Assembly: GCA_018064525.1 (NCBI GenBank)
Contig: JAGHVB010000006.1
Coordinates: 1 to 64,000, forward strand
Length of the DNA stretch: 64,000 bases
Reading direction: 5' to 3'
From: Candidatus Treponema merdequi
Lineage (GTDB): Bacteria > Spirochaetota > Spirochaetia > Treponematales > Treponemataceae
In this document: piece by piece, positions 1-64,000 of the stretch
Layout of the letters: each line of letters starts with the position of its first letter
How positions within the stretch are numbered: position 1 is the first letter of the stretch
Translations under genes and position numbers: made by a program
Notes under the pieces: generated by a model
Seen by the model: only the letters and a program-made list of their open reading frames with translations
Told to the model about the DNA's origin: nothing
Databases searched by the model: none

Positions 1-19
1 TAAGTTTCAAATTCTATAT

Positions 20-529
20 TCAAATGTATTCTACTCCTAATGCTTTAAGCTCATTCCGAATCTTCTGAACCTTATCAGCCGGAAATCTACTTCCTATGCA
101 GTTCGTTAGCAAACGCACTTTAATTCCCTCATTAATTGCACCCTTTGCTGTTTCTCCGACACAACAGCATTCGTCAAGACCACATAGAGTCACTTCCTTG
201 TACCTCTGCTTTTTCATAAACGCGCTGAAAGTCTTCGCGGTAAATGCATCCGATCTATTCTTTTCAAAAAAATAATCGGATACAACATTTACTCCCTCAA
301 AGAGCTCCGCCCCTTCAGTTCCTCTTATAGAATATCCGACTCCCCATAATAATTTAGATAGGATGTGTTTTATATATATAATGTCATAGCCCTTATTTTT
401 ATATAAATCTATAACTCGATTTACATTCCCAACAAGAGATTCTGTGTCATAATTAAATATAGGCTTTCTCTTATCCCAAAGAAAATCCTTCTGCATATCT
501 ATTATGATAAGTGCTTTTTTTTCTAACAT
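20..529 (-). CDS. Isochorismatase-family cysteine hydrolase
   Basis: A 169-residue cysteine hydrolase of the isochorismatase/nicotinamidase fold. The family triad is visible: Asp11 in IIDMQKDF, Lys90 in FEKNRSDAF, and Cys123 in CCVGETAKGA. Three cysteines occur in a row at 121-123; by alignment to the family the last is the nucleophile. The start is supported by a GAGGAAATCA-ATG ribosome binding site. The length is normal for a single-domain member. The family covers nicotinamidases, carbamoyl-amide hydrolases and isochorismate hydrolases. No neighbour decides among these, so the substrate is unknown. The gene stands alone at the window edge and is separated from the arabinose genes by a transposase remnant. 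Confidence 0.85.
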   Translation of the reverse strand: MLEKKALIIIDMQKDFLWDKRKPIFNYDTESLVGNVNRVIDLYKNKGYDIIYIKHILSKLLWGVGYSIRGTEGAELFEGVNVVSDYFFEKNRSDAFTAKTFSAFMKKQRYKEVTLCGLDECCCVGETAKGAINEGIKVRLLTNCIGSRFPADKVQKIRNELKALGVEYI

Positions 530-779
530 TGATTTCCTCGTTTCCTACTTCTTCTATCATCTTTTGCCGTTATTTCATCAAATCAGAATTTACCTACAAA
601 TTCTAAAGATGTTGATATTATTGAAGTATCCGCAAATTAAATTTACGTTTACCTAATTATATCACAAATTAAATCCATTCACCACGAATCTTATAAGGCG
701 TAATTTCAATATTCCATGGCAGTAGTTTACAGCTTCCTTTGTCTTTGAGGAATCAAGAATCATTTCCTTCTGTTTCTTT

Positions 780-938
780 TCAAGAAGCCATTGCTGCAAG
801 AATTTCCCGGATCACCCATGCAGACAAAGTATTTGGTTTAATGCCGTATTCGGGAGCGAATACTGTCTGTGATTTTCCTGACTGGATGTATTCCTCAACA
901 ATTTTCTGACGTTCTTCACGACTGTAATTTGATCTCAT
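780..938 (-). pseudogene. Transposase helix-turn-helix fragment (IS66/IS3 OrfA-like)
   Basis: A short reading frame of about 52 codons starts MRSNYSREERQKIVEEYIQS and continues with SGKSQ, a small insertion and GIKPNTLSAW. This is the classic N-terminal helix-turn-helix of IS66/IS3-type OrfA proteins. The frame stops soon after the helix-turn-helix. A +1 frame continues with a plausible sequence (QQWLLEKKQKE...) to about position 662, which suggests a frameshift. No second transposase ORF and no terminal inverted repeats were found, so I read it as a decayed insertion-sequence remnant. The flanking 530-779 stretch holds nothing I could identify. Confidence 0.5.
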
Positions 939-1030
939 AATTTCTTCCACCTTGGGTAGAAGTTTAGTTCAAAGATTTATTTTGGGAAAATACATGAGAA
1001 TTGACGGTTACAATTTAACAGTTGGAATTT

Positions 1031-1067
1031 AAAAGCGATCTGCTTGTGAAGGCAGATCGCTTTTTTT
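1031..1067 (-). terminator. Rho-independent terminator after araD
   Basis: A 9-bp GC-rich stem (GCGATCTGC at 1035-1043 with GCAGATCGC at 1052-1060) is flanked by AAAA on one side and a T-run on the other. It can therefore terminate in either direction. It lies 8 bp after the araD stop and most likely ends the araB-araD transcript. Confidence 0.8.
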
Positions 1068-1074
1068 GTGTAAT

Positions 1075-1821
1075 TTACTTCTGTCCGTAGTATGCATTCG
1101 GGCCGTGCTTTCTTTCGTAGTGTTTGTTTAAAACATAATCGGGAAGCGGTTTCCAGTCAGGGTTTATCTGCATTGTCATCCATGCCATTTTTGCAACTTC
1201 TTCGAGGACGGCAGCGTTGTAAACAGATTTGTCAGCGTTTGGTCCCCATGTAAAAGGTCCGTGTCCTGCAACGAGAACCATCGGATTTTCTGATGGAATG
1301 AGCGGTTTTAATGCAGTTCCATCAAAGCCTTTTGCTCCGACAGTTTCAGGGCGTAAGAAAGTATTTGCAATTAAAATTCCAGTTTCTTTTTCGTAGGCTG
1401 TTTCGACTGCCTGTTTTGTAATCATCGGAGTGCAGACAACCTGGTTTGCGCTGTGGTCTGCGTGAGTTGTTCCGAGAAGTGGAATGCATCTGCACGCCTG
1501 AGCCCATGCTGTTGCGTGTGGTGAATGTGTGTGTGTGATTCCACCGATGTCTGAAAATTCTTTGTACAGGATGGCGTGTGTCGGTGTGTCAGATGACGGA
1601 TTTAATTTGCCTTCGACTTTGTTGCATTCGAGGTCGACGATTACGATGTCATCAACTTTCATTTTGTCGTATGGAACGCCTGACGGCTTGATTGCGAAAA
1701 CTGCTTTGTCTTTGTCAAAGGCTGAAACGTTTCCCCATGTATAAATTGCAAGTCCGCGTACCGGAATCTGCATGTTAGCTTCGAAAGCTTCTTCTTTTAG
1801 TGTCTGATAAATTGAACTCAT
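1075..1821 (-). CDS. araD: L-ribulose-5-phosphate 4-epimerase
   Basis: Interconverts L-ribulose-5-phosphate and D-xylulose-5-phosphate, the last step feeding arabinose carbon into the pentose-phosphate pathway. The class II aldolase/epimerase fold is clear. Metal ligands are His97 and His99 (ITHTHSPHA) plus the later histidine of VAGHGPFTWG, and Asp78 lies in SSDTPTHA. The start is the ATG at 1821, preceded by AAGAAGGACACT; the in-frame GTG at 1836 lies within this ribosome binding site. The protein is 248 residues, somewhat longer than the E. coli enzyme (231). It follows the FGGY kinase with a 43-bp gap containing a hairpin, so the two probably form an araBD-type operon. Confidence 0.93.
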   Translation of the reverse strand: MSSIYQTLKEEAFEANMQIPVRGLAIYTWGNVSAFDKDKAVFAIKPSGVPYDKMKVDDIVIVDLECNKVEGKLNPSSDTPTHAILYKEFSDIGGITHTHSPHATAWAQACRCIPLLGTTHADHSANQVVCTPMITKQAVETAYEKETGILIANTFLRPETVGAKGFDGTALKPLIPSENPMVLVAGHGPFTWGPNADKSVYNAAVLEEVAKMAWMTMQINPDWKPLPDYVLNKHYERKHGPNAYYGQK

Positions 1822-1837
1822 AGTGTCCTTCTTCACT

Positions 1838-1857
1838 CGACAGCCCGCAGGCTGTCA
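1838..1857 (-). other. Intercistronic hairpin between kinase and epimerase genes
   Basis: GACAGCC at 1839-1845 pairs with GGCTGTC at 1850-1856 across a 4-base loop. It sits in the 43-bp gap between the kinase stop and the araD start. There is no T-run, so it is more likely a processing or mRNA-stability stem than a terminator. Its role is inferred only. Confidence 0.5.
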
Positions 1858-1864
1858 TGTGATT

Positions 1865-3466
1865 TTATTTTATTGCTTTAATTGCTGTTCTTTCAATGTC
1901 GAGTCCGGCAGTATAGTTTGCAAAGAATGCGTTGTAGCCTTCAATATCTTCTTTGTCTGCTGTGAATGTTACTGATTTGCTTGATGCAAAAACATTTTTA
2001 TCAAGGTAATCTTCGAGTGACATTTCATTTTTCTTTACGACATATGATGCAAGAATTGCCATTCCCCACGGACCGCCTTCTCCGGCAGTTTCCATTAATG
2101 AAACAGGTGTGTGCATTGCAGATGCCATTGCAGTAAGTCCGGCTTTCTGTGTCTTGAAGAATCCACCGTGACCTGTGAGTCTGTCGATTTTTACATTTTC
2201 TTTTTCAAAGAGAATGTCCATTCCTGTTCTGAGTGCACCAAGTGAAGTGAAAAGCTGAGCACGCATAAAGTTTGCAAGAGTAAAATTATTTTCCTGTGTT
2301 CTTACAAAAAGAGGGCGTCCTTCTGACAAGTCTGTCATTGATTCACCTGAAATGTAGTTATATGGAATCAGGCCGCCGCAGTCTTTGTCTCCTTCAAGTG
2401 CTGCTCCTAAAAGTGAATCGTAAAGTTTGCCTTTGTTGATTTCAAAACCACATGTACTGATTGCTTGACCAAAGAGTTTGATCCATTTATCGTATTCTCC
2501 GGTACAGTTGTTTGCGTGTGCCATTGCTGTAAGATTTCCGCTTGGTGTTGTAACAAGGTCGATTTTTCCGGCGTATGTTTTTGAAAGATCTTTTTCAAGA
2601 ACTACCATTGCAAATACAGAAGTTCCGGCTGATACATTTCCTGTTCTTTCACGAACAGAGTTTGTAGCAACCATTCCAGTTCCAGCGTCGCCTTCCGGTG
2701 GAGCAAGAGGAGTTCCGGCTTCGAGTTCGCCGTCGCGGTCAAGAAATTCTGCACCTTCTTCTGTAAGTTTTCCAGCATCAGCACCTGCCAAAAGTGATTC
2801 CGGTAAAATGTCTTTGAGCTTCCAGCCAAAGTTTTCTGATTTTACAAGGTCGTCAAACTTTGAAATCATTTTTTCGTTGTAATTTTTTGTATTGATGTCG
2901 ATCGGGAACATTCCTGATGCGTCACCGATTCCGAGAACTTTTTTTCCGGTAAGTTTGAAGTGAATGAAACCGGCAAGTGTCGTAAAGAATGCGATGTCTT
3001 TGACATGCGGTTCTTTGTTTAAGATTGCCTGATATAGATGTGAAATGCTCCATCGTTCTGGAATCGGATAGTTGAATGTTTCTGAAAGTTTTTGTGAAGC
3101 CTCACCTGTGATTGTGTTTCTCCATGTTCTGAATGGAACGAGAAGTTTATTATTTTTGTCAAAAGCAAGATATCCGTGCATCATTGCACTGATTCCGAGT
3201 GATTTTAATTTTGTAAGTTTGACATCATATTTTTCTTTAATATCTCTTTTAAGGTCTGCGTAGCAAGACTGAAGACCGTTGTAAATCTCAGATTCTGAAT
3301 ATGTCCAGATTCCATTTACTAAAGAGTTTTCCCAGTCGAAAGCGCCCTGCGCAATCGGATTGTTATTATCATCAATGAGAACTGCCTTAATTCTTGTAGA
3401 TCCGAATTCGATTCCAAGATAAGTATCTCCGTTTTTAATTAATTCTGCTGTTTTTGAAAGTTCCAT
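1865..3466 (-). CDS. araB: FGGY-family carbohydrate kinase, probable L-ribulokinase
   Basis: A 533-residue FGGY sugar kinase. The N-terminal phosphate-1 motif YLGIEFGSTRIKAV, the central GDASGMFPID segment and the C-terminal glycine-rich GHGGFF and GEGGPWGMA motifs are present. Its position directly upstream of araD, opposite a pentose-type ABC transporter, indicates phosphorylation of L-ribulose to L-ribulose-5-phosphate. It resembles the longer FGGY kinases used as ribulokinases in Bacteroidetes more than E. coli AraB, so xylulokinase activity cannot be excluded. The ribosome binding site GAAGGAG lies 9 bases before the ATG. A TTGACA-containing promoter lies just upstream. The isomerase (AraA) that would supply its substrate is not in this window. 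Confidence 0.85.
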   Translation of the reverse strand: MELSKTAELIKNGDTYLGIEFGSTRIKAVLIDDNNNPIAQGAFDWENSLVNGIWTYSESEIYNGLQSCYADLKRDIKEKYDVKLTKLKSLGISAMMHGYLAFDKNNKLLVPFRTWRNTITGEASQKLSETFNYPIPERWSISHLYQAILNKEPHVKDIAFFTTLAGFIHFKLTGKKVLGIGDASGMFPIDINTKNYNEKMISKFDDLVKSENFGWKLKDILPESLLAGADAGKLTEEGAEFLDRDGELEAGTPLAPPEGDAGTGMVATNSVRERTGNVSAGTSVFAMVVLEKDLSKTYAGKIDLVTTPSGNLTAMAHANNCTGEYDKWIKLFGQAISTCGFEINKGKLYDSLLGAALEGDKDCGGLIPYNYISGESMTDLSEGRPLFVRTQENNFTLANFMRAQLFTSLGALRTGMDILFEKENVKIDRLTGHGGFFKTQKAGLTAMASAMHTPVSLMETAGEGGPWGMAILASYVVKKNEMSLEDYLDKNVFASSKSVTFTADKEDIEGYNAFFANYTAGLDIERTAIKAIK

Positions 3467-3484
3467 TTAAAAAATCTCCTTCAA

Positions 3485-3517
3485 AGTATAATGTATCCGA
3501 GAAAAAAAAGTTGTCAA
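3485..3517 (-). promoter_or_regulatory. Promoter of the araB-araD operon
   Basis: On the minus strand a perfect -35 TTGACA (3512-3517) is followed after 16 bp by TACATT (3490-3495). A closer -10 match, TATACT (3485-3490), sits at 21 bp. The ribosome binding site of the kinase gene follows immediately, so the 5' leader is very short. Confidence 0.55.
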
Positions 3518-3546
3518 TTGGAAAAGAACATTAAATTAAAAATACA

Positions 3547-3580
3547 TAAAAATTTGAAAAAGATTCGTAAAAATTTAAAC
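3547..3580 (+). promoter_or_regulatory. Candidate tandem operator for the AraC-type response regulator
   Basis: Two near-identical 13-bp boxes, TAAAAATTTGAAA (3547-3559) and TAAAAATTTAAAC (3568-3580), are spaced exactly 21 bp start to start, two helical turns. They lie between the divergent araB and transporter promoters. AraC-domain regulators typically bind such direct repeats. The region is very A/T-rich, so chance is a real alternative. Confidence 0.35.
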
Positions 3581-3651
3581 TTTTTTGCGGACGGGTAGAT
3601 TCCACATAAAAAATTCCGAAATATTTGAAAATAAAAACCGAAAAATCCTCA

Positions 3652-3680
3652 TTCAAAAAACGTTCAGACGGTTTTATTAT
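3652..3680 (+). promoter_or_regulatory. Promoter of the sugar ABC transporter operon
   Basis: TTCAAA (3652-3657) and TATTAT (3675-3680) are separated by 17 bp, 40 bases upstream of the binding-protein start. The weak -35 is consistent with an activator-dependent promoter. Confidence 0.4.
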
Positions 3681-3720
3681 GAACTCAAAATTGAGAACAT
3701 CTATCAGGAGGAAAAAGTAG

Positions 3721-4671
3721 ATGAAAAAAATTATCGCTGGTGTGGTTGCATTGGTTGCTGCTGCATGTTTATTTGTAAGTTGTGGTGGAAAGAAAGGTGG
3801 ACAGATTAAAGTTGGTATTATCAACAATCCGCCTTCAGAATCAGGTTATCGTGCTGCTAACGTAAAAGACATGGAAACTGTTTTCTCTGCAGAAAAGGGA
3901 TATAAAGTTTCTACATTCTACAGCCTTAAGAATGATGAACAGCTCAACGCTGCTTCACAGTTTATTACAGAAGGAGTTGATTACATCCTTCTTTCAGCTG
4001 CTGCAACAGACGGTTGGGATGCAGTTTTGAAAAATGCAAAGAAAGCCGGAATCAAAGTATTCCTCTTTGACCGTATGATTAATACTTCAGAAGATCTTTA
4101 TGAAGCTGCTGTAGTATCTGACATGAGCAACCAGGGAACAACAGCTGTTAACTGGCTCAAAGCTCAGAACTTGAAAGAATACAACGTTATTCATATTCAG
4201 GGTGCTATGGGATCTGATGCTCAGATCGGACGTACTGCTGCTCTCGACAAAGAATTTGCAGCTGGAACAATGAAGAAAATCGTTCAGCAGACAGCTACAT
4301 GGGACGAAGCAGAAGCTAAGAAAATCGTAGAAGCTGTTATCAACTCTGGTGAAAAATTCAATGTAATCTATGCAGAAAACGACGGTATGGCTAAAGGTGC
4401 AGTTGCTGCTCTTGATGAAGCTGGTATCACACACGGTGTTGGAAAAGATGTAATCGTTATGGGATTTGACTGCAACAAATGGGCTCTCCGCGAACTCAAA
4501 GCAGGAAACTGGAATTATGATGGACAGTGTTCACCATTCCAGGCTGAAGTAATCGAAAGAATGATCAAATCTGGAAATGTTCCTTCAAAGAAAGTTATCT
4601 CTGAAGAAAAAGGTTTTGACGCTACAAAGATTACAGACGGCGATATCGAGATTTATGGTCTTGGTGACTAA
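3721..4671 (+). CDS. Sugar ABC transporter substrate-binding lipoprotein (YtfQ-like)
   Basis: A 316-residue periplasmic binding protein of the RbsB/YtfQ family (Peripla_BP_4). It has a lipoprotein signal peptide with lipobox LFVSC (Cys21). It captures a sugar, probably a pentose or hexose in furanose form, for the ATPase and permeases that follow. Family hallmarks include a TDGWDAVLKNAKKAGIKV segment and FDR after the first lobe. It lies divergent to the araB/araD genes, and the paired YtfT-like and YjfF-like permeases resemble galactofuranose/arabinose importers, so L-arabinose is the likeliest ligand. An AGGAGG ribosome binding site ends 9 bases before the ATG. A terminator-like hairpin follows the gene, which probably raises its level relative to the membrane subunits. 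Confidence 0.88.
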   Translation: MKKIIAGVVALVAAACLFVSCGGKKGGQIKVGIINNPPSESGYRAANVKDMETVFSAEKGYKVSTFYSLKNDEQLNAASQFITEGVDYILLSAAATDGWDAVLKNAKKAGIKVFLFDRMINTSEDLYEAAVVSDMSNQGTTAVNWLKAQNLKEYNVIHIQGAMGSDAQIGRTAALDKEFAAGTMKKIVQQTATWDEAEAKKIVEAVINSGEKFNVIYAENDGMAKGAVAALDEAGITHGVGKDVIVMGFDCNKWALRELKAGNWNYDGQCSPFQAEVIERMIKSGNVPSKKVISEEKGFDATKITDGDIEIYGLGD

Positions 4672-4688
4672 TCCGTAATATTTTGAAC

Positions 4689-4760
4689 GGAGCTGTTTAA
4701 ATTGAATAAATGTCAAAGGCTTTTTGGCATGACAGGTCTTTTTAGGCAGCTCCTTTTTTT
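4689..4760 (+). terminator. Intercistronic (partial) terminator after the binding-protein gene
   Basis: GGAGCTG (4689-4695) pairs with CAGCTCC (4747-4753), followed by seven or more T's. The loop holds a smaller TGTCA/TGACA stem (4711-4715 and 4730-4734). It lies between the binding protein and ATPase genes of one transporter. I infer partial termination that sets a high binding-protein to permease ratio. Confidence 0.6.
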
Positions 4761-4825
4761 TGGGTTTTGAGATTCGGGTGGAATTTTCTTCACTGCGATT
4801 TGATTTAAGTAATTCGGGTATTAAA

Positions 4826-6334
4826 ATGGAAAAAAATGTTGTTTTAACAATGCGCGGAATTTACAAAGAGTTTCCGGGCGTTAAGGCACTTCAGAATGTT
4901 GATTTTACTTTGCGTAAGGGAGAAATCCATGCGCTCATGGGTGAAAACGGAGCTGGTAAATCGACTCTTGTAAAATGTTTGACTGGCGTTTATGAAAAAG
5001 ACAGTGGTGAGATTTGTATTGATGGAATAGAGGGCCAGGTTTCTATTCGTTCACCACAGGATGCTCAGAATCTGGGTATCAGTACTGTATATCAAGAAAT
5101 TACACTTTGTCCAAATCTGACTGTTGCAGAAAACATGTTCATTGGACGGGGAAATTATACATTTATAAACTGGAAAGAACAGCAGGCACATGCTGATGAA
5201 ATTTTACAGCGTCTTGGTGTTCCGGCACGCGCTTCTCAGCAGCTCGGAACATGTTCTCTTGCCGTACAGCAGATGGTTGCAATTGCACGTGCTGTTGATA
5301 TGAAATGTAAAGTTTTGATTCTTGATGAACCGACTTCTTCTCTTGATGAAAAAGAAGTTGAACTTTTGTTTTCTTTGATGCGTGATCTGAAAAATAAGGG
5401 CGTTGGAATTATTTTCATTACACACTTCCTTGATCAGGTTTATGCAGTGTGTGACAAAATTACAGTTTTGAGAAACGGTGAACTTGTCGGCGAATATACA
5501 ATTAAAGAGATGCCGCAGGTGGAACTTATTTCTGCCATGCTCGGTAAAGCACTTGATGATATTTCTAAATTGAAAAGCGAAAAAGGAAAATTCAATCCAA
5601 ATGCAGAAAAAATTTATGAAGCTAAAGATCTTTCAAGTGCAGAAGGCGTAAAACCTTATGATTTTACTGTACGAAAAGGCGAAGTAAACGGATTTACCGG
5701 ACTTCTCGGTTCTGGAAGAAGTGAAAGCGTTCGTGCAATTTTTGCTGCTGACCGTGTTACAGGTGGATCTGTAAAAGTAAACGGCAATGAAGTAAAAATC
5801 AAAAAACCGAAAGACGCAATGAAAAATGGAATCGGTTATCTGCCGGAAGACAGAAAGGGTGATGGAATTATTCAGGATCTTTCTGTAAAGGAAAATCTTT
5901 TACTTGCACAGCAGGTTTTAAAAGGATTTTTCCATCCATACAAAAAATCAGAGGCAGAAAAAATTGCAGATGAATATATCAAACTTCTGCAGATTAAAAC
6001 TGCTTCAAAAGATACACCGATTAAATCTCTTTCTGGCGGTAACCAGCAGAAAGTTATTCTTGCCCGCTGGCTTTTGACTCATCCGCAGTACCTTATTCTT
6101 GATGAGCCGACACGAGGTATCGATGTCGGAACAAAAACAGAAATCCAGAAACAGGTTTTAAAACTTTCAAAAGAAGGCGTTGGAGTAACTTTCATCTCTT
6201 CTGAAATTCAGGAAATGCTTAATGTCTGTTCAAGACTTACAGTCATGAAAGACAGAAATATCGTCGGTGAATTAAAAGACGATGAACTCAGTCAGGATAA
6301 CATCATGAAAACTATTGCAGGAGGAAATAACTAA
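4826..6334 (+). CDS. Sugar ABC transporter ATP-binding protein, two ATPase domains
   Basis: A 502-residue duplicated ATPase of the RbsA/MglA/YtfR type that drives import by the adjacent permeases. The N-terminal domain has Walker A GENGAGKST (residues 39-47) and Walker B VLILDEPTSSL. The C-terminal domain has the degenerate Walker A GLLGSGRSE usual for this family, an intact LSGGNQQKV signature and YLILDEPTRGID. I start at ATG 4826, which gives the normal family length; the upstream in-frame TTG at 4760 falls in the terminator T-run. The ribosome binding site is weak. The stop overlaps the ribosome-binding region of the first permease, so the genes are translationally linked. Confidence 0.9.
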   Translation: MEKNVVLTMRGIYKEFPGVKALQNVDFTLRKGEIHALMGENGAGKSTLVKCLTGVYEKDSGEICIDGIEGQVSIRSPQDAQNLGISTVYQEITLCPNLTVAENMFIGRGNYTFINWKEQQAHADEILQRLGVPARASQQLGTCSLAVQQMVAIARAVDMKCKVLILDEPTSSLDEKEVELLFSLMRDLKNKGVGIIFITHFLDQVYAVCDKITVLRNGELVGEYTIKEMPQVELISAMLGKALDDISKLKSEKGKFNPNAEKIYEAKDLSSAEGVKPYDFTVRKGEVNGFTGLLGSGRSESVRAIFAADRVTGGSVKVNGNEVKIKKPKDAMKNGIGYLPEDRKGDGIIQDLSVKENLLLAQQVLKGFFHPYKKSEAEKIADEYIKLLQIKTASKDTPIKSLSGGNQQKVILARWLLTHPQYLILDEPTRGIDVGTKTEIQKQVLKLSKEGVGVTFISSEIQEMLNVCSRLTVMKDRNIVGELKDDELSQDNIMKTIAGGNN

Positions 6335-6335
6335 A

Positions 6336-7421
6336 ATGAGCGGAACAAAAAAAATTACTGAAAAATTAAAGAACCTTGCTTCTTCACAGTTAATTATTCC
6401 TGTAATTGCACTTTTAATTCTTGTTGTTTTTAATTTAATCAGAGATCCTTCTTTCTTTTCGATTGGAATTAAAACTAACAATCTTGGCAATAAAGTTTTA
6501 ACAGGAAACTTAATCAGTATCTTGAATGGTGCATCAGAACTTGTAATTCTTGCAATTGGAATGACACTTGTTACTTCTGCGACAAAAGGACAGGACATCT
6601 CAATCGGTGCCTGTGCTGCAATTGCTGGAAGTGTATTTGTAAAAATCTTAAGAACAAATGTAATTACAGTTCCATTAATTGCATCAGGTGTTTTAGTTGC
6701 AGCACTCGTGGCAATTATTTTCTGTCTGTTTAACGGAATCTTGATAGCGAAGTTCAATATACAGCCGATGATTGCTTCGTTGATTTTGTATACAGCAGGC
6801 CGTCCGATTGCTTATTGGATTAATGGCGGTGCGACTCCAAATGTAGAAAGTAATCTTTTGGGTTATCTTGGTGGATTTATTCCTGGTTGTCCGATTCCAA
6901 GTCCGATTTTAATCGTAATAGCTTTTGTAATTTTAATTTGTCTTTTGTTAAAGTTTACAACACTTGGTCTTTTTATTCAGTCAGTTGGAATTAACGAACG
7001 GGCTTCTAAGTTGAATGGAATTAATCCGCTCTTTATGAAGATGCTTGTTTTTGTAATTCTTGGTGCATGTGTTGCGATTGCCGGTTCGATGAATGTCTGC
7101 CGCATTGGTCTGATTAATCATGAAAAGATTCTGCTTGATATTGAAATGGATGCGATTCTTGCAGTTGCAATCGGTGGAAACTCTTTAGGTGGTGGAAAAT
7201 TTAAATTATCAGGTTCCATTATCGGAGCTTACATCATTCAGGCTCTTACAACAACTTTGTACGCGATGAAAGTTTCTTCAACTGACATCAAGGCTTATAA
7301 AGCAATTGTAATTATTATCATCGTTGTTGCAGGTTCTCCTGTTGTAAAAGAATTCTTTGCAAAACTTGTTAAAAAAATTACGGCAAAGAAATCTAAAGCA
7401 GTAAAAGTGGAGGCAAAGTAA
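6336..7421 (+). CDS. Sugar ABC transporter permease (YtfT-like)
   Basis: A 361-residue BPD_transp_2/AraH-RbsC family inner-membrane permease with about ten hydrophobic helices. The conserved cytoplasmic coupling region reads GINERASKLNGINP. AGGAGGAAATAACTAAA immediately precedes ATG 6336, and the ATPase stop lies one base before this start. With the next gene it would form a heterodimeric channel, as in YtfT-YjfF transporters, rather than the homodimer of the ribose system. Confidence 0.88.
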   Translation: MSGTKKITEKLKNLASSQLIIPVIALLILVVFNLIRDPSFFSIGIKTNNLGNKVLTGNLISILNGASELVILAIGMTLVTSATKGQDISIGACAAIAGSVFVKILRTNVITVPLIASGVLVAALVAIIFCLFNGILIAKFNIQPMIASLILYTAGRPIAYWINGGATPNVESNLLGYLGGFIPGCPIPSPILIVIAFVILICLLLKFTTLGLFIQSVGINERASKLNGINPLFMKMLVFVILGACVAIAGSMNVCRIGLINHEKILLDIEMDAILAVAIGGNSLGGGKFKLSGSIIGAYIIQALTTTLYAMKVSSTDIKAYKAIVIIIIVVAGSPVVKEFFAKLVKKITAKKSKAVKVEAK

Positions 7422-7422
7422 T

Positions 7423-8484
7423 ATGAACTTAAAAGATTCAATTAAAAAGATTTTTAATAAAAATGATCAGCCGATTTCAAATACAACTTTGCTTTTAACA
7501 ATTACCATCTGTACTTTTATTGCTATGTATCTTTTTGCGATGATTGTCTGGGGTGGAGGATTTCTTAATCCGCAGCAGTTCTTTAATATTTTTAATAACA
7601 ATGCTTATCTGATAATCATTGCATGCGGTCTTTCAATTGTAATGATATCTGGCGGAATTGATATTTCTGTCGGTGGTCAGATTGCTCTTATTACAATGAC
7701 AACTGCAGTATATCTTGAAAAAGCAGGCGGAAGTGTTTTGGGTGCACTTGCAATTGCACTTGCAATAGGTCTTGCATTTGGAATTGTTCAGGGATTTTGT
7801 ATTTCGTATCTTAAAATTCAGCCGTTTATTGTTACACTTGCCGGAATGTTTTTTGCAAAAGGAATGACAACAATCGTAAGTGTAAATCCGGTTACTGCAC
7901 AGGCAAGTGAAGCATTCTTAAAAATTAAAGAAGCTTATATAAATCTTCCAATCGGATATACAACTCGAAACGGAACTTTTATAAACAGCTATCTTGAAAT
8001 TGGTGCTGTTGTAGCAATTCTTGTTGTTGTAATCTTATGGGCCGTTTTGAAATGGACACGTGTAGGAAGAAATTTTTATGCTATCGGTGGAAACAGCGAA
8101 AGTGCATTGATGCTTGGTATCAACGTACAGAGAACAAGATTTTATGCTTATGTAATATGTGGTGTTCTTGCCGGAATTGCAGGTTTTATGTACCTTCTTC
8201 ACACAGGAGCAGGTAATGCTTCAAATGCAGATGGTGCCGAAATGGAAGCGATTGCATCTTCCATCATCGGTGGAACTTTGTTAACCGGTGGTGTCGGTTC
8301 AATCATCGGAACTTTATTTGGCGTTATGTCACTTAAGACTATCAATACAATTGTAATTGCATCTGGTTTAACACAGCCATGGTGGCAGAAAATTACAACA
8401 GGTTTAATGCTTTGTTTCTTTATTCTTCTCCAGAGCATTATTTTGTCAGAACGCAAAAAGAAGCTTGGTGCTCAGGCACAATAA
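7423..8484 (+). CDS. Sugar ABC transporter permease (YjfF-like)
   Basis: The second BPD_transp_2 permease, 353 residues and about nine or ten transmembrane segments. It has the hallmark GGIDISVGGQIAL in the first third and GGNSESALMLGINVQRTR in the coupling loop. It starts one base after the preceding permease stop. Two different permeases with a double ATPase is the YtfQRT-YjfF architecture (galactofuranose in E. coli; related arabinose importers are known). The operon ends in a strong terminator. Confidence 0.88.
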   Translation: MNLKDSIKKIFNKNDQPISNTTLLLTITICTFIAMYLFAMIVWGGGFLNPQQFFNIFNNNAYLIIIACGLSIVMISGGIDISVGGQIALITMTTAVYLEKAGGSVLGALAIALAIGLAFGIVQGFCISYLKIQPFIVTLAGMFFAKGMTTIVSVNPVTAQASEAFLKIKEAYINLPIGYTTRNGTFINSYLEIGAVVAILVVVILWAVLKWTRVGRNFYAIGGNSESALMLGINVQRTRFYAYVICGVLAGIAGFMYLLHTGAGNASNADGAEMEAIASSIIGGTLLTGGVGSIIGTLFGVMSLKTINTIVIASGLTQPWWQKITTGLMLCFFILLQSIILSERKKKLGAQAQ

Positions 8485-8520
8485 AAAATTATTTAAGAAT
8501 TATCATCACTCCAGGATGAG

Positions 8521-8563
8521 TATGCCGTCATGACTGCAGCTGTTCGTGACGGCATATTTTTTT
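8521..8563 (+). terminator. Terminator of the sugar transporter operon
   Basis: A perfect 10-bp stem, TATGCCGTCA (8521-8530) with TGACGGCATA (8547-8556), is followed by a run of seven T's, 37 bases after the last permease stop. Confidence 0.9.
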
Positions 8564-8636
8564 AAGTGGAATTTGTGAGACCGCGGATTTATTGAAGAGA
8601 TGAAATTATTTGTAATGCCGGCGCGTTTGAAAAAAA

Positions 8637-10214
8637 TTAATTATTGTTTTTAAATTCTCTTGGTGAGAGGCCTGTATTTTTTTTGAAGATATAGCTGAAG
8701 TAATGCGGATCAGAAAAACCGCATTCGTAAGCAATGTCGTAGCCTTTCATGTCTGTTTCTTTTATGAGGCGTTTTGCATTTTCGATACGGACATTTGTAA
8801 GATATTCGATGAAAGTTGTTTTGCATTCCTGAGAGAAAATAGTTGAGAAATGGTTTGGACTTAAGCATACCACATCGGCAACTGTCGTAAGAGTTGTATT
8901 CTGGTCTTTGTAGTTTTCATCGATATATTTTTTTGCTTTTAAAATTACATCTCCGTATTTACCGGTGATTTTAGAATCGCGGTAATCGAGTGCAAAAGTT
9001 AAAATCGATTTCATTTCTTTTTGAAACATTTCTTCATTTTGAACGGCGGTTTCGATAAAACTTCGCTGTAAAATTTCAGGTTTGATTTCTTTAATATCGC
9101 CGCCGAGATTTTCTACGAGTTTTGAAACTGCAAAAATCAGATCAGCAAAAATATATGACGCAACAAATCCGAATTGACCAGGATTCTTTTTTATAAGTTC
9201 CATGGACTCTTCTATAATTATTGAAATATCATTTTTAACGGCATATTTAAGTCGTTCTACCATCGGATCGGATTCATTAAGCTGTAAAAGATTTGTGTCT
9301 GTTTCCTGAATATCATCACTTGAAATTATTTTTGAAGTTTTATTTTCTTTTCCGAGTTCGAGAATTTTTTTTGCATCAGAATATGCTTCTGAAAGGGACG
9401 AAAGATGTTCAACTGTTTTTCCGATTGTTGTTAAAACAGAACAGTCTTCATTCTGTGTGACAATGTGTTCAATTGTTTCTGCAATGCGGTAGATGTTTTC
9501 TTCAAGTTCATCCTGATTATTTCCTTTGCAGATGCAGATCAAATGGTTGTTATGATTAAAAAAGCAGATTGTCTGTTCCCATGTTGATGAATAGGAATTT
9601 AAAAGTGAACAGACTGTTTCCTGATTGTTAATGTTGTTTGTATTGCTTGTAATTTTACTGATGAGAATTTTGTAATAGCGTGAAATCAGATCAAGTCCAA
9701 GACTCTGGCTTTTCTGCATTACGTTTGACATTTCCTGTGAACCGTGAATTAAGTTGTTAAGAAATTCTTTTTGCAGAAGATGTTCAGAGGATTTTAATTC
9801 TTCTTTCATGCGGCTTATGTCAGAAAGCTGTTTTCGTTCTTTGTCTATTTCGTCAGATGCTTTTTTTAAACTTGAGAGAATATCATCAGAAGTGAATGGT
9901 TTTAAGATGTAATCTTCGATTCCGATAGAGATTGCTTTTTTTGCATAATCAAATTCATCATGGCCGGAAAGAATGATTATTTTTATCCATGGCTGAGTCT
10001 TTTTTACAGTTGATGCAAGTTCAAGACCGTCCATAAAAGGCATTTTAATGTCAGTAATAAGGATGTCTGGTTTTATTTCGTTTATCATTGAAAGTGCAAT
10101 TTCACCATCTGTCGCTTCACCGGCAAATTTAAAATTTGACGCTTCAAAATCTATTTTTGTGCGGATTCCTTCTAAAACAATAGGCTCATCATCAACTAAA
10201 AAAACGCTGTACAT
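8637..10214 (-). CDS. AraC-type response regulator (YesN-like) of a three-component sugar system
   Basis: A 525-residue transcription regulator. The N-terminal receiver domain (about 1-120) has acidic residues Asp8/Asp9, phosphoacceptor Asp55 in LITDIKMPFMDG, and Lys in ILKPF. A long middle region (about 130-410) has no confident match. The C-terminal ~100 residues are a double helix-turn-helix AraC domain with the conserved CGFSDPHYFSYIFKKNTGLSPREF pattern. It starts one base after the kinase stop, with GGAG seven bases upstream of the ATG. Its probable targets are the adjacent transporter and araB-araD promoters; a 21-bp tandem repeat there is a candidate site. Confidence 0.9.
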   Translation of the reverse strand: MYSVFLVDDEPIVLEGIRTKIDFEASNFKFAGEATDGEIALSMINEIKPDILITDIKMPFMDGLELASTVKKTQPWIKIIILSGHDEFDYAKKAISIGIEDYILKPFTSDDILSSLKKASDEIDKERKQLSDISRMKEELKSSEHLLQKEFLNNLIHGSQEMSNVMQKSQSLGLDLISRYYKILISKITSNTNNINNQETVCSLLNSYSSTWEQTICFFNHNNHLICICKGNNQDELEENIYRIAETIEHIVTQNEDCSVLTTIGKTVEHLSSLSEAYSDAKKILELGKENKTSKIISSDDIQETDTNLLQLNESDPMVERLKYAVKNDISIIIEESMELIKKNPGQFGFVASYIFADLIFAVSKLVENLGGDIKEIKPEILQRSFIETAVQNEEMFQKEMKSILTFALDYRDSKITGKYGDVILKAKKYIDENYKDQNTTLTTVADVVCLSPNHFSTIFSQECKTTFIEYLTNVRIENAKRLIKETDMKGYDIAYECGFSDPHYFSYIFKKNTGLSPREFKNNN

Positions 10215-10215
10215 A

Positions 10216-11670
10216 TTAAACTCCGGCCTCGCAAGGAATTACAAAACTGATTGAACTTCCTTTTGTATAAACTGATTCTATCTCAAGTCCGTTTGTTTTG
10301 TCACCATAGTAAAGTTTTAATTTTTTGTTGACATTGTAGAGTCCGTAAACGGATGTTAATTTTTCTGAATCGGTTGAACTTGATAAAAGTTCATCCTTTA
10401 CTTCACGAAGGCGTTCTTCTGTAAAGCCGGCGCCGTCATCAGTTACAGTAAATCGAATTCTATCTTCAGATTCATTTTCAAAATCTGCAGTAATTGTAAG
10501 ATGTCCCCGGCCGCGTTTATTTTTAATTCCATGGTAAATTGCATTTTCAACAAGCGGCTGAAGTGTAAGTTTGAGCATCTTGTAATTTAAGAGATTGTCA
10601 TTGATTTTAAATTCATAATTGAGAATATCGTTGTAACGAATTTTTTGAATTGTAAGATAATTTTTTATGTGTTCAATTTCCTGTTCGATTGTAATAAACT
10701 CATGGCCTCTGCTTAAAGAGATACGCAGAAAGTTTGAAAATGCTTTTGTAATTTTAACGACTCGTTCTGTGTCTTCCTGTTCTGCAAGCCAGATGATTGT
10801 ATCGAATGTGTTGTATAAAAAGTGCGGTGTGATCTGTGCCTGAAGTGCTTTCATTTCTGCCTTCTGAAAGTTTGACTGTTCTTCAATATTTTTTTTGATA
10901 AGAACATCAATTTGAGAAGCCATCTGGTTCATGTTTTGTGCAAGCGGAATCATTTCTGAAATTTCCGGAATTGAAGTTCTTGCAGAAAGATTTCCGTTTG
11001 CGATTTCAGTTGAAAATTTCTGCATGTCAGAAAGTGGATCTCGAATTGAGTTTGTCATTGTGATTGATGTGTAAAGACAGAGGCCTGCAGAAAAGATAAC
11101 GATTATAAACTGTAAGATTGTAAGATTGATGCTGGCCTGTTTAATAAATCTGTTTGTAGTTGCTGCGCTTTCGATTTCTGAAAGAATAAAGTCCTGCATT
11201 ATATCAGAAAACAGTGATGAAATGATTCTGATTTCATCAAGAAGTATTTCATTTTCTGAAACGGAGCTCCCGGCTGTCATCTGGTTTTCGAGCATTTCTA
11301 CATTGTGATGAAGCGTTGTACAGGTTCTGTAAGCGACATCGAGTTTTGCTTTGTTTTCTTCGCTTGCAGTATTATTCTGCATGTCAGAAATTCCTGCGTA
11401 AATGTTTTTAATCATTTCGTACGGAACTACAGAAAAGTAATCTTCTTTTCCACAGACAATGAGCCATAATTTATTCGGGAGATCTTCCTTTGCAATCTGA
11501 TTGATTCTGTTTGCATTGCTTACGTTTGTAATAATTTTATCGTAACGTTTTGTATGTACTTGTGTGATTATGATGGAATAGACGGTTGGAATAATCATAA
11601 TCGCAATCAGATAGATAAAAGCACGACGGATCGTTTTTGTTAAACTTTGAATCTTAGGAAAAAAAATCAT
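10216..11670 (-). CDS. YesM/LytS-type sensor histidine kinase
   Basis: A 484-residue membrane kinase. An N-terminal transmembrane helix (about 14-36), an extracytoplasmic sensor region and a second helix (about 180-205) lead into a HAMP-like segment. The His_kinase domain (PF06580 type) has phosphoacceptor His283 in ITPHFLYNTFD, followed by an ATPase domain with N-box LVENAIYHG and TDDGAGF. It lies between the sugar-binding protein (9-bp gap) and response regulator (1-bp gap) genes in one operon. By analogy with binding-protein/LytS sensors for sugars, its periplasmic loop probably docks the sugar-bound binding protein. Confidence 0.9.
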   Translation of the reverse strand: MIFFPKIQSLTKTIRRAFIYLIAIMIIPTVYSIIITQVHTKRYDKIITNVSNANRINQIAKEDLPNKLWLIVCGKEDYFSVVPYEMIKNIYAGISDMQNNTASEENKAKLDVAYRTCTTLHHNVEMLENQMTAGSSVSENEILLDEIRIISSLFSDIMQDFILSEIESAATTNRFIKQASINLTILQFIIVIFSAGLCLYTSITMTNSIRDPLSDMQKFSTEIANGNLSARTSIPEISEMIPLAQNMNQMASQIDVLIKKNIEEQSNFQKAEMKALQAQITPHFLYNTFDTIIWLAEQEDTERVVKITKAFSNFLRISLSRGHEFITIEQEIEHIKNYLTIQKIRYNDILNYEFKINDNLLNYKMLKLTLQPLVENAIYHGIKNKRGRGHLTITADFENESEDRIRFTVTDDGAGFTEERLREVKDELLSSSTDSEKLTSVYGLYNVNKKLKLYYGDKTNGLEIESVYTKGSSISFVIPCEAGV

Positions 11671-11679
11671 ATCAGAAAA

Positions 11680-12699
11680 TCAATAACCTCTTGCTGTATA
11701 TTTGGAAAAGTCATCATTTTCTGTAAATGAAGATTCGTGCATATAAGTAATTCTCGCAATCGGTTCACCGCGGCAAATCTGTTTTGTAAGTTCCATCAGT
11801 GCAGGACCGAGATTTGGATTGCACTCAATTACACAATTTAAATTTCCTGCGACGAGTTCATCAATAGATTTCTGTTCCGCATCAACAGAAACAATTACAA
11901 TATTTTTTGAAGAAAGTTTATTTGCTTTAAGTGAATCTAAAAGTCCAAGTGTCATTGAATCGTTGTGTGAATAAATTACATCGATCGGTTCGTTATTGAA
12001 AGTGAGATATCCTTTTGAATTGTAAATAATTTTATCCATGATTTCTTTTCCGCGGGAACGAAGAAAATCTCCGTCTTCGGAATGAATGATGTTAAAGCGC
12101 GGGTCTTTGGAAATTACATTTCTAAAACCTTTTGCCCGTCCGATTGCAACAGAAGAATTTGTCGTTCCGGAAAATTCCACAATATTGATTTTCTGTCGTG
12201 TCGTATTTTTAAATTTTGAGAGTAAAAAATCTGCTGCTTTTTTTCCTTCAGAAATTGAATCTTCACCTAAAAATCCGGCGTAAAGTCCGGGATCGGTTTT
12301 AATCTGCCTGTCGACAATTATTACCGGAATATCTGCATCTTTCGCTTCTTTTAAAACATTATCCCATCCAGTTTCTACAATCGGAACAAATGCAATTACA
12401 TCAACCTGATAAACAATAAACGAACGGATTGCCTTTAACTGATTTTCCTGTTTCTGCTGTGCGTCATCAACAATAAGCTGAATGTTGTTTTCTTTTGCCG
12501 CTTCAATAATTGACTGAGTGTTTCTTGTACGCCATGCACTTTCAGATCCTATCTGTGAAAAACCAAGGATCAGCTGTTTTGTAGGTGTTTTTGTTTTTGA
12601 CTTAACTTCAAAATTAAGATTTTTGAACATGAAAAAAGAGAATGTTATAAAACAGAAAATGAATATTATGGAAGCAATTAAGCGTTTGGAAATTCGCAT
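11680..12699 (-). CDS. Membrane-anchored sugar-binding sensor protein
   Basis: A 339-residue Peripla_BP_4/RbsB-family protein. It has a single N-terminal hydrophobic helix (about 8-28) and no lipobox cysteine, so it is probably membrane-tethered or secreted rather than lipidated. It shares the TGWDNVLKEAKDADIPVIIVDR segment with the transporter's YtfQ-like binding protein (TDGWDAVLKNAKKAGIKVFLFDR). It heads an operon with the kinase and response regulator and has no permease of its own, so it is most likely the ligand-sensing subunit. The ATG lies only six bases downstream of the -10 element and has no ribosome binding site, implying a leaderless mRNA. Confidence 0.87.
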   Translation of the reverse strand: MRISKRLIASIIFIFCFITFSFFMFKNLNFEVKSKTKTPTKQLILGFSQIGSESAWRTRNTQSIIEAAKENNIQLIVDDAQQKQENQLKAIRSFIVYQVDVIAFVPIVETGWDNVLKEAKDADIPVIIVDRQIKTDPGLYAGFLGEDSISEGKKAADFLLSKFKNTTRQKINIVEFSGTTNSSVAIGRAKGFRNVISKDPRFNIIHSEDGDFLRSRGKEIMDKIIYNSKGYLTFNNEPIDVIYSHNDSMTLGLLDSLKANKLSSKNIVIVSVDAEQKSIDELVAGNLNCVIECNPNLGPALMELTKQICRGEPIARITYMHESSFTENDDFSKYTARGY

Positions 12700-12705
12700 A
12701 TTTAT

Positions 12706-12734
12706 ATTTTACTATTGCAATATTTTCTTGTCAA
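12706..12734 (-). promoter_or_regulatory. Promoter of the three-component operon (leaderless)
   Basis: A perfect -35 TTGACA (12729-12734), a 17-bp spacer and -10 TAAAAT (12706-12711) on the minus strand. Six bases separate the -10 from the ATG at 12699, placing the predicted transcription start at or next to the first codon. Confidence 0.7.
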
Positions 12735-12838
12735 AAAACATTTGTTATTTTTTTCACTTTTTAGTTGCCATAACGCCTTTATTTATATACAATATTGATA
12801 ATATATCTTAATTAACCATTTTTATGGTGGGGGAAAAA

Positions 12839-13117
12839 ATGAATAAAGCAGAATTGGTAGAAGCAATCTCAAAAGATACTGGACTTACAAAAAAAGACTC
12901 AGAAGCAGCTCTTAAATCAGTAATCGACACAATTTCAACAGAACTTTCAAAAGGACGCGAAGTATCTCTTATCGGTTTTGGAACATTTGGTGTTGGAAAA
13001 CGCGCAGCTCGTTCAGGACGCAATCCAAAAACTGGCGAAACAATTAAAATCCCAGCAAGCAAATCACCAAAATTCAAAGCTGGAAAAGCTCTTAAAGACA
13101 AAGTTAACAAAAAATAA
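12839..13117 (+). CDS. HU-family DNA-binding protein
   Basis: A 92-residue nucleoid-associated protein of the HU/IHF family, starting MNKAELVEAI as is typical. It has the conserved GFGTFGVGKRAAR turn and the DNA-binding arm RNPKTGETIKIPAS with its Pro intercalation site. An in-frame ATG exists at 12824, but the family start and the GGTGGGGG purine run before 12839 favour the shorter form. It is monocistronic with its own terminator. Codon use looks more C-ending and optimised than neighbouring genes, as expected for a highly expressed protein. Confidence 0.93.
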   Translation: MNKAELVEAISKDTGLTKKDSEAALKSVIDTISTELSKGREVSLIGFGTFGVGKRAARSGRNPKTGETIKIPASKSPKFKAGKALKDKVNKK

Positions 13118-13138
13118 TTTTTAACTTTAATGAAAAAA

Positions 13139-13168
13139 GGCCGCCCTTTGACAGGACGGTCTTTTTTT
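13139..13168 (+). terminator. Terminator of the HU gene
   Basis: GGCCGCCC (13139-13146) pairs imperfectly with GGACGGTC (13154-13161; one G-U and one mismatch), followed by seven T's. Confidence 0.8.
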
Positions 13169-13259
13169 ATTCAGACTGTCAGAATGTTATTTCGAACTTC
13201 TTATTCTGAATTTTTTCAGGAATCAATATACTTTACATTTTCCATTCAACTTAATAAAA

Positions 13260-13360
13260 TATAATCATGTTAAATAACACAAAGGCATTCGTCTTTTTTA
13301 ACATCCTCAATTTTCTCTTTACTTTAAGCTTCGCCAGTTGGCGAGCATAATTTCTTTTTT
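13260..13360 (+). promoter_or_regulatory. Leader region upstream of the phenylacetate-CoA ligase operon
   Basis: The 317-bp gap between the HU and ligase genes holds a TATAAT at 13260-13265. A 27-codon frame (13267-13350) encodes six phenylalanines. A small GC hairpin (GCT+CGCC at 13328-13335 with GGCG+AGC at 13340-13346) overlaps the end of that frame and is followed by a T-rich run. The arrangement recalls an attenuator. The mini-frame lacks a ribosome binding site and its ATG is too close to the TATAAT for both to be used, so the reading is weak. The ligase has its own AAGGAC site before its start. Confidence 0.25.
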
Positions 13361-13434
13361 GTGCAACGAGCTTTTTTAGCCGTACACGGTAACCATTCAA
13401 AATTACAGATTTTCCCTTTAAGGACAGAAAAACT

Positions 13435-14742
13435 ATGTGTAAAAAATATTATCAGAAAGAATATGAAACAATGCCGCGTGAACAGCTTCGCGAACTTCAG
13501 TCAAAGAGACTTGTAGAACAGTTTCGTCATGTTTATGAAAATGTAGAATATTACCGCGAACGTTGTAAGGCAGCCGGCGTTACACCAGACGACATCAAAT
13601 CAATCGATGACCTCGATAAAATTCCATTTACTTGCAAAGACGACCTCAGACAGACTTATCCATACGGACTTTTTGCTGTTCCGATGAAAGATGTTGTTCG
13701 TCTTCATGCTTCAAGTGGAACTACAGGAAAACAGATTGTCGTTGGTTATACAAAAGGCGATCTTGATATCTGGGAAGATATCTGTGCGCGTCAGCTTGTT
13801 GCAATCGGTGCAAGTGAAGGAGACTTTCTGCACAATGCGTACGGTTATGGATTGTTTACAGGCGGTTTTGGAATTCACGGCGGCGCGACAAAACTTGGCT
13901 GTACTGTAATTCCAATCAGCGCAGGAAATACTCAGAGACAGATTGCAGTCATGCATGATTTTGGTTCAAGCGTTTTGTGCTGTACTCCGTCATATGCTGC
14001 ATATCTTGGTGAGACATTAAAAGAAATGGGACTCGGTCCTGAATATATAAAACTTAAAGCCGGAATTTTTGGTGCAGAACCATGGACAGAAGAAATGCGT
14101 AAGAGCATTGAAAAGTCACTCGGAATCAAAGCGTATGACATTTATGGTCTGACAGAAGTTATGGGACCTGGCGTTGCGTATGAATGTTCTGAGCAGAATG
14201 GAATGCATGTAAACGAAGATCATTTTATTGTTGAGACAATCGATCCGAAAACCGGAAAGAGACTTCCTGACGGAGAAAAAGGTGAACTCGTTTTTACAGC
14301 TCTTACAAAGAAAGCATTCCCGCTTTTGAGATTCAGAACTAAAGATATCGGTGTGTTAAATACAGAAAAATGTTCATGCGGAAGAACTTTTATCCGTATG
14401 TCAAAGCCGATGGGAAGAACAGACGATATGCTCATCATCCGCGGCGTAAATGTTTTCCCAAGTCAGATAGAAGAAGTTCTGTTGAAGCAGGGATACACTT
14501 CAAATTATCAGATTATCGTTGGCCGCGAAAACAACAACGATACATTCGAAGTAAAAGTTGAAATGACACCGGATAAATTCTCAGATGTTATTGCCGAAGT
14601 TAAGGCAGAAGAAAATAAACTTTCAAATGCACTTTTGACAATTCTGCAGATCAAGGCTAAAGTTACATTAGTAGCACCAAAGTCAATCGAACGCTCAGAA
14701 GGAAAAGCAAAGCGTGTAATTGATACACGAAAACTCATATAA
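13435..14742 (+). CDS. paaK: Phenylacetate-CoA ligase
   Basis: A 435-residue AMP-forming acyl-CoA ligase that activates phenylacetate, or a related aryl-acetate, with ATP and CoA. The P-loop-like HASSGTTGKQIVVGYT motif, the adenylate-binding DIYGLTEVMGPG and the C-terminal hinge RTDDMLIIRGVNVFPSQIEE are all present. The length matches PaaK. In anaerobes it is commonly paired with an ACT protein, exactly as here (20-bp gap), and connected with aromatic amino-acid oxidation through aryl-pyruvate ferredoxin oxidoreductases, which are not in this window. It could work in the reverse, ATP-forming direction; that is inference. Confidence 0.92.
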   Translation: MCKKYYQKEYETMPREQLRELQSKRLVEQFRHVYENVEYYRERCKAAGVTPDDIKSIDDLDKIPFTCKDDLRQTYPYGLFAVPMKDVVRLHASSGTTGKQIVVGYTKGDLDIWEDICARQLVAIGASEGDFLHNAYGYGLFTGGFGIHGGATKLGCTVIPISAGNTQRQIAVMHDFGSSVLCCTPSYAAYLGETLKEMGLGPEYIKLKAGIFGAEPWTEEMRKSIEKSLGIKAYDIYGLTEVMGPGVAYECSEQNGMHVNEDHFIVETIDPKTGKRLPDGEKGELVFTALTKKAFPLLRFRTKDIGVLNTEKCSCGRTFIRMSKPMGRTDDMLIIRGVNVFPSQIEEVLLKQGYTSNYQIIVGRENNNDTFEVKVEMTPDKFSDVIAEVKAEENKLSNALLTILQIKAKVTLVAPKSIERSEGKAKRVIDTRKLI

Positions 14743-14761
14743 TACCGGCGGAGGTTAAAAA

Positions 14762-15193
14762 ATGGCTATCAAACAGATTTCAATTTTTCTTGAAAACAAA
14801 CAGGGAACTCTCGTAAAAATTACACAGACTTTCACAGACCTCAAAGTTAACCTTCGCGCAATGTCGCTTGCTGATTCTTCTGACTTTGGAATTGCAAGAA
14901 TCATCGTTGATAATCCGGAAGAATTTTCTGATGAACTTACTAAAAAAGATTACATCGTAAAAATCAACGAAGTTCTTGCCATTGAAATTCCAGATGAAGT
15001 CGGAAGCTTAAACAGAATACTCCGTCTTCTTGCCGAAAATGACCGCAATGTTGAATACATGTATGGTTTTACAGGCAAAAAGACCGGAAGTGCATATATG
15101 ATCATGCGTACAACTGATGTTGAAAAAGCACAGTCTGTCCTCAAATCAAATGGAATCCGGGTTCTTGAACAGAACGAATTAAAAGAAATCTGA
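14762..15193 (+). CDS. Tandem ACT-domain protein
   Basis: A 143-residue protein made of two ACT domains (about 1-70 and 71-140), small regulatory modules that bind amino acids. The first begins KQISIFLENKQGTLVKITQ and the second VLAIEIPDEVGSLNRILRLL, each with the Gly at the ligand-binding turn. It follows paaK with GGAGG before its start and is very likely co-transcribed. This pairing suggests an aromatic amino acid as effector. It has no catalytic domain. Confidence 0.88.
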   Translation: MAIKQISIFLENKQGTLVKITQTFTDLKVNLRAMSLADSSDFGIARIIVDNPEEFSDELTKKDYIVKINEVLAIEIPDEVGSLNRILRLLAENDRNVEYMYGFTGKKTGSAYMIMRTTDVEKAQSVLKSNGIRVLEQNELKEI

Positions 15194-15267
15194 TTTTTTT
15201 AAAAATATCTTTCTTGACTCTTTAATTCTATAGTTTTTTATGACGCAATGTTGTAAAATATTATGTT

Positions 15268-17100
15268 ATGCAAAATGAAAATACAGAGTCCCGAGTCTTA
15301 AATCCTCTTATCGTTCAAAGTGACAGAAGCATTCTGATGGATGTTCATGCACCCCGTGCAGAAGAATGCCGTAATGCCCTGATTCCATTTGCAGAACTTG
15401 AACGCTCTCCTGAACATTTGCATACTTACCGCCTCACTCCGCTTTCATTGTGGAATGCGACGAGTGCAGGTTTTACTGTTTCTGATGTCATAAAAGTTCT
15501 GAGGGAATTTTCACGCTTTGATGTTCCTGAGTCAGTTGAAGTCTGGATTGAAGAAACAGCAGGAAAATTTGGAAAAATAGTTCTTCTTCCGGCGCCTGAA
15601 AATATTGTCGAAAAACAGAATGAAATTAATAAGGCAATGAAAGACGGCGATGAAAAAAATTCCGCTAAGCCTGAAATAAAAATCGAATATCTCATTTTAC
15701 AGACAGCTTCGGTTGCTGTTTACAAACAGCTTGATACAAATCCGCAGTTAAAAAAATATCTTTTGCCATGCGAAATTGAAAATTCATTTTTACTTTTGCT
15801 TACAGACCGCGGTACTGTAAAACAGAAATTGATTGAACTCGGATGGCCTGTAAAAGATGAAGTTCCGCTTTGCGATGGTGAACCGTTTGAAATCAATCTC
15901 CGCGAAAAATCTCTTTCTGGAAAAGATTTTGAAATTCGTGATTATCAGAAAGAAGCTGCAAAAGCGATTGTCGGTGATAGAGGTCCGGGCACTGGATTTG
16001 GAACAATTGTTCTTCCGTGTGGTGCCGGTAAGACAATTGTTGGAATCGAAATCATGTCGATGCTAAAGACAAACACTCTCATCATTTCGACAAACATTAC
16101 TTCTGTTCATCAGTGGATGGAAGAATTAAAAGATAAAACAGATATTAATCCTGATGACATTTCTGAATACACAGGCGAATCAAAAACTATAAAACCGGTT
16201 ACGGTTGCGACATATCAGATTTTAACCTGGCGTCCTGAAAAGACAGAACCGTATCCGCATTTCAGTATTTTTCGCGAGAGAAACTGGGGTCTCATAATTT
16301 ACGATGAAGTTCATCTTTTGCCGGCTCCTGTTTTTCGTGTTGTTGCAGAACTTCAGGCTGTGCGCCGCGTCGGATTGACTGCGACTCTTGTGCGCGAAGA
16401 CGGATGTCAGGGTTATGTTTTTTCACTTGTCGGACCAAAGCGCTACGATGTTCCATGGAAAGAACTTGAACACACAGGCTGGATTGCAAAAGCAGAATGT
16501 ATTGAAGTACGTCTTGATCTTTCAGAAAAAGATGAACTTGAATATGCTGTTGCCCTTCCGCGTGAAAAACATCGTATTGCAAGCGAAAACTGCGTAAAAG
16601 TAAAAATCGTTCAGGAACTTGTAGAAAAATTCAAGGACGATAAGATTCTGATTATTGGCCAGTATCTTTCGCAGCTTGATGAAATTGCAAAACTGTTAAA
16701 TGTTCCGATCATCACCGGAAAAACAAAAAATGCTGACCGTGATGTAATTTATTCTGATTTCAGAAATGGAAAGATCCGTGTTCTTGTCGTTTCAAAAGTT
16801 GCAAACTTTGCCGTTGACCTTCCTGATGCTTCGATGGCAATTCAGATAAGCGGAACTTTTGGAAGCCGTCAGGAAGAAGCTCAGCGTCTCGGTCGAATTT
16901 TACGGCCAAAAGAAAGGACCTCGCGCTTTTTCACTTTGATTACGCGAAACACAGTCGAAGAAGATTTTGGTTCAAACAGACAGAAATTTCTTGCGGAACA
17001 GGGATATACATATCGTATCGTAAAATATGCGGATGCAGATTCGTTTGATGGAATTATGGACGATACAGAAATCATTTCCCAGTCCGGAGGTTCCGTATGA
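15268..17100 (+). CDS. XPB/Ssl2-type DNA helicase
   Basis: A 610-residue superfamily 2 helicase resembling eukaryotic XPB/ERCC3 and the bacterial XPB proteins of Mycobacterium and Treponema. An N-terminal Helicase_C_3-like/damage-recognition region (1-220) precedes the motor. Motif I is GAGKT (252-256), motif II DEVH (346-349), motif III GLTATL, and motif VI QRLGRILRPK. XPB proteins unwind DNA 3' to 5' in repair or transcription-linked processes. The next gene overlaps by four bases and encodes its usual partner. A TAAAAT box sits eight bases before the ATG and there is no ribosome binding site, so a leaderless mRNA is possible. Confidence 0.92.
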   Translation: MQNENTESRVLNPLIVQSDRSILMDVHAPRAEECRNALIPFAELERSPEHLHTYRLTPLSLWNATSAGFTVSDVIKVLREFSRFDVPESVEVWIEETAGKFGKIVLLPAPENIVEKQNEINKAMKDGDEKNSAKPEIKIEYLILQTASVAVYKQLDTNPQLKKYLLPCEIENSFLLLLTDRGTVKQKLIELGWPVKDEVPLCDGEPFEINLREKSLSGKDFEIRDYQKEAAKAIVGDRGPGTGFGTIVLPCGAGKTIVGIEIMSMLKTNTLIISTNITSVHQWMEELKDKTDINPDDISEYTGESKTIKPVTVATYQILTWRPEKTEPYPHFSIFRERNWGLIIYDEVHLLPAPVFRVVAELQAVRRVGLTATLVREDGCQGYVFSLVGPKRYDVPWKELEHTGWIAKAECIEVRLDLSEKDELEYAVALPREKHRIASENCVKVKIVQELVEKFKDDKILIIGQYLSQLDEIAKLLNVPIITGKTKNADRDVIYSDFRNGKIRVLVVSKVANFAVDLPDASMAIQISGTFGSRQEEAQRLGRILRPKERTSRFFTLITRNTVEEDFGSNRQKFLAEQGYTYRIVKYADADSFDGIMDDTEIISQSGGSV

Positions 17101-19241
17101 CGCCGCGCGAACCACTTATGAGCGAACATGCAAAAAAAGTTCTCAGATGGCGGGAAAGTTTTCTGCTTCTTGAAGAAAACCGCTTTTTTGAAATAATGCG
17201 CATGTATCTTGGAGAAATTAAAACTCCGTATAACAAACAGAAATTAATCGAAAGTCTTTCTGCATTTTTCAGAAAAAAAGAAAATCTTTCTGTTGTAAAA
17301 AGTTTTCTGACAAAAGAAGAAATAGAAATCATCTGTGCAATTGTTTTTATTCCTGATGCAACAGAAGAAAAACTTATTAAATTTTTTGAAAACAGTTTTA
17401 CATATTCCTTTTTATATGAAACGCTCTGCAATCTTGAAGAACGACTGATTATTTTTAACAGTAAAACAGATTTTGGAGAAATGCGGATTGAACTTGCTCC
17501 GGTTTTTGAAGAAGCGTTTTATGATTTGATAAGTGTAAAAAATATTCTTCCTGAAATCAGCTATACAGAAAAAGAAAGCAGCAGTTCCGTAATCACTCCG
17601 GAATTTATTTCATGTTTTACTTCATACGTAATTGAAAATCCGAACATTGCAAAGCAGGATGGAACTCTCAAAAAGCATACACTCGAAACTGCAGAATTAA
17701 TTTTCGGCTTGCAAAAAAACAGATTGTCTGTTTTATACAGTTCATTTATAAATCTTTCGATTTTAAAAGAAAATGGAAGGGGTGTAGAAATTGACTGGAA
17801 CAAACTTAATCAGTTTGTTAATCAGAGTTTTATCGAACAGATAATTTATATTGCAGTTTCAAGTACAGGACATTTCAGCCGCGACAGTCTTCGTGTTCAG
17901 GCAGAAGCACTTATTGATACTTTTACAAATCTTAAATCAAATGCATTTACGCGTGATTTATTTTTAAGAACAGGATATCTTGTTGCAGCAAGACCGATGG
18001 ATGTAGAAGTAACAAGAAGTTTTGGTACTGGCCGTTTTGCAAAAATGATTTCTGAAAGTCGTGCGAGAATTGCAGGAGTAAAAAATATCGATGCTGCTGA
18101 TTTTACGACAGCCGGTGGGCTCGACAGAGTTTTTGATGTGGCGCTTACTCTTGGTTTGATTTATGAATGTGGAATTTGCGAAGAAGGCAATCCGGTTTAT
18201 AAGTGTGCTTTGGATTTAAGTTTTACAGATGATAGAAAAGTACAAAATGATTTTTCAGATCTTCGCGGAATGATAAATATTGAAGCCGGTATGGAATTAA
18301 ATTTAATGCCGGGATTTGCAGTAAAAGATTTTATTGAGTTAACAAAATTTATTTCACTTAAGCGGGTTGATACTGTCTGTTCATTTGTAATTTCAAGACA
18401 GAGTATAATGCGCGGTTTTGATTATGGTTTGACTTCAGAAAAAATTTTTTCGCTTTTGCGCGAAAGAACTTCTTATGAAATTCCAGAAACTCTTTTAGTA
18501 CAGATTGAAGAATGGAGTTCATCATATTCGATGGCTTCATTTTATAAAGGCTTTATTTTAAAACTTGAAGGAAAGGCAGCTCTTGTTGCAGAACATAACA
18601 GTGTGCTTTCTCCACATATTCATACGGTAATCGCGCCGGGAATTTTTCTTCTTGATGTAAAAGACGATGCAGAAGCAATGGAACTCATAAAACAGAGCGG
18701 TCTGGATTTTGTCGGAAAAATTAAAACTGCAAAAGTCGAAAATGAAAGTCTTGAATTTATGAAATTAAATCTTAAAGGCAGAAAAATTGATGACAGTTCA
18801 GGACTTGAAAAGCCGTCAGAAATTATCGAAACAAAAAGTCCGCTGGAAATTGAAAAAGAATTATATGAACAGCTTGATAAACTTTCCATTGATGCAGAAC
18901 AGCGTGACAGTCTTGAACTCCGGATTGAACATAAAGTAATCGTAAACCCGTCGCAGTTAAATTCAAATGTAATCCGCATTGAAAGAATCAGCGCAGACGG
19001 AATGGATTTTAACGGGAAAGTTTATGTAGTTGAACAGGCAATTAAAAATGAAGAAAACATTGAATTAAAATTCGGACAGCAGGGACTTGTCGTTTTTGGA
19101 CTTCCGGTTGCAGTTTCAAGAAGACATGATGAAGTTTATGTTGAGATGAATTTGATTCCCGAAAATGTAATCCGTGAATATGAACTTGGAAAAGCCAGTT
19201 CAATAAAGCGAATAAGAAAAAATATTTACCGGGATAAATGA
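17097..19241 (+). CDS. Helicase-associated (Helicase_C_3-like) protein
   Basis: A 714-residue protein coupled to the XPB gene by an ATGA overlap. It has no ATPase motifs. Residues around 410-550 fit the XPB/Ssl2 N-terminal-like domain (Helicase_C_3): an ISRQSIMRGFDYGLTSEKIFSLLRER-like stretch, then IPETLLVQIEEWSS, and a beta-rich region to VIAPGIFLLDV. Mycobacteria also have a large protein of this domain family next to XPB, so it is probably a conserved partner that binds or regulates the helicase. Its exact role is unknown. The N-terminal half (1-330) looks helical and could form winged-helix domains. Confidence 0.7.
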   Translation: MTPREPLMSEHAKKVLRWRESFLLLEENRFFEIMRMYLGEIKTPYNKQKLIESLSAFFRKKENLSVVKSFLTKEEIEIICAIVFIPDATEEKLIKFFENSFTYSFLYETLCNLEERLIIFNSKTDFGEMRIELAPVFEEAFYDLISVKNILPEISYTEKESSSSVITPEFISCFTSYVIENPNIAKQDGTLKKHTLETAELIFGLQKNRLSVLYSSFINLSILKENGRGVEIDWNKLNQFVNQSFIEQIIYIAVSSTGHFSRDSLRVQAEALIDTFTNLKSNAFTRDLFLRTGYLVAARPMDVEVTRSFGTGRFAKMISESRARIAGVKNIDAADFTTAGGLDRVFDVALTLGLIYECGICEEGNPVYKCALDLSFTDDRKVQNDFSDLRGMINIEAGMELNLMPGFAVKDFIELTKFISLKRVDTVCSFVISRQSIMRGFDYGLTSEKIFSLLRERTSYEIPETLLVQIEEWSSSYSMASFYKGFILKLEGKAALVAEHNSVLSPHIHTVIAPGIFLLDVKDDAEAMELIKQSGLDFVGKIKTAKVENESLEFMKLNLKGRKIDDSSGLEKPSEIIETKSPLEIEKELYEQLDKLSIDAEQRDSLELRIEHKVIVNPSQLNSNVIRIERISADGMDFNGKVYVVEQAIKNEENIELKFGQQGLVVFGLPVAVSRRHDEVYVEMNLIPENVIREYELGKASSIKRIRKNIYRDK

Positions 19242-19325
19242 TTTAGCCCGGTAAAATGCCGTTTTGTACAAGTTCCTTTTGAATAAATGAATGCAAATCC
19301 TGAATATTCTGTTTTTAGTTCTTTT

Positions 19326-19354
19326 TTGCTTTTTATGAAAAACAGGAGTATAAT
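19326..19354 (+). promoter_or_regulatory. Promoter of the cyclase-like/hybrid kinase operon
   Basis: -35 TTGCTT (19326-19331), a 17-bp spacer and a perfect -10 TATAAT (19349-19354). The AGGGG ribosome binding site and ATG 19382 follow 28 bases later. Confidence 0.75.
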
Positions 19355-19381
19355 TGAAAATAAGATATTCAGGGGCAAAAC

Positions 19382-20704
19382 ATGAATTATAATATTGAAT
19401 TTCAAATAGCCAGTATTATTTTTATTTCAACATTATTAATAGTTTTTTTCTCAAAAAAGCGATGGTCTTCTCCTGCAAATTTTATTTTTCGTATTGTAAT
19501 GATTCTTACTTTCTGTACACTTGCACTTGATATTGCGAGTGTAATTACGATTACAAAATATGTTTCAGGTGATAACAGCATAGAAAATCTGAATAACATT
19601 CTTTCAAAACTTTATCTGATTGTAATGGTTGCATATATTATTTCAGTAGACATATATGTAATTGCAAATACACTTTATCCAAAAATTTCACAGCGTCATT
19701 TAACATGGAAGTATATTGAAGGCTTTGCCTGTATCATCGGTTTTATAATCAGTACAATTGTCATTTTAAATACTCCGCTTTTATATGGCGGAAACGGAAA
19801 ATTTATTTATTCATACGGCGTCCCGTCTGATGTTGTGTACTATGCTTCGACAGTTTCAATAATTCTTGTTCTCAGCGTAATGTTTACTAACATTGGAAAA
19901 GTTCCTGTTAAAAGATTTTTCCCGATAATTACATTCTGTGTCATTCAGGGAATAATAGCATTGATTCAGATGCATAACCGTGAACTTTTGATTGTCGGTC
20001 TCGGTTCTGCTGTAACTTGTCTTGTAATGTATTTTAGTCTGGAAAATCCTGACAATAATATGATTGAAGAATTGAATAATGCAAATAAACGTTCTAGAGA
20101 TTTGATTTTAAATATACTTCCACTTTCCATTGCAAATAAAATTGAATATAACAGCGAACCTGTTTTTGAAGAATATGACAATGTTTCAATTTTATATGCC
20201 AGTGTGATGAATTTTTCAAAGCTTGCGTCAGAAATTGGTGACTTGAAGATTGCAAGACTTATCAATTCACTTTTTAATGAAATAGATTTGGTTTCATGTA
20301 ATTACAAAATTTCAAAAATTAAAACAGCGTCAAATTCTTATATCGCAGTTTCCGGATTACCTTCAAAAATAGAAAACAATTGTGAAGAAATCATAAGATT
20401 TGCGCTTGATGTTTTTAGAATTTTAAAATCTTTTAACGAAAAGAATAAAGTTAATATTCAGTTAAGAATTGGTATCAACAATGGTCGTGTTGTTGCAGGT
20501 ATTTTTGGAAAGAAAAAATTTATTTATGATTTGTGGGGTGATGCTGTCGATGTAGCTTCATACCTCGAAAAATTTGGGACTCCAAATAAGATTTGTGTTT
20601 CTGAAAAAGTTCATTCATTACTTGGTACAAAATATGATTATGAAATTCGAGAGCCGTTGGAAATTCATGGCTTGGGAAGAATAAAGGTTTTTGAAATAAA
20701 GTAA
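19382..20704 (+). CDS. Membrane class III nucleotidyl cyclase-like protein, probably inactive
   Basis: A 440-residue protein with six or seven N-terminal membrane helices (about 5-225) and a C-terminal adenylate/guanylate cyclase domain (about 255-440). The fold is clear from RIGINNGRVVAGIFG and YDLWGDAVDVAS. However, the two metal-binding aspartates are missing. The usual F-A-D-I is Y-A-S-V (Ser274), and the usual K-x-x-G-D is KTASNS (Asn318). The arginine after WGDxVNxAS is also replaced by Tyr. I infer a catalytically dead sensor or a heterodimer partner. The membrane part resembles that of the GGDEF protein at 59.7 kb. The next gene, a hybrid kinase, starts five bases downstream. Confidence 0.8.
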   Translation: MNYNIEFQIASIIFISTLLIVFFSKKRWSSPANFIFRIVMILTFCTLALDIASVITITKYVSGDNSIENLNNILSKLYLIVMVAYIISVDIYVIANTLYPKISQRHLTWKYIEGFACIIGFIISTIVILNTPLLYGGNGKFIYSYGVPSDVVYYASTVSIILVLSVMFTNIGKVPVKRFFPIITFCVIQGIIALIQMHNRELLIVGLGSAVTCLVMYFSLENPDNNMIEELNNANKRSRDLILNILPLSIANKIEYNSEPVFEEYDNVSILYASVMNFSKLASEIGDLKIARLINSLFNEIDLVSCNYKISKIKTASNSYIAVSGLPSKIENNCEEIIRFALDVFRILKSFNEKNKVNIQLRIGINNGRVVAGIFGKKKFIYDLWGDAVDVASYLEKFGTPNKICVSEKVHSLLGTKYDYEIREPLEIHGLGRIKVFEIK

Positions 20705-20709
20705 AGAAC

Positions 20710-23700
20710 ATGAAAAGAGAAAGAGTATTTAGGTTTATTAGAAGCAGAATCAGACAGACAGTAATATTAGTTTTAAATATTATTTTGATTCAAAATGCAT
20801 TTTCCGCAACAAAAAATTCCATAAAAAAAGTTTTATATTTAGGTTCATTTTCAGCAGCGTCTGATGTAAACCGTGTTTTGATAGATTCATTAAAAAACGA
20901 CAGTAAAGCTGGTTATAATTTATATTATCAGTTCATGGATACAGAAGAAAGTATAGAAAAAGATGATTATAAAAAATTTTATAATCGTACTGCTGATTAT
21001 ATAAAAGAAAATTCTTTTGACGCAGTTATTGCATCTGGAAATGAAGCTTTTGATTTCTGTATTAAATACAATAATGAATTATTTTATGAGACTCCGATTG
21101 TTTTTGTAGGAGTTTCTTCTTCAGAATTGATTATTGAAGGAATGTCCTATGAAAATGTAACAGGAATTCGTGAAGTTTTATATTTTGATGAAAATGTTCT
21201 TCTTGCCAAAAGACTTTTTCCGCATGTTCAGACAATCTATCTTGTAACAGATGATTCATTTATGGGACAGATGGGAACAAAAATTTTCAGTGACCTTCCG
21301 ATGAAATTTAAGGGAATTAATTTTAAAGAGATAAATGTAAATAAAACTGGCTTAAAATATTTATATGACACAATTGGATCAATCGAAGAATCCAGTGTTG
21401 TATTTTATCTTTCAATAAATCATTCGTCAGATCAGTCTGTAAACGATAAATATGGAAGGCTTCTTGAATGCTGCACACAAAAAGCAGTTCCAGTTTTCAG
21501 CTGTTCATTTTCAAGTATTGAAGATGGAATTTTAGGCGGATACTGCAGTTCATATAAAGAGATGGCTTCGATTGCAGTGGAAAGAATCTGGGAACTTTTT
21601 GAAGGTGTTGATCCAAGATATTTAAGTATCAATACGGATTGTCCTGCAAAATATTATTTTGACTCAAAGGTAATGTCCCGCTTTTCAATTAAAAAACAGC
21701 AGCTTCCTAATGATACATTTTATTTGAAGGAACAATTTAAAGATTCAAATTCCATCTTTCTTGTTGTTGTTTTAAGTTTTCTTCTGGTCACAGCTTTAGT
21801 TGTAAGCATTGCTTTTATTATTTTTGAAATCAAGAAAAGAAAAAATATTGAAGAACAGCTTATAGAAAACAGAAAAATGCTTCATGCTGTAATGGATCAG
21901 AGTGAAACAGTTTATTGGGAATGTGATTTTTCAAACCGCAGTGTTTCTGTTCCGGAAGATAAAGATTTTCTTCTTGAAGAACTTGAGGCGGTTGATGATA
22001 CTGCTGAACTTGATGATGTTAAAAGTCCGGATGATGCAGAGAATGTTTCAGCTTCGGACAACAGTTTGCTTGATATTAAAAAAGAAGATGTTGCTATGGG
22101 ATGGATTTATTCAGGAGTCATTCAGCGAGAATATCGTGAACAGTTCCATCGCATGCTTCAGGATTTTAAAGACGGAAAAACAAAGAAGTCAATTGAAATT
22201 GATATTCCGATTGGAATCGAAGATATCAGAAACAATGTACTTACAGATAGATGGAAACACATAGTTTACCGTGCAATTAAAACTGAAAATGAAAAAGTTG
22301 TAAGAGCAATCTGTTCTTCAACTGATGTTACAAGTCAGAAACGTGCTGAACGCGAATACGAAGGTATTATGAAATATCAGAGTTTTGTTCAGCAGAATTA
22401 TCCGGCATACGCAAGATTAAATTTAACAAAAAATATTGTTCTTGAAAGATTTATTAATGTTTCAGATTTTAATAAAGGCCTTTCCGGAACTTCTGCAGTA
22501 AGTGAATTAAATTTCATCCGTGAACTGATTACGACCCGTGATCAGAACAAAGGTTTTGCAACAACACTTGAACGCGAAGAACTGATTATTTCATTTAAAA
22601 ACGGAACTCGACAGAAAGAATGTGACTTCTGCTATCAATATTCAAATGGTGCCCTTCACTGGTTCAGCTTCTGTATGGAACTTGCATTCAATCCGACAAG
22701 TGGAGATATCGAAGCTTATTGTTATTTAAAGGATATTACAAGTCAGACAATTTCGTATATTACAAAAGACTCTGTATTGAATGAAGATGTAGAATATATT
22801 TTCTGGCTTAATACTCTGACAGGTGTAGTCCAGTTTATCAATAAGGCAGAACATCTTAAATGGATTCCAGAATCAGAAACCATTGATTATTCAAATTTCA
22901 TTTCTGAATTTATTAAGAAAAAAATTCCTGATTCAGATAAAGATAAAATCCAGGAAGAATTTAATGTTGCCGCAATCAAGGACAAATTAAGAGATACAGA
23001 TGAAGTAAGTTTTACTTATCATACACGAACAGAAGACGGTTCAATTGAAATCAAACAGGAAAAAGTTTATTACCTTGAAAAAAATGCAAACGTTTTGATT
23101 TTTGTATGCACTGATATTACAGCAATTACAATGATGGAAAATCAGCAGAACGAAAAACTTGCACTGGCAATCAAGCAGGCAGAAAAAGCCAACTATGCAA
23201 AGAGTGACTTCCTTTCACGAATGTCGCATGACCTTCGTACTCCAATGAACGGAATCATGGGTATTGCAGAACTCGCAAGCAAGGAACTTGATGATCCTGC
23301 TGCACTCGAAAGAGATATCAATAAAATCAGATCTTCAAGTTCGTACATGCTTGGTCTTTTGAATGATATTCTTGATATGTCAAAGATTGAAAGCGGCAAA
23401 CTTGAAATCAGAAAGTCAAAGGCATCATTTGGAGATATGCTTGAAAACATTATTACACTTGCTCATGTTATGTGTGATAAAAATGGAATTACATTCTACT
23501 GCAATCGTGATCCTGACAAATATCGTGGTTACATGGTAAATGTAGACCGTCTCCATATTCAGCAGGTTGTAATGAACCTTCTATCAAATGCTTCTAAATA
23601 TACTCCTGTCGGCGGTCGAATTGAATTTTTACTTGATGTAATGCAGCAGAAGGAACACAGCGTTGATCTTCAGGTAATAATCAGGGATACCGGTGTCGGC

Positions 23701-24339
23701 ATGACAAAAGAATTTCAGAAAATCATGTACGATGCATTTACTCAGGATGCAAACTCTGTCAATAAAGTCGGAACAGGACTTGGACTTGCAATTGTTCATA
23801 ATCTTGTCAGACTTATGGGCGGAACAATTGATTGTGTTTCTGCTCCTGGAGAAGGTACTGAGTTTACAATCAGAGTTGAAATTGAAACTCTTGAAACGAC
23901 AGTGAATGTAAACGAAACAGAAAATTCCGGAAAGCCAAAACTGGAAGAAGTTTCAATCAAAGGAAAAAGAGCCCTCCTTGTTGAAGATAATGAACTCAAT
24001 CAGGAAATTGCTTCGCGTCTTCTTATTAACGAAGGAATGGAAGTTGAAATTGCGGGCAATGGACTTGAAGCTCTTAATAAGTTCAGTGAAAAGGAACTTC
24101 ATTATTACGATATCGTTTTGATGGATGTTATGATGCCTGTTATGGACGGACTTCAGGCAACTCATCTGCTCAGAGGTCTTGAGAGAGAAGATGCTCATAA
24201 TGTTCCGATCATTGCGATGACGGCAAATGCATTTACCGAAGATATCGAGAAATGCATTGATGCCGGAATGAATACTCATATTGCAAAACCGATCGAAGTA
24301 GACAAAATGATATCTACAATAAAAGAATATATCGGTTAG
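20710..24339 (+). CDS. Hybrid sensor histidine kinase with ABC-type periplasmic sensor
   Basis: A 1209-residue hybrid kinase. A signal/anchor helix (about 15-32) leads to a periplasmic domain (about 38-330) resembling ABC_sub_bind proteins (VLYLGSFSAASDVNRVL..., DAVIASGNEAFDF). A transmembrane helix (about 345-372) and PAS-like regions (about 390-800) follow. The HisKA domain has His840 in RMSHDLRTPMNG. The ATPase domain has NLLSNASKYTP, DTGVGM and GTGLGLAI. A C-terminal receiver domain has Asp near 1139 in VLMDVMMPVMDG. No DNA-binding output domain is present, so phosphate must pass to another protein. It is almost certainly co-transcribed with the degenerate cyclase gene. Confidence 0.9.
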   Translation: MKRERVFRFIRSRIRQTVILVLNIILIQNAFSATKNSIKKVLYLGSFSAASDVNRVLIDSLKNDSKAGYNLYYQFMDTEESIEKDDYKKFYNRTADYIKENSFDAVIASGNEAFDFCIKYNNELFYETPIVFVGVSSSELIIEGMSYENVTGIREVLYFDENVLLAKRLFPHVQTIYLVTDDSFMGQMGTKIFSDLPMKFKGINFKEINVNKTGLKYLYDTIGSIEESSVVFYLSINHSSDQSVNDKYGRLLECCTQKAVPVFSCSFSSIEDGILGGYCSSYKEMASIAVERIWELFEGVDPRYLSINTDCPAKYYFDSKVMSRFSIKKQQLPNDTFYLKEQFKDSNSIFLVVVLSFLLVTALVVSIAFIIFEIKKRKNIEEQLIENRKMLHAVMDQSETVYWECDFSNRSVSVPEDKDFLLEELEAVDDTAELDDVKSPDDAENVSASDNSLLDIKKEDVAMGWIYSGVIQREYREQFHRMLQDFKDGKTKKSIEIDIPIGIEDIRNNVLTDRWKHIVYRAIKTENEKVVRAICSSTDVTSQKRAEREYEGIMKYQSFVQQNYPAYARLNLTKNIVLERFINVSDFNKGLSGTSAVSELNFIRELITTRDQNKGFATTLEREELIISFKNGTRQKECDFCYQYSNGALHWFSFCMELAFNPTSGDIEAYCYLKDITSQTISYITKDSVLNEDVEYIFWLNTLTGVVQFINKAEHLKWIPESETIDYSNFISEFIKKKIPDSDKDKIQEEFNVAAIKDKLRDTDEVSFTYHTRTEDGSIEIKQEKVYYLEKNANVLIFVCTDITAITMMENQQNEKLALAIKQAEKANYAKSDFLSRMSHDLRTPMNGIMGIAELASKELDDPAALERDINKIRSSSSYMLGLLNDILDMSKIESGKLEIRKSKASFGDMLENIITLAHVMCDKNGITFYCNRDPDKYRGYMVNVDRLHIQQVVMNLLSNASKYTPVGGRIEFLLDVMQQKEHSVDLQVIIRDTGVGMTKEFQKIMYDAFTQDANSVNKVGTGLGLAIVHNLVRLMGGTIDCVSAPGEGTEFTIRVEIETLETTVNVNETENSGKPKLEEVSIKGKRALLVEDNELNQEIASRLLINEGMEVEIAGNGLEALNKFSEKELHYYDIVLMDVMMPVMDGLQATHLLRGLEREDAHNVPIIAMTANAFTEDIEKCIDAGMNTHIAKPIEVDKMISTIKEYIG

Positions 24340-24456
24340 TCAGGTGGAATTTGTCAAACCGGCTTTCATTTGAGTATAAAAAAAACTGACGAATTTTCTT
24401 TAAAATTATGGAATTCTGTAATAAAATTAAATTTACAGGACAATAGAGGGTTTGAT

Positions 24457-26175
24457 ATGAACATCAAAGATATACAGGAACAGATTCAGTTTTACAGCGA
24501 TAAAACGGAAGAAATTTTCATTAATCTCGCAGAAAAATTTCCGCTTCTTTTAAATAAGGAAGAAGGTTCTTCCATGGATTCACTTCTGGGAATGTTCCAC
24601 TCATTAAAAGAGCAGAACACAACAGTAGATGCCAATGAGGAAAAATTCTTCTCGTATTATGATAAAAAATACACACCTTTATTTGATGCACTTAACGAAA
24701 AAATCGTTGACCTTTCAAATGTAAATGCAGACGTAAAAAAAATTAAAGATAACTCAGAAGAAATGGAACTTATCGCGCTTAATGCGATGGTAATTTCAAT
24801 TAAGTCTGGTGAAAAAGGCCGTGCGTTCAGTAGTATTACAGAAAGTTTAAAACAGCTTTCTACTGATATGAATATTTACGCAAACAAGCTTCTTGAAGAA
24901 GAGCAGCAGCTTTTGCATGAAATCAAAGAGCTCCGTAATATTTTTAATGGAATTATGGATTCACAGAAATCACTTTCAACTTCCGGTTCGACTTCTTCGT
25001 CAAGTGTTTACAGTTTGATTTCGATGGCATCAGATCCTTTGACAGACATAAAACAGATTATAAGTTCCGCTTATCCTTCGATTCAATCTGCAATGGAAGG
25101 TCTGCAGCTTCAGGATATTATTCGCCAGGCTTTGAATCATATTCTTTTGTGTCTTAAAGAATGTTCTGTTATTGGCAGCACTCAGGAAATAACAGAAGAA
25201 ACACTCGATAATATTACATTCAATATTCATCTCTTGAAACTTTCCATTTCTGTTCTTGATGATATCTGTAAAAATATCAACAAGAGTTCAGAAATATTCC
25301 AGACAAACTGGGTTAAAGTTTCTGATACATTAAAAAATGTAGAACCAAAACGTCTTGAATATATAAGCAGATTTTTGGACAGACAGAAAGTCAGTAAAGA
25401 TAACATTTATGCAAACATGTCAAAAATAAATGATAACTTTTCAGATATTCTGACTCAGTTTGGAATTTATCAGGCAAGTCAGAAAACACTTGAAAGAAAC
25501 TGTAATGCAATTACAGAAAAAGCACATCAGATGTATGTTGTTTTTGAAGTGTTAAAACCGATTATCGACAGACTTCATCACGTAAGAATTCTGCAGCAGA
25601 TTGAAGTTGCAAAAAATCCTGCCATCAGTGCTGTAAAAGATTCAGTTACAGACATGGATAATCTGATTAACAATGCAAATGATTCGCTTGATGAAATGCA
25701 GGAAATGCTTATTACATTCATCAATCAGATTGGTTCTCTTCTTGATCAGTTTACGACTGCAATCAGAAAAGACAGTGAAGAAATGAACAAGATTCGAATT
25801 GCAAAAAACAGTTTCTTTAATGAATTCCGTTCGGTACAGGATGGACTTTTGTCAATTCTTTCAACTTTCAGTGTATTTCCTGCAGGCTTTGAGCAGATCT
25901 GCATTTCAGTTCAGAACAGATTGAATGAATTAAATGATGTTTACAACAGTCTTAGACAGATAAAAGCTCAGATGGGCGAAGAATGTGTAAGACTTGAATC
26001 TAAGAAGAGCCTTTTTATGCAGCAGCTTTCTGTTACTTCGTGGGATCTTCAGGACGACAGATTAAAAGATCTTGTAAAACAATTTACAATTGCTGCTCAT
26101 AAAGAAGAAGCTGGTCAGCTTGGAAGCTTTGAAGTAGAAAACAGTGTCGAATCAGGCGAAATTACTTTCTTTTAA
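24457..26175 (+). CDS. Soluble methyl-accepting chemotaxis-like coiled-coil protein
   Basis: A 572-residue, almost wholly helical cytoplasmic protein with no membrane segment. Residues around 98-140 read IKDNSEEMELIALNAMVISIKSGEKGRAF in outline. This resembles the chemoreceptor hairpin tip (IA.QTNLLALNAAIEAARAGE.GRGF), but with key contact residues changed. A later LQLQDIIRQALNHI segment resembles the CheZ/CheC-docking type LQFQD motif. The start is ATG 24457 with AGAGGG upstream; the earlier TTG at 24370 lacks one. CheD follows after 13 bases, which strengthens a chemotaxis role. It may be a divergent receptor or scaffold that does not bind CheA normally. Confidence 0.6.
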   Translation: MNIKDIQEQIQFYSDKTEEIFINLAEKFPLLLNKEEGSSMDSLLGMFHSLKEQNTTVDANEEKFFSYYDKKYTPLFDALNEKIVDLSNVNADVKKIKDNSEEMELIALNAMVISIKSGEKGRAFSSITESLKQLSTDMNIYANKLLEEEQQLLHEIKELRNIFNGIMDSQKSLSTSGSTSSSSVYSLISMASDPLTDIKQIISSAYPSIQSAMEGLQLQDIIRQALNHILLCLKECSVIGSTQEITEETLDNITFNIHLLKLSISVLDDICKNINKSSEIFQTNWVKVSDTLKNVEPKRLEYISRFLDRQKVSKDNIYANMSKINDNFSDILTQFGIYQASQKTLERNCNAITEKAHQMYVVFEVLKPIIDRLHHVRILQQIEVAKNPAISAVKDSVTDMDNLINNANDSLDEMQEMLITFINQIGSLLDQFTTAIRKDSEEMNKIRIAKNSFFNEFRSVQDGLLSILSTFSVFPAGFEQICISVQNRLNELNDVYNSLRQIKAQMGEECVRLESKKSLFMQQLSVTSWDLQDDRLKDLVKQFTIAAHKEEAGQLGSFEVENSVESGEITFF

Positions 26176-26188
26176 GTGATGGTCCTGA

Positions 26189-26707
26189 ATGACAAAATAT
26201 TTAGATAATCACTTTAATCGTGAAGTTATAACGATTTATCCCGGCGAATTTTATGTCTCAAAAGGCCCGGAATTTGTTTCTACAATTCTTGGTTCGTGTG
26301 TCGCAATTGTTTTATTTGATTCAGAAAATAAAATCGGCGGTATAAATCATTTTATGCTTGCAAAAGAAAGTTCAGAAAAATCTGTTGAGCAGACAGACGC
26401 CGGTTTAAAAACTAAATACGGAAAATATGCAATTGATGAACTTATCAAAGAAATGGAATCTCAGGGTGCAAAGAAATTCAATCTTCAGGCAAAAATCTTT
26501 GGAGGGTCAAATGTCTTTAATCTTCCGGATTCAAAACTTGATATGGTCGGAAATGAAAACATCAGATTTGCAAAAGATTATCTTGCAAAATTAAATATTC
26601 CGATTATTGCCGAAGACCTTGGCGGAGTTCCATCGAGAAAAGTTGTTTTCGATCCTTCAAATTTTAAAGTTCTCGTAAAAAAAATCAAAAACGAAAATTC
26701 AAATTGA
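26189..26707 (+). CDS. cheD: Chemoreceptor glutamine deamidase CheD
   Basis: A 172-residue CheD. It deamidates specific receptor glutamines to glutamate and in many bacteria partners with CheC/CheX-type phosphatases. The catalytic cysteine lies in LGSCVAIVLFD and the catalytic histidine in GGINHFML; KIFGGSNVF is the conserved C-terminal block. It sits 13 bases after the soluble receptor-like gene, the likely substrate. A CheX-type phosphatase is encoded at 53.4 kb. Confidence 0.92.
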   Translation: MTKYLDNHFNREVITIYPGEFYVSKGPEFVSTILGSCVAIVLFDSENKIGGINHFMLAKESSEKSVEQTDAGLKTKYGKYAIDELIKEMESQGAKKFNLQAKIFGGSNVFNLPDSKLDMVGNENIRFAKDYLAKLNIPIIAEDLGGVPSRKVVFDPSNFKVLVKKIKNENSN

Positions 26708-26739
26708 AAACCTGTCAGAAAAAACAGTCTGAAAATAGA

Positions 26740-27720
26740 TTACAGTTTTGAAAATTCACCGCCCAATGCTTCGATGTCAGTTGAATCTGTCGGATCAGAA
26801 TCTTCAAGATTTTCGTTATAGTTGTATGTGTGCTGAAGAATTCGTTCTGCGGCAGTATTGAGCTGCTTGATGAATGGATTTTGCGGATTTGAAAGTGCAA
26901 CTGGAGTTCGTGTTGCAACTGCAAGTTCAATTGCGCTGTCACGAGGAGTAAATCCTACAAAGTCGAGAGTAATGTTGAGTTTGTTCCATACGAGTGAACG
27001 GAGGCGCCGCGCCATTTCGAGATCCTGAGTTGTTTTTCCCATGTTGAGAATTACCTGAGGTCTGTATTTGGCAAGTTCCACTTTTGCTTTAGCACCTGAT
27101 TCTGGAAATTTACTGCAGATTTCTTCAACAAGCGCAACATAAGAACTTTCTGCTCCAGCAGCACTTGTCTTGATATAATTATCGATGAGAGCACGTTCTT
27201 CAGATTTTGCTTTAAACTGTCTGTTAAGAAAACGATATGCGGCAGCTTTTAAAAATGAGTATGCATTCAGAATAGAAGTTAATTCCGGACTCGTAACTAA
27301 AAGTGAATTGTATGTCAAAAGATAAATGTCGAGGGTGTTGTAAGTAGTTCCACCGCCCAGATCGAGAACAGCGTAGTCAGCATCAAGAGCTTCAATTTCT
27401 TTAATAAGTTTTCTCTTGATAAAAAATCCCATGTTAGGAGTTCCAGGAAAGAGACAGTCGCCTGCGATGAATTTTAAATTAGGAACACTTGTCTCCTGCA
27501 TGAGAGGTTCAAGTGAAGATTCCTGTTTGTAAATGAAATTTCCAAGACCTGCATGATTGTTTTTTAATCCGAGAAGAGTGTGCAGATTTGCACCGCCCAG
27601 ATCAAAATCCATGAGAACAACTTTTTTTCCTTTTTGCGCAAGAAGAATTGAAAGATTGACAGCAATCGCGCTTTTTCCAACTCCGCCCTTTCCACTGGCT
27701 ATCGGCAGAATGTTTACCAT
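26740..27720 (-). CDS. MinD/ParA-family P-loop ATPase
   Basis: A 326-residue deviant-Walker ATPase with SGKGGVGKSAIAVNLS (residues 9-24, signature Lys11) and the switch I region FDLGGANLHTLLG. A DLGGG switch II motif follows (VLDLGGGTTYNT), where the family Asp-Leu-Gly-Gly is intact. The C-terminus lacks an obvious MinD membrane-targeting helix. Such orphan MinD-like proteins (FleN/FlhG or positioning ATPases) place flagella, chemoreceptor arrays or chromosomes. It is convergent with cheD, and the tail-to-tail ends are 32 bp apart. The precise role is not decided by context. Confidence 0.85.
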   Translation of the reverse strand: MVNILPIASGKGGVGKSAIAVNLSILLAQKGKKVVLMDFDLGGANLHTLLGLKNNHAGLGNFIYKQESSLEPLMQETSVPNLKFIAGDCLFPGTPNMGFFIKRKLIKEIEALDADYAVLDLGGGTTYNTLDIYLLTYNSLLVTSPELTSILNAYSFLKAAAYRFLNRQFKAKSEERALIDNYIKTSAAGAESSYVALVEEICSKFPESGAKAKVELAKYRPQVILNMGKTTQDLEMARRLRSLVWNKLNITLDFVGFTPRDSAIELAVATRTPVALSNPQNPFIKQLNTAAERILQHTYNYNENLEDSDPTDSTDIEALGGEFSKL

Positions 27721-27810
27721 AATAAATTTATTATAAGTCCAAAGTTTTGAAAAATAAAGCGGATTTTTTTACTTTTAAGCTGATTCGTTCCTGTGATTAT
27801 TGTTTTTTTG

Positions 27811-27819
27811 TGTTATAAT
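27811..27819 (+). promoter_or_regulatory. Extended -10 promoter, leaderless aldolase mRNA
   Basis: TGTTATAAT is a perfect extended -10 (TGnTATAAT). The ATG of the aldolase lies seven bases after the last T, where transcription should begin, and no ribosome binding site exists. Confidence 0.65.
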
Positions 27820-27825
27820 TTTTTT

Positions 27826-28851
27826 ATGTTGAATTTTGAATCAGATTATATTGAAGGTGCACATCCATTAATTCTGGAACGCCTTGCACAGACTAACATG
27901 GAAGCACTCAGCGGATATTGTGTCGACAGGTACTGCGAAAGTGCAAAAGAAAAAATTAAAGCAGCATGCAAAGATAAAGATGCAGAAGTTGAATTTATAG
28001 TTGGTGGAACTCAGACAAACCAGCTTGTGATTGATTCAATGTTAAAACCTTTTGAAGGCGTTGTGGCCTGTCACACTGGTCATGTCAGCGTTCATGAAGC
28101 GGGCGCAATCGAATACACAGGACACAAAGTTTTGACAGTTCCAGGTCATAATGGAAAAATGGATGCAGCAGAACTTGAAAAGTTTATTGCAGATTTTTAT
28201 GCAGACGGAAATCACGAACATATGATTTATCCGGGACTTGTGTATATTTCTTTTCCAACAGAATACGGAACTATCTATTCCAAGAACGAATTAACAGAAA
28301 TCTATCGTGTCTGCAAAAAGCGGAAAATTCCACTTTTTATAGACGGCGCAAGACTCGGCTACGGTCTTTCAAGTCCGAAAAACGATCTCAAACTTTCTGA
28401 CATTGCAAAACTCTGTGATGTCTTTTACATCGGCGGAACAAAAGTCGGAGCACTCTGCGGAGAAGCAATCGTCTTTACTCATAAAAACAAACCTGAACAT
28501 TTTGTAAACCTCACAAAAAAACACGGTGCTCTTTTAGCAAAAGGCCGTCTTTTGGGAGTTCAGTTTGATACACTTTTTACTGATGATTTATATTTTAAAA
28601 TAAGTCAGAATGCAATTGATCAGGCGATGAAAATTAAAAAAGCACTTAAAGAAAAAGGCTATAAGTTCTTGCTTGATTCTCCTACAAACCAGCAGTTTGT
28701 AGTAATGGAAAATTCCAGACTTTCATCACTTAAAAAACATGTTCAATATGGATTCTGGGAAAAAGTTGACGACACTCACACAGCAATCCGTTTTGCAACA
28801 AGCTGGGCAACAACTGATGAAAAAGTTGAAGAACTGATAAAGGTGCTGTAG
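27826..28851 (+). CDS. ltaE: Low-specificity L-threonine aldolase
   Basis: A 341-residue PLP enzyme of the beta-eliminating lyase superfamily that cleaves L-threonine/allo-threonine to glycine and acetaldehyde. The PLP-binding lysine is Lys206 in YIGGTKVGALCGEA. The cofactor aspartate lies in PLFIDGARLGYGL, and VGGTQTNQL forms the phosphate-binding N-terminal loop. I use ATG 27826; the GTG at 27793 lies upstream of the -10 box. The gene stands alone. Confidence 0.9.
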   Translation: MLNFESDYIEGAHPLILERLAQTNMEALSGYCVDRYCESAKEKIKAACKDKDAEVEFIVGGTQTNQLVIDSMLKPFEGVVACHTGHVSVHEAGAIEYTGHKVLTVPGHNGKMDAAELEKFIADFYADGNHEHMIYPGLVYISFPTEYGTIYSKNELTEIYRVCKKRKIPLFIDGARLGYGLSSPKNDLKLSDIAKLCDVFYIGGTKVGALCGEAIVFTHKNKPEHFVNLTKKHGALLAKGRLLGVQFDTLFTDDLYFKISQNAIDQAMKIKKALKEKGYKFLLDSPTNQQFVVMENSRLSSLKKHVQYGFWEKVDDTHTAIRFATSWATTDEKVEELIKVL

Positions 28852-28910
28852 AAAGAGCTTGGGTTGAGAGAAAGGGTTTGAGTTTTCAGTATTTATTAAC
28901 TGGAGAAAAT

Positions 28911-30845
28911 ATGAAAAAGTTGTGGAATGGGATTGCACGCGTTTTGTGTGTGATGGCAGTGTGTGTTCTTGCGGGATGTAATTACGCAGGAAGTGATGGT
29001 GGAACTACACCACCGATTGTTCCTTTATTACCGGCAGCACCTGAAAAATATACAATCACTTACAACGCCGCAGGATATGGAAAAGCACCGGAAACAAAAG
29101 AAGTCGAAAAAGGTTATAAACTTACAGACAAAGACTTACCTGTGTTGTCAGCAGAAGGCTTTGATTTTGGCGGCTGGAAGTTTAACGAAAAAATCGTTGC
29201 CGTTGGGGAAGAAGTTGTTTCTGACATTACATTAGTTGCAGTCTGGACCGAATGGGGAAAAGTCGCAATACCAACATTCAGCATAGCCGCCGGCGAAGTT
29301 GAAAAGGGAACAAAAGTTTCGATTATCAGTACGACAGAAGGCGCAAGTATTTATTACACGACAGACGGAAGTTCACCGACGACCGCAGGCACTAAATACG
29401 AAAGCGAAATTGAGATTACTACGGCCGTGACGATAAAAGCGGTTGCGGTTAAGAGCGGTCTTAAAGACAGCGAAGTTACATCAGCAGGCTACACAGTTGA
29501 TGTAATCCCACCAGCAAATGTAACAAACCTTACAGCAAACTGTACTGCAAGCCAGACTGTAAAACTTACATGGACAAACCCAGCAGATACAGACTTTGCA
29601 AAGGTTGTGATTACTTATGGAACTGATAAAAAGGTTGAAGTTCTTAAAACCACAACTCCAAACAATGAAGCAACAGTTACAGGACTTACAGACGGAACTG
29701 AATATTCATTTACAGTAAAATCTTATGATAAATCAAAAAATGCAGGCAGTGGTGTGAGTATAAACTGTACTTCTTTTTTCGGAACATTGTATAACGTAAC
29801 TAATAAGGGTGGACTTGAAGGATATACAAAACAGACACAGGGTGAAACTGTAAAAGAAACCTGGATGGCAGACAACGGAAACTTAAAAATAAACGGAATA
29901 GAAATTGCCAAAACAAGCGAAGTTGTAGTGATTCCAACAGGAACTGTAGCCAAAGTAACAATGACAGATGATTCAAGCTGGGACGGCTTTGTTAAAAAAA
30001 CAACAGATTCATTATGGAAAGGAGTTTTCTTAAAAGACCGCAAAGTAAAACTTGACCCGTTTGTAATGAGCCAGTATGAAGTAACAGAACAGTTATGGGC
30101 ACAGGTAATGGTAGAAACTGCAACAACCTCAATAAAACCAAAAGCAAATATTACATGGTACCAGGCATGTGCATTTTGTAATGAACTTACAAAAAAGACA
30201 ATGACAGAATCTGATTGTGTTTATTACAGCGATAGTGAATTAAAAAATCCGTATATTGTATCAGATGCCGATGCACAAAAAAAAGTTTATGCAGCATATG
30301 ATATGACAACTAAAAAATGGACAAAGAAAGGCTATCGTTTACCGACAGAAACAGAATGGGAATTTGCAGCTCGAGGCGGAGATCCTAACGCACAAGAATG
30401 GAACTATGCATATGCAGGAGTAAATTCTTCACAAGTTGTAATAGACAGTGATAAAGCTAACCAGCCAAATTATAGTATAGAAGGCTGGCTTAAAGAAGAT
30501 GACAATTTATTGAAATATGCAGTATATGGATTTGAAAGTTATGAAAGTAAGGCTGATGCAGGAACAAAAACAGAAAATAAATTAAACTTATATGACATGA
30601 GCGGAAACATCTTTGAATTGTGTTATGACTATTTTCTTGGTACAACCTACAGCAGGGATGATAATTATAAAGAAGGTGATTATGTGCAAAACCCTGGAGG
30701 TATGTCAGACTCTGGCGACCGTAGCATCCGTGGCGGTGGTTGTAACGGCTTAGCGTGTACCTGTGTCGTGTCTCGCCGTAGCTCTAACAAAGAAAACCAC
30801 AAGTTCGACAATATTGGTTTCCGTATCTGTCGATCGAGCGAATAA
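28911..30845 (+). CDS. Modular FGE-fold surface lipoprotein, TvpA-like
   Basis: A 644-residue lipoprotein (lipobox VLAGC, Cys23). After a short linker come an InlB-type beta-repeat (about 45-105), a chitobiase C-terminal-like domain (about 115-190), a fibronectin III-like domain (about 195-290) and a C-terminal formylglycine-generating-enzyme/C-type-lectin fold (about 370-644). The last has the MSQYEVTEQLW, RLPTETEWEFAARGG and NIGFRICR family blocks. The last ~45 codons switch abruptly to CGT/GGC/NNC codons and lack the usual GGSW motif. T. denticola TvpA, a diversity-generating-retroelement target, is also a lipoprotein with this fold and a variable C-terminus. An enzymatic sulfatase-modifying role seems unlikely. 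The start is ATG 28911 after GGAGAAAAT. Confidence 0.8.
   Translation: MKKLWNGIARVLCVMAVCVLAGCNYAGSDGGTTPPIVPLLPAAPEKYTITYNAAGYGKAPETKEVEKGYKLTDKDLPVLSAEGFDFGGWKFNEKIVAVGEEVVSDITLVAVWTEWGKVAIPTFSIAAGEVEKGTKVSIISTTEGASIYYTTDGSSPTTAGTKYESEIEITTAVTIKAVAVKSGLKDSEVTSAGYTVDVIPPANVTNLTANCTASQTVKLTWTNPADTDFAKVVITYGTDKKVEVLKTTTPNNEATVTGLTDGTEYSFTVKSYDKSKNAGSGVSINCTSFFGTLYNVTNKGGLEGYTKQTQGETVKETWMADNGNLKINGIEIAKTSEVVVIPTGTVAKVTMTDDSSWDGFVKKTTDSLWKGVFLKDRKVKLDPFVMSQYEVTEQLWAQVMVETATTSIKPKANITWYQACAFCNELTKKTMTESDCVYYSDSELKNPYIVSDADAQKKVYAAYDMTTKKWTKKGYRLPTETEWEFAARGGDPNAQEWNYAYAGVNSSQVVIDSDKANQPNYSIEGWLKEDDNLLKYAVYGFESYESKADAGTKTENKLNLYDMSGNIFELCYDYFLGTTYSRDDNYKEGDYVQNPGGMSDSGDRSIRGGGCNGLACTCVVSRRSSNKENHKFDNIGFRICRSSE
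30711..30845 (+). other. Candidate retroelement variable region (3' end of the FGE-fold lipoprotein gene)
   Basis: The last 135 bases of the gene have a codon style unlike the rest: CGT, GGC, CGC, GCG, GTC and many NNC codons. The preceding region uses AGA, GGA, GCA and GTA. NNC or NNT codons at aligned positions are those occupied by Asn/AAC in typical FGE-fold retroelement templates. The ligand-binding surface between RGGG and NIGFR is unconserved, while the frame blocks are conserved. No template repeat or reverse transcriptase is in this window. Confidence 0.5.
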
Positions 30846-30868
30846 AATTGCAGTATATTTCAACTTTA

Positions 30869-30922
30869 TTGACATTTTTTAGAAATATTTATATATTCAA
30901 TGTTACCGAACATTCGGTAACA
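30869..30922 (+). promoter_or_regulatory. Efflux-regulator promoter with TetR operator
   Basis: -35 TTGACA (30869-30874), a 17-bp spacer and -10 TATATT (30892-30897). A perfect 10-bp inverted repeat TGTTACCGAA-CA-TTCGGTAACA (30901-30922) covers the predicted transcription start. This is the layout of a TetR-family autorepressor operator. Confidence 0.85.
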
Positions 30923-30935
30923 TAATTGTTAAGAA

Positions 30936-32159
30936 ATGGCAATGAAACGTAATACACGTGAACAAATTCTAAACGAAGCATTCAAGCTTTGTCTTAGACC
31001 TCGCAGTTCAATGTTTTCTCTTTCTGAAGTGGCAGAAAAAGTTGGAATTTCCAAGGCTGCCATTTTCCGTCATTTTAAAAATAAGGAAGAACTGCTTTCG
31101 GAAATGAGAAATCTTTTCATGTCTGATGTTGCTTCAATTTTGACAAAAAAGAAATATTTTTTTTCCGGTGAAAATCTTGAGATTTGTGGTTTTGAACAGT
31201 TCCGCGAAATAAATTTCAATGTCATTTCTTTCTTTTTTGATAAACCTGAATATCTTGGTTTTTTTCTAAATCTTAAAAATTTATCAAGTGGAATTGGTTC
31301 CGGGCTTCTGGAAGGTCTTGAAGAACATGGCGTTCATTTTTCTGATGAATTTAAAACAAAAGTTGTTTCTACACGTTTCGTAAAACTATATTTCTGTATT
31401 GCGACAATGATTTTTTATTTTATGAGATATATGTTCATTGAAAAGGAAAATGTAAAGGAAACAAGAGAAGAATTTATTGAAAGAATAATAAGGCTTACCT
31501 GGAATGGAATCGGGCGCGAGGAAATTCCATTTAATAAAGAAAGATTAAGTGAACTTAATAAAATTTGTGATGTAAGTAAAATTGCAAAAGTTGAAGATAC
31601 CAGATTTTTTAAGGCATTTGCAAAAGTGTTTGCAGAAAACGGAATTAACGGTGTAACGATTGAGCGTCTTAGTGAAGAACTTAATCTTGCCAAAAGCAGT
31701 TTGTATTCATATTTTAATAATAAAGCTGAATTTATAAATAAGATGCTTTATCAGGAAATTTCTTCCATAAGAAATGTTCTGATTGAAAAACTTAAGAATG
31801 TGAAAACTTTTGATGAAATGATTTATGTCATTATTAAAACAGAAAGTAATTATCTTCGTGAACGTCCTTTCGTTGTTATGATGCATTGCTGGGCTTCGGA
31901 AAGTTATAACAGTTCGAATGATGCAGATAAAAAGAAAAGTCAGATTGATTTTTCACTTCCTGTCTGTTTTAAAGATGCAATTTATGAAGAAATTTCTGAA
32001 AAGGTTTTTATCGGATGGGTTTCTGCTTTAATCGGCGAGATGGCAACTTTTGTCAGTATAAAAGACAGAAAATTTTTGGGTGAGCAAAAAGATTATGCTT
32101 ACGACATTTTCAATTTGATTGAATGTGGCGTGCATAAAACAATAGATTTATCTGCATAA
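30936..32159 (+). CDS. Double-HTH TetR-family regulator
   Basis: A 407-residue regulator holding two complete TetR-type DNA-binding domains. The first (about 6-55) has SLSEVAEKVGISKAAIFRHFKNKEELL. The second (about 222-272) has TIERLSEELNLAKSSLYSYFNNKAEFI. Each is followed by an all-helical region of ligand-domain type. Ordinary TetR proteins are about 200 residues with one such domain and dimerise; this looks like a fused tandem dimer. The 22-bp palindrome over its own promoter is the likely operator. The three genes that follow encode a complete RND efflux pump, so it probably senses a pump substrate. A second ATG (30942) is a possible alternative start. Confidence 0.88.
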   Translation: MAMKRNTREQILNEAFKLCLRPRSSMFSLSEVAEKVGISKAAIFRHFKNKEELLSEMRNLFMSDVASILTKKKYFFSGENLEICGFEQFREINFNVISFFFDKPEYLGFFLNLKNLSSGIGSGLLEGLEEHGVHFSDEFKTKVVSTRFVKLYFCIATMIFYFMRYMFIEKENVKETREEFIERIIRLTWNGIGREEIPFNKERLSELNKICDVSKIAKVEDTRFFKAFAKVFAENGINGVTIERLSEELNLAKSSLYSYFNNKAEFINKMLYQEISSIRNVLIEKLKNVKTFDEMIYVIIKTESNYLRERPFVVMMHCWASESYNSSNDADKKKSQIDFSLPVCFKDAIYEEISEKVFIGWVSALIGEMATFVSIKDRKFLGEQKDYAYDIFNLIECGVHKTIDLSA

Positions 32160-32207
32160 AAGTGCAGAAAGTAACAAATTAAAGTGTTTAAATTGTAGAG
32201 GAGAATA

Positions 32208-33680
32208 ATGAAAAAAATTAGTACAAAACAGTTTGTTAAAAAGATTGCAGCATTTGCGTTCTGTCTTTTTACAGGATTTGCAGTTTGTGCAGAAGAAAAC
32301 AAACAGACGGCTGTCGTATTACCTGGAAATCCGGCAGCAGATGAAGAAATCATTCTTACAGTTGATGATGCTGTTGATTATTCAGTTGAACACAGTTTGA
32401 CTTTGTCTAATTCGCAGATTGATCTCGAACTTGCAAAATGGAAATCCTATGTTGCATGGAATACATTTTTGCCGACAGTTAATCTGACAGGAACTATGGC
32501 AAGAGCAAATGATGTTGCTTCTTCATTGCAGCAGGCAAACAGCATGGGTGCTCTTTTTAATAAGCTTAATATTCCTTTTACAGAAACTAAGGAAACAGAA
32601 AGCATTCACTGGTCAGCAATGGGAAATCTTTCTGTTTCATTCAATTTCAGCGTTGCAATGATTCAGTCGATGAGAGCAAATATCGAAGGATATCAGAGTG
32701 GAAAAATCACCTGGGAACAGGCTGTTAAAAATAATGCAATCAATGTAAGAAAAACTTTTTATCAGGTTCTTCTTGCACAGGAAAAACTTTCCATTTCGAA
32801 AGCTAACCTTATAAACGCAAAAAACCGTATGGATCAGGCAGCTGTAAATTATAAAAACGGTTACATTCCTGAAATGCAGTACCTTCAGTCACAGGTTCAG
32901 TATTTGAATCAGGTTCCATCGGTAGAACAGGAAGAAACAACTTATGAACTTGCAGTTAAAGGTCTTCTTAATATGATTGGTATGTCTCTTGATACAAAGG
33001 TAAAACTTGTTGGTGAAATTAATCCGGTTTTTGTTGATGAAAAACTTGATGTTCAGGATCTTACTGAAAAAGCTATTGCTAATAATTTAAGCCTTAAATC
33101 TTTAAGACAGCAGATTAAAATTTTGAAAATCAACAAAAGCGCTGCTGATCTCGGAACATATATTCCTGCAATTGCAATTTCATGGAATGGTCAGCCGACA
33201 ATTTCCAATGCGTTTGAAAATGACTGGGCAAAAAAAGATAACTGGAGTGACAGAGGTGCTTTGACTTTGTCTTTAGCATGGAACATTACAAATATGCTTC
33301 CGTGGTCTTCAACAAGAACTCAGGCAAAAGAACTTCAGTCTAATATTGATAAACTGGAAAACACTTTGCAGAATACAGAAGAACAGATGAAGCTTGGCGT
33401 TATTCAGGCCGTTTCAGGTCTTGAACAGAGCCGTAAGGCAATTACTTCAAGTGAGCGAAATGTTGAACTTGCAGAAAAATCTTATTCTTTGACATGGCAG
33501 GCATACAGAAACGGTACAACAGAATATCTTTCATTGGCAGATACAGAAAGTCAGCTCAAGGCTGCAAAACTTGGTCTTGCAAATGCAAAATATAATTACT
33601 TAATCAGCTTGATGGATCTTGAAAATACAATCGGTTCATCAATTGAAAATGAAAAGACTTCAAACACAGGAGATAAATAA
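32208..33680 (+). CDS. TolC-family outer-membrane efflux channel
   Basis: A 490-residue outer-membrane channel protein with a signal peptide (cleavage near AVCAEE, about residue 29) and two OEP repeats of long amphipathic helices rich in Gln, Asn and Ala. The start ILTVDDAVDYSVEHSLTLSNSQIDLELAK is the typical OEP entry. It is preceded by AGAGGAG. It is the first gene of the RND pump operon and would form the trimeric exit duct for the pump. Confidence 0.9.
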   Translation: MKKISTKQFVKKIAAFAFCLFTGFAVCAEENKQTAVVLPGNPAADEEIILTVDDAVDYSVEHSLTLSNSQIDLELAKWKSYVAWNTFLPTVNLTGTMARANDVASSLQQANSMGALFNKLNIPFTETKETESIHWSAMGNLSVSFNFSVAMIQSMRANIEGYQSGKITWEQAVKNNAINVRKTFYQVLLAQEKLSISKANLINAKNRMDQAAVNYKNGYIPEMQYLQSQVQYLNQVPSVEQEETTYELAVKGLLNMIGMSLDTKVKLVGEINPVFVDEKLDVQDLTEKAIANNLSLKSLRQQIKILKINKSAADLGTYIPAIAISWNGQPTISNAFENDWAKKDNWSDRGALTLSLAWNITNMLPWSSTRTQAKELQSNIDKLENTLQNTEEQMKLGVIQAVSGLEQSRKAITSSERNVELAEKSYSLTWQAYRNGTTEYLSLADTESQLKAAKLGLANAKYNYLISLMDLENTIGSSIENEKTSNTGDK

Positions 33681-33681
33681 T

Positions 33682-34590
33682 ATGAAGAAAATTATTTTAG
33701 CAGCAGTTATTACAGCAATTGTACTTACATCATTTACAGGTTGCAGTAAACAAGAGGCTAACAAAGGTAAAGGAGATGTAGAAGCAGTTTTTGCTATTAA
33801 TGCATATAAAGTTTCTCCTACAACTCTTGATGATTATCTTGAATTTGGTGGTGATGTTGATGCCGCTTCTTCAGTTGCAGTAATGCCGGATACAGCAGGT
33901 AAGATTTCACAGATTTATGTAAAGGTTGGTCAGAAAGTAACAAAGGGTCAGATTCTTTGTGCAGTTGATGCAAGCCGTCCTGGTATGGTTTTTGCAGCCA
34001 GCCCTGTAAGAGCTCCTGTTGATGGAACTGTTACTTATTTTCCTGTTGTAATCGGAACAAGTGTTGCACAGTCAAGCGTAGTTGCAAAAGTTGCAAGTAT
34101 CACAAAACTTGAAATTGAAACTTCTGTTCCAGAAAGATTTATTTCCAGAATCAGTATGAATCAGAAAGCAAAACTTTCTTTCAACGCATATCCTGGTGAA
34201 ACATTTGATGCGCATATTACAGAAATCAGCCCGGTTCTTGATACTTCTTCAAGAACAATGAACATCAAACTTTCAATTGATAAAAATGATCCAAAAATCA
34301 AAATCGGTATGTATGCAAAAATCCACCTTGTAACAGAACATAAAGAAAACGTAACTGTATTGCCTTATGGAACTGTAATTACAAGAAAAGGTGAAAATTA
34401 TGTATTTATCGTTGAACAGGATGGGGAACAGTCAAAAGCAGTTCTTTCACCAGTAAAAGTCGGAATCCGTGTTGATAACTATCAGGAAATTTTACAGGGT
34501 GTTACAAATGGTGACATCGTAGTTATCAAAGGTCAGACTTTGTTAAGTGACGGTTCTTTAGTAAATGTTGTTTCAGTTTCTGAAAATTAA
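33682..34590 (+). CDS. RND efflux periplasmic adaptor (membrane fusion) lipoprotein
   Basis: A 302-residue HlyD/AcrA-type adaptor with a lipobox (SFTGC) in its signal sequence. The biotinyl-lipoyl-like halves (GKISQIYVKVGQKVTKGQILCAVD and APVDGTVTYFPVVIGTSV) are close together, so the alpha-hairpin is very short or absent. A beta-barrel and membrane-proximal domain follow. ATG 33682 with AGGAGATAAATA is the start. It joins the TolC protein to the RND pump. Confidence 0.9.
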   Translation: MKKIILAAVITAIVLTSFTGCSKQEANKGKGDVEAVFAINAYKVSPTTLDDYLEFGGDVDAASSVAVMPDTAGKISQIYVKVGQKVTKGQILCAVDASRPGMVFAASPVRAPVDGTVTYFPVVIGTSVAQSSVVAKVASITKLEIETSVPERFISRISMNQKAKLSFNAYPGETFDAHITEISPVLDTSSRTMNIKLSIDKNDPKIKIGMYAKIHLVTEHKENVTVLPYGTVITRKGENYVFIVEQDGEQSKAVLSPVKVGIRVDNYQEILQGVTNGDIVVIKGQTLLSDGSLVNVVSVSEN

Positions 34591-34605
34591 TTTTGGAGTG
34601 TGAGT

Positions 34606-37600
34606 ATGTCTCTTTCAGAGCGTTCAGTAAATAAACCGACAACGGTTTTAATGATTTTTATTTTGTTGGTTGCGCTTGGAATTTATGCAGCGTTAAACCT
34701 TCCTATCGACAGATTTCCGGATATGGAACTTCCATATATTGCCATCATGACAACTTATGAAAATGCTGGTCCGGAAGAAGTTGAACAGAGTGTAACACGT
34801 CTTTTGGAAAGTTCACTTTCGGGTGTATCAGGTTTGAAAAAAATGTCTTCTCAGTCTTCAACAGGACAGAGTTTGATTTATCTTGAAATGAACTATGGTA
34901 CAAATCTTGATGAATCCGTCGCGAGCTGTCGTGATAAAATTGATATCGTCCGTAAATATTTGCCGGATGATTCAGATTCACCTGTAATGTTTAAGATGGA
35001 CCCTTCTATGATGCCGATTATGTCAATTGCAATTAAAGGTAATCGTACACCAGAAGAGCTTCGTAAACTTGCAGAAGATGTTGTTCAGCCAAAACTTGAA
35101 CAGGTAGATGGAATTGCTTCAGCAAATATTTCCGGTGGTCGTGAAAAATGTATCCGCGTTGATATTCCACGCGACAGACTTGAAGCTTACAATTTGACTA
35201 TTACTGCAGTTGCACAGATGATTGGTGCTCAGAACGTTCAGAGTGCCGGTGGTTCGATTACATCTGGTGATATTAACTACACGATTCAGTCTGCAGGTAA
35301 ATATCATTCCCTTGAAGATGTTAAAGATACAGTAATTTCATGGAAGGTAACTTCTGCAGAACCGGGAGCTGTTCCTCAGGTAAGAACAATTAAACTTCGT
35401 GATATTGCAGATGTTTATGAAGGATATAAAAAACAGTCTACACTTGCTTTCATGAATGGTGAACCTTGTGTTTCTCTTTCATTGCAGCGTCAGTCAGGTA
35501 AAAACTCTGTTCAGGCTGCAAAAAAAGTAAGAAAGCAGCTTGAAAACATTAAGACAATTTTACCTACAGATGTTTCGATGCTTGAAATCTGGAACACAAC
35601 AGACTCAATTGAAGCTACAATCAACGATGTAATTAAATCGGTAGTTGAAGGTGCATTCCTCGCTATTCTCGTTTTGATTGTTTTCTTGCGTTCCGTAAAG
35701 AGTACATTGATTATCGGTATTTCAATTCCAGTTTCACTTCTTGTTACAATCGTTTTGATGTGGCTTCGTGGAATGACTCTCAACATGATTTCTCTTGCCG
35801 GTCTTTTGATTGGTGTAGGTATGCTTGTAGATAACTCAATCGTAGTTCTTGAAAACATTTACTCTTACCGCCAGAAAGATGCAAAACCAAAAGTTGCTGC
35901 CGTTCTTGGTTCACAGGAAATGGTTGCGGCTATTACTTCTTCAACTTTGACAACAATCTGTATTTTCTTGCCGATGATCATGCTTAAACAGAAAATGGGA
36001 ATGATCGGTCAGCTTCTTGATGACCTTGCAGTTACAATTGTGTTCTCACTTGTATGTTCGTTGATTGTTGCTATTACACTTGTTCCGGTTTTGTCTTCAA
36101 GTTATTTGATTGTAAGTAATGCCGGTGACAGACGCGATAATGACGGAAAAATCAACAGAGCTTTAGGAAGATTCTTTGACAGACTTGATACTGCATATTC
36201 GAATGCAGTTGCAAAAACATTGCGTCATAAAAAAATTCTTCTTGTTGGAATTTTTGCACTTTTTGCATTAAGTATTTTTACAGTAGTCAAAATCGGTTAT
36301 GTATTCATGCCGGAATCAGAAAGTTCAAACGTTTCAATTTCAATTACAATGCCTAAAGGAACTCGTCTTGATATTACAGAAGGTGTAGTAAAAGAAATCG
36401 AATCTATCGTCAATCAGGAAGTTGTTGGTATTAAACATTTGAGTTCTACTGTTGGTGGTGGCGGTTGGGGAAGTTCCAGCGCTGATACAAATACAGCAAC
36501 AGTTCGTATCAAACTTTATGATGAACACGATAGATTGCCTGGATATGATAATGCACAGGCTGTAAAAGATAAGATGAGACCTTACTTTACAAAATTCCCT
36601 GGTGCAGAAATTCAGTTTGGTAAACGCCAGGACGGAATGGGAAATGGTCTTATCGTAGATATCCGTTGTGATGACCTTCAGCTTCTTGCATCGCAGACTA
36701 AAAAGATTGAAGAACTTTTGAAAGAAAAAAGTACAGACTATATTGATGAAGTTTCTTCAAATCTTGAAGACGGTTTGCCGGAAGTAAAAATTGTTTTTGA
36801 TCGTGAATTGATGTATAACCTTGCTCTTAATGTTTATACAGTTGGTGCAGAAATTAAAGCAAATATTGACGGTACAACTGCAACACGTTATGAAGACAAA
36901 GGTGATGAAATCGATTTGATTGTTTCTCTTTCAGAAGAAGATAAAGCAAAACTTACAGATTTGGACAGTATCTTCGTAACAAACTCAAATGGAACGAGAA
37001 TTCCTATTTCGACATTCGGACATTATGAAGAATCAACTTCTCCTGTTAGCATTCTTCGTCAGGAACAGACTCGTATGACACAGATTACTTTGACTCCAAA
37101 GAAAGGACTTTCAATTCAGGACATTCAGTTAAAGGTTGATGCATTGATAAAAGAGAATCTCCCGCAGGAAGAAGGCGTAACAATTTCATTCTCTGGAGAT
37201 AACGCAGACTTTATTGAAGCTGCAATCAACTTTGCTGTTGTAATCATCATGGCATCTGCACTTGTATTTGCAATCATGGCCAGCCAGTTTGAATCATTCA
37301 AAGATCCGTTCATTGTTATCTTTACAATTCCATTGTCATTCATTGGTGTTGTTATGATTTATCTCTTCAGTGGTCAGAAGATTTCAATGGTTTCAATCTT
37401 CGGATTCTTAATGCTTGTCGGAATGATTGTAAACAACGGTATCGTACTTGTAGACTATACAAACCTTTTGCGTCGTCGTGGTTATGAACTCTTTGAAGCA
37501 TGTGTTGAAGCTTCAAGAAGCCGTTTGCGCCCAATTTTGATGTCAACTTTGACAACAGTAATTTCTTTGATTCCTATGTCATTCTTCCCAAGTGAAGGTA

Positions 37601-38055
37601 CAGAAATGATTCAGCCTATTTCTATGACAGTACTTGGTGGTCTTACATTTGGTTCATTGATGACATTGTTTGTAATGCCTTCTTTGTATTACATCTTTAA
37701 TGCCGGTTACGGAAGAAAAATTGCAAGAATTAACCGTAAACTTACTAAGCTTGAAGATCTTCGTTACAATGACAACTATAATCAGATTGCAATTGAAAAG
37801 AAGATCAAGAGAGTTCAGAAGAAGAAGAGCAGACTTGAAATTAAAGAATATAATGAAAAAGAAGGATTTGTTTCTGTTATTCAGGGTGAAGATGATGTTA
37901 CATTAAAAAATTCTGCTGGTGGAACTTCTAAAGCCGCAGCCTCTTCAGAAGAAGAAAAACCGGTAAAGCCAAGAAGAACCCGTACAGCATCTAAGTCACG
38001 TGCAGCAAAAACAGAAACAATAAAATCAGAAGCTGTAAAGTCTGAGGAGGAATAA
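34606..38055 (+). CDS. RND efflux transporter, inner-membrane pump
   Basis: A 1149-residue AcrB/HAE-type RND permease with twelve transmembrane helices and two large periplasmic loops. The proton-relay region GVGMLVDNSIVVLENI in TM4 and the repeat GFLMLVGMIVNNGIVLVDYTNLLRRRG in the second half are intact. The C-terminal ~110 residues form an added charged tail (Lys/Arg-rich, then Glu/Ala/Lys) that looks disordered or coiled and exceeds the usual RND end. TGGAG before ATG 34606 decides the start over GTG 34600. The export substrate is not indicated. Confidence 0.93.
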   Translation: MSLSERSVNKPTTVLMIFILLVALGIYAALNLPIDRFPDMELPYIAIMTTYENAGPEEVEQSVTRLLESSLSGVSGLKKMSSQSSTGQSLIYLEMNYGTNLDESVASCRDKIDIVRKYLPDDSDSPVMFKMDPSMMPIMSIAIKGNRTPEELRKLAEDVVQPKLEQVDGIASANISGGREKCIRVDIPRDRLEAYNLTITAVAQMIGAQNVQSAGGSITSGDINYTIQSAGKYHSLEDVKDTVISWKVTSAEPGAVPQVRTIKLRDIADVYEGYKKQSTLAFMNGEPCVSLSLQRQSGKNSVQAAKKVRKQLENIKTILPTDVSMLEIWNTTDSIEATINDVIKSVVEGAFLAILVLIVFLRSVKSTLIIGISIPVSLLVTIVLMWLRGMTLNMISLAGLLIGVGMLVDNSIVVLENIYSYRQKDAKPKVAAVLGSQEMVAAITSSTLTTICIFLPMIMLKQKMGMIGQLLDDLAVTIVFSLVCSLIVAITLVPVLSSSYLIVSNAGDRRDNDGKINRALGRFFDRLDTAYSNAVAKTLRHKKILLVGIFALFALSIFTVVKIGYVFMPESESSNVSISITMPKGTRLDITEGVVKEIESIVNQEVVGIKHLSSTVGGGGWGSSSADTNTATVRIKLYDEHDRLPGYDNAQAVKDKMRPYFTKFPGAEIQFGKRQDGMGNGLIVDIRCDDLQLLASQTKKIEELLKEKSTDYIDEVSSNLEDGLPEVKIVFDRELMYNLALNVYTVGAEIKANIDGTTATRYEDKGDEIDLIVSLSEEDKAKLTDLDSIFVTNSNGTRIPISTFGHYEESTSPVSILRQEQTRMTQITLTPKKGLSIQDIQLKVDALIKENLPQEEGVTISFSGDNADFIEAAINFAVVIIMASALVFAIMASQFESFKDPFIVIFTIPLSFIGVVMIYLFSGQKISMVSIFGFLMLVGMIVNNGIVLVDYTNLLRRRGYELFEACVEASRSRLRPILMSTLTTVISLIPMSFFPSEGTEMIQPISMTVLGGLTFGSLMTLFVMPSLYYIFNAGYGRKIARINRKLTKLEDLRYNDNYNQIAIEKKIKRVQKKKSRLEIKEYNEKEGFVSVIQGEDDVTLKNSAGGTSKAAASSEEEKPVKPRRTRTASKSRAAKTETIKSEAVKSEEE

Positions 38056-38056
38056 A

Positions 38057-38359
38057 ATGGCAGCAGATAAAATCGTACGCGTTGAATTGATTTTTTCTCA
38101 GGCAGTTGAAGAAGATTTTTTTGAAGCATTCAGAAGAGAAAAAGTTGCATATCATTATTCGAAAATCAATAATGTAACTGGTGCCGGTTACAGCAATCCA
38201 AAGCTTGGTGATGCAATCTGGCCGCAGCTTAATGAAATGCTTGTAATTTACTGTGCACCTCTTTCAGCAGAAAAGATTAAAGAAATAGTAGATGAAGTAA
38301 GAGAGCACTATCCTGCTGAAGGAATTGCATGTTTCATCTCTGATGCAGAAAGCTATTGA
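38057..38359 (+). CDS. PG0541-like RND transporter-associated protein
   Basis: A 100-residue cytoplasmic protein with a ferredoxin-like/PII-like pattern: VRVELIFSQAVEEDFFEAF, then NEMLVIYCAPLSAEKIKEIVDEVREHYPAEG. It starts two bases after the RND pump stop with a GAGGAGG ribosome binding site. Small proteins of this kind are known beside RND pumps in Bacteroidetes and spirochaetes (PG0541 family). Their function is unknown; regulating the pump in response to a small molecule is a guess based on the fold. Confidence 0.7.
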   Translation: MAADKIVRVELIFSQAVEEDFFEAFRREKVAYHYSKINNVTGAGYSNPKLGDAIWPQLNEMLVIYCAPLSAEKIKEIVDEVREHYPAEGIACFISDAESY

Positions 38360-39351
38360 AATATTTATCTGTAAACGAATATTACAGAAAAATATTCGGT
38401 CGAAAGATTTATAAAATAACTCTTGATGCAGGTTGTACCTGTCCTAATCGTGACGGCACTCGAGGAACCGGCGGCTGTATTTTTTGCAGTGCGTCAGGTT
38501 CCGGAGATTTTACTGCATCAAGAAATCTTTCGATAACACAACAGATTGAAGAAGCTAAAAAACTTGTTCAAAAGAAAATTAATAAACCAGAGACAAAAAA
38601 TCAAACAACAAATCCCGGTAATATAAATTCCACTTTTATAATTCGGGAGACCCAATATATCGCCTATTTTCAAAACTTTACAAACACATACGGCGATGAA
38701 TCACAATTAATTTCAAAATATAAAGAAGCTTTGTCACATCCAGAAATTGCAGGAATTGCAATCGCAACCCGTCCTGACTGTTTAAGCGACAGCATTCTTG
38801 AAAAAATAAATTTACTTACAAAAAAACAATATCCGCAGCTTGAAAATGGTAAAACGATTTCAAAAGAAAAATATTTTTCAATTGAATTTGGTTTACAGAC
38901 ATCGAATGAAAAAACAGCAGAATACATAAACCGCTGTTACAAAAATGAAGAATATTTTGACGCTGTTAACCGTGTGAAAAAAATTAATAAAGACATTCAT
39001 ATTGTGACGCATGTAATCTTTGGTCTTCCGGAAGAAACAGAAGAAGACATGTTGAACAGTGTACAAACCGCGATAGATGCTGGTACTGACGGAATAAAGA
39101 TTCAGGTTTTAAATGTTTTGAAAGGAACAAGGCTTGAAAAAGAATTTTATGAAAAGCAGTTTCACATTTTAACGATGGAAGAATATTTTTCGTTAATTGT
39201 AAAAGCACTTAAAATAATTCCACCTGAAATAGTAATTCACAGATTGACAGGAGACGGTCCGAAAAATCTTTTAATTGAACCAAAATGGATAGCAGATAAA
39301 AAACGCGTGTTAAACGAGTTAACACGCGTCATTAACATTTGCAGTATTTAG
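38356..39351 (+). CDS. TIGR01212-type radical SAM protein (YtqA-like)
   Basis: A 331-residue radical SAM enzyme with cluster motif CTCPNRDGTRGTGGCIFC (variant CX3-7 spacing of the YtqA group). It continues with a SAM-binding TIM barrel containing FQNFTNTYGDE, IATRPDCLSD and IEFGLQTSNEKTAEYINR, in the order known for this family. The start is a TTG overlapping the stop of the preceding gene (TTGA). Family members have been proposed to modify RNA or cofactors; the exact reaction is unknown. The last 50 bases of the gene contain a hairpin that acts on the opposite strand. Confidence 0.87.
   Translation: MKYLSVNEYYRKIFGRKIYKITLDAGCTCPNRDGTRGTGGCIFCSASGSGDFTASRNLSITQQIEEAKKLVQKKINKPETKNQTTNPGNINSTFIIRETQYIAYFQNFTNTYGDESQLISKYKEALSHPEIAGIAIATRPDCLSDSILEKINLLTKKQYPQLENGKTISKEKYFSIEFGLQTSNEKTAEYINRCYKNEEYFDAVNRVKKINKDIHIVTHVIFGLPEETEEDMLNSVQTAIDAGTDGIKIQVLNVLKGTRLEKEFYEKQFHILTMEEYFSLIVKALKIIPPEIVIHRLTGDGPKNLLIEPKWIADKKRVLNELTRVINICSI
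39298..39329 (-). terminator. Terminator of the double-glycine peptide gene, inside the neighbouring CDS
   Basis: A perfect 11-bp stem, ACGCGTGTTAA (39303-39313) and TTAACACGCGT (39319-39329), with a 5-base loop. On the minus strand it is followed by TTTTT (39302-39298), while no T-run follows on the plus strand. It lies 25 bases after the peptide gene stop but within the 3' coding end of the convergent radical SAM gene. Confidence 0.75.
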
Positions 39352-39353
39352 CA

Positions 39354-39662
39354 TTAATCGAAGTTAAGCGCGCCACCACTTGATGGTGCATGATTGCCTT
39401 CAAATGTACACGGTTTAATCTGTGGTTTTGAATGTACAAAACGTTTATGTATATTATCTGGCATAAGGTCGCTATTTATTCTTGGTGATAGAATAGGGGT
39501 GACAACTGATTTATCAGGGGTTATTTCCAGAATTAAAATGAAAATTGAGCTTGTGGAATTGTTTTTAGCTGTCCTTTCGTGAATTGGATGCGAGTTAAAC
39601 GCGAGTGCCTTATTTCCGCCTGAAATTGTATTTAATTCGTTTAAATTAAGTTCCTTTTTCAT
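39354..39662 (-). CDS. Double-glycine leader peptide (bacteriocin/RiPP-like precursor)
   Basis: A 102-residue protein beginning MKKELNLNELNTISGG, which matches double-glycine leaders (LxxxELxxIxGG) cut by C39-type peptidase transporters. The 86-residue remainder is hydrophilic with a short hydrophobic stretch (SSIFILILEI), one Cys and many Pro, Asn and His. It does not resemble a known bacteriocin. A strong AAGGAGG ribosome binding site, its own promoter and a dedicated terminator show it is a real gene. No peptidase-transporter or modification enzyme is nearby, so export would rely on genes elsewhere. The adjacent radical SAM protein is TIGR01212, not a known peptide maturase, so a functional link is only speculation. 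Confidence 0.65.
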   Translation of the reverse strand: MKKELNLNELNTISGGNKALAFNSHPIHERTAKNNSTSSIFILILEITPDKSVVTPILSPRINSDLMPDNIHKRFVHSKPQIKPCTFEGNHAPSSGGALNFD

Positions 39663-39722
39663 AGTGTGCCTCCTTAAACTTTCTTTTACATTTTGTCAGG
39701 CATCTTTCGTGTCTGACACTAA

Positions 39723-39752
39723 TTTATACGACATACTATGAAAAAAGGACAA
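39723..39752 (-). promoter_or_regulatory. Promoter of the double-glycine peptide gene
   Basis: On the minus strand, -35 TTGTCC (39747-39752) and -10 TATAAA (39723-39728) with an 18-bp spacer, 60 bases upstream of the start. A GTCAG/CTGAC hairpin lies in the leader. Confidence 0.55.
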
Positions 39753-39788
39753 AAAACTAATATAAAATCAATTTAAGAAATCTGTCTA

Positions 39789-41417
39789 TTAATTATTTTT
39801 CTGAAAATATTTTATTGTGCACATTGTTCCGATTGTTGCAATTAATCCGAAGATTAATGGAACAAATACGTTTTGTACAATTCCAGCAATGATGTATGAT
39901 ACAAACGAGATTACGGCAATTGTGATTGCATACGGGAGCTGTGTGTTTACATGTTTTACGTGGTTGCACTGAGCTCCTGCACTTGCCATGATTGTTGTAT
40001 CTGAAATCGGTGAACAGTGATCACCGCAGACAGCACCGGCCATACATGCAGAAATTGAGATGATGTGCAGAGGATCGTTGATTTCCGGGAATACTGCTAT
40101 ACAGATTGGAATTAAAATTCCGAATGTTCCCCATGAAGTACCGGTTGCAAATGCAAGTCCACAGGCGATGATGAAAATGATTGCAGGAAGCAGATTTGTA
40201 AAACTTGCGGCACTTGAACTTACGATTGATGCAACATAAGTTTTTGCACCAAGGCTGTCTGTCATTCCTTTGAGTGTCCATGCAAGAGACAGAATTAAAA
40301 TTGCCGGAACCATTGCTTTAAATCCTTCAGGAATACAGTTCATACAGTCAGTAAATGAAAGAACTCCTCTTATAAGATAATAAACAATGGATACAATCAA
40401 AGTTGCAAATGAACCGATTACAAGACCGACAGATGCATCACTTGATGCAAATGCTTCAATGAAATTGTGATAGCATGAATTAGAAATCATTGCACCGTTT
40501 TCATCTTCAATAAGCTGTGTGAAAAATCCGCCTGAATAAATCATTCCGATAACGCAGAATACAATTAAAATTAAAATTGGAATTATAAGATCGATAACTC
40601 TGGCTTTTGTATTTGTTTTCTCAGAGTCTTCTGATTTATCATCTTTTTTTGAATTTTCAAAAGTCTTTTCTGCTTTTTTCATTGGACCGTATTCCATTTT
40701 GAGAATAACAATCGTAAAAAGCATTACAATAGTAAAAAGCGCATAGAAGTTATAAGGAATTGCTTTTACAAAAAGTGAAAGTCCGTTTTCTCCTTCTTTA
40801 ACAAAGCCTGAAACAGCAGCTGCCCATGAAGAGATTGGTGCAATAATACAGATTGGCGCTGCAGTTGAGTCGATTAAGTATGCAAGTTTTTCTCTTGAAA
40901 CTTTGTGTTTGTCTGCAACAGGTTTCATTACAGAACCGACAGTAAGGCAGTTAAAATAGTCATCGATGAAAATCAAAATGCCAAGACAGATTGTTGCAAT
41001 CTGTGCTCCTGTTTTTGATTTGATATGCTTTTTGGCCCAGTTTCCAAAAGCGGCAGAACCGCCTGTTTTATTCAAAAGGGCTACGAGAATTCCAAGTACA
41101 ACTAAGAAAACTAAAATACCGGCGTTGTATGAATCCGAAAGCTGTGCAATTAATCCGTCCTTAAAAACATGATCTGCAAATCCGCCAAGTGTAAATCCAC
41201 CGGGTGCAGAACCGGCAAAGAAAATTCCGCCCATTAAAATTCCAACAAATAAAGAGGAATAAACCTCTTTTGTAATCAGGGCCAGTGCAATGGCAACTAT
41301 CGCTGGAACGAGTGCCCAGAAAGTTCCAATAAAAAATGAAGAAAAAGTTCCTTTTGTAATCAGAGCCAGTAAAATGGCAACTACCACAGGAACGAGCACT
41401 TTGAAAATTTTTTTCAT
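39789..41417 (-). CDS. NhaC-family Na+/H+ antiporter
   Basis: A 542-residue inner-membrane antiporter with about twelve helices. NhaC hallmarks are visible: the NTGGSAAFGNWAKKHI, FIDDYFNCLTVGSVMKP and GDHCSPISDTTIMASAGA blocks. An AGGAG site precedes the start. The N-terminus contains two successive near-copies of one ~30-residue hydrophobic unit (VPVVVAILLALITKGTFSSFFIG, then VPAIVAIALALITKEVYSSLFVG), so one extra helix is present. The substrate could also be a malate/lactate pair, as in some relatives. Confidence 0.88.
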   Translation of the reverse strand: MKKIFKVLVPVVVAILLALITKGTFSSFFIGTFWALVPAIVAIALALITKEVYSSLFVGILMGGIFFAGSAPGGFTLGGFADHVFKDGLIAQLSDSYNAGILVFLVVLGILVALLNKTGGSAAFGNWAKKHIKSKTGAQIATICLGILIFIDDYFNCLTVGSVMKPVADKHKVSREKLAYLIDSTAAPICIIAPISSWAAAVSGFVKEGENGLSLFVKAIPYNFYALFTIVMLFTIVILKMEYGPMKKAEKTFENSKKDDKSEDSEKTNTKARVIDLIIPILILIVFCVIGMIYSGGFFTQLIEDENGAMISNSCYHNFIEAFASSDASVGLVIGSFATLIVSIVYYLIRGVLSFTDCMNCIPEGFKAMVPAILILSLAWTLKGMTDSLGAKTYVASIVSSSAASFTNLLPAIIFIIACGLAFATGTSWGTFGILIPICIAVFPEINDPLHIISISACMAGAVCGDHCSPISDTTIMASAGAQCNHVKHVNTQLPYAITIAVISFVSYIIAGIVQNVFVPLIFGLIATIGTMCTIKYFQKNN

Positions 41418-41568
41418 AAAATATACTCCTGTATTAAAAGCTGATGCTTAAAATTATCATAAGATATAATTGTAAAACCGATTTTCTTAAAAAGCAAAAA
41501 AAATTATCAGAAAATTGAACGAAAATGTCTGTGAGAACTGTTTGAGAATCAATCTATAGTAAAAACCT

Positions 41569-44343
41569 ATGAAAAACGGTAAAATTAAGATTATGGGCAA
41601 AATTTTATCTACAGTTATTATTTATCCTTTGACACAGATTATTGAGACTGCTTACGTATTTTTTTACAGATTTTTTAAGAATCCTGGAATTTCTGTAATT
41701 GGTGTAAGTCTTACAGTAACATTATTATGTTTGCCATTGTATATTGTTGCAGAACGCTGGCAGCAAATTCAGCGGGATACTGAAGCAAAATTAAATCCCA
41801 GAGTAAATAGAATTAAAAAAGCTTTTAAAGGTGATGAGCAATACATGATGCTTAATACTTATTACAGACAGAATCATTATCATCCTTTGATGGCTTTGAG
41901 ATCTTCTTTTGGTCTCTTGATTCAGATTCCGTTTTTTATTGCGGCTTACGGTTTTCTTTCGAATATGCAGGCATTAAAGGGACAGTCGTTCCTGTTTATT
42001 CGCGATATGGGTGCACCTGATGCGCTGTTTTCGATTGGAAGCTTTAGTGTAAATATCCTTCCGATTGCGATGACTTTGATTAATATTATTGCAGGTGCAA
42101 TCTATACAAAAGGATTTGCAGTAAAAGAAAAAGTTCAAATTTATGGAATGGCACTTGTTTTTCTGGTTCTTCTCTATACAAGCCCGTCAGGTCTCGTTCT
42201 ATACTGGACGATGAATAATGTTTTTTCACTTATAAAAAATATATTTTATAAATTAAAAAATCCTTTAAAAGTTTTATATGGAATTTTGTGCGCTGCCGTT
42301 TTACTGATGGATGTTTATCTGATATTCTTTTTCAGCAGATCTTCAAGAATTACTTACCTTCGTATAGCAGCGGTTATCGGAATTTCATGTCTTCTTTTAA
42401 TTCCATATCTTGTAAAAGCATTTAATTATCTTGTAAAAACTGTATTGAATCCGCTTGTTAAAGATAAAAAAATCAGATTTACAGTTTTTATTTTTTCTGC
42501 AATCGGATGTGCTTTGCTGACCGGCATGGTTTTGCCGGGACTTTTAATTTCTTCAAGCGTTCAGGAATTTGCAGATATTGCAGGACATTCAAATCCGGAT
42601 TTTTATGTTTATAATTCGCTTTTACAGGCAGCAGGATTATTTATATTCTGGCCTGTATGCATTTATTTTTTATTTCATGACAGAGTTCAGACTTTGATAA
42701 CTGTTTTATTGTGCTGTTTTTTAGTCTGCGGTCTTATAAATGCATTCGCATTTACAGGAACATATGGAATTTTAACACAATGGCTTATCTTTGATGCAGG
42801 ATTAAAATTTGATTCAGCTGCAAAAATAATTTTAAATATTGTTTTAATTGTTTTTGCAGTTTCCCTGATTTTAATTCTGATGAAATTTTATCCGAAAGTT
42901 TTATCTTCAATAACATCAGTTTTAGTAACAGGTGTTTTGATATTTGGAATTGTAAATCTTGTAAAAATAAATTCAGCATACAGACAATATAAAAACAGCA
43001 GTTCTAATGTCTTAACAGAAAATCAGAAAATCGAAAAAGATATTACGCTTTCATCAAATGGAAAAAATGTAATTGTAATTATGCTTGACCGTGCGATAAG
43101 CGCATATACAAAAGAAATTTTTGATGAATATCCTGCTTTGTATTCACAGTTTAAAGGATTTGAATTATATCCTAATACATTGAGTTTTAATGGTCATACA
43201 TTGACTGGTTCGCCGCCGCTTTTTGGAGGTTATGAATACAGTCCTCGTGAAAGACTTGCAAGAAAAGATAAAAATCAAAAGGAACTTCATAACGAAGCAC
43301 TTCTTGTAATGCCGCGTGTATTTACAGAGCAGGCAGATTTTTCTGCACAGATTGCAGATTTACCATGGGCAAACTGGTCATGGTATTCTGACATGTCTAT
43401 TACAAATCCATATGATAAAATTGAAGGAAAAAATCTTGCCAGAAAATATAATCAGTACTGGAACAACAACAATCCGAAGTTTTTAAGAAATGATGATTTA
43501 CTGGACAAAGTTTATAACCGTGATTTTTTCTGGTTTGCACTTTTCAGGGAAATGCCGCTTTTTTTACGACCGTTTATATACTATGACGGAACATGGTGGA
43601 ATTCTGAAAATATAAGTAAATCATTTCCATACAACGCTCAATACCCGGAACTTGATTATTTAAGCGAAATGACTTCTGTAATTTCTGATAATTCAAATAT
43701 ATTTTTATCTTTTGATAATGAAGTTACACATGATAAAGACAGATATGATGCTCCGCTTTATGTACCTTCTTCTGGCTGGGGAGTTCCAGGCACATCTCCA
43801 TTGGGAATACATTTTTCATTTGGTTCCAATGCTGCAGCAATTCATCGTCTTGGAGAATGGTTTGAATTTTTACAGCAGAACAATTGTTATGATAATTCGA
43901 GAATCATTATTGTTTCTGATCATGGTGCAGGAAATGAAGAATATCCTCCTGTTGATTATGGTTATGATAATCCGCTGATAGAAGGAATTTCATCATTGGA
44001 AAATCATAAAAATTTTTACAATGCATTTTTAATGGTAAAAGATTTTAACTCACAGGATACTCTTAAGATTAATCCACAGTTTATGACAAATGCCGATGTT
44101 CCTTTGATTGCATTTGATTCCATAATAGAAAGTCCTGTTAATCCGTTTACTGGAAAAGCTTTCTCAAAAAATGAAGCAGAAAAAATAAAAGAGAATGGTG
44201 TAGAGATTTCTACTTCCCGCCTCTGGAATATTGATGAGGTAGAAAATATTTCAACTTTACCATTGAATGACAATGACTGGGTTAGAGTAAAAGAAAATAT
44301 TTTTGACAGCAAAAACTGGACAGTAATAAAATCAAAAAAATAG
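41569..44343 (+). CDS. YidC/Oxa1-like membrane domain fused to a sulfatase-fold domain
   Basis: A 924-residue fusion. Residues about 10-235 match YidC/Oxa1 insertases: PLTQIIETAYVFFYRF, LNPRVNRIKKAF, the LIQIPFFIAAYGFLSNM region and SGLVLYWTMNNVFSLIKN. The positively charged TM1 residue five positions before the conserved LP proline (Arg in E. coli and Bacillus) is Thr51 here. Residues about 240-470 add five or six helices. Residues about 500-910 form an alkaline-phosphatase/sulfatase-fold domain with Asp507 in VIMLDRA, a Thr/Ser-rich nucleophile region (NGHTLTGSPP), and metal ligands in VSDHG (784-786). It heads the glycan cluster. I infer a polysaccharide-modifying transferase or hydrolase carrying a repurposed insertase domain. 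Confidence 0.75.
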   Translation: MKNGKIKIMGKILSTVIIYPLTQIIETAYVFFYRFFKNPGISVIGVSLTVTLLCLPLYIVAERWQQIQRDTEAKLNPRVNRIKKAFKGDEQYMMLNTYYRQNHYHPLMALRSSFGLLIQIPFFIAAYGFLSNMQALKGQSFLFIRDMGAPDALFSIGSFSVNILPIAMTLINIIAGAIYTKGFAVKEKVQIYGMALVFLVLLYTSPSGLVLYWTMNNVFSLIKNIFYKLKNPLKVLYGILCAAVLLMDVYLIFFFSRSSRITYLRIAAVIGISCLLLIPYLVKAFNYLVKTVLNPLVKDKKIRFTVFIFSAIGCALLTGMVLPGLLISSSVQEFADIAGHSNPDFYVYNSLLQAAGLFIFWPVCIYFLFHDRVQTLITVLLCCFLVCGLINAFAFTGTYGILTQWLIFDAGLKFDSAAKIILNIVLIVFAVSLILILMKFYPKVLSSITSVLVTGVLIFGIVNLVKINSAYRQYKNSSSNVLTENQKIEKDITLSSNGKNVIVIMLDRAISAYTKEIFDEYPALYSQFKGFELYPNTLSFNGHTLTGSPPLFGGYEYSPRERLARKDKNQKELHNEALLVMPRVFTEQADFSAQIADLPWANWSWYSDMSITNPYDKIEGKNLARKYNQYWNNNNPKFLRNDDLLDKVYNRDFFWFALFREMPLFLRPFIYYDGTWWNSENISKSFPYNAQYPELDYLSEMTSVISDNSNIFLSFDNEVTHDKDRYDAPLYVPSSGWGVPGTSPLGIHFSFGSNAAAIHRLGEWFEFLQQNNCYDNSRIIIVSDHGAGNEEYPPVDYGYDNPLIEGISSLENHKNFYNAFLMVKDFNSQDTLKINPQFMTNADVPLIAFDSIIESPVNPFTGKAFSKNEAEKIKENGVEISTSRLWNIDEVENISTLPLNDNDWVRVKENIFDSKNWTVIKSKK

Positions 44344-44351
44344 GAATCAAT

Positions 44352-45377
44352 ATGCCGGCAAAGATTTCGTATTACACACTTTTATTTATTAATGAAGACA
44401 GTTCAAAACTTGGAAATGGTGTCAGCGGAACATATTCTGAAAAAATTGCAAAGTATGTTAAATGCTGCAGTTCATTAAATAAAAGTCTTGTCCTTAACGG
44501 ACAGACAAAGTTAAAGGTAATCACAAATAATTCTGATCTGATAAAAAAAATTGATTCAGAACTTGAATGTATTGAAATTAAATTTGCTACAAATGTTGAT
44601 CCTTCAATTCCATTTGCATCTGCGCATTGTAAGCTTGATGTGTTCAATTATTTTTCTACACTTTCAGAAAAAGATTACAGCATTCTTCTTGACAGCGATG
44701 TTTTGTGTATTAACAGCGAAGCAAAAATTTTAAAAAGATTTTCTTCAGGGCTTCCGGTGATTTATGATATTACAGACCAGCAGTTTCAGGGTTGCGGAAC
44801 AGAACGCGTTTGTAAAGATAAAGAACTGATTGTCAGAAAAAGTTTTAATGATGAAAATTTTATTTCAAGTGGAATCTGGGCGGGCGGAGAATTTATTGGA
44901 GGCAGTGCTTCTTTTTATAAAGCATTGTATTCTGCGTGCAAAAAAATTTTACCTGTGTATATTTCAAATCATGAAAAATTGTTTCACAATGGAGATGAAA
45001 TGATTGTTTCATGTGCGCTTGAATATTTAATTCAGAAGAAAAAAATATTTGTATTTGATGCTGGAATTTCGGGACTTATCGGCCGCTATTATGATTCAAG
45101 TACAAATCATGTTCAGCATATCTGGAAATATTTTAAGACAAATATGTTTGTGCATCTTCCAATGGATAAAGATTTTCTTTCTTCTGAAAAAATTGATTTT
45201 TCTGATTGTGAAAAAATGATTTGTTCACTTGAAACTGAACTTCAAAATAAAAAGACTTTTATTGAAGCAACTGTCCGTGCAGACAGAGTTCTTCAGAAGC
45301 TGATAAAGGCTTTTTATAAAATCAGAGCATTTATAAAAAAGATGACAGGCCATGGAAATGCGCCTGTAGAATATTAG
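44352..45377 (+). CDS. Putative glycosyltransferase (GT-A-like, DxD)
   Basis: A 341-residue protein I cannot place in a named family. It starts eight bases after the fusion protein. A DYSILLDSDVLCIN segment (about residues 109-122) looks like a GT-A DxD sugar-nucleotide/metal motif, following a beta strand and preceding ASFYKAL and NGDEMIVSCALEYL blocks as in GT8-like or capsule transferases. No membrane helix or signal peptide is seen. The C-terminus is basic and may touch the membrane. A transferase adding a residue to the surface glycan is the likeliest role. Confidence 0.5.
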   Translation: MPAKISYYTLLFINEDSSKLGNGVSGTYSEKIAKYVKCCSSLNKSLVLNGQTKLKVITNNSDLIKKIDSELECIEIKFATNVDPSIPFASAHCKLDVFNYFSTLSEKDYSILLDSDVLCINSEAKILKRFSSGLPVIYDITDQQFQGCGTERVCKDKELIVRKSFNDENFISSGIWAGGEFIGGSASFYKALYSACKKILPVYISNHEKLFHNGDEMIVSCALEYLIQKKKIFVFDAGISGLIGRYYDSSTNHVQHIWKYFKTNMFVHLPMDKDFLSSEKIDFSDCEKMICSLETELQNKKTFIEATVRADRVLQKLIKAFYKIRAFIKKMTGHGNAPVEY

Positions 45378-45432
45378 AAAATATAAGAAGCTGGTTAGCG
45401 GATTATTTTTAAGTTATAGATAAGGATTTAAA

Positions 45433-46431
45433 ATGTACAAAACAAAAACACCTGTTGCGATGATTATTTTTAACCGTTATGACAATGCTCATGCAGTTCT
45501 TGAACAGATTAAAAAAGCTGAACCTCAGGAATTGTTTATTATTGCAGACGGTCCTCGTGCAAACCGTGAAGGTGAAAAAGAAAAATGTGAAAAGGCCCGT
45601 TCAATCTGTGATGAAGTTGACTGGAAGTGTAATGTACATAAAATTTTTTCTGATGTTAACTTGGGATGTGCAAAACGCGTGACATCAGGATTGAATGAAG
45701 TCTTTAGTAAAGTCGAGCGTGCTTTGATTTTTGAAGATGACTGTATTCCGGCAGAAAGTTTTTTTGAGTTTGCAGATGAAATGCTTGAAAGATATAAAGA
45801 CGAAGACAAAATAATGCTTGTTTCTGGAAACAACAAATGTTTTGATCCTTCAAAAAAAGATGGCGGTATTACAAAATTCCATCAGAATAAAAATAATCAG
45901 AATGAAAGTTATTTCTTTTCAAAACAGTCTCAGATCTGGGGCTGGGCAACATGGCGTCGTGCCTGGAATAAAATGGATCTTGCGATGAAGAGCTGGCCTG
46001 AATTAAGAAAAGAAAAACTCGTTGAAAGTATTTATAAAAAACCGTCGCATCGTTATTACTGGAAGTCCGCATTTGATTATGTTTACAATGGTCGTACAAA
46101 CAGCTGGGCTTTTCCATGGAATCTTTCTGTCTGGCGGGAAGACGGTTTTTCGATAATTCCAAAAGTAAATCTTATTCGAAATGCCGGTTTTAATGCGGAT
46201 GCAACACACACAAGCGGCAAAAGCATTTTTGAAAATCTGGATTACGGTAATCTTGAATTTCCTCTTGTCCATCCTGATATTTCAAACGGAATATGCCGCA
46301 ATTTTGAAATGGATATGCTCGAAATGAAAAGCCGCATAAAAGACGCAAAACAGCTTCCGTTTCCTTTGAATATGTTTGCATCAAAGGCAAAATGGGTTAT
46401 ACTTGGATTACTTGGGAAAGATAAAAAATAA
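45433..46431 (+). CDS. GT2-like glycosyltransferase (HlpA-like)
   Basis: A 332-residue GT-A-fold transferase. It starts VAMIIFNRYDNAHAVLEQIKK, the nucleotide-binding entry strand, and has LIFEDDCIPAESFFEFAD with an EDD in the place of DxD. SQIWGWATWRRAWNK and SWAFPWNLSVWREDG are typical of hemolysin HlpA-like and O-antigen-linked transferases. There is no signal peptide. A GGATTTAAA leader precedes the ATG. Acceptor and sugar are unknown. Confidence 0.7.
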   Translation: MYKTKTPVAMIIFNRYDNAHAVLEQIKKAEPQELFIIADGPRANREGEKEKCEKARSICDEVDWKCNVHKIFSDVNLGCAKRVTSGLNEVFSKVERALIFEDDCIPAESFFEFADEMLERYKDEDKIMLVSGNNKCFDPSKKDGGITKFHQNKNNQNESYFFSKQSQIWGWATWRRAWNKMDLAMKSWPELRKEKLVESIYKKPSHRYYWKSAFDYVYNGRTNSWAFPWNLSVWREDGFSIIPKVNLIRNAGFNADATHTSGKSIFENLDYGNLEFPLVHPDISNGICRNFEMDMLEMKSRIKDAKQLPFPLNMFASKAKWVILGLLGKDKK

Positions 46432-46469
46432 GTGGAATTTGTAGAAACGAATTTCTGTTTGGAGATAAT

Positions 46470-47600
46470 ATGATTCATTTTAATGTTCCGCCATTTGTTG
46501 GTACAGAATTTACATATATGAAAGAAGCCGTAGAAAATCATAAAATATGCGGTGATGGTCCTTTTACAAAAAAATGCAATGAATGGCTTGAAAAAAGATT
46601 TAATGCAAAAAAAGTTATGCTTACTACAAGTGGAACTTCTGCACTTGAAATGGCAGCATGGCTCTGCAATCTTAAACCTGGCGATGAAGTAATTTTACCA
46701 AGTTTTACTTTTTCTTCTACGGCAACAGCATTTGCGCTCGTCGGTGCGAAACTTGTTTTTGTTGATGTAAGAAAAGATACGATGAACATCGATGAAAAAT
46801 TGATTGAAAAGGCAATTACTCCAAAAACCCGTGTAATTGTTGCTGTTCATTATGCCGGTGTTGCATGCGATATGGATGCGATTATGGAAATTGCAAAAAA
46901 ACATAATCTTAAAGTTGTAGAAGATGCAGCTCAGGGTGTAATGTCAACTTATAAAGGAAAAGCACTCGGTACTATTGGTGACTTTGGCTGTTATTCATTT
47001 CATGAGACAAAAAATTATTCAATGGGAGAAGGCGGTGCAATCGTAATCAACGATGAGTCAGCAATTGAAAAAGCAGAAATCCTTCGAGAAAAAGGAACAA
47101 ACCGTTCTAAATTTTACCGCGGTCAGATTGCAAAATATAATTGGGTTGACTGGGGTTCAAGCTATCTTCCGAGTGATCTGAATGCAGCTTATCTCTGGGC
47201 TCAGCTTAATGCTGCTGATGAAATCAACAACAACAGACTTTCAACATGGAATAAATATAACGAAGTTTTTAAACCGCTTGCCGATAAAAAAATCATTGAG
47301 CTTCCGGTTGTTCCTTCTGACTGCGTTCATAATGCACATATGTTCTATATAAAATGCCGTTCACTTGAAGAAAGAACAGCGTATATTCAGTTTATGAAAG
47401 AGAATGACATTCTGTGCGTATTCCATTATGTTCCACTTCACAGTGCGCCTGCAGGTCTTAAGTTTGGTCGTTTTGACGGAGAAGATAAATATACAACTTC
47501 TGAAAGTGATAAACTTGTACGCCTTCCGCTTTACTACAATATTGAAAAGTCAGACCTTGAAAAAGTAATTGCAAAGACTCTGGAATTTTTTAATAAATAA
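46470..47600 (+). CDS. wecE: dTDP-4-amino-4,6-dideoxygalactose transaminase (WecE/RffA-like)
   Basis: A 376-residue DegT/DnrJ/EryC1 aminotransferase. The PLP lysine is Lys181 in CYSFHETKNYSMGEGGA, a motif typical of WecE/RffA enzymes that convert dTDP-4-keto-6-deoxyglucose to dTDP-Fuc4N. EDAAQGVMSTYKGKALGTIGDFG and the substrate loop FHYVPLHSAPAGL support the call. The glucose-activation enzymes (RmlA/RmlB) are not in this window. Its product, an amino-deoxy sugar nucleotide, would feed the neighbouring transferases. GGAG lies ahead of ATG 46470. Confidence 0.88.
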   Translation: MIHFNVPPFVGTEFTYMKEAVENHKICGDGPFTKKCNEWLEKRFNAKKVMLTTSGTSALEMAAWLCNLKPGDEVILPSFTFSSTATAFALVGAKLVFVDVRKDTMNIDEKLIEKAITPKTRVIVAVHYAGVACDMDAIMEIAKKHNLKVVEDAAQGVMSTYKGKALGTIGDFGCYSFHETKNYSMGEGGAIVINDESAIEKAEILREKGTNRSKFYRGQIAKYNWVDWGSSYLPSDLNAAYLWAQLNAADEINNNRLSTWNKYNEVFKPLADKKIIELPVVPSDCVHNAHMFYIKCRSLEERTAYIQFMKENDILCVFHYVPLHSAPAGLKFGRFDGEDKYTTSESDKLVRLPLYYNIEKSDLEKVIAKTLEFFNK

Positions 47601-47642
47601 TTTTTTTGAATTTATAAATTTGATTTACAAAAGGATTGCAGA

Positions 47643-48950
47643 ATGAAAATAATTCACCTTGCTACAACAAATGCCGGCGGTGCGGGAATCGCTGCAACAA
47701 GAATTCATAATCTTTTGACAGAAATGGGACATGAATCTCATCTTTATGTTCAGCACAAAGAACTTGATTCCCAGAATACAACTGAACTTTGTAATAAAGG
47801 CGGACAGGGTAAAAAGTACATGGTGAAAATGCGTTTTGAAAGAAAGCTTGCAAAGTTTTTAAAACGCAATCAAAAAGATACAGACTGGCAGCGTTTTAGA
47901 AAAGATGATGTTTATTGCTATAATGATTATGATGAAGAAAATAAAGAAGGTTTTTTCCCTGGACTTGAAAATAAAATTGATCTGGAAAATGTTGATGTTA
48001 TTTTTGTTCATCAGATAATCGGGTTTTTAAATACTTATGATGTTAAACGTCTTTATGATAGAACTCATGCGAGAGTAATTTTTACAATGATGGATATGGC
48101 TCCTGTTACTGGAGGCTGTCATTATGCATGGGACTGCAGAAAATTTTTTACAACCTGTTTTAACTGTCCTGCTCTTCCTTATGAATTAAATACCCGCAGT
48201 CATTTTCAACTTGAAGCAAAAGCTCAGAATATTTTATATATGAATGCAGAAATAATGAGCAATGCAGATTATGATCTGGATTTTGCAAAAAATTCCGCAG
48301 TTCCATTTTCAAAATACTGGAAATATTTTTATCCTGTTGATGAAGAAGTTTTTACTCCCGTTGAAATTAAAAAAGAAGAAAATACAAAATATCTTTTTTC
48401 AATTGCCAATTTTGCAAATGATGTGAGAAAAGGATTTACTTATGTTCTGCAGACACTGATAAATCTTGATAAAAAAATTCCTGATGGTCAGAAAGTGAAA
48501 ATGCTTTGTCTTGCTCCTTCTCTTTTTGATGGTTATAAATTTGAAAAAGTGGAATTTGAAAAGTTTGGTTTTTGTAAGAATGTAAATGATCTGGCAAAGG
48601 TTTATAATAAAGCAGATGTTTTTATGTGCACTTCGGTAGAAGATTCTGCACCGATGATGCTTGAAGAAGCACTTCTCTGCGGTGTTCCGACAGTGAGCTT
48701 TGATGTTGGAACTGCAAAGCAGTTTATCAAAGATGGAAAAAATGGCTATGTTGCCGAAAGATTTAATGCACTTGATATGGCCGAAAAAGTTTATACACTT
48801 TTGTACAAAACTCCGAAAACTCTTTTAAAACCAGAAGCAATTCACGACGGAATGGTAAAGATTTTAGGAAAAAAAGTTATTGTCAGTCAGTTTGAAGATA
48901 TTCTTGCCCAGAAAAAGGCCGATGCAAAATCACGCGGGACTTCAAAATGA
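47643..48950 (+). CDS. Group 1 (GT4-like) glycosyltransferase
   Basis: A 435-residue GT-B transferase. The N-terminal HLATTNAGGAGIAATRIHNLL loop and C-terminal SVEDSAPMMLEEALLCGVPTVSFDVGTAKQFI are the standard GT4 donor-site blocks. Residues about 155-185 hold several cysteines (GGCHYAWDCRKFFTTCFNCPALPY), a pattern seen in a subgroup of surface-polysaccharide transferases. The next gene overlaps it by four bases (ATGA), giving tight translational coupling. Confidence 0.88.
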   Translation: MKIIHLATTNAGGAGIAATRIHNLLTEMGHESHLYVQHKELDSQNTTELCNKGGQGKKYMVKMRFERKLAKFLKRNQKDTDWQRFRKDDVYCYNDYDEENKEGFFPGLENKIDLENVDVIFVHQIIGFLNTYDVKRLYDRTHARVIFTMMDMAPVTGGCHYAWDCRKFFTTCFNCPALPYELNTRSHFQLEAKAQNILYMNAEIMSNADYDLDFAKNSAVPFSKYWKYFYPVDEEVFTPVEIKKEENTKYLFSIANFANDVRKGFTYVLQTLINLDKKIPDGQKVKMLCLAPSLFDGYKFEKVEFEKFGFCKNVNDLAKVYNKADVFMCTSVEDSAPMMLEEALLCGVPTVSFDVGTAKQFIKDGKNGYVAERFNALDMAEKVYTLLYKTPKTLLKPEAIHDGMVKILGKKVIVSQFEDILAQKKADAKSRGTSK

Positions 48951-49831
48951 AAATAATTAAATACACCGGTGGAATCGGAAATCAGATATTTCAGTATGCT
49001 TTTGCATATATTCTCGAAAAAAAAGGATTTGAAGTAAAGGCAGATACAAGCCTTTATGATAAACCTCATTTTCGTGCCGGTGTTGATATGAGTCACGGTT
49101 ATTTTGCTGTTTCAGATGTTTTTGGACTGCAGGTAAAAGAAGCTTCAAAAAAAGAAATCAACAGACTTGGAACAAGTGCAAATACATTTATTGAAAGAAT
49201 TCAAAAAAAATTTTTTAAAAAAGCATCTCACATTGTAGAGTATGATTCAAAATTTAATCCTGATAATTTAACTGACATCCGTGATTTATATCTGGATGGA
49301 TATTTTCAAAATCCTTTGTATTGGAAAGGATATGAAAAAGATATTAAAAATCTTTTTGTATTTAAGCTTCCGTTAAATGAAAAATCAAAACAGCTTGAAA
49401 AAATTCTTGAAGAATCAAAAAATAAAACATGTTCAATTCATATTCGCCGCGGAGATTATTTAAATCATCCGACACTTTTTGTATGTGATAAAAAATATTT
49501 TGAAAATGCAATTTCAAAAATGATTGAACTTTGCCCGCAGATAGAAAAGTTTGTAATCTTTTCTGATGATATTGAATGGTGTAAATCAAATCTTGATACA
49601 CACGGAAAAGAAAATATTTTTGTTGACTGGAATCGTGATAAAGACAGCTGGCAGGATATAGCTCTTATGACAAAATGTTCAAATAACATAATTCCAAATT
49701 CAAGTTTTAGTTTCTGGGGTGCATATTTAAATCAGAATCAGGATGCAAAAATCATCTGTCCTGAAATCTGGTCTAAAAATGGTGCTAAAGATATGATAGT
49801 TCAAGACTGGTTTACAGTTTCTGTTAACTGA
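48947..49831 (+). CDS. GT11 alpha-1,2-fucosyltransferase-like protein
   Basis: A 294-residue GT11-family transferase. The donor motif HIRRGDY is preserved in CSIHIRRGDYLNHP. The N-terminal entry reads GGIGNQIFQYAFAYILEKKG, and the SSFSFWGAYLNQN block forms the C-terminal motif. Members add L-fucose from GDP-fucose in alpha-1,2 linkage, often making blood-group-like or mimicry antigens. Its presence predicts GDP-fucose synthesis genes elsewhere in the genome. It overlaps the GT4 gene by four bases. Confidence 0.88.
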   Translation: MKIIKYTGGIGNQIFQYAFAYILEKKGFEVKADTSLYDKPHFRAGVDMSHGYFAVSDVFGLQVKEASKKEINRLGTSANTFIERIQKKFFKKASHIVEYDSKFNPDNLTDIRDLYLDGYFQNPLYWKGYEKDIKNLFVFKLPLNEKSKQLEKILEESKNKTCSIHIRRGDYLNHPTLFVCDKKYFENAISKMIELCPQIEKFVIFSDDIEWCKSNLDTHGKENIFVDWNRDKDSWQDIALMTKCSNNIIPNSSFSFWGAYLNQNQDAKIICPEIWSKNGAKDMIVQDWFTVSVN

Positions 49832-49870
49832 TTGTTTTTATTTTTTAAAGTTTTTATTTAGGAGAATTGA

Positions 49871-50734
49871 ATGAAAAAAGTTTTTTTATCAGTTGTAATT
49901 CCTTTGTATAATTCTGAAAAGACTTTGAATGAATCAATTGGTTCTGTTGCTGCAGAAATTGGAAAATTGTATTCTGATGAAAAAAATGTAAAACAGTTTT
50001 CTCTTGAAAATACTGTTTCTGAAATTATTTTGTGTGATGACGGTTCTTTTGATAAAACTTCTATATTGTGTGACCAGCTTGCAGAGAAAATCAATTCTGA
50101 AAAAAAAGAAATTGAAGTTAAAGTGATGCATCTTAAAAATGGCGGAGTTGCCAGTGCGCGTAATATCGGAATGAAATATTCGCGTGGTGAAGTGATTGCG
50201 TTTAATGATTCTGATGACAGATGGTTATGTGGAACTTTGGTAAAACGTCTGACACTTTTAAAAAATGAAAATGCAGAATTAATAACGGCAAATCACGAAA
50301 TAGAATCACAGCGTGTAAAAAAACTTTTACCGACATCATTTCCGAATCTTTACATTGTAAAAACAGAAAATGAGTTATTTAAAAATTATTATACTGTGCA
50401 GAATTCAATTATTTCAAGAAAAATCATTGATGATGGAATATTCTTCAAAGATGGAATGCGATATGCAGAAGAAATGTATTTCTTTTTCCAGGTTTTACAA
50501 AAATATAAATGTCTTTTCTTGAATGAAAAAATGTCAGAAAGTGTACTGCATAAAGAACGTTTCGGGCAGAGCGGTTTAAGTGGAAATCTTAAAGCAATGG
50601 AAAAAGGTGAACTTACAAGTTTATCTTTGACATATAAAGAACTTAAGATGCCTTTTGCAAAATATGTTACCGCCTGTGTTTATTCAATTTTAAAATATTT
50701 CAGACGCGTTTTAATCTGTTCAATCAGAAAATAG
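49871..50734 (+). CDS. GT2 glycosyltransferase
   Basis: A 287-residue GT2 transferase: FLSVVIPLYNSEKTLNESI at the N-terminus, LCDDGSFDKTS, and NDSDDRW as the DxD-type metal motif (about residues 114-120). The C-terminus is short and basic and may peripherally bind the membrane. It is the last gene of the cluster, and the region after it begins the B12 riboswitch. GGAG lies just before ATG 49871. Confidence 0.88.
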   Translation: MKKVFLSVVIPLYNSEKTLNESIGSVAAEIGKLYSDEKNVKQFSLENTVSEIILCDDGSFDKTSILCDQLAEKINSEKKEIEVKVMHLKNGGVASARNIGMKYSRGEVIAFNDSDDRWLCGTLVKRLTLLKNENAELITANHEIESQRVKKLLPTSFPNLYIVKTENELFKNYYTVQNSIISRKIIDDGIFFKDGMRYAEEMYFFFQVLQKYKCLFLNEKMSESVLHKERFGQSGLSGNLKAMEKGELTSLSLTYKELKMPFAKYVTACVYSILKYFRRVLICSIRK

Positions 50735-50747
50735 ATTTTCAATGTTG

Positions 50748-50776
50748 TTGATTTCAAATAATAAATCTGATAAATT
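50748..50776 (+). promoter_or_regulatory. Promoter of the B12-riboswitch operon
   Basis: TTGATT (50748-50753), a 17-bp spacer and TAAATT (50771-50776), just upstream of the structured riboswitch segment. Both hexamers are imperfect. Confidence 0.4.
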
Positions 50777-50782
50777 CAATCT

Positions 50783-50885
50783 GTAAAAAATATTTTTACC
50801 TCCAATCCTGTGAAAGTCAGGGCAGTCTATTCTACTGTTAAAGTCAGACGGAGCATCTCACATCAAAGTACAATCAATAGGAGGT
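50783..50885 (+). ncRNA. Cobalamin (vitamin B12) riboswitch
   Basis: The core matches the B12-box class. AATCCTGTGAAAGTCAGGG (50804-50822) has the CCTG/CAGG stem. CAGTC...CTACTGT (about 50823-50838) forms the next stem. AAAGTCAGACGGAG (50839-50853) is the signature that follows. The 5' half is short and A/T-rich, so this is a reduced variant. ACCTCC (50798-50803) is complementary to GGAGGT (50880-50885), the ribosome binding site of the next gene, which suggests translation control by direct sequestration. It controls the following lipoprotein and TonB-dependent receptor. Confidence 0.82.
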
Positions 50886-50888
50886 TGT

Positions 50889-51410
50889 ATGAAAAAAAAT
50901 TATCGTTTTTCAAGTTTGATACTTGGAATTGCATTATCTTTATCTGTCATCACAGGACTTGTTTCCTGTGAACAGCCGTCAGTTGCAAAATCTGTACAGC
51001 TGCAGTTTCCTCCAGCACCACAGAATGAGTTTTTAAAAGCTTTTCTCGGTACATGGGAGAACAATGATTACAATTTTCATAGCGAGTATGAAATTTCAAA
51101 GACTTACATTAAAGACAGCGGAATGAATGTCTGGTATGAAATTAAGTCGGAAGAAACAGTACAGAGTGCAGATGGTTGTACTCTTGTTTTTTGTGAAGTT
51201 GCAGAAGGACATGATACTCAATGGACTCCAGCAAAAAATTTTTATTCAGTTGCTTTAAAATTAGAAGATGGTAAACTTTCAATAAGCTGTCCTATAGATT
51301 CAAATTCCATATATAAATCTCTTGATGAATTAAAAGCAAAATATCAGACATCATATAATGTTAAAGGCAATAATAATTATTTTACTGTCTGTACAAAAAT
51401 GGAAAAGTAA
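50889..51410 (+). CDS. Small lipoprotein under B12 control, unknown function
   Basis: A 173-residue lipoprotein with lipobox GLVSC (Cys near residue 27). The mature part starts with a Gln/Pro-rich linker, then a compact region that opens with a lipocalin-like FLGTWENNDYNFHSEYEIS and looks beta-rich. It has no recognised family. The riboswitch upstream and the TonB-dependent receptor beginning at the next base after its stop indicate a periplasmic or surface corrinoid-binding or capture role. That role is inference from context only. Confidence 0.6.
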   Translation: MKKNYRFSSLILGIALSLSVITGLVSCEQPSVAKSVQLQFPPAPQNEFLKAFLGTWENNDYNFHSEYEISKTYIKDSGMNVWYEIKSEETVQSADGCTLVFCEVAEGHDTQWTPAKNFYSVALKLEDGKLSISCPIDSNSIYKSLDELKAKYQTSYNVKGNNNYFTVCTKMEK

Positions 51411-53345
51411 ATGAATAAAAGAATATTGAAGATTTTTTTTTCTGTTATGATCTTTTTTTTATGTTATCAGAATTTATTTTCAGAAACAGAATCTACACGC
51501 ATAGAAAATCCGCTTTTTGGTCCGACGACTGCATATAAAATTATTAAAGATGAAAACGTCGAATCAAATCTTGACCGCATTGAAGAAAAAGACAGAAATG
51601 CACAGAAAAAAAATCCTCAGTATCAGAAAGCCGGACATCAGGTAAATGCATCTGTCCGTCAGATTACTCATTCACAGATTGAAGAACGAAATCCAGAAAA
51701 CATTCAGGATCTTTTAACATCTGACGGACTTTTTGTGATGACTTCTGGTGGAACCGGCAGCATGTCAAATCTTTCTTACAAAGGTTATGCAGGCTTTTGT
51801 ATTAAAGTTTATATTGATGGAATTCTTTCAAATAATTCAACTACAGGAGAATTTGACTGGAACTCAATAAATATAAATTCCATTGAAACAATTGAAGTCG
51901 AAGATATTCCGTCATTAAGTGAAACAGAATTTGCAGGTTGCGTTATCAGAATTACAACACGTAACGGCGGAGAAAAGATTTATGCTGATTTTTCGACAGC
52001 AAGTTATAAAAAGAGTCTGTGCGATAATCTTATTGCACATGTTAATTATTCAAAAGAATTTTCTAAATTCAATTTTAACATCGGAGCAAATGTAATTTCA
52101 GCTTCCAACCAGTTTGAAAGACCTGAAGATATCGGAACAGAATTATATAATTCATCTCACCTGGGAAATTTTAATTTCGGATGGAATGCAAAACTTTCTG
52201 AAAATTTAAAATTATACGGAAGCAATATGTTTGCCTATAATAAATTAAAGGCAGACAGAAACAGCGATCTTAATACTGGAATTGAAGAAGATATTGCAAC
52301 GCGAAATAATATTAATCTTTCTTATACAAGTAAACTAAAATCTGAAACAAGTCTTTATTATAATTTCAGTAATGTCCGCTATGTTAATAATTATCTTACA
52401 GATAATATTGATAATACAACGTTTAGTAAAATTTCACTTACAGAAAATATATCATGGCTTTTTGATATTACGGCAGGATGTGAATATGAATTTCAACCGG
52501 GACTTTCAGGAGCTTCTCGTGCAATTGAAAAAATTGGTGCCGGTAAAAAGTTTGAAATTGATTTTAAAAACCGTTCAGAAACATCAGGTGATAAAAATGA
52601 GTTGTATTCAAAATTTATAATCGAACCACAGCTTATTGTACTTTTCTGGCAGTCGGAAAAAAATGGTGCAGAATTTCTTCCTCGTCTGACACTATCATGG
52701 CAGGGAATAACACTTGCTGCATACCGCGAATTTATTCTTCCGACATTTAATCATCTTTATTGGCCGGATACAAGTTATGCCTGCGGAAATCCGGGGTTAA
52801 AACCTGAAAGCGGCTGGAGTGGTTTTTTTGGCTTTAGAAGAAATGATTTTCCAATCTGGGCACAGTATAAAATTTCCTATTACGGAAATAAAATTTGCTG
52901 GGGATATGGCGGTTTAAAATCAATTCCACAGAATAATGGAGATGCATTTTATAATGTTGTAACAGTTGGAAGTACCGTCAGTATTTTTAACGATGTCCTG
53001 AGTCTTACAGCTGATGCTACATGGACGAGTGCAAAAATTGCCGGAACTGAAAGACAGATTATGTGGGTTCCAGAGTGGCAGTTTCATGCAGGAATTTCTG
53101 TAAATGTATGGCGTATAATATTAAAATCAGATTATTGTTTTACAGGAAAAAGATTTCAAACAAACGAAAATATTTCTTTTTATCCTGCAATTCATCTGTT
53201 AAGTGCATCTGTTACATTCAGCATAAATGAAAATTTCAAAATTTATGTTAAAGGCGATAATCTGCTAGACTGCCGTGTTCCGTTTTATGACAATTATTAC
53301 CTGCCGTCGCGAAAAGTGACAGTTGGTGTAAAATTTGAAAGATAA
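51411..53345 (+). CDS. btuB: TonB-dependent outer-membrane receptor, probable B12 receptor
   Basis: A 644-residue outer-membrane beta-barrel protein with a signal peptide. The plug domain (about 60-190) has RQITHSQIEERNPENIQDLL, a YIDG strand and ETIEVEDIPSLSETEFAGCVIRITTR. The rest is a barrel of alternating strands that ends with the usual C-terminal aromatic-rich strand (RKVTVGVKFER). BtuB-like size and the upstream cobalamin riboswitch make it a likely vitamin B12 receptor. It starts immediately after the lipoprotein stop (TAA-ATG), with the upstream gene supplying ribosomes. The partner TonB/ExbBD and the inner-membrane importer are not in this window. Confidence 0.83.
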   Translation: MNKRILKIFFSVMIFFLCYQNLFSETESTRIENPLFGPTTAYKIIKDENVESNLDRIEEKDRNAQKKNPQYQKAGHQVNASVRQITHSQIEERNPENIQDLLTSDGLFVMTSGGTGSMSNLSYKGYAGFCIKVYIDGILSNNSTTGEFDWNSININSIETIEVEDIPSLSETEFAGCVIRITTRNGGEKIYADFSTASYKKSLCDNLIAHVNYSKEFSKFNFNIGANVISASNQFERPEDIGTELYNSSHLGNFNFGWNAKLSENLKLYGSNMFAYNKLKADRNSDLNTGIEEDIATRNNINLSYTSKLKSETSLYYNFSNVRYVNNYLTDNIDNTTFSKISLTENISWLFDITAGCEYEFQPGLSGASRAIEKIGAGKKFEIDFKNRSETSGDKNELYSKFIIEPQLIVLFWQSEKNGAEFLPRLTLSWQGITLAAYREFILPTFNHLYWPDTSYACGNPGLKPESGWSGFFGFRRNDFPIWAQYKISYYGNKICWGYGGLKSIPQNNGDAFYNVVTVGSTVSIFNDVLSLTADATWTSAKIAGTERQIMWVPEWQFHAGISVNVWRIILKSDYCFTGKRFQTNENISFYPAIHLLSASVTFSINENFKIYVKGDNLLDCRVPFYDNYYLPSRKVTVGVKFER

Positions 53346-53422
53346 TTTGAAAAAAGTATAAGTTTTTTGTGGCGGCTTCTTAAAACCTGGTATATAATTT
53401 TTAAAACAAGAGAGGTACTACT

Positions 53423-53890
53423 ATGGGAATGGATGTAAAAGTTATCAATCCTTTTTTAAATGCTACACTTCAGACTTTTCATGAAATGTTTCAGGTGGAA
53501 TCTAAAAACAATGAGCCTTTTGTAGTTGATATTACTACAGGTCATCAGTGGGAAGTTTCAGGACTTCTTGGAATTACAGGCGATTACAGCGGCGTTGTTG
53601 CAGTCCGTCTGCATAAGACACTTGCTTTTAAACTTCTGGAATTGTCTGGTTTGACAGATATTCATCCGGATGAAAAGCTTGAACTTTCACAGGAACTTGT
53701 CAGTGAATTTACAAATATTATTTCGGGTCACGCAGTTTCTTCGATTCCTGGAATTAATCTTACGGTTTCGCCTCCGGTAACGATTACCGGTAAAGACCAT
53801 GTTATTTCCTGGCCAAAAAATTATCCGGTCGTAGGAATTCCATTTATTACAAACTTCGGTCCTTACGAAGTTGATGTCTGTTTTAAATAA
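53423..53890 (+). CDS. cheX: CheX-family chemotaxis phosphatase
   Basis: A 155-residue CheX/CheC-type protein that dephosphorylates CheY-P. The active-site E-x-x-N pattern lies in SQELVSEFTNIISGHA (about residues 94-109), and the beta-sheet core has FVVDITTGHQWEVSGLLGI and VVAVRLHKTLAFKLLELSG. A GAGAGG ribosome binding site precedes ATG 53423. In spirochaetes CheX is the main CheY phosphatase. This gene is not beside cheA/cheW here, and cheD is 27 kb away. Confidence 0.85.
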   Translation: MGMDVKVINPFLNATLQTFHEMFQVESKNNEPFVVDITTGHQWEVSGLLGITGDYSGVVAVRLHKTLAFKLLELSGLTDIHPDEKLELSQELVSEFTNIISGHAVSSIPGINLTVSPPVTITGKDHVISWPKNYPVVGIPFITNFGPYEVDVCFK

Positions 53891-53991
53891 ACGGGTTATA
53901 GTTTTAAGTTGATTATAATATTTTATCGGGTGGGGAAGCATGAATAATTTTTTTTGTGTTTCTTCATCCGAAATCTTTTTGGGGGTTTATT

Positions 53992-55494
53992 ATGAAAAAA
54001 AATTTCGTAAAATCAATTGTAAAAAAAACAGCAGTTCTTTTTGCAGCAATCTGTTTCTGCGGAACATCTTTGTTTGCCGCAGAAGGAAAAAAAGCTAAGA
54101 CAGTAAAAGGTGCAACTTACGATTGGAAAATAACAGGTAAGAAGTATGCGCAGTTTACTGATCTTGGAAATTATGTAATTGACTGTGTTCCACACACAGC
54201 ATTTAATTTTGACAGTGCACTTGCTTTTGCAAATGCCCGTTATGACAAAGTAACACCTTCGACTGGTGGCGGATGTTCTGCTCTTGCAACAAAAACAGAC
54301 AGCGGTGATATTTTAATAGGACGAAACCTTGACCTTACTGTATCGCAGCTTCCATGTTACATTACACATGTAAAATACGGAAAATACGAAACAATAAATT
54401 TTACTTATGACGAACTTGGACCACAGGATTTGACTTATGCAAATGTACTTGCAAAAGGAAAAATTGATGACGAATATTTTAACGCGCTTCCGCTTCTTGC
54501 CGCAGATTCAATGAACTCAGAAGGCCTTTACATCGAATACAATATGCGTGCATACGAAAGCGATTTAATCTGCTATGGAACAAATCCAGATGCAAAAAAA
54601 CGAATCTGCACAATCAGTCTTCCGTTTGTAATTACTTCAAATTGTGCAACAGTCGAAGAAGCAATCAAATACATGAAAGAAGAACTCGACATTTACACAC
54701 TTATCGATAAAACAGAAGCAAGCGGCTGGAATCTCTGCTTTATGATTGGAGACGCAACAGGTAAATATGGATTAATCGAAATTGCAAATGAAGAAATTAA
54801 ATTTTTACCGCAGCAGCACGGTCAGGGAAATTATTACATTTATCCTGCATTCAACGCAATTTCAAGAGAACAGTCTGGTTACGGAAGACTTCAGTTTGGA
54901 CTTGAACGCATTGATCAGATTCAGACAGAAGAAGATATGGCCAAAATGATGGAAGCAATAATGTGGAGAAACGAAATTTTAAATATTCCATATGCATGCA
55001 GAGATAAAAACGGAAACATTAAATTTTATGCAAATGCAGAACATACAATTCCGTCTTTGGACTGGAGAAGCGACAATGTTCATTTGATTCCGGTAAATAA
55101 ATTTGGCCGCTATGTTGATGTTAACGACAATACTGACGAAGCAAGACTTGTCCGTAATCTCAAGAAATGTTACCAGAAATATATGGCTGGAATTGATGTA
55201 GAAGTGAATGCGGCCGGCGCAGAAGGATATAAAGAATATCTTGACAGATGTGATCTTGTATGGGCACACAGCGACTGCAATTTTGAAGATCTTCAGAAAG
55301 GTTTAATTGAATATTACAACGAAACAGGCATTTTTGATCTGTTGAATAAATATTATGCCGGCGATGAAAAACCGCTCAGAGATAATTCGTTTGTATGGAC
55401 AACATCACTCAGTTTTTCTGTCAACTGTACACAAAAGCGTTTAAACTTAAAATTCTGGGAAAACGAAAAAACAGTAATGCACTACCAGTGGTAG
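53992..55494 (+). CDS. Secreted Ntn-type linear amide C-N hydrolase (choloylglycine/penicillin acylase family)
   Basis: A 500-residue secreted hydrolase with a signal peptide (cleavage near SLFAAEG). The nucleophile is Cys95 in TGGGCSALATKT. Residues 91-95 are TGGGC, so the mature enzyme probably arises by autocleavage ahead of Cys. The GRNLDL motif follows as in choloylglycine hydrolases and acyl-CoA:6-APA acyltransferase-like proteins. Members cleave linear amides such as bile-salt conjugates and N-acyl amino acids or lactones. Gut habitat makes bile-salt hydrolysis possible but untested; its length exceeds classic bile-salt hydrolases. The start is ATG 53992 with GGGGG upstream. A strong terminator follows. 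Confidence 0.8.
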   Translation: MKKNFVKSIVKKTAVLFAAICFCGTSLFAAEGKKAKTVKGATYDWKITGKKYAQFTDLGNYVIDCVPHTAFNFDSALAFANARYDKVTPSTGGGCSALATKTDSGDILIGRNLDLTVSQLPCYITHVKYGKYETINFTYDELGPQDLTYANVLAKGKIDDEYFNALPLLAADSMNSEGLYIEYNMRAYESDLICYGTNPDAKKRICTISLPFVITSNCATVEEAIKYMKEELDIYTLIDKTEASGWNLCFMIGDATGKYGLIEIANEEIKFLPQQHGQGNYYIYPAFNAISREQSGYGRLQFGLERIDQIQTEEDMAKMMEAIMWRNEILNIPYACRDKNGNIKFYANAEHTIPSLDWRSDNVHLIPVNKFGRYVDVNDNTDEARLVRNLKKCYQKYMAGIDVEVNAAGAEGYKEYLDRCDLVWAHSDCNFEDLQKGLIEYYNETGIFDLLNKYYAGDEKPLRDNSFVWTTSLSFSVNCTQKRLNLKFWENEKTVMHYQW

Positions 55495-55520
55495 AAAAAT
55501 TATAAACCTGTTATCTTAAA

Positions 55521-55572
55521 AAAAGTGTATCTTCAGTATCAGTAAAAAATTCTGAAGATACACTTTTTTATT
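55521..55572 (+). terminator. Terminator of the Ntn hydrolase gene
   Basis: A 16-bp perfect stem, AAAAGTGTATCTTCAG (55521-55536) with CTGAAGATACACTTTT (55552-55567), followed by a T-rich run. It can stop transcription in both directions. Confidence 0.85.
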
Positions 55573-55612
55573 TTTTAAATCTCCAATAAATCCATTATCT
55601 ATATTTAATTTG

Positions 55613-55642
55613 TTGACTCATTATACTTTTTAAAAGTATACT
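55613..55642 (+). promoter_or_regulatory. Promoter with inverted repeat for the BspA-like lipoprotein
   Basis: -35 TTGACT (55613-55618) and -10 TATACT (55637-55642), 18-bp spacer. A perfect palindrome TATACTTTT-T-AAAAGTATA (55622-55640) fills the spacer and overlaps the -10, a good place for a repressor. Confidence 0.6.
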
Positions 55643-55677
55643 CGAAAAATATTATTTTATTTGAGAGAGGGTATTTT

Positions 55678-57198
55678 ATGAAAAAAATTTCTTTTTTGAT
55701 TCTGTCATTATTATTAATATTTGCAGGATGTACACAGCCGGGTAATTCTGGAAATCCACCTGTAATATTTCCAAAATTTACTGTGACATATTCAACTGAA
55801 TTTGGAACAACACCTGCTGCAATCTATGTTGAACCAGGTCACATTTTAACAGATAAAGACCTTCCATCTTTACCAGAAACAGAAGACCGTTATTTTACTG
55901 GCTGGGATGTAAAACCAGGAACTAAAATTACCGAAAACATAACAATCACAGCAAGCTGGAAAAAATTTGCCTGCATTAAACCTTTTACTGCAGCAAATGC
56001 AAATGATTTATTGCTGACATTTTTTGAAGTTACAAAAGTTGAAGATTTACCATTTTATTCTGATTTAGGCAGCGGAAAAATCAATGAGATTTACTTTACA
56101 AAAGAAGCAGTGCCTTCAACTTCAACATACAAGCATGATTATAAAACAAGTGATGAAAACATTACTTTTACTGTAAGTTTTGAACAAAGCAACGGAAAAA
56201 ATAGAATATACGTTTCTGGAAACGGAGATCGAATTTATATCAAAAACTGCCGCAAGTTATTTTACTGCTTTGATAACACTATTTGTAATTATGAATGGAT
56301 TGATTTAGAAAACTTATATACTGCAAAAGTAATAGATATGAACTATTTATTTGGAGGCTGTTCTTCTCTTACTACTTTAAATATTTCAAACTTCGATACT
56401 TCAAATGTTACAGATATGAGCTATATGTTCAGTGGATGTACAAAGCTTAAATCTATAGATTTGAGTAATTTTAATACTTCTAATGTTACAGATATGAGCT
56501 TTATGTTTAGTTGTTGTGAAAAATTAAGTTCATTAGATTTAAGCAGTTTTAATACATCAAAAGTTACTGATATGAAGGAAATGTTTCTAATATGTAAATC
56601 ACTTACATCTGTAAATCTTACAAGTTTTGATACTTCAAACGTTACAGATATGTCTTATATGTTTAGTAATTGTACTTCTCTTACTGCTTTAGATTTTTCA
56701 AGCTTTAATACTTCAAATGTTTCTGATATGCAATATATGTTTAATTACTGTCAGAAACTGGAGACATTGGATTTAAGTAAATTTAATACTTCTAACGTAA
56801 AGACAATGAACGATATGATATATGAATGTGAAGGTTTAAAATCTATAAACATCAGTTCATTCAATACTGAAAAAGTAAAGTCTATGGCACGTATGTTATA
56901 TACTTGTAAAAACCTTGAAACTGTGGATATAAGCAGTTTTAATTTTGTTAATGTAATGGATTTAACAAATTTCTTTACCGGTTGTGAGAAATTAAAAACA
57001 ATTTACGCATCTCCTGATTTGGCTATACCTGATTCTTGTAAAACTTCGGCTATGTTTGTTATTTGCAAAAATCTAACAGGCGGCGCAGGAACAAAATATT
57101 CTGATGCCGAAATATCAGATCCAGAAAACTATAATACTGCCGTTTACGCCCGCATCGACGGCGGTCCGTCAAAACCGGGATATTTTACAGCAAAGTAA
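55678..57198 (+). CDS. BspA-family leucine-rich-repeat surface lipoprotein
   Basis: A 506-residue lipoprotein (lipobox IFAGC, Cys18). An InlB-type beta-repeat (about 35-98, with LTDKDLPSLP) precedes an LRR array. From about residue 220 to 430 there are nine or so near-23-residue units of the DUF285/BspA type, each with SNVTDMSYMFSGC and LxSLDLSSFNT-like cores. Such proteins in Treponema, Tannerella and Entamoeba/Trichomonas neighbours mediate adhesion. The beta-repeat is shared with the FGE-fold lipoprotein at 28.9 kb. Repeat units differ enough that the array is not a recent expansion. Confidence 0.87.
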   Translation: MKKISFLILSLLLIFAGCTQPGNSGNPPVIFPKFTVTYSTEFGTTPAAIYVEPGHILTDKDLPSLPETEDRYFTGWDVKPGTKITENITITASWKKFACIKPFTAANANDLLLTFFEVTKVEDLPFYSDLGSGKINEIYFTKEAVPSTSTYKHDYKTSDENITFTVSFEQSNGKNRIYVSGNGDRIYIKNCRKLFYCFDNTICNYEWIDLENLYTAKVIDMNYLFGGCSSLTTLNISNFDTSNVTDMSYMFSGCTKLKSIDLSNFNTSNVTDMSFMFSCCEKLSSLDLSSFNTSKVTDMKEMFLICKSLTSVNLTSFDTSNVTDMSYMFSNCTSLTALDFSSFNTSNVSDMQYMFNYCQKLETLDLSKFNTSNVKTMNDMIYECEGLKSINISSFNTEKVKSMARMLYTCKNLETVDISSFNFVNVMDLTNFFTGCEKLKTIYASPDLAIPDSCKTSAMFVICKNLTGGAGTKYSDAEISDPENYNTAVYARIDGGPSKPGYFTAK

Positions 57199-57247
57199 TA
57201 TTATAAAAAAAAGTACTTAAATACTTCTACATTTTTTTACTTTTTGT

Positions 57248-57324
57248 TAAAATACGATATCGCCTGCAGAAACATTGAGAAATTCCCGATGTTCCAATTT
57301 TTGCAGGCGGATAGAGGTAACATA
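57248..57324 (+). promoter_or_regulatory. Structured 5' leader of glutamate dehydrogenase
   Basis: A -10 TAAAAT (57248-57253) places transcription start near 57260. The RNA would open with CGCCTGCA (57261-57268), which pairs perfectly with TGCAGGCG (57302-57309). A nested AACAT/ATGTT stem (57271-57275, 57289-57293) lies inside, and AGAGGT plus ATG 57325 follow. It could be an mRNA-stabilising 5' stem or a metabolite- or protein-sensing element; no known riboswitch class matched. Confidence 0.5.
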
Positions 57325-58671
57325 ATGAAAAATGAATACGTAAAACGTATATGGGCTGACGTTCAGCAGAAGAATGCGAACGAGCCTGAATTCCTGCAGG
57401 CAGTACAGGAAGTTCTCACAACTCTCGAACCAGTAGTGGATCAGATGCCGGAACTTGAAGCTAATGCTGTTTTGGAACGCTTTGTCGAACCAGAACGTGT
57501 TATTATGTTCCGTGTTCCTTGGATGGACGATGCCGGTAAATATCATGTAAACCGCGGATATCGCGTTCAGTTTAACAGCGCAATCGGTCCTTATAAAGGT
57601 GGAATCCGTTTCAGTCCGGAAGTAACTCTCGGTGGATTGAAATTCCTCGGATTCGAACAGACTTTGAAAAATTCTTTGACAACTCTTCCAATGGGTGGCG
57701 GTAAGGGTGGTTCAGACTTTGATCCACATGGAAAGTCAGATAACGAAGTAATGCGTTTCTGCCAGTCATTCATGACAGAATTGTATCGCCATATCGGTTC
57801 AGATACTGACGTTCCAGCCGGAGACAAAGGTGTAGGTGCTCGCGAAGTTGCTTACATGTTTGGTCAGTACAAGAGAATCGCAAACAACTTTACTGGAGTT
57901 TTGACAGGTAAAGGAATTCCATTCGGTGGATCACTCTTCAGAACAGAAGCTACTGGTTACGGACTCATCTACTTTGCAGAATGTATGCTCGCAAAAGTAG
58001 GCGACAGCTTCAAAGGTAAAGTTTGTGCAGTTTCTGGAAAAGGAAATGTTGCAGAATATGCTGTAGAAAAATTGATCCAGCTTGGTGCAAAAGTTGTAAC
58101 AATGTCTGACTCATCTGGATATGTTTATGATCCTGATGGAATTACACAGGAAAAACTTGACTGGGTTAAAGAACTCAACTATGTAAAACGCGGACGCATT
58201 TCTGAATACGCAAAACAGTTCCCTAACGCAAAATTCTTCGAAGGCAAACGCCCTTGGGAACAGAAAGTTGACTGTGCTTTCCCATGTGCAACTCAGAACG
58301 AATTGAACGAAGACGATGCAAAAGCACTCGTAGCAAACGGAGTTAAACTTGTTGCAGAAGGTGCTAACATGCCTTCAACTCTCGAAGCAACAGAAGTATT
58401 CCAGAAAGCCGGAGTTCTCTTCGCTCCTGGAAAAGCATCTAATGCAGGTGGTGTATCAGTTTCAGGTCTCGAAATGAGCCAGAACGCAGGACACATCTCT
58501 TGGTCAGGTGCCGAAGTTGACAAAAAACTCAAAGAAATCATGACAAACATCCACGACAACGCCTACGACACAGCCGAAAAATTCGGCATGAAAGGCAACT
58601 ACGTAGCCGGCGCCAATATCGCCGGTTTCATTAAAGTAGCCAAAGCGATGATTGCTCAGGGATTGGTATAA
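57325..58671 (+). CDS. gdhA: NADP-type glutamate dehydrogenase
   Basis: A 448-residue hexameric-type glutamate dehydrogenase that interconverts 2-oxoglutarate plus ammonium and glutamate. Substrate-site lysines lie in PYKGGIRF and PMGGGKGGSDFDP. The catalytic aspartate is in PAGDKGVGAREVAY (family D165-type). The Rossmann segment is VCAVSGKGNVAEYAVEKL. NADPH use is inferred from its length and closeness to bacterial NADP enzymes. The start at ATG 57325 (AGAGGT upstream) is the family start; an in-frame TTG at 57244 lies before the promoter. A terminator follows the stop. Confidence 0.93.
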   Translation: MKNEYVKRIWADVQQKNANEPEFLQAVQEVLTTLEPVVDQMPELEANAVLERFVEPERVIMFRVPWMDDAGKYHVNRGYRVQFNSAIGPYKGGIRFSPEVTLGGLKFLGFEQTLKNSLTTLPMGGGKGGSDFDPHGKSDNEVMRFCQSFMTELYRHIGSDTDVPAGDKGVGAREVAYMFGQYKRIANNFTGVLTGKGIPFGGSLFRTEATGYGLIYFAECMLAKVGDSFKGKVCAVSGKGNVAEYAVEKLIQLGAKVVTMSDSSGYVYDPDGITQEKLDWVKELNYVKRGRISEYAKQFPNAKFFEGKRPWEQKVDCAFPCATQNELNEDDAKALVANGVKLVAEGANMPSTLEATEVFQKAGVLFAPGKASNAGGVSVSGLEMSQNAGHISWSGAEVDKKLKEIMTNIHDNAYDTAEKFGMKGNYVAGANIAGFIKVAKAMIAQGLV

Positions 58672-58712
58672 GTTAGGAAAGGCTATGACTCTCATGCGCC
58701 GAAGGCGCAAAC

Positions 58713-58765
58713 AAAAAAACTTTCCAAAATTGATTTTATTCATTTTGGAAAGTTTTTTTATTTTA
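58713..58765 (+). terminator. Terminator of gdhA
   Basis: A perfect 18-bp stem, AAAAAAACTTTCCAAAAT (58713-58730) with ATTTTGGAAAGTTTTTTT (58742-58759), 42 bases after the gene. A small GCGCC-GAAGGCGC stem precedes it near 58696. Confidence 0.85.
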
Positions 58766-58826
58766 AAGTAACATATTTTTTAAATTCAACTGTTAAATTT
58801 ATAAACAACTTAATATGAGGTTAAAA

Positions 58827-59306
58827 ATGAAAAAATTATTTCTTATTATTGCAGGTATTTGTTTACTTAGTTTAACAGGATGTGCAGTTTGTGTTGAGAC
58901 TGACGGACATTATAATTCTGAAAAATATACTTCAAAGACAGTGAGTGTTGCGGCAGAAATTGAAAACATAATTGTTGACTGGGATTATGGTTCTGTTATT
59001 GTTCTTGAACATTCAGGTGATGATGTAACATTCTATGAAACATCATCAAAAAAAATTACTGACAGTAATAAATTGACTTACACTTATAACGAAGGAACAA
59101 AAACTCTTACTGTAGATTATTATAATTCAAATCAGAGTCACAGTGAAATTGTTTCGAATAAGGTTCTTGTAATTTCTGTTCCAAAGGATAAAGAGTTTAA
59201 TAAGTTTAAAATTAATTCAAATAAAGCAGGTTCAAAAATTTCTGAATCAGTAAAAGTAAGAATACATACACTTTTCTTTTGCGGAGACATTGAAGTAAAT
59301 AAATAA
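58827..59306 (+). CDS. Small lipoprotein with putative DUF4097-like beta domain
   Basis: A 159-residue lipoprotein (lipobox SLTGC). The mature protein has VAAEIENIIVDWDYGSVIVLEHSGD and repeating short strands (LTYTYNEGTKTLTVDYY), in the style of DUF4097/adhesin-like beta-helix proteins that are often found with sensor or envelope-stress genes. A TATGAGG element precedes ATG 58827. It is flanked by the gdhA terminator and the small RNA, so it is probably monocistronic. Its function is unknown. Confidence 0.65.
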   Translation: MKKLFLIIAGICLLSLTGCAVCVETDGHYNSEKYTSKTVSVAAEIENIIVDWDYGSVIVLEHSGDDVTFYETSSKKITDSNKLTYTYNEGTKTLTVDYYNSNQSHSEIVSNKVLVISVPKDKEFNKFKINSNKAGSKISESVKVRIHTLFFCGDIEVNK

Positions 59307-59336
59307 TTGTCTGATTTTGTAAAAGGAAAAAAGGAT

Positions 59337-59535
59337 AAAAAAAAGCCGCCTTGTTCGGCGGCCTGATTAATGCGAGGTTCAAACAAAGTGACCTGCATTG
59401 TAAATGTTTTTTCAGCTTGACTGCTGATAGTCTTGTTTAGCGTTTAGCCACGTCCTGGCTTGATAATTCTGTTGGTAACATTTGTTGCCTCCTTATCAAG
59501 TAACCGGTATGCGTCCTCATCTCGCTCCTGACTAC
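59337..59535 (-). ncRNA. Candidate structured small RNA, possibly with a short ORF
   Basis: A stand-alone minus-strand transcript unit in a 394-bp gap. A promoter (TTGCTT at 59564-59569, TAATAT/TATAAA near 59539-59547) lies upstream. A strong terminator GCCGCC-GGCGGC (59345-59362) with eight T's lies downstream. Between them are a CTTGATA/TATCAAG stem (59459-59465, 59494-59500) whose loop holds AAGGAGG, an AGCCA/TGGCT stem, a GACT/AGTC stem and an AATGC-AGGT/ACCT-GCATT hairpin. A 14-codon frame (59481-59437) starts six bases after AAGGAGG; an in-frame ATG at 59520 could extend it to 27 codons. I recognise no known RNA family. Confidence 0.55.
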
Positions 59536-59700
59536 ATCTTTATATTAACATACATTGAACATAAAGCAAGAAAAAAAGTTTAAATTTAAAAAACTTTTTT
59601 TCTTGCTTTTTTTGTGATTATGTTATTTTACTTAGGAAACTTTTTCTAGTAAATTTGGTTGTTATGGTATAGAATATAATTGGAAGGAAATATTCAGCTA

Positions 59701-61236
59701 ATGAACCAGATGCTTTTTTTAAGAATTAATATTTTTAATATAGTAATTCTTTTATATTTAATAACATACAGCTTTTACTGTTTAAAATATTATTTATCTA
59801 AAAACAACTTTATCGTCTTTGCTTTATTCAGCCTGTTGCATGTAATTTTTGGACTTGTTACAGAAGTAACAGTCAATATGCCTGATTGCCCCGTTTTTAT
59901 AAATGATATTTGTCATATTCTTTTCTTTGTTTTCGCACTTGCATTCTGTCTTGAACTTTTTAAATATTCTGTAAATATTGTTTATCCAAAAAATAAAACT
60001 GAAATTCCGACTGTTGTTGCTTATCTAATTTCTGGAATTGCAATATTAATAACTTCACTTTCGAATATTGAGTATCGTCATGGTAATGGAACAATGTACA
60101 GCGCCGGAGTTGGTCCTACAATCTGTTATGGTGCTGCATGTTCAATGTTTATTGTGTCTGTTTTTCTTCTTGTATTCAATCATAAAAAAATTCAGCGTCA
60201 TATTGTATTTGCACTTTTGCCGATGACGCTTGTATCATTTGTTTTCCTTATTGTTCAGATTTTTGTTCCAGAATTTTTATTTACCGGAGCAGATATAACT
60301 TTAGTTTTAATCGGAGCATTTTTTGCAATTGAAAATCCGATTGGAAAATTTGAAGATCGTGCGAATATCGATATGGATACTCATGCACGAAACAGAAACT
60401 GTTATGAAAAGGATTTTGAAAAATTAAAAGCCCGCATTAGAGAAGATAAAATTGAATATCCGTTAATCTATGTTATCTGCGATTTAAATGGATTAAAAAC
60501 CGTCAATGATAATTACGGACATCTTGAAGGCGATAAACTGATTACTACTGCAGCAGAAATTTTAATGGAACAGTTAAAAGATGCGCAGAATGTTTATCGA
60601 ATCGGTGGTGATGAATTTGTTGCTCTTTTTGAAGGTGTTAAGATTTCGGTTGTAGAAGAACAGATTGCGCTTGTTAATGTTGAATGTGAAAAGGCAAGCA
60701 AGAATCTTGTAACGCCTTTGACAATTTCGATTGGATATGCAGTTTATACTCAGGGTGATGATATTGAAGATGTCGTACGAAGTGCAGATGAAACGATGTA
60801 TGCAAATAAAGATGCATATTACAAAAACAAAGGTCTTAACAGAAGAAAGATAAAAGATTCATTTAATGTTATTCGCGATGCCTGCACAAAAATGGTTCGT
60901 GTAAATCTTACCAAAGATAATTTTAAAATCATAAACATTAATCTTGAAGAAAAGAAAAAAGAAACAGGATTTTCTGAAGTATTTTCTGAATGGGTAAAAG
61001 GATTTGCAGATGCCGGTTATGTTTATCAGGATGATCTTGAACTTTTTAATGATAATATGAATATCGATTACCTCCGTAACTGCTTTACTTCTAAGAAAGA
61101 AAATGTTAGTTTTATCTACAGAAGAAAGTATTCAGGTGATTTCTTTAAAACGTTTGTTGAGTTTATTCCTGCAGATGAGTATCGTGATGATAATCAGATA
61201 GTATTCTGCTATGTAAAAAACTTGCACCAGAAATAG
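59701..61236 (+). CDS. Membrane diguanylate cyclase (GGDEF protein)
   Basis: A 511-residue protein with seven or so N-terminal membrane helices (about 5-210) and a GGDEF domain with intact active-site GGDEF at 302-306 (RIGGDEFVALFEG), which makes cyclic di-GMP. The inhibitory RxxD site upstream of GGDEF is not conserved. A C-terminal region (about 400-511) of unknown type follows. The membrane module resembles that of the degenerate cyclase protein at 19.4 kb. A TATAAT (59675-59680) lies just before the start, and GGAAGGAA about 11 bases ahead of ATG 59701 is the probable ribosome binding site. A lipoprotein gene follows at 61245. Confidence 0.85.
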   Translation: MNQMLFLRINIFNIVILLYLITYSFYCLKYYLSKNNFIVFALFSLLHVIFGLVTEVTVNMPDCPVFINDICHILFFVFALAFCLELFKYSVNIVYPKNKTEIPTVVAYLISGIAILITSLSNIEYRHGNGTMYSAGVGPTICYGAACSMFIVSVFLLVFNHKKIQRHIVFALLPMTLVSFVFLIVQIFVPEFLFTGADITLVLIGAFFAIENPIGKFEDRANIDMDTHARNRNCYEKDFEKLKARIREDKIEYPLIYVICDLNGLKTVNDNYGHLEGDKLITTAAEILMEQLKDAQNVYRIGGDEFVALFEGVKISVVEEQIALVNVECEKASKNLVTPLTISIGYAVYTQGDDIEDVVRSADETMYANKDAYYKNKGLNRRKIKDSFNVIRDACTKMVRVNLTKDNFKIININLEEKKKETGFSEVFSEWVKGFADAGYVYQDDLELFNDNMNIDYLRNCFTSKKENVSFIYRRKYSGDFFKTFVEFIPADEYRDDNQIVFCYVKNLHQK

Positions 61237-61244
61237 GAAAAATT

Positions 61245-64000
61245 ATGAAAAAAGCTATTAATGCCTCATTTGCAGTTCTCTGCGGATTTATTTTATTCAG
61301 CTGCAATAAAAAAATCGATTATAAAAAAGCAGAAATTTCGAGTTTGTATCCGGACACAGCTGAAGAAGACGATAAGCTCCCGCTTCCAGCCGGTTTAGAA
61401 TTTATTACTGAAGAACCGCAGAAAGAAGCAGAAAGGCAAAAATCAAAACCGCTGAACAATAAGAATTTTATTTTTGTAGAAGGCGGAAGTTTTATTAATA
61501 AAGTTCATAATGAAATGAATCTTTTATATAAGGACACTGAGATTTATGTTTCTGATTTTTATATTTCAGAAACTGAAGTTACTCAGAAATTATTTAAAGA
61601 AGTGATGGGATACAATCCTTCTTCTGATATCAGTCCTGATAAACCTGTGGACAGCATTTCTTTTTATGATGCTGTCAGATTCTGCAATAAATACAGTATT
61701 CGTGAAGGACGAACTCCATGTTATTCCATTCTTGGTGAAACCAATCCTGATAAGTGGAAAACTTTAAGCTATGAAAATAATTCTGCTGAATATAAAGAAT
61801 ACTTGAAAGAATTAAAATTCAATTACTATTGTGATGGTTTTCGTCTTCCGTTGAACACAGAATTTGTCTATGCATATAAAGGCGGAAACAGGTCAAAAAA
61901 CTATAAGTATCCTGGTTCTGATATTCTGGAAGAAGTTGGCAGAGAATTTTATACAGAGCCTGTAAAAACGTATAAACCTAATGAACTTGGAATATATGAT
62001 ATGCTGGGAAATGTCGGAGAACATATCATCTGTTGTAAAGAAAATCCCTGTTTGATAGAACCAGCTGTATTGAATCCGTTACCGGAAGAAAACATTATAG
62101 AAAGTTCTGCAGTGTTTGGAAAATACTATTTTTCAAATTATGAAAATTCAAAAATGAACAGCAGAATTTTTGATTCTGAAACTATGGATTCTGATAATCA
62201 TAATGAGTTTGGAATAAGATTGTGTTCCACTGTAACTTCTGATGAGTCCTTAAAGCGTGATGAAAAATTCAAAAAAGAAATTCATGAAAAGAATGTTGCA
62301 GCATTAAAACAGAAACTTGATTATACAATGATTCCACTCAAAGGATTAAAAAATTCAAATAATGAATATAAACCATTTTTACTTTGTAAATATAAAGTTA
62401 CAGAAGATTTACGGACATTTGCTTATTACGAAAACATCAGGTCTTTAAATCCAAGAGCGAATTTCTGCAGATTCAGTTATGAAGAAGCTATAAATTTCTG
62501 TAATGAATTAAGTAAATTAATGGGATATGAACCATGTTTTTACAAAACAAGAGACGGAGAATATGTCTGTGATTTTACAAAGAATGGATTCCGCTTTCCT
62601 ACAAAGTCTGAATGGGAATATGCAGCAGACGATGCGTACATTGAAAATGAACATGTAAAAGAAGATTTGTATAATTATGGTCTGACAAATGAAAAAGGTC
62701 TGTGCGGTATGAACTTTCGTGGTGAGGAAATATGCTGGTATAAAAATACCAGCGAGCTTACTTATATAAAACCAGATGGCTATAATTTTTATAATGACTG
62801 TTATCACAAAATTAAGGATTATGATGATTTTAGTGTAAGATTGTGCCGTTCTCTTGCCTCTGAAAAAGAATATGAAGATGCATGTGTTAAACAGGAAAAA
62901 GCTGACGAGGAAGCAAAAAAGCTTGCGTGCAAAGTAATTTACGAAGAATTTGAAAAATACAAAAATGAAAAGTTAGCAAAACTGGCTGCTTCAAATGCTG
63001 ATGAAAAAACTTTACACGAAGCCGCTGAAAGAATTGAATGCGAAATTGGAAGAAAACTGGTACCTGTACAAGGCGGTGAATTTGAGCATGGTAAACCATT
63101 TGTAGATGAAACGCCTTCTGATTTTACCGGTAAAGTAAAAGTTGGCTCTTTTGAAATGTCACCTGTGATGATGTCCACCGGTATCTATTATACTTTACTG
63201 TCTTTGATGCAATACGGCAGTTATTATGGTGTGAAGAAATTTAATCCACAGATGAAGACTTATTCAGAACTTAATTGGATTGATGCTGTAAAATTCTGTA
63301 ATTTTTTGAGTGATATTTATGGATATGAAAAATGTTATTCATTTTCAGATGGAAAAATAAAATGCGATTTTACAAAGAATGGATATAGACTTCCTACAGA
63401 AATTGAATGGGAATATGCTGCCCGCGGTGGTAGAAATAAAACTGATAGACAATGGAGTTCAATTGATAAGATTTCATTCGAAAGTCATGAAGCATATGGT
63501 GAATGGGAAGAATATACATTTTATGATTATATGTATCCTTATTTTGATTATTATAGAACGGAAGAAAAATATGCCAGTTTGAACAGCGATTATGCCTTTA
63601 TCACACATAATGAAGATTTGCCTTACAGTAGAACACAGAGTTATGGCAGAGTTGTTATAAAATATGAAGATATTACTTTCCCGGAAGAAGGAAAGAATGT
63701 TCTTGGTATTTATAATATGTGCGGTATGTGCAATGAGTGGTGCTGGGATTATTATAATGAACAGCTTCCTGATTATGTTTACAGTATGCCGACTGGTGAT
63801 GAATATTGCTTTACGAAAAGACATGTTTCCCGTGGCGGAGTTCTTGAATTGAATGCCGCAGAGTGTTCTGTAAACTGGAGAAGCGGTGCGTATGATAAAG
63901 CGGCACTCAGAGTTGTAAGAACAACAGATACTGCAGAGATGAAAAAACTGATGGCAGACCATGATGCAGAAGTCAAAAAGATAAAAGATGAATATGTAAA
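61245..64000 (+). CDS. Large lipoprotein with three FGE-like domains (partial, runs off the window)
   Basis: An open frame from ATG 61245 (AGGAAAAATT upstream) to the window end with no stop: at least 918 codons. It has a lipobox (LFSC) and three successive formylglycine-generating-enzyme/sulfatase-modifying-type folds. The first (about 75-340) has FYISETEVTQKLFKEVMG and YDMLGNVGEH. The second (about 360-550) has FTKNGFRFPTKSEWEYAAD. The third (about 600-900) has NGYRLPTEIEWEYAARGG and GIYNMCGMCNEWCWDYY. The helix linker between units is Glu/Lys-rich. The catalytic cysteine pair of true FGE is not evident, so this is probably a binding or scaffold surface protein. It follows the GGDEF gene after eight bases. 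Confidence 0.75.
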   Translation, partial: MKKAINASFAVLCGFILFSCNKKIDYKKAEISSLYPDTAEEDDKLPLPAGLEFITEEPQKEAERQKSKPLNNKNFIFVEGGSFINKVHNEMNLLYKDTEIYVSDFYISETEVTQKLFKEVMGYNPSSDISPDKPVDSISFYDAVRFCNKYSIREGRTPCYSILGETNPDKWKTLSYENNSAEYKEYLKELKFNYYCDGFRLPLNTEFVYAYKGGNRSKNYKYPGSDILEEVGREFYTEPVKTYKPNELGIYDMLGNVGEHIICCKENPCLIEPAVLNPLPEENIIESSAVFGKYYFSNYENSKMNSRIFDSETMDSDNHNEFGIRLCSTVTSDESLKRDEKFKKEIHEKNVAALKQKLDYTMIPLKGLKNSNNEYKPFLLCKYKVTEDLRTFAYYENIRSLNPRANFCRFSYEEAINFCNELSKLMGYEPCFYKTRDGEYVCDFTKNGFRFPTKSEWEYAADDAYIENEHVKEDLYNYGLTNEKGLCGMNFRGEEICWYKNTSELTYIKPDGYNFYNDCYHKIKDYDDFSVRLCRSLASEKEYEDACVKQEKADEEAKKLACKVIYEEFEKYKNEKLAKLAASNADEKTLHEAAERIECEIGRKLVPVQGGEFEHGKPFVDETPSDFTGKVKVGSFEMSPVMMSTGIYYTLLSLMQYGSYYGVKKFNPQMKTYSELNWIDAVKFCNFLSDIYGYEKCYSFSDGKIKCDFTKNGYRLPTEIEWEYAARGGRNKTDRQWSSIDKISFESHEAYGEWEEYTFYDYMYPYFDYYRTEEKYASLNSDYAFITHNEDLPYSRTQSYGRVVIKYEDITFPEEGKNVLGIYNMCGMCNEWCWDYYNEQLPDYVYSMPTGDEYCFTKRHVSRGGVLELNAAECSVNWRSGAYDKAALRVVRTTDTAEMKKLMADHDAEVKKIKDEYV

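Follow-up and report, generated by a model that had tools for sequence, protein, structure and literature searches.

The window analysed here spans 64,000 nucleotides of Candidatus Treponema merdequi (positions 1 to 64,000 of contig JAGHVB010000006.1). On its forward strand, an ATG at position 41569 opens a single frame that runs uninterrupted to a stop codon at 44343 and encodes a protein of 924 residues. This fusion gene heads a same-strand run of seven genes (41569-50734), most of which are glycan genes. The features of the protein and of the run are listed below with the evidence for each.

41569..44343, + strand: fusion gene, 924 aa; YidC-like domain, seven-helix segment and alkaline-phosphatase (AP)-fold transferase (profiles, model, relatives)
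41569..42261, + strand: YidC/Oxa1-like domain, residues 1-231 (PF02096, E=3.6e-22; Foldseek 3wo7)
41719..41721, + strand: Thr51, at the position of the YidC groove Arg/Lys (T/S/N in 144 fusions)
42262..43005, + strand: seven predicted membrane helices, residues 232-479 (AlphaFold2 model, loop charges)
43057..44340, + strand: AP-superfamily transferase domain, residues 497-924 (Foldseek, VIA, PF00884 in relatives)
43087..43089, + strand: Asp507, predicted first metal ligand (invariant, 143/144 with 1 gap)
43198..43200, + strand: Thr544, predicted nucleophile (invariant, 143/144 with 1 gap)
43729..43731, + strand: His721, predicted substrate-phosphate ligand (144/144)
43918..43923, + strand: Asp784-His785 (DHG motif), predicted metal ligands (144/144; aligned to the DH of LtaS)
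44352..45377, + strand: next gene of the run, 341-aa protein with a DxD motif (LLDSD), no family match
45433..46431, + strand: glycosyltransferase-like protein (weak GT25/GT2 matches in the profile search)
46470..47600, + strand: WecE/FdtB-type sugar aminotransferase (NF008687, 632.7 bits, cut-off 375)
47643..48950, + strand: GT4 glycosyltransferase (PF13692, 7.7e-17)
48947..49831, + strand: GT11 glycosyltransferase (PF01531, 3.5e-29)
49871..50734, + strand: GT2 glycosyltransferase (PF00535, 9.3e-22)

Several other genes of the window were recognized by eye. These are a 655-aa lipoprotein-like ORF whose C-terminal half resembles a formylglycine-generating-enzyme/SUMF domain (28878-30845), a TetR-like double regulator (30936-32159) that precedes a row of TolC-like, membrane-fusion and RND efflux genes (32208-38055), and a BspA-like repeat protein with 'SSLDLSSFNTSKVTDM' units and a lipoprotein signal in front (55678-57198).

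The initial annotation, made from the sequence alone, had described a 924-residue protein that joins a YidC-type part, extra helices and a C-terminal AP-fold part, and this architecture was borne out by profile searches, Foldseek, VIA and an AlphaFold2 model built on an alignment of 63 sequences (pLDDT 88, pTM 0.82). A profile search of the N-terminal part, suggested at that stage, matched PF02096 over residues 40-227 (79.5 bits, cut-off 35), and TIGR03592 (yidC_oxa1_cterm) matched the fusion with 88.1 bits (cut-off 84.3). As the latter score lies above the curated cut-off, pipelines may name such enzymes 'membrane protein insertase YidC'. Model and Foldseek together place the five-helix YidC/Oxa1 fold in the N-terminal part (3wo7, TM-score 0.75 by target length).

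Full-length relatives in one frame (~900 aa, mostly 40–53% identical) are present in most of the 195 same-family genomes searched, often in 2–4 copies per genome, and also in several other families of the phylum. Carriers include Treponema bryantii, T. ruminis, T. zioleckii and a Sphaerochaetaceae genome, and the best 80 matches of a GTDB scan all came from spirochaetes. A tblastn search against plasmids yielded partial YidC-type matches to residues 17-235 only and no fusion, and no description of the fusion was found in a literature search of openly licensed papers. A frameshift or assembly join between the two halves, raised at the outset as the alternative origin, is ruled out by more than 100 uninterrupted relatives; the fusion is real and not an artefact. 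A second copy in the window's own genome (contig C64; L191, 10345-18060) is cut by the contig end and adjoins rfbBADC-like genes and an O-antigen ABC-type ATPase, and the fusions of L181-L183 lie among unrelated genes. The second copy of genome G014 (L174, 11150-13827) consists of a 490-aa frame (YidC-like part and helices) followed by an AP frame with an overlap of ~18 bases, which is either a real split gene or a frameshift.

Within the YidC-like domain, Thr51 lies five residues before the TM1 proline (Pro56), as first reported. Canonical YidC carries a positive residue at this groove position (R in E. coli, K in the window's own genome), which is absent in 144/144 fusions: Thr is found in 77, Ser in 51, Asn in 16, and Arg or Lys in none. 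Three stand-alone YidC-like relatives have Asn. Other charged residues of the domain (R111, E62 and R69) are nearly invariant among the fusions. In a tree that contained five canonical sequences, the YidC-like domains formed one clade apart from canonical YidC with a support of 100/100. The residues at position 51 and the separate clade thus uphold the proposal that this is no ordinary YidC, and the true YidC, expected elsewhere in the genome, was located between rnpA-like and jag-like genes (G000:C79). Compared with the YidC/Oxa1 family (PF02096, TIGR03592), the domain shares the profile, the five-helix fold, the TM1 proline and the cytoplasmic hairpin, but differs in the T/S/N in place of the TM1 Arg/Lys and the near-invariant R111/E62/R69, in being joined to an enzyme, and in not adjoining rnpA. 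It is also the best conserved part of the protein, with 71–77% identity between relatives versus 35–48% for the enzyme part, which suggests, on sequence comparison, that the partner or lipid stays constant while the acceptor varies. For the YidC parts of tandem copies, concerted evolution was considered and dropped, since the within-locus median identity (64%) is barely above that between loci (59%).

The helix segment that follows gave a pLDDT of 94 when modelled alone. Neither Foldseek nor VIA returned a confident PDB match for it, and a sequence search of the PDB with the TM segment yielded no match. The one similarity seen, to MCR-1, is weak (Z 4.0 over 127 residues); the membrane domain of the LtaS/EptA kind has five helices, and seven are predicted here. 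The pattern of loop charges places the hairpin of the YidC part inside and the AP domain outside.

For the C-terminal domain, Foldseek matched LtaS (4uor, E=1e-6), PbgA (6xlp) and EptA (5fgn), as well as MCR-1. VIA-align of residues 497-924 gave Z scores of ~18–20 to LtaS, phosphonate monoester hydrolase, sulfatases and YejM, with a phosphonate monoester hydrolase at the top of the list, tied with others. Together with matches of PF00884 (Pfam Sulfatase, a superfamily model) in 20 of 21 relatives, these results confirm the alkaline-phosphatase-superfamily fold. The VIA range begins at model residue 498, corresponding to LtaS residue 246, and Asp507 presumably occupies the place of Glu255 in S. 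aureus LtaS, with Thr544 as the probable counterpart of the LtaS Thr. An acid, a Thr and an Asp-His pair are present (D507, T544, D784, H785), which we take to be the single-metal set known from LtaS/EptA-type enzymes, the first ligand being Asp in place of Glu; K824 and D843 are also invariant (143–144 of 144 fusions). The Cys/Ser-x-Pro/Ala-x-Arg formylglycine motif of S1 sulfatases is missing: its place reads HTLTGSPPLFGG, and T544 is invariant. Because this set is present and Cys-x-Pro-x-Arg is not, the domain, judged by its residues, is of the LtaS/EptA-type phosphotransferase kind and not a sulfatase. Of the sulfatase-fold domain with metal ligands that the initial annotation had described, the fold and the ligand residues therefore stand, while its residues are not those of a sulfatase or glycan hydrolase. 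The LtaS/EptA/MCR-1/PbgA membrane transferases likewise have an outside AP fold, the Asp/Glu-Thr-Asp-His set and membrane helices before the domain, but their sequence similarity to the fusion is remote, and the fusion differs from them in Asp507 for Glu, an insertase domain in front and a constant TagF-like partner.

This partner emerged from clustering of the neighbouring genes. The dominant neighbour, found in 71 of 98 loci at a median distance of 8 bases, is a 415-aa protein that starts with YIDPGTG and belongs to PF04464, the TagB/TagF kind of CDP-alcohol phosphotransferase (29.6, 57.8 and 33.6 bits versus a cut-off of 22.1). In 59 cases its gene directly adjoins the fusion on the same strand (median gap 2 bases). 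Among 393 genomes of the phylum, and uncorrected for ancestry, 100 contain both genes, 5 the fusion (or its enzyme domain) alone, 3 the TagF-like gene alone and 285 neither, so that the partner occurs in 100/105 fusion genomes versus 3/288 others. One of the five fusion-only genomes has the enzyme without the YidC part, and three are partial assemblies; within the window's genus, the partner is likewise missing from all five genomes without the fusion. The idea, raised initially as a question, that the fusion always sits with glycosyltransferases thus proved too narrow, the constant companion being the TagF-like enzyme. The latter resembles the TagB/TagF CDP-glycerol glycerophosphotransferases in its above-cut-off score and a predicted N-terminal membrane anchor, but constitutes a distinct subfamily with the YIDPGTG start and an association with genes for AEP (2-aminoethylphosphonate), ethanolamine and amino-alcohol activation. 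Fusions outnumber their partners, with 148 fusions to 81 TagF-like genes in the fetched loci and four dispersed fusions to a single partner in one genome (G262). The window's own cluster is without a TagF-like gene; the one in this genome lies on another contig (C48).

The three genomes with only a TagF-like gene are informative in themselves. Two of them (G279, G360) hold split versions, in G279 as separate genes for a YidC-like protein (238 aa), a TagF-like protein (439 aa) and a membrane AP enzyme (607 aa). In both, the split parts adjoin PepM, Ppd and PntC-AEPT, which cover 2-aminoethylphosphonate synthesis and CTP activation. The third (G391) is cut by a contig end and has a TagF-like protein with two AP enzymes. 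In G443, an AP enzyme, a TagD-like cytidylyltransferase, a TagF-like protein and a YidC-like protein are encoded by separate genes in one run, and G489 carries, besides a normal fusion, another in which the YidC-like domain is joined to a second AP subfamily, itself related to the split AP enzyme (E=3e-45). The same parts are hence found both fused and split, and by these sequences the YidC-like part acquired AP enzymes on more than one occasion.

The genes beside the TagF-like gene, the AEP genes among them, represent several routes by which amino-alkyl phosphates or phosphonates are activated with CTP. All point to one kind of group, since AEP is the phosphonate isostere of phosphoethanolamine. 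The f29 loci follow a CDP-ethanolamine logic, with a cytidylyltransferase-kinase and EutH beside the TagF-like gene and the fusion. In the window's own genome, the TagF-like gene on C48 has genes for a PLP enzyme and a TagD-like cytidylyltransferase as neighbours, so the decorating group there is probably an amino-alcohol phosphate. Of the 46 genomes with both PepM and the TagF-like gene, 25 have the two within 6 kb of each other, and 22 genomes have PepM without a TagF-like gene; phosphonate and fusion are therefore not obligatory partners, and other routes exist, which agrees with the LicD-like one reported for phosphonate clusters. Thirty-six of 85 loci, short ones included, showed no activation gene in the vicinity of the TagF-like gene.

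Two gene fusions belong to these activation routes. A nucleotidyltransferase fused to a choline/ethanolamine kinase lies beside the EutH ethanolamine permease (L180, 4806-7407; also L202, L205 and L206), and we read these genes as a surface-decoration operon and not as ethanolamine utilisation. A nucleotidyltransferase fused to a CobD/HisC-like PLP enzyme (L078, 13888-15765; similar in up to 26 loci, below curated cut-offs) may make and activate an amino-alcohol phosphate.

For phosphonate clusters, CTP activation of AEP by PntC has been reported in T. denticola, with later steps unknown there, and LicD-like transferases and glycosyltransferases have been named (PMC6697681). The PntC clusters (Rice et al. 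2019, PMC6697681) share PepM, Ppd, AEPT and PntC with the loci of the split and some fused versions, but the text of that paper does not mention YidC, TagF or sulfatase-type enzymes.

From this context, we consider it about an even call that the protein provides the membrane and transfer functions in a surface-decoration system of three parts, which moves a lipid-linked head group to a glycan. In such a system, CTP would activate an amino-alkyl phosphate or phosphonate (2-aminoethylphosphonate, phosphoethanolamine or a similar amino-alcohol phosphate), and the membrane-anchored TagF-like enzyme (PF04464, YIDPGTG) would take the group off the nucleotide and place it on a lipid at the cytoplasmic face. 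The YidC-like domain, free of the insertion Arg/Lys, would then pass or hold this lipid across the membrane, in the way that insertase grooves can handle lipid head groups, and the outside AP-fold domain, with one metal and Thr544 as nucleophile, would transfer the group to a surface glycan. The lipid acceptor, the lipid movement and the final acceptor are putative assignments within this scheme. Since several fusions share one TagF-like enzyme, that enzyme probably makes a common lipid-linked donor, and each fusion would serve a different acceptor. In vitro, lipids are scrambled by E. coli YidC and by further members of the Oxa1 group (PMC10491306), and by analogy it is reasonable that a YidC-like domain without the insertion Arg could move lipids. 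A pull-down list for MCR-1 that includes YidC (PMC7868338) was judged to be no evidence. Of the functions initially suggested, the positioning or movement of a lipid-linked substrate to be used by the AP domain has the best support from genomic context. As to what is transferred, the partner genes suggest amino-alkyl phosphate or phosphonate groups and not the glycan units of a glycan transferase or hydrolase.

The chief rival holds that the YidC-like domain moves no lipid and serves as an anchor or a dedicated chaperone, for the helices of the AP enzyme or for the TagF-like partner, with an ordinary phospholipid such as phosphatidylethanolamine as AP donor, as in EptA. YidC is by nature a membrane-protein chaperone, the seven fused helices come straight after it, and the nearest folds (LtaS, EptA, PbgA) work without an insertase domain. 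We nevertheless consider this doubtful, because it leaves unexplained why the fusion is paired almost perfectly with a nucleotide-dependent phosphotransferase of the TagF-like kind, why genes for CMP-AEP and CDP-ethanolamine are present, and why Arg/Lys is constantly lost; the window's own genome, moreover, has a general YidC. TagF-family enzymes can also act on lipid-linked glycans, so that the partner might load such a glycan directly in the cytoplasm; the fusion would then flip the glycan, or its AP domain would trim or recycle the phosphoryl group as a hydrolase and not install it. AP folds do include phosphonate monoester hydrolases, one of them first, though tied, in the VIA list, yet several fusions per TagF-like enzyme fit donor-sharing installers better than trimmers and two AP subfamilies have been recruited to the same place, which makes this version unlikely. 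That the domain is an ordinary extra YidC (cf. YidC2) fused by chance to an unrelated enzyme without joint function is, despite PF02096 and TIGR03592 scores over the cut-offs, highly improbable given a fusion kept across several families of the phylum, a YidC part more conserved than the enzyme, split versions that remain in one operon and the existence of a second fusion.

More specifically, and more tentatively than for the system as a whole, the Oxa1-superfamily domain may be a dedicated lipid flippase or scramblase that hands an amino-alkyl phosphate or phosphonate lipid to the fused transferase in a CTP-driven pathway. The transfer of CTP-activated phosphonates and amino-alcohol phosphates to bacterial surface glycans is an open step (PMC6697681), and dedicated lipid movers with insertase folds have been a live question since the in vitro scrambling by YidC (PMC10491306). 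Natural fused and split versions without the insertase Arg/Lys offer material to test both questions. The family also shows that a TIGR03592 score above the cut-off can wrongly give such proteins the name YidC. If the flippase reading is true, the fusion and its partners would fill in the final steps that are missing from phosphonoglycan synthesis in many spirochaetes.
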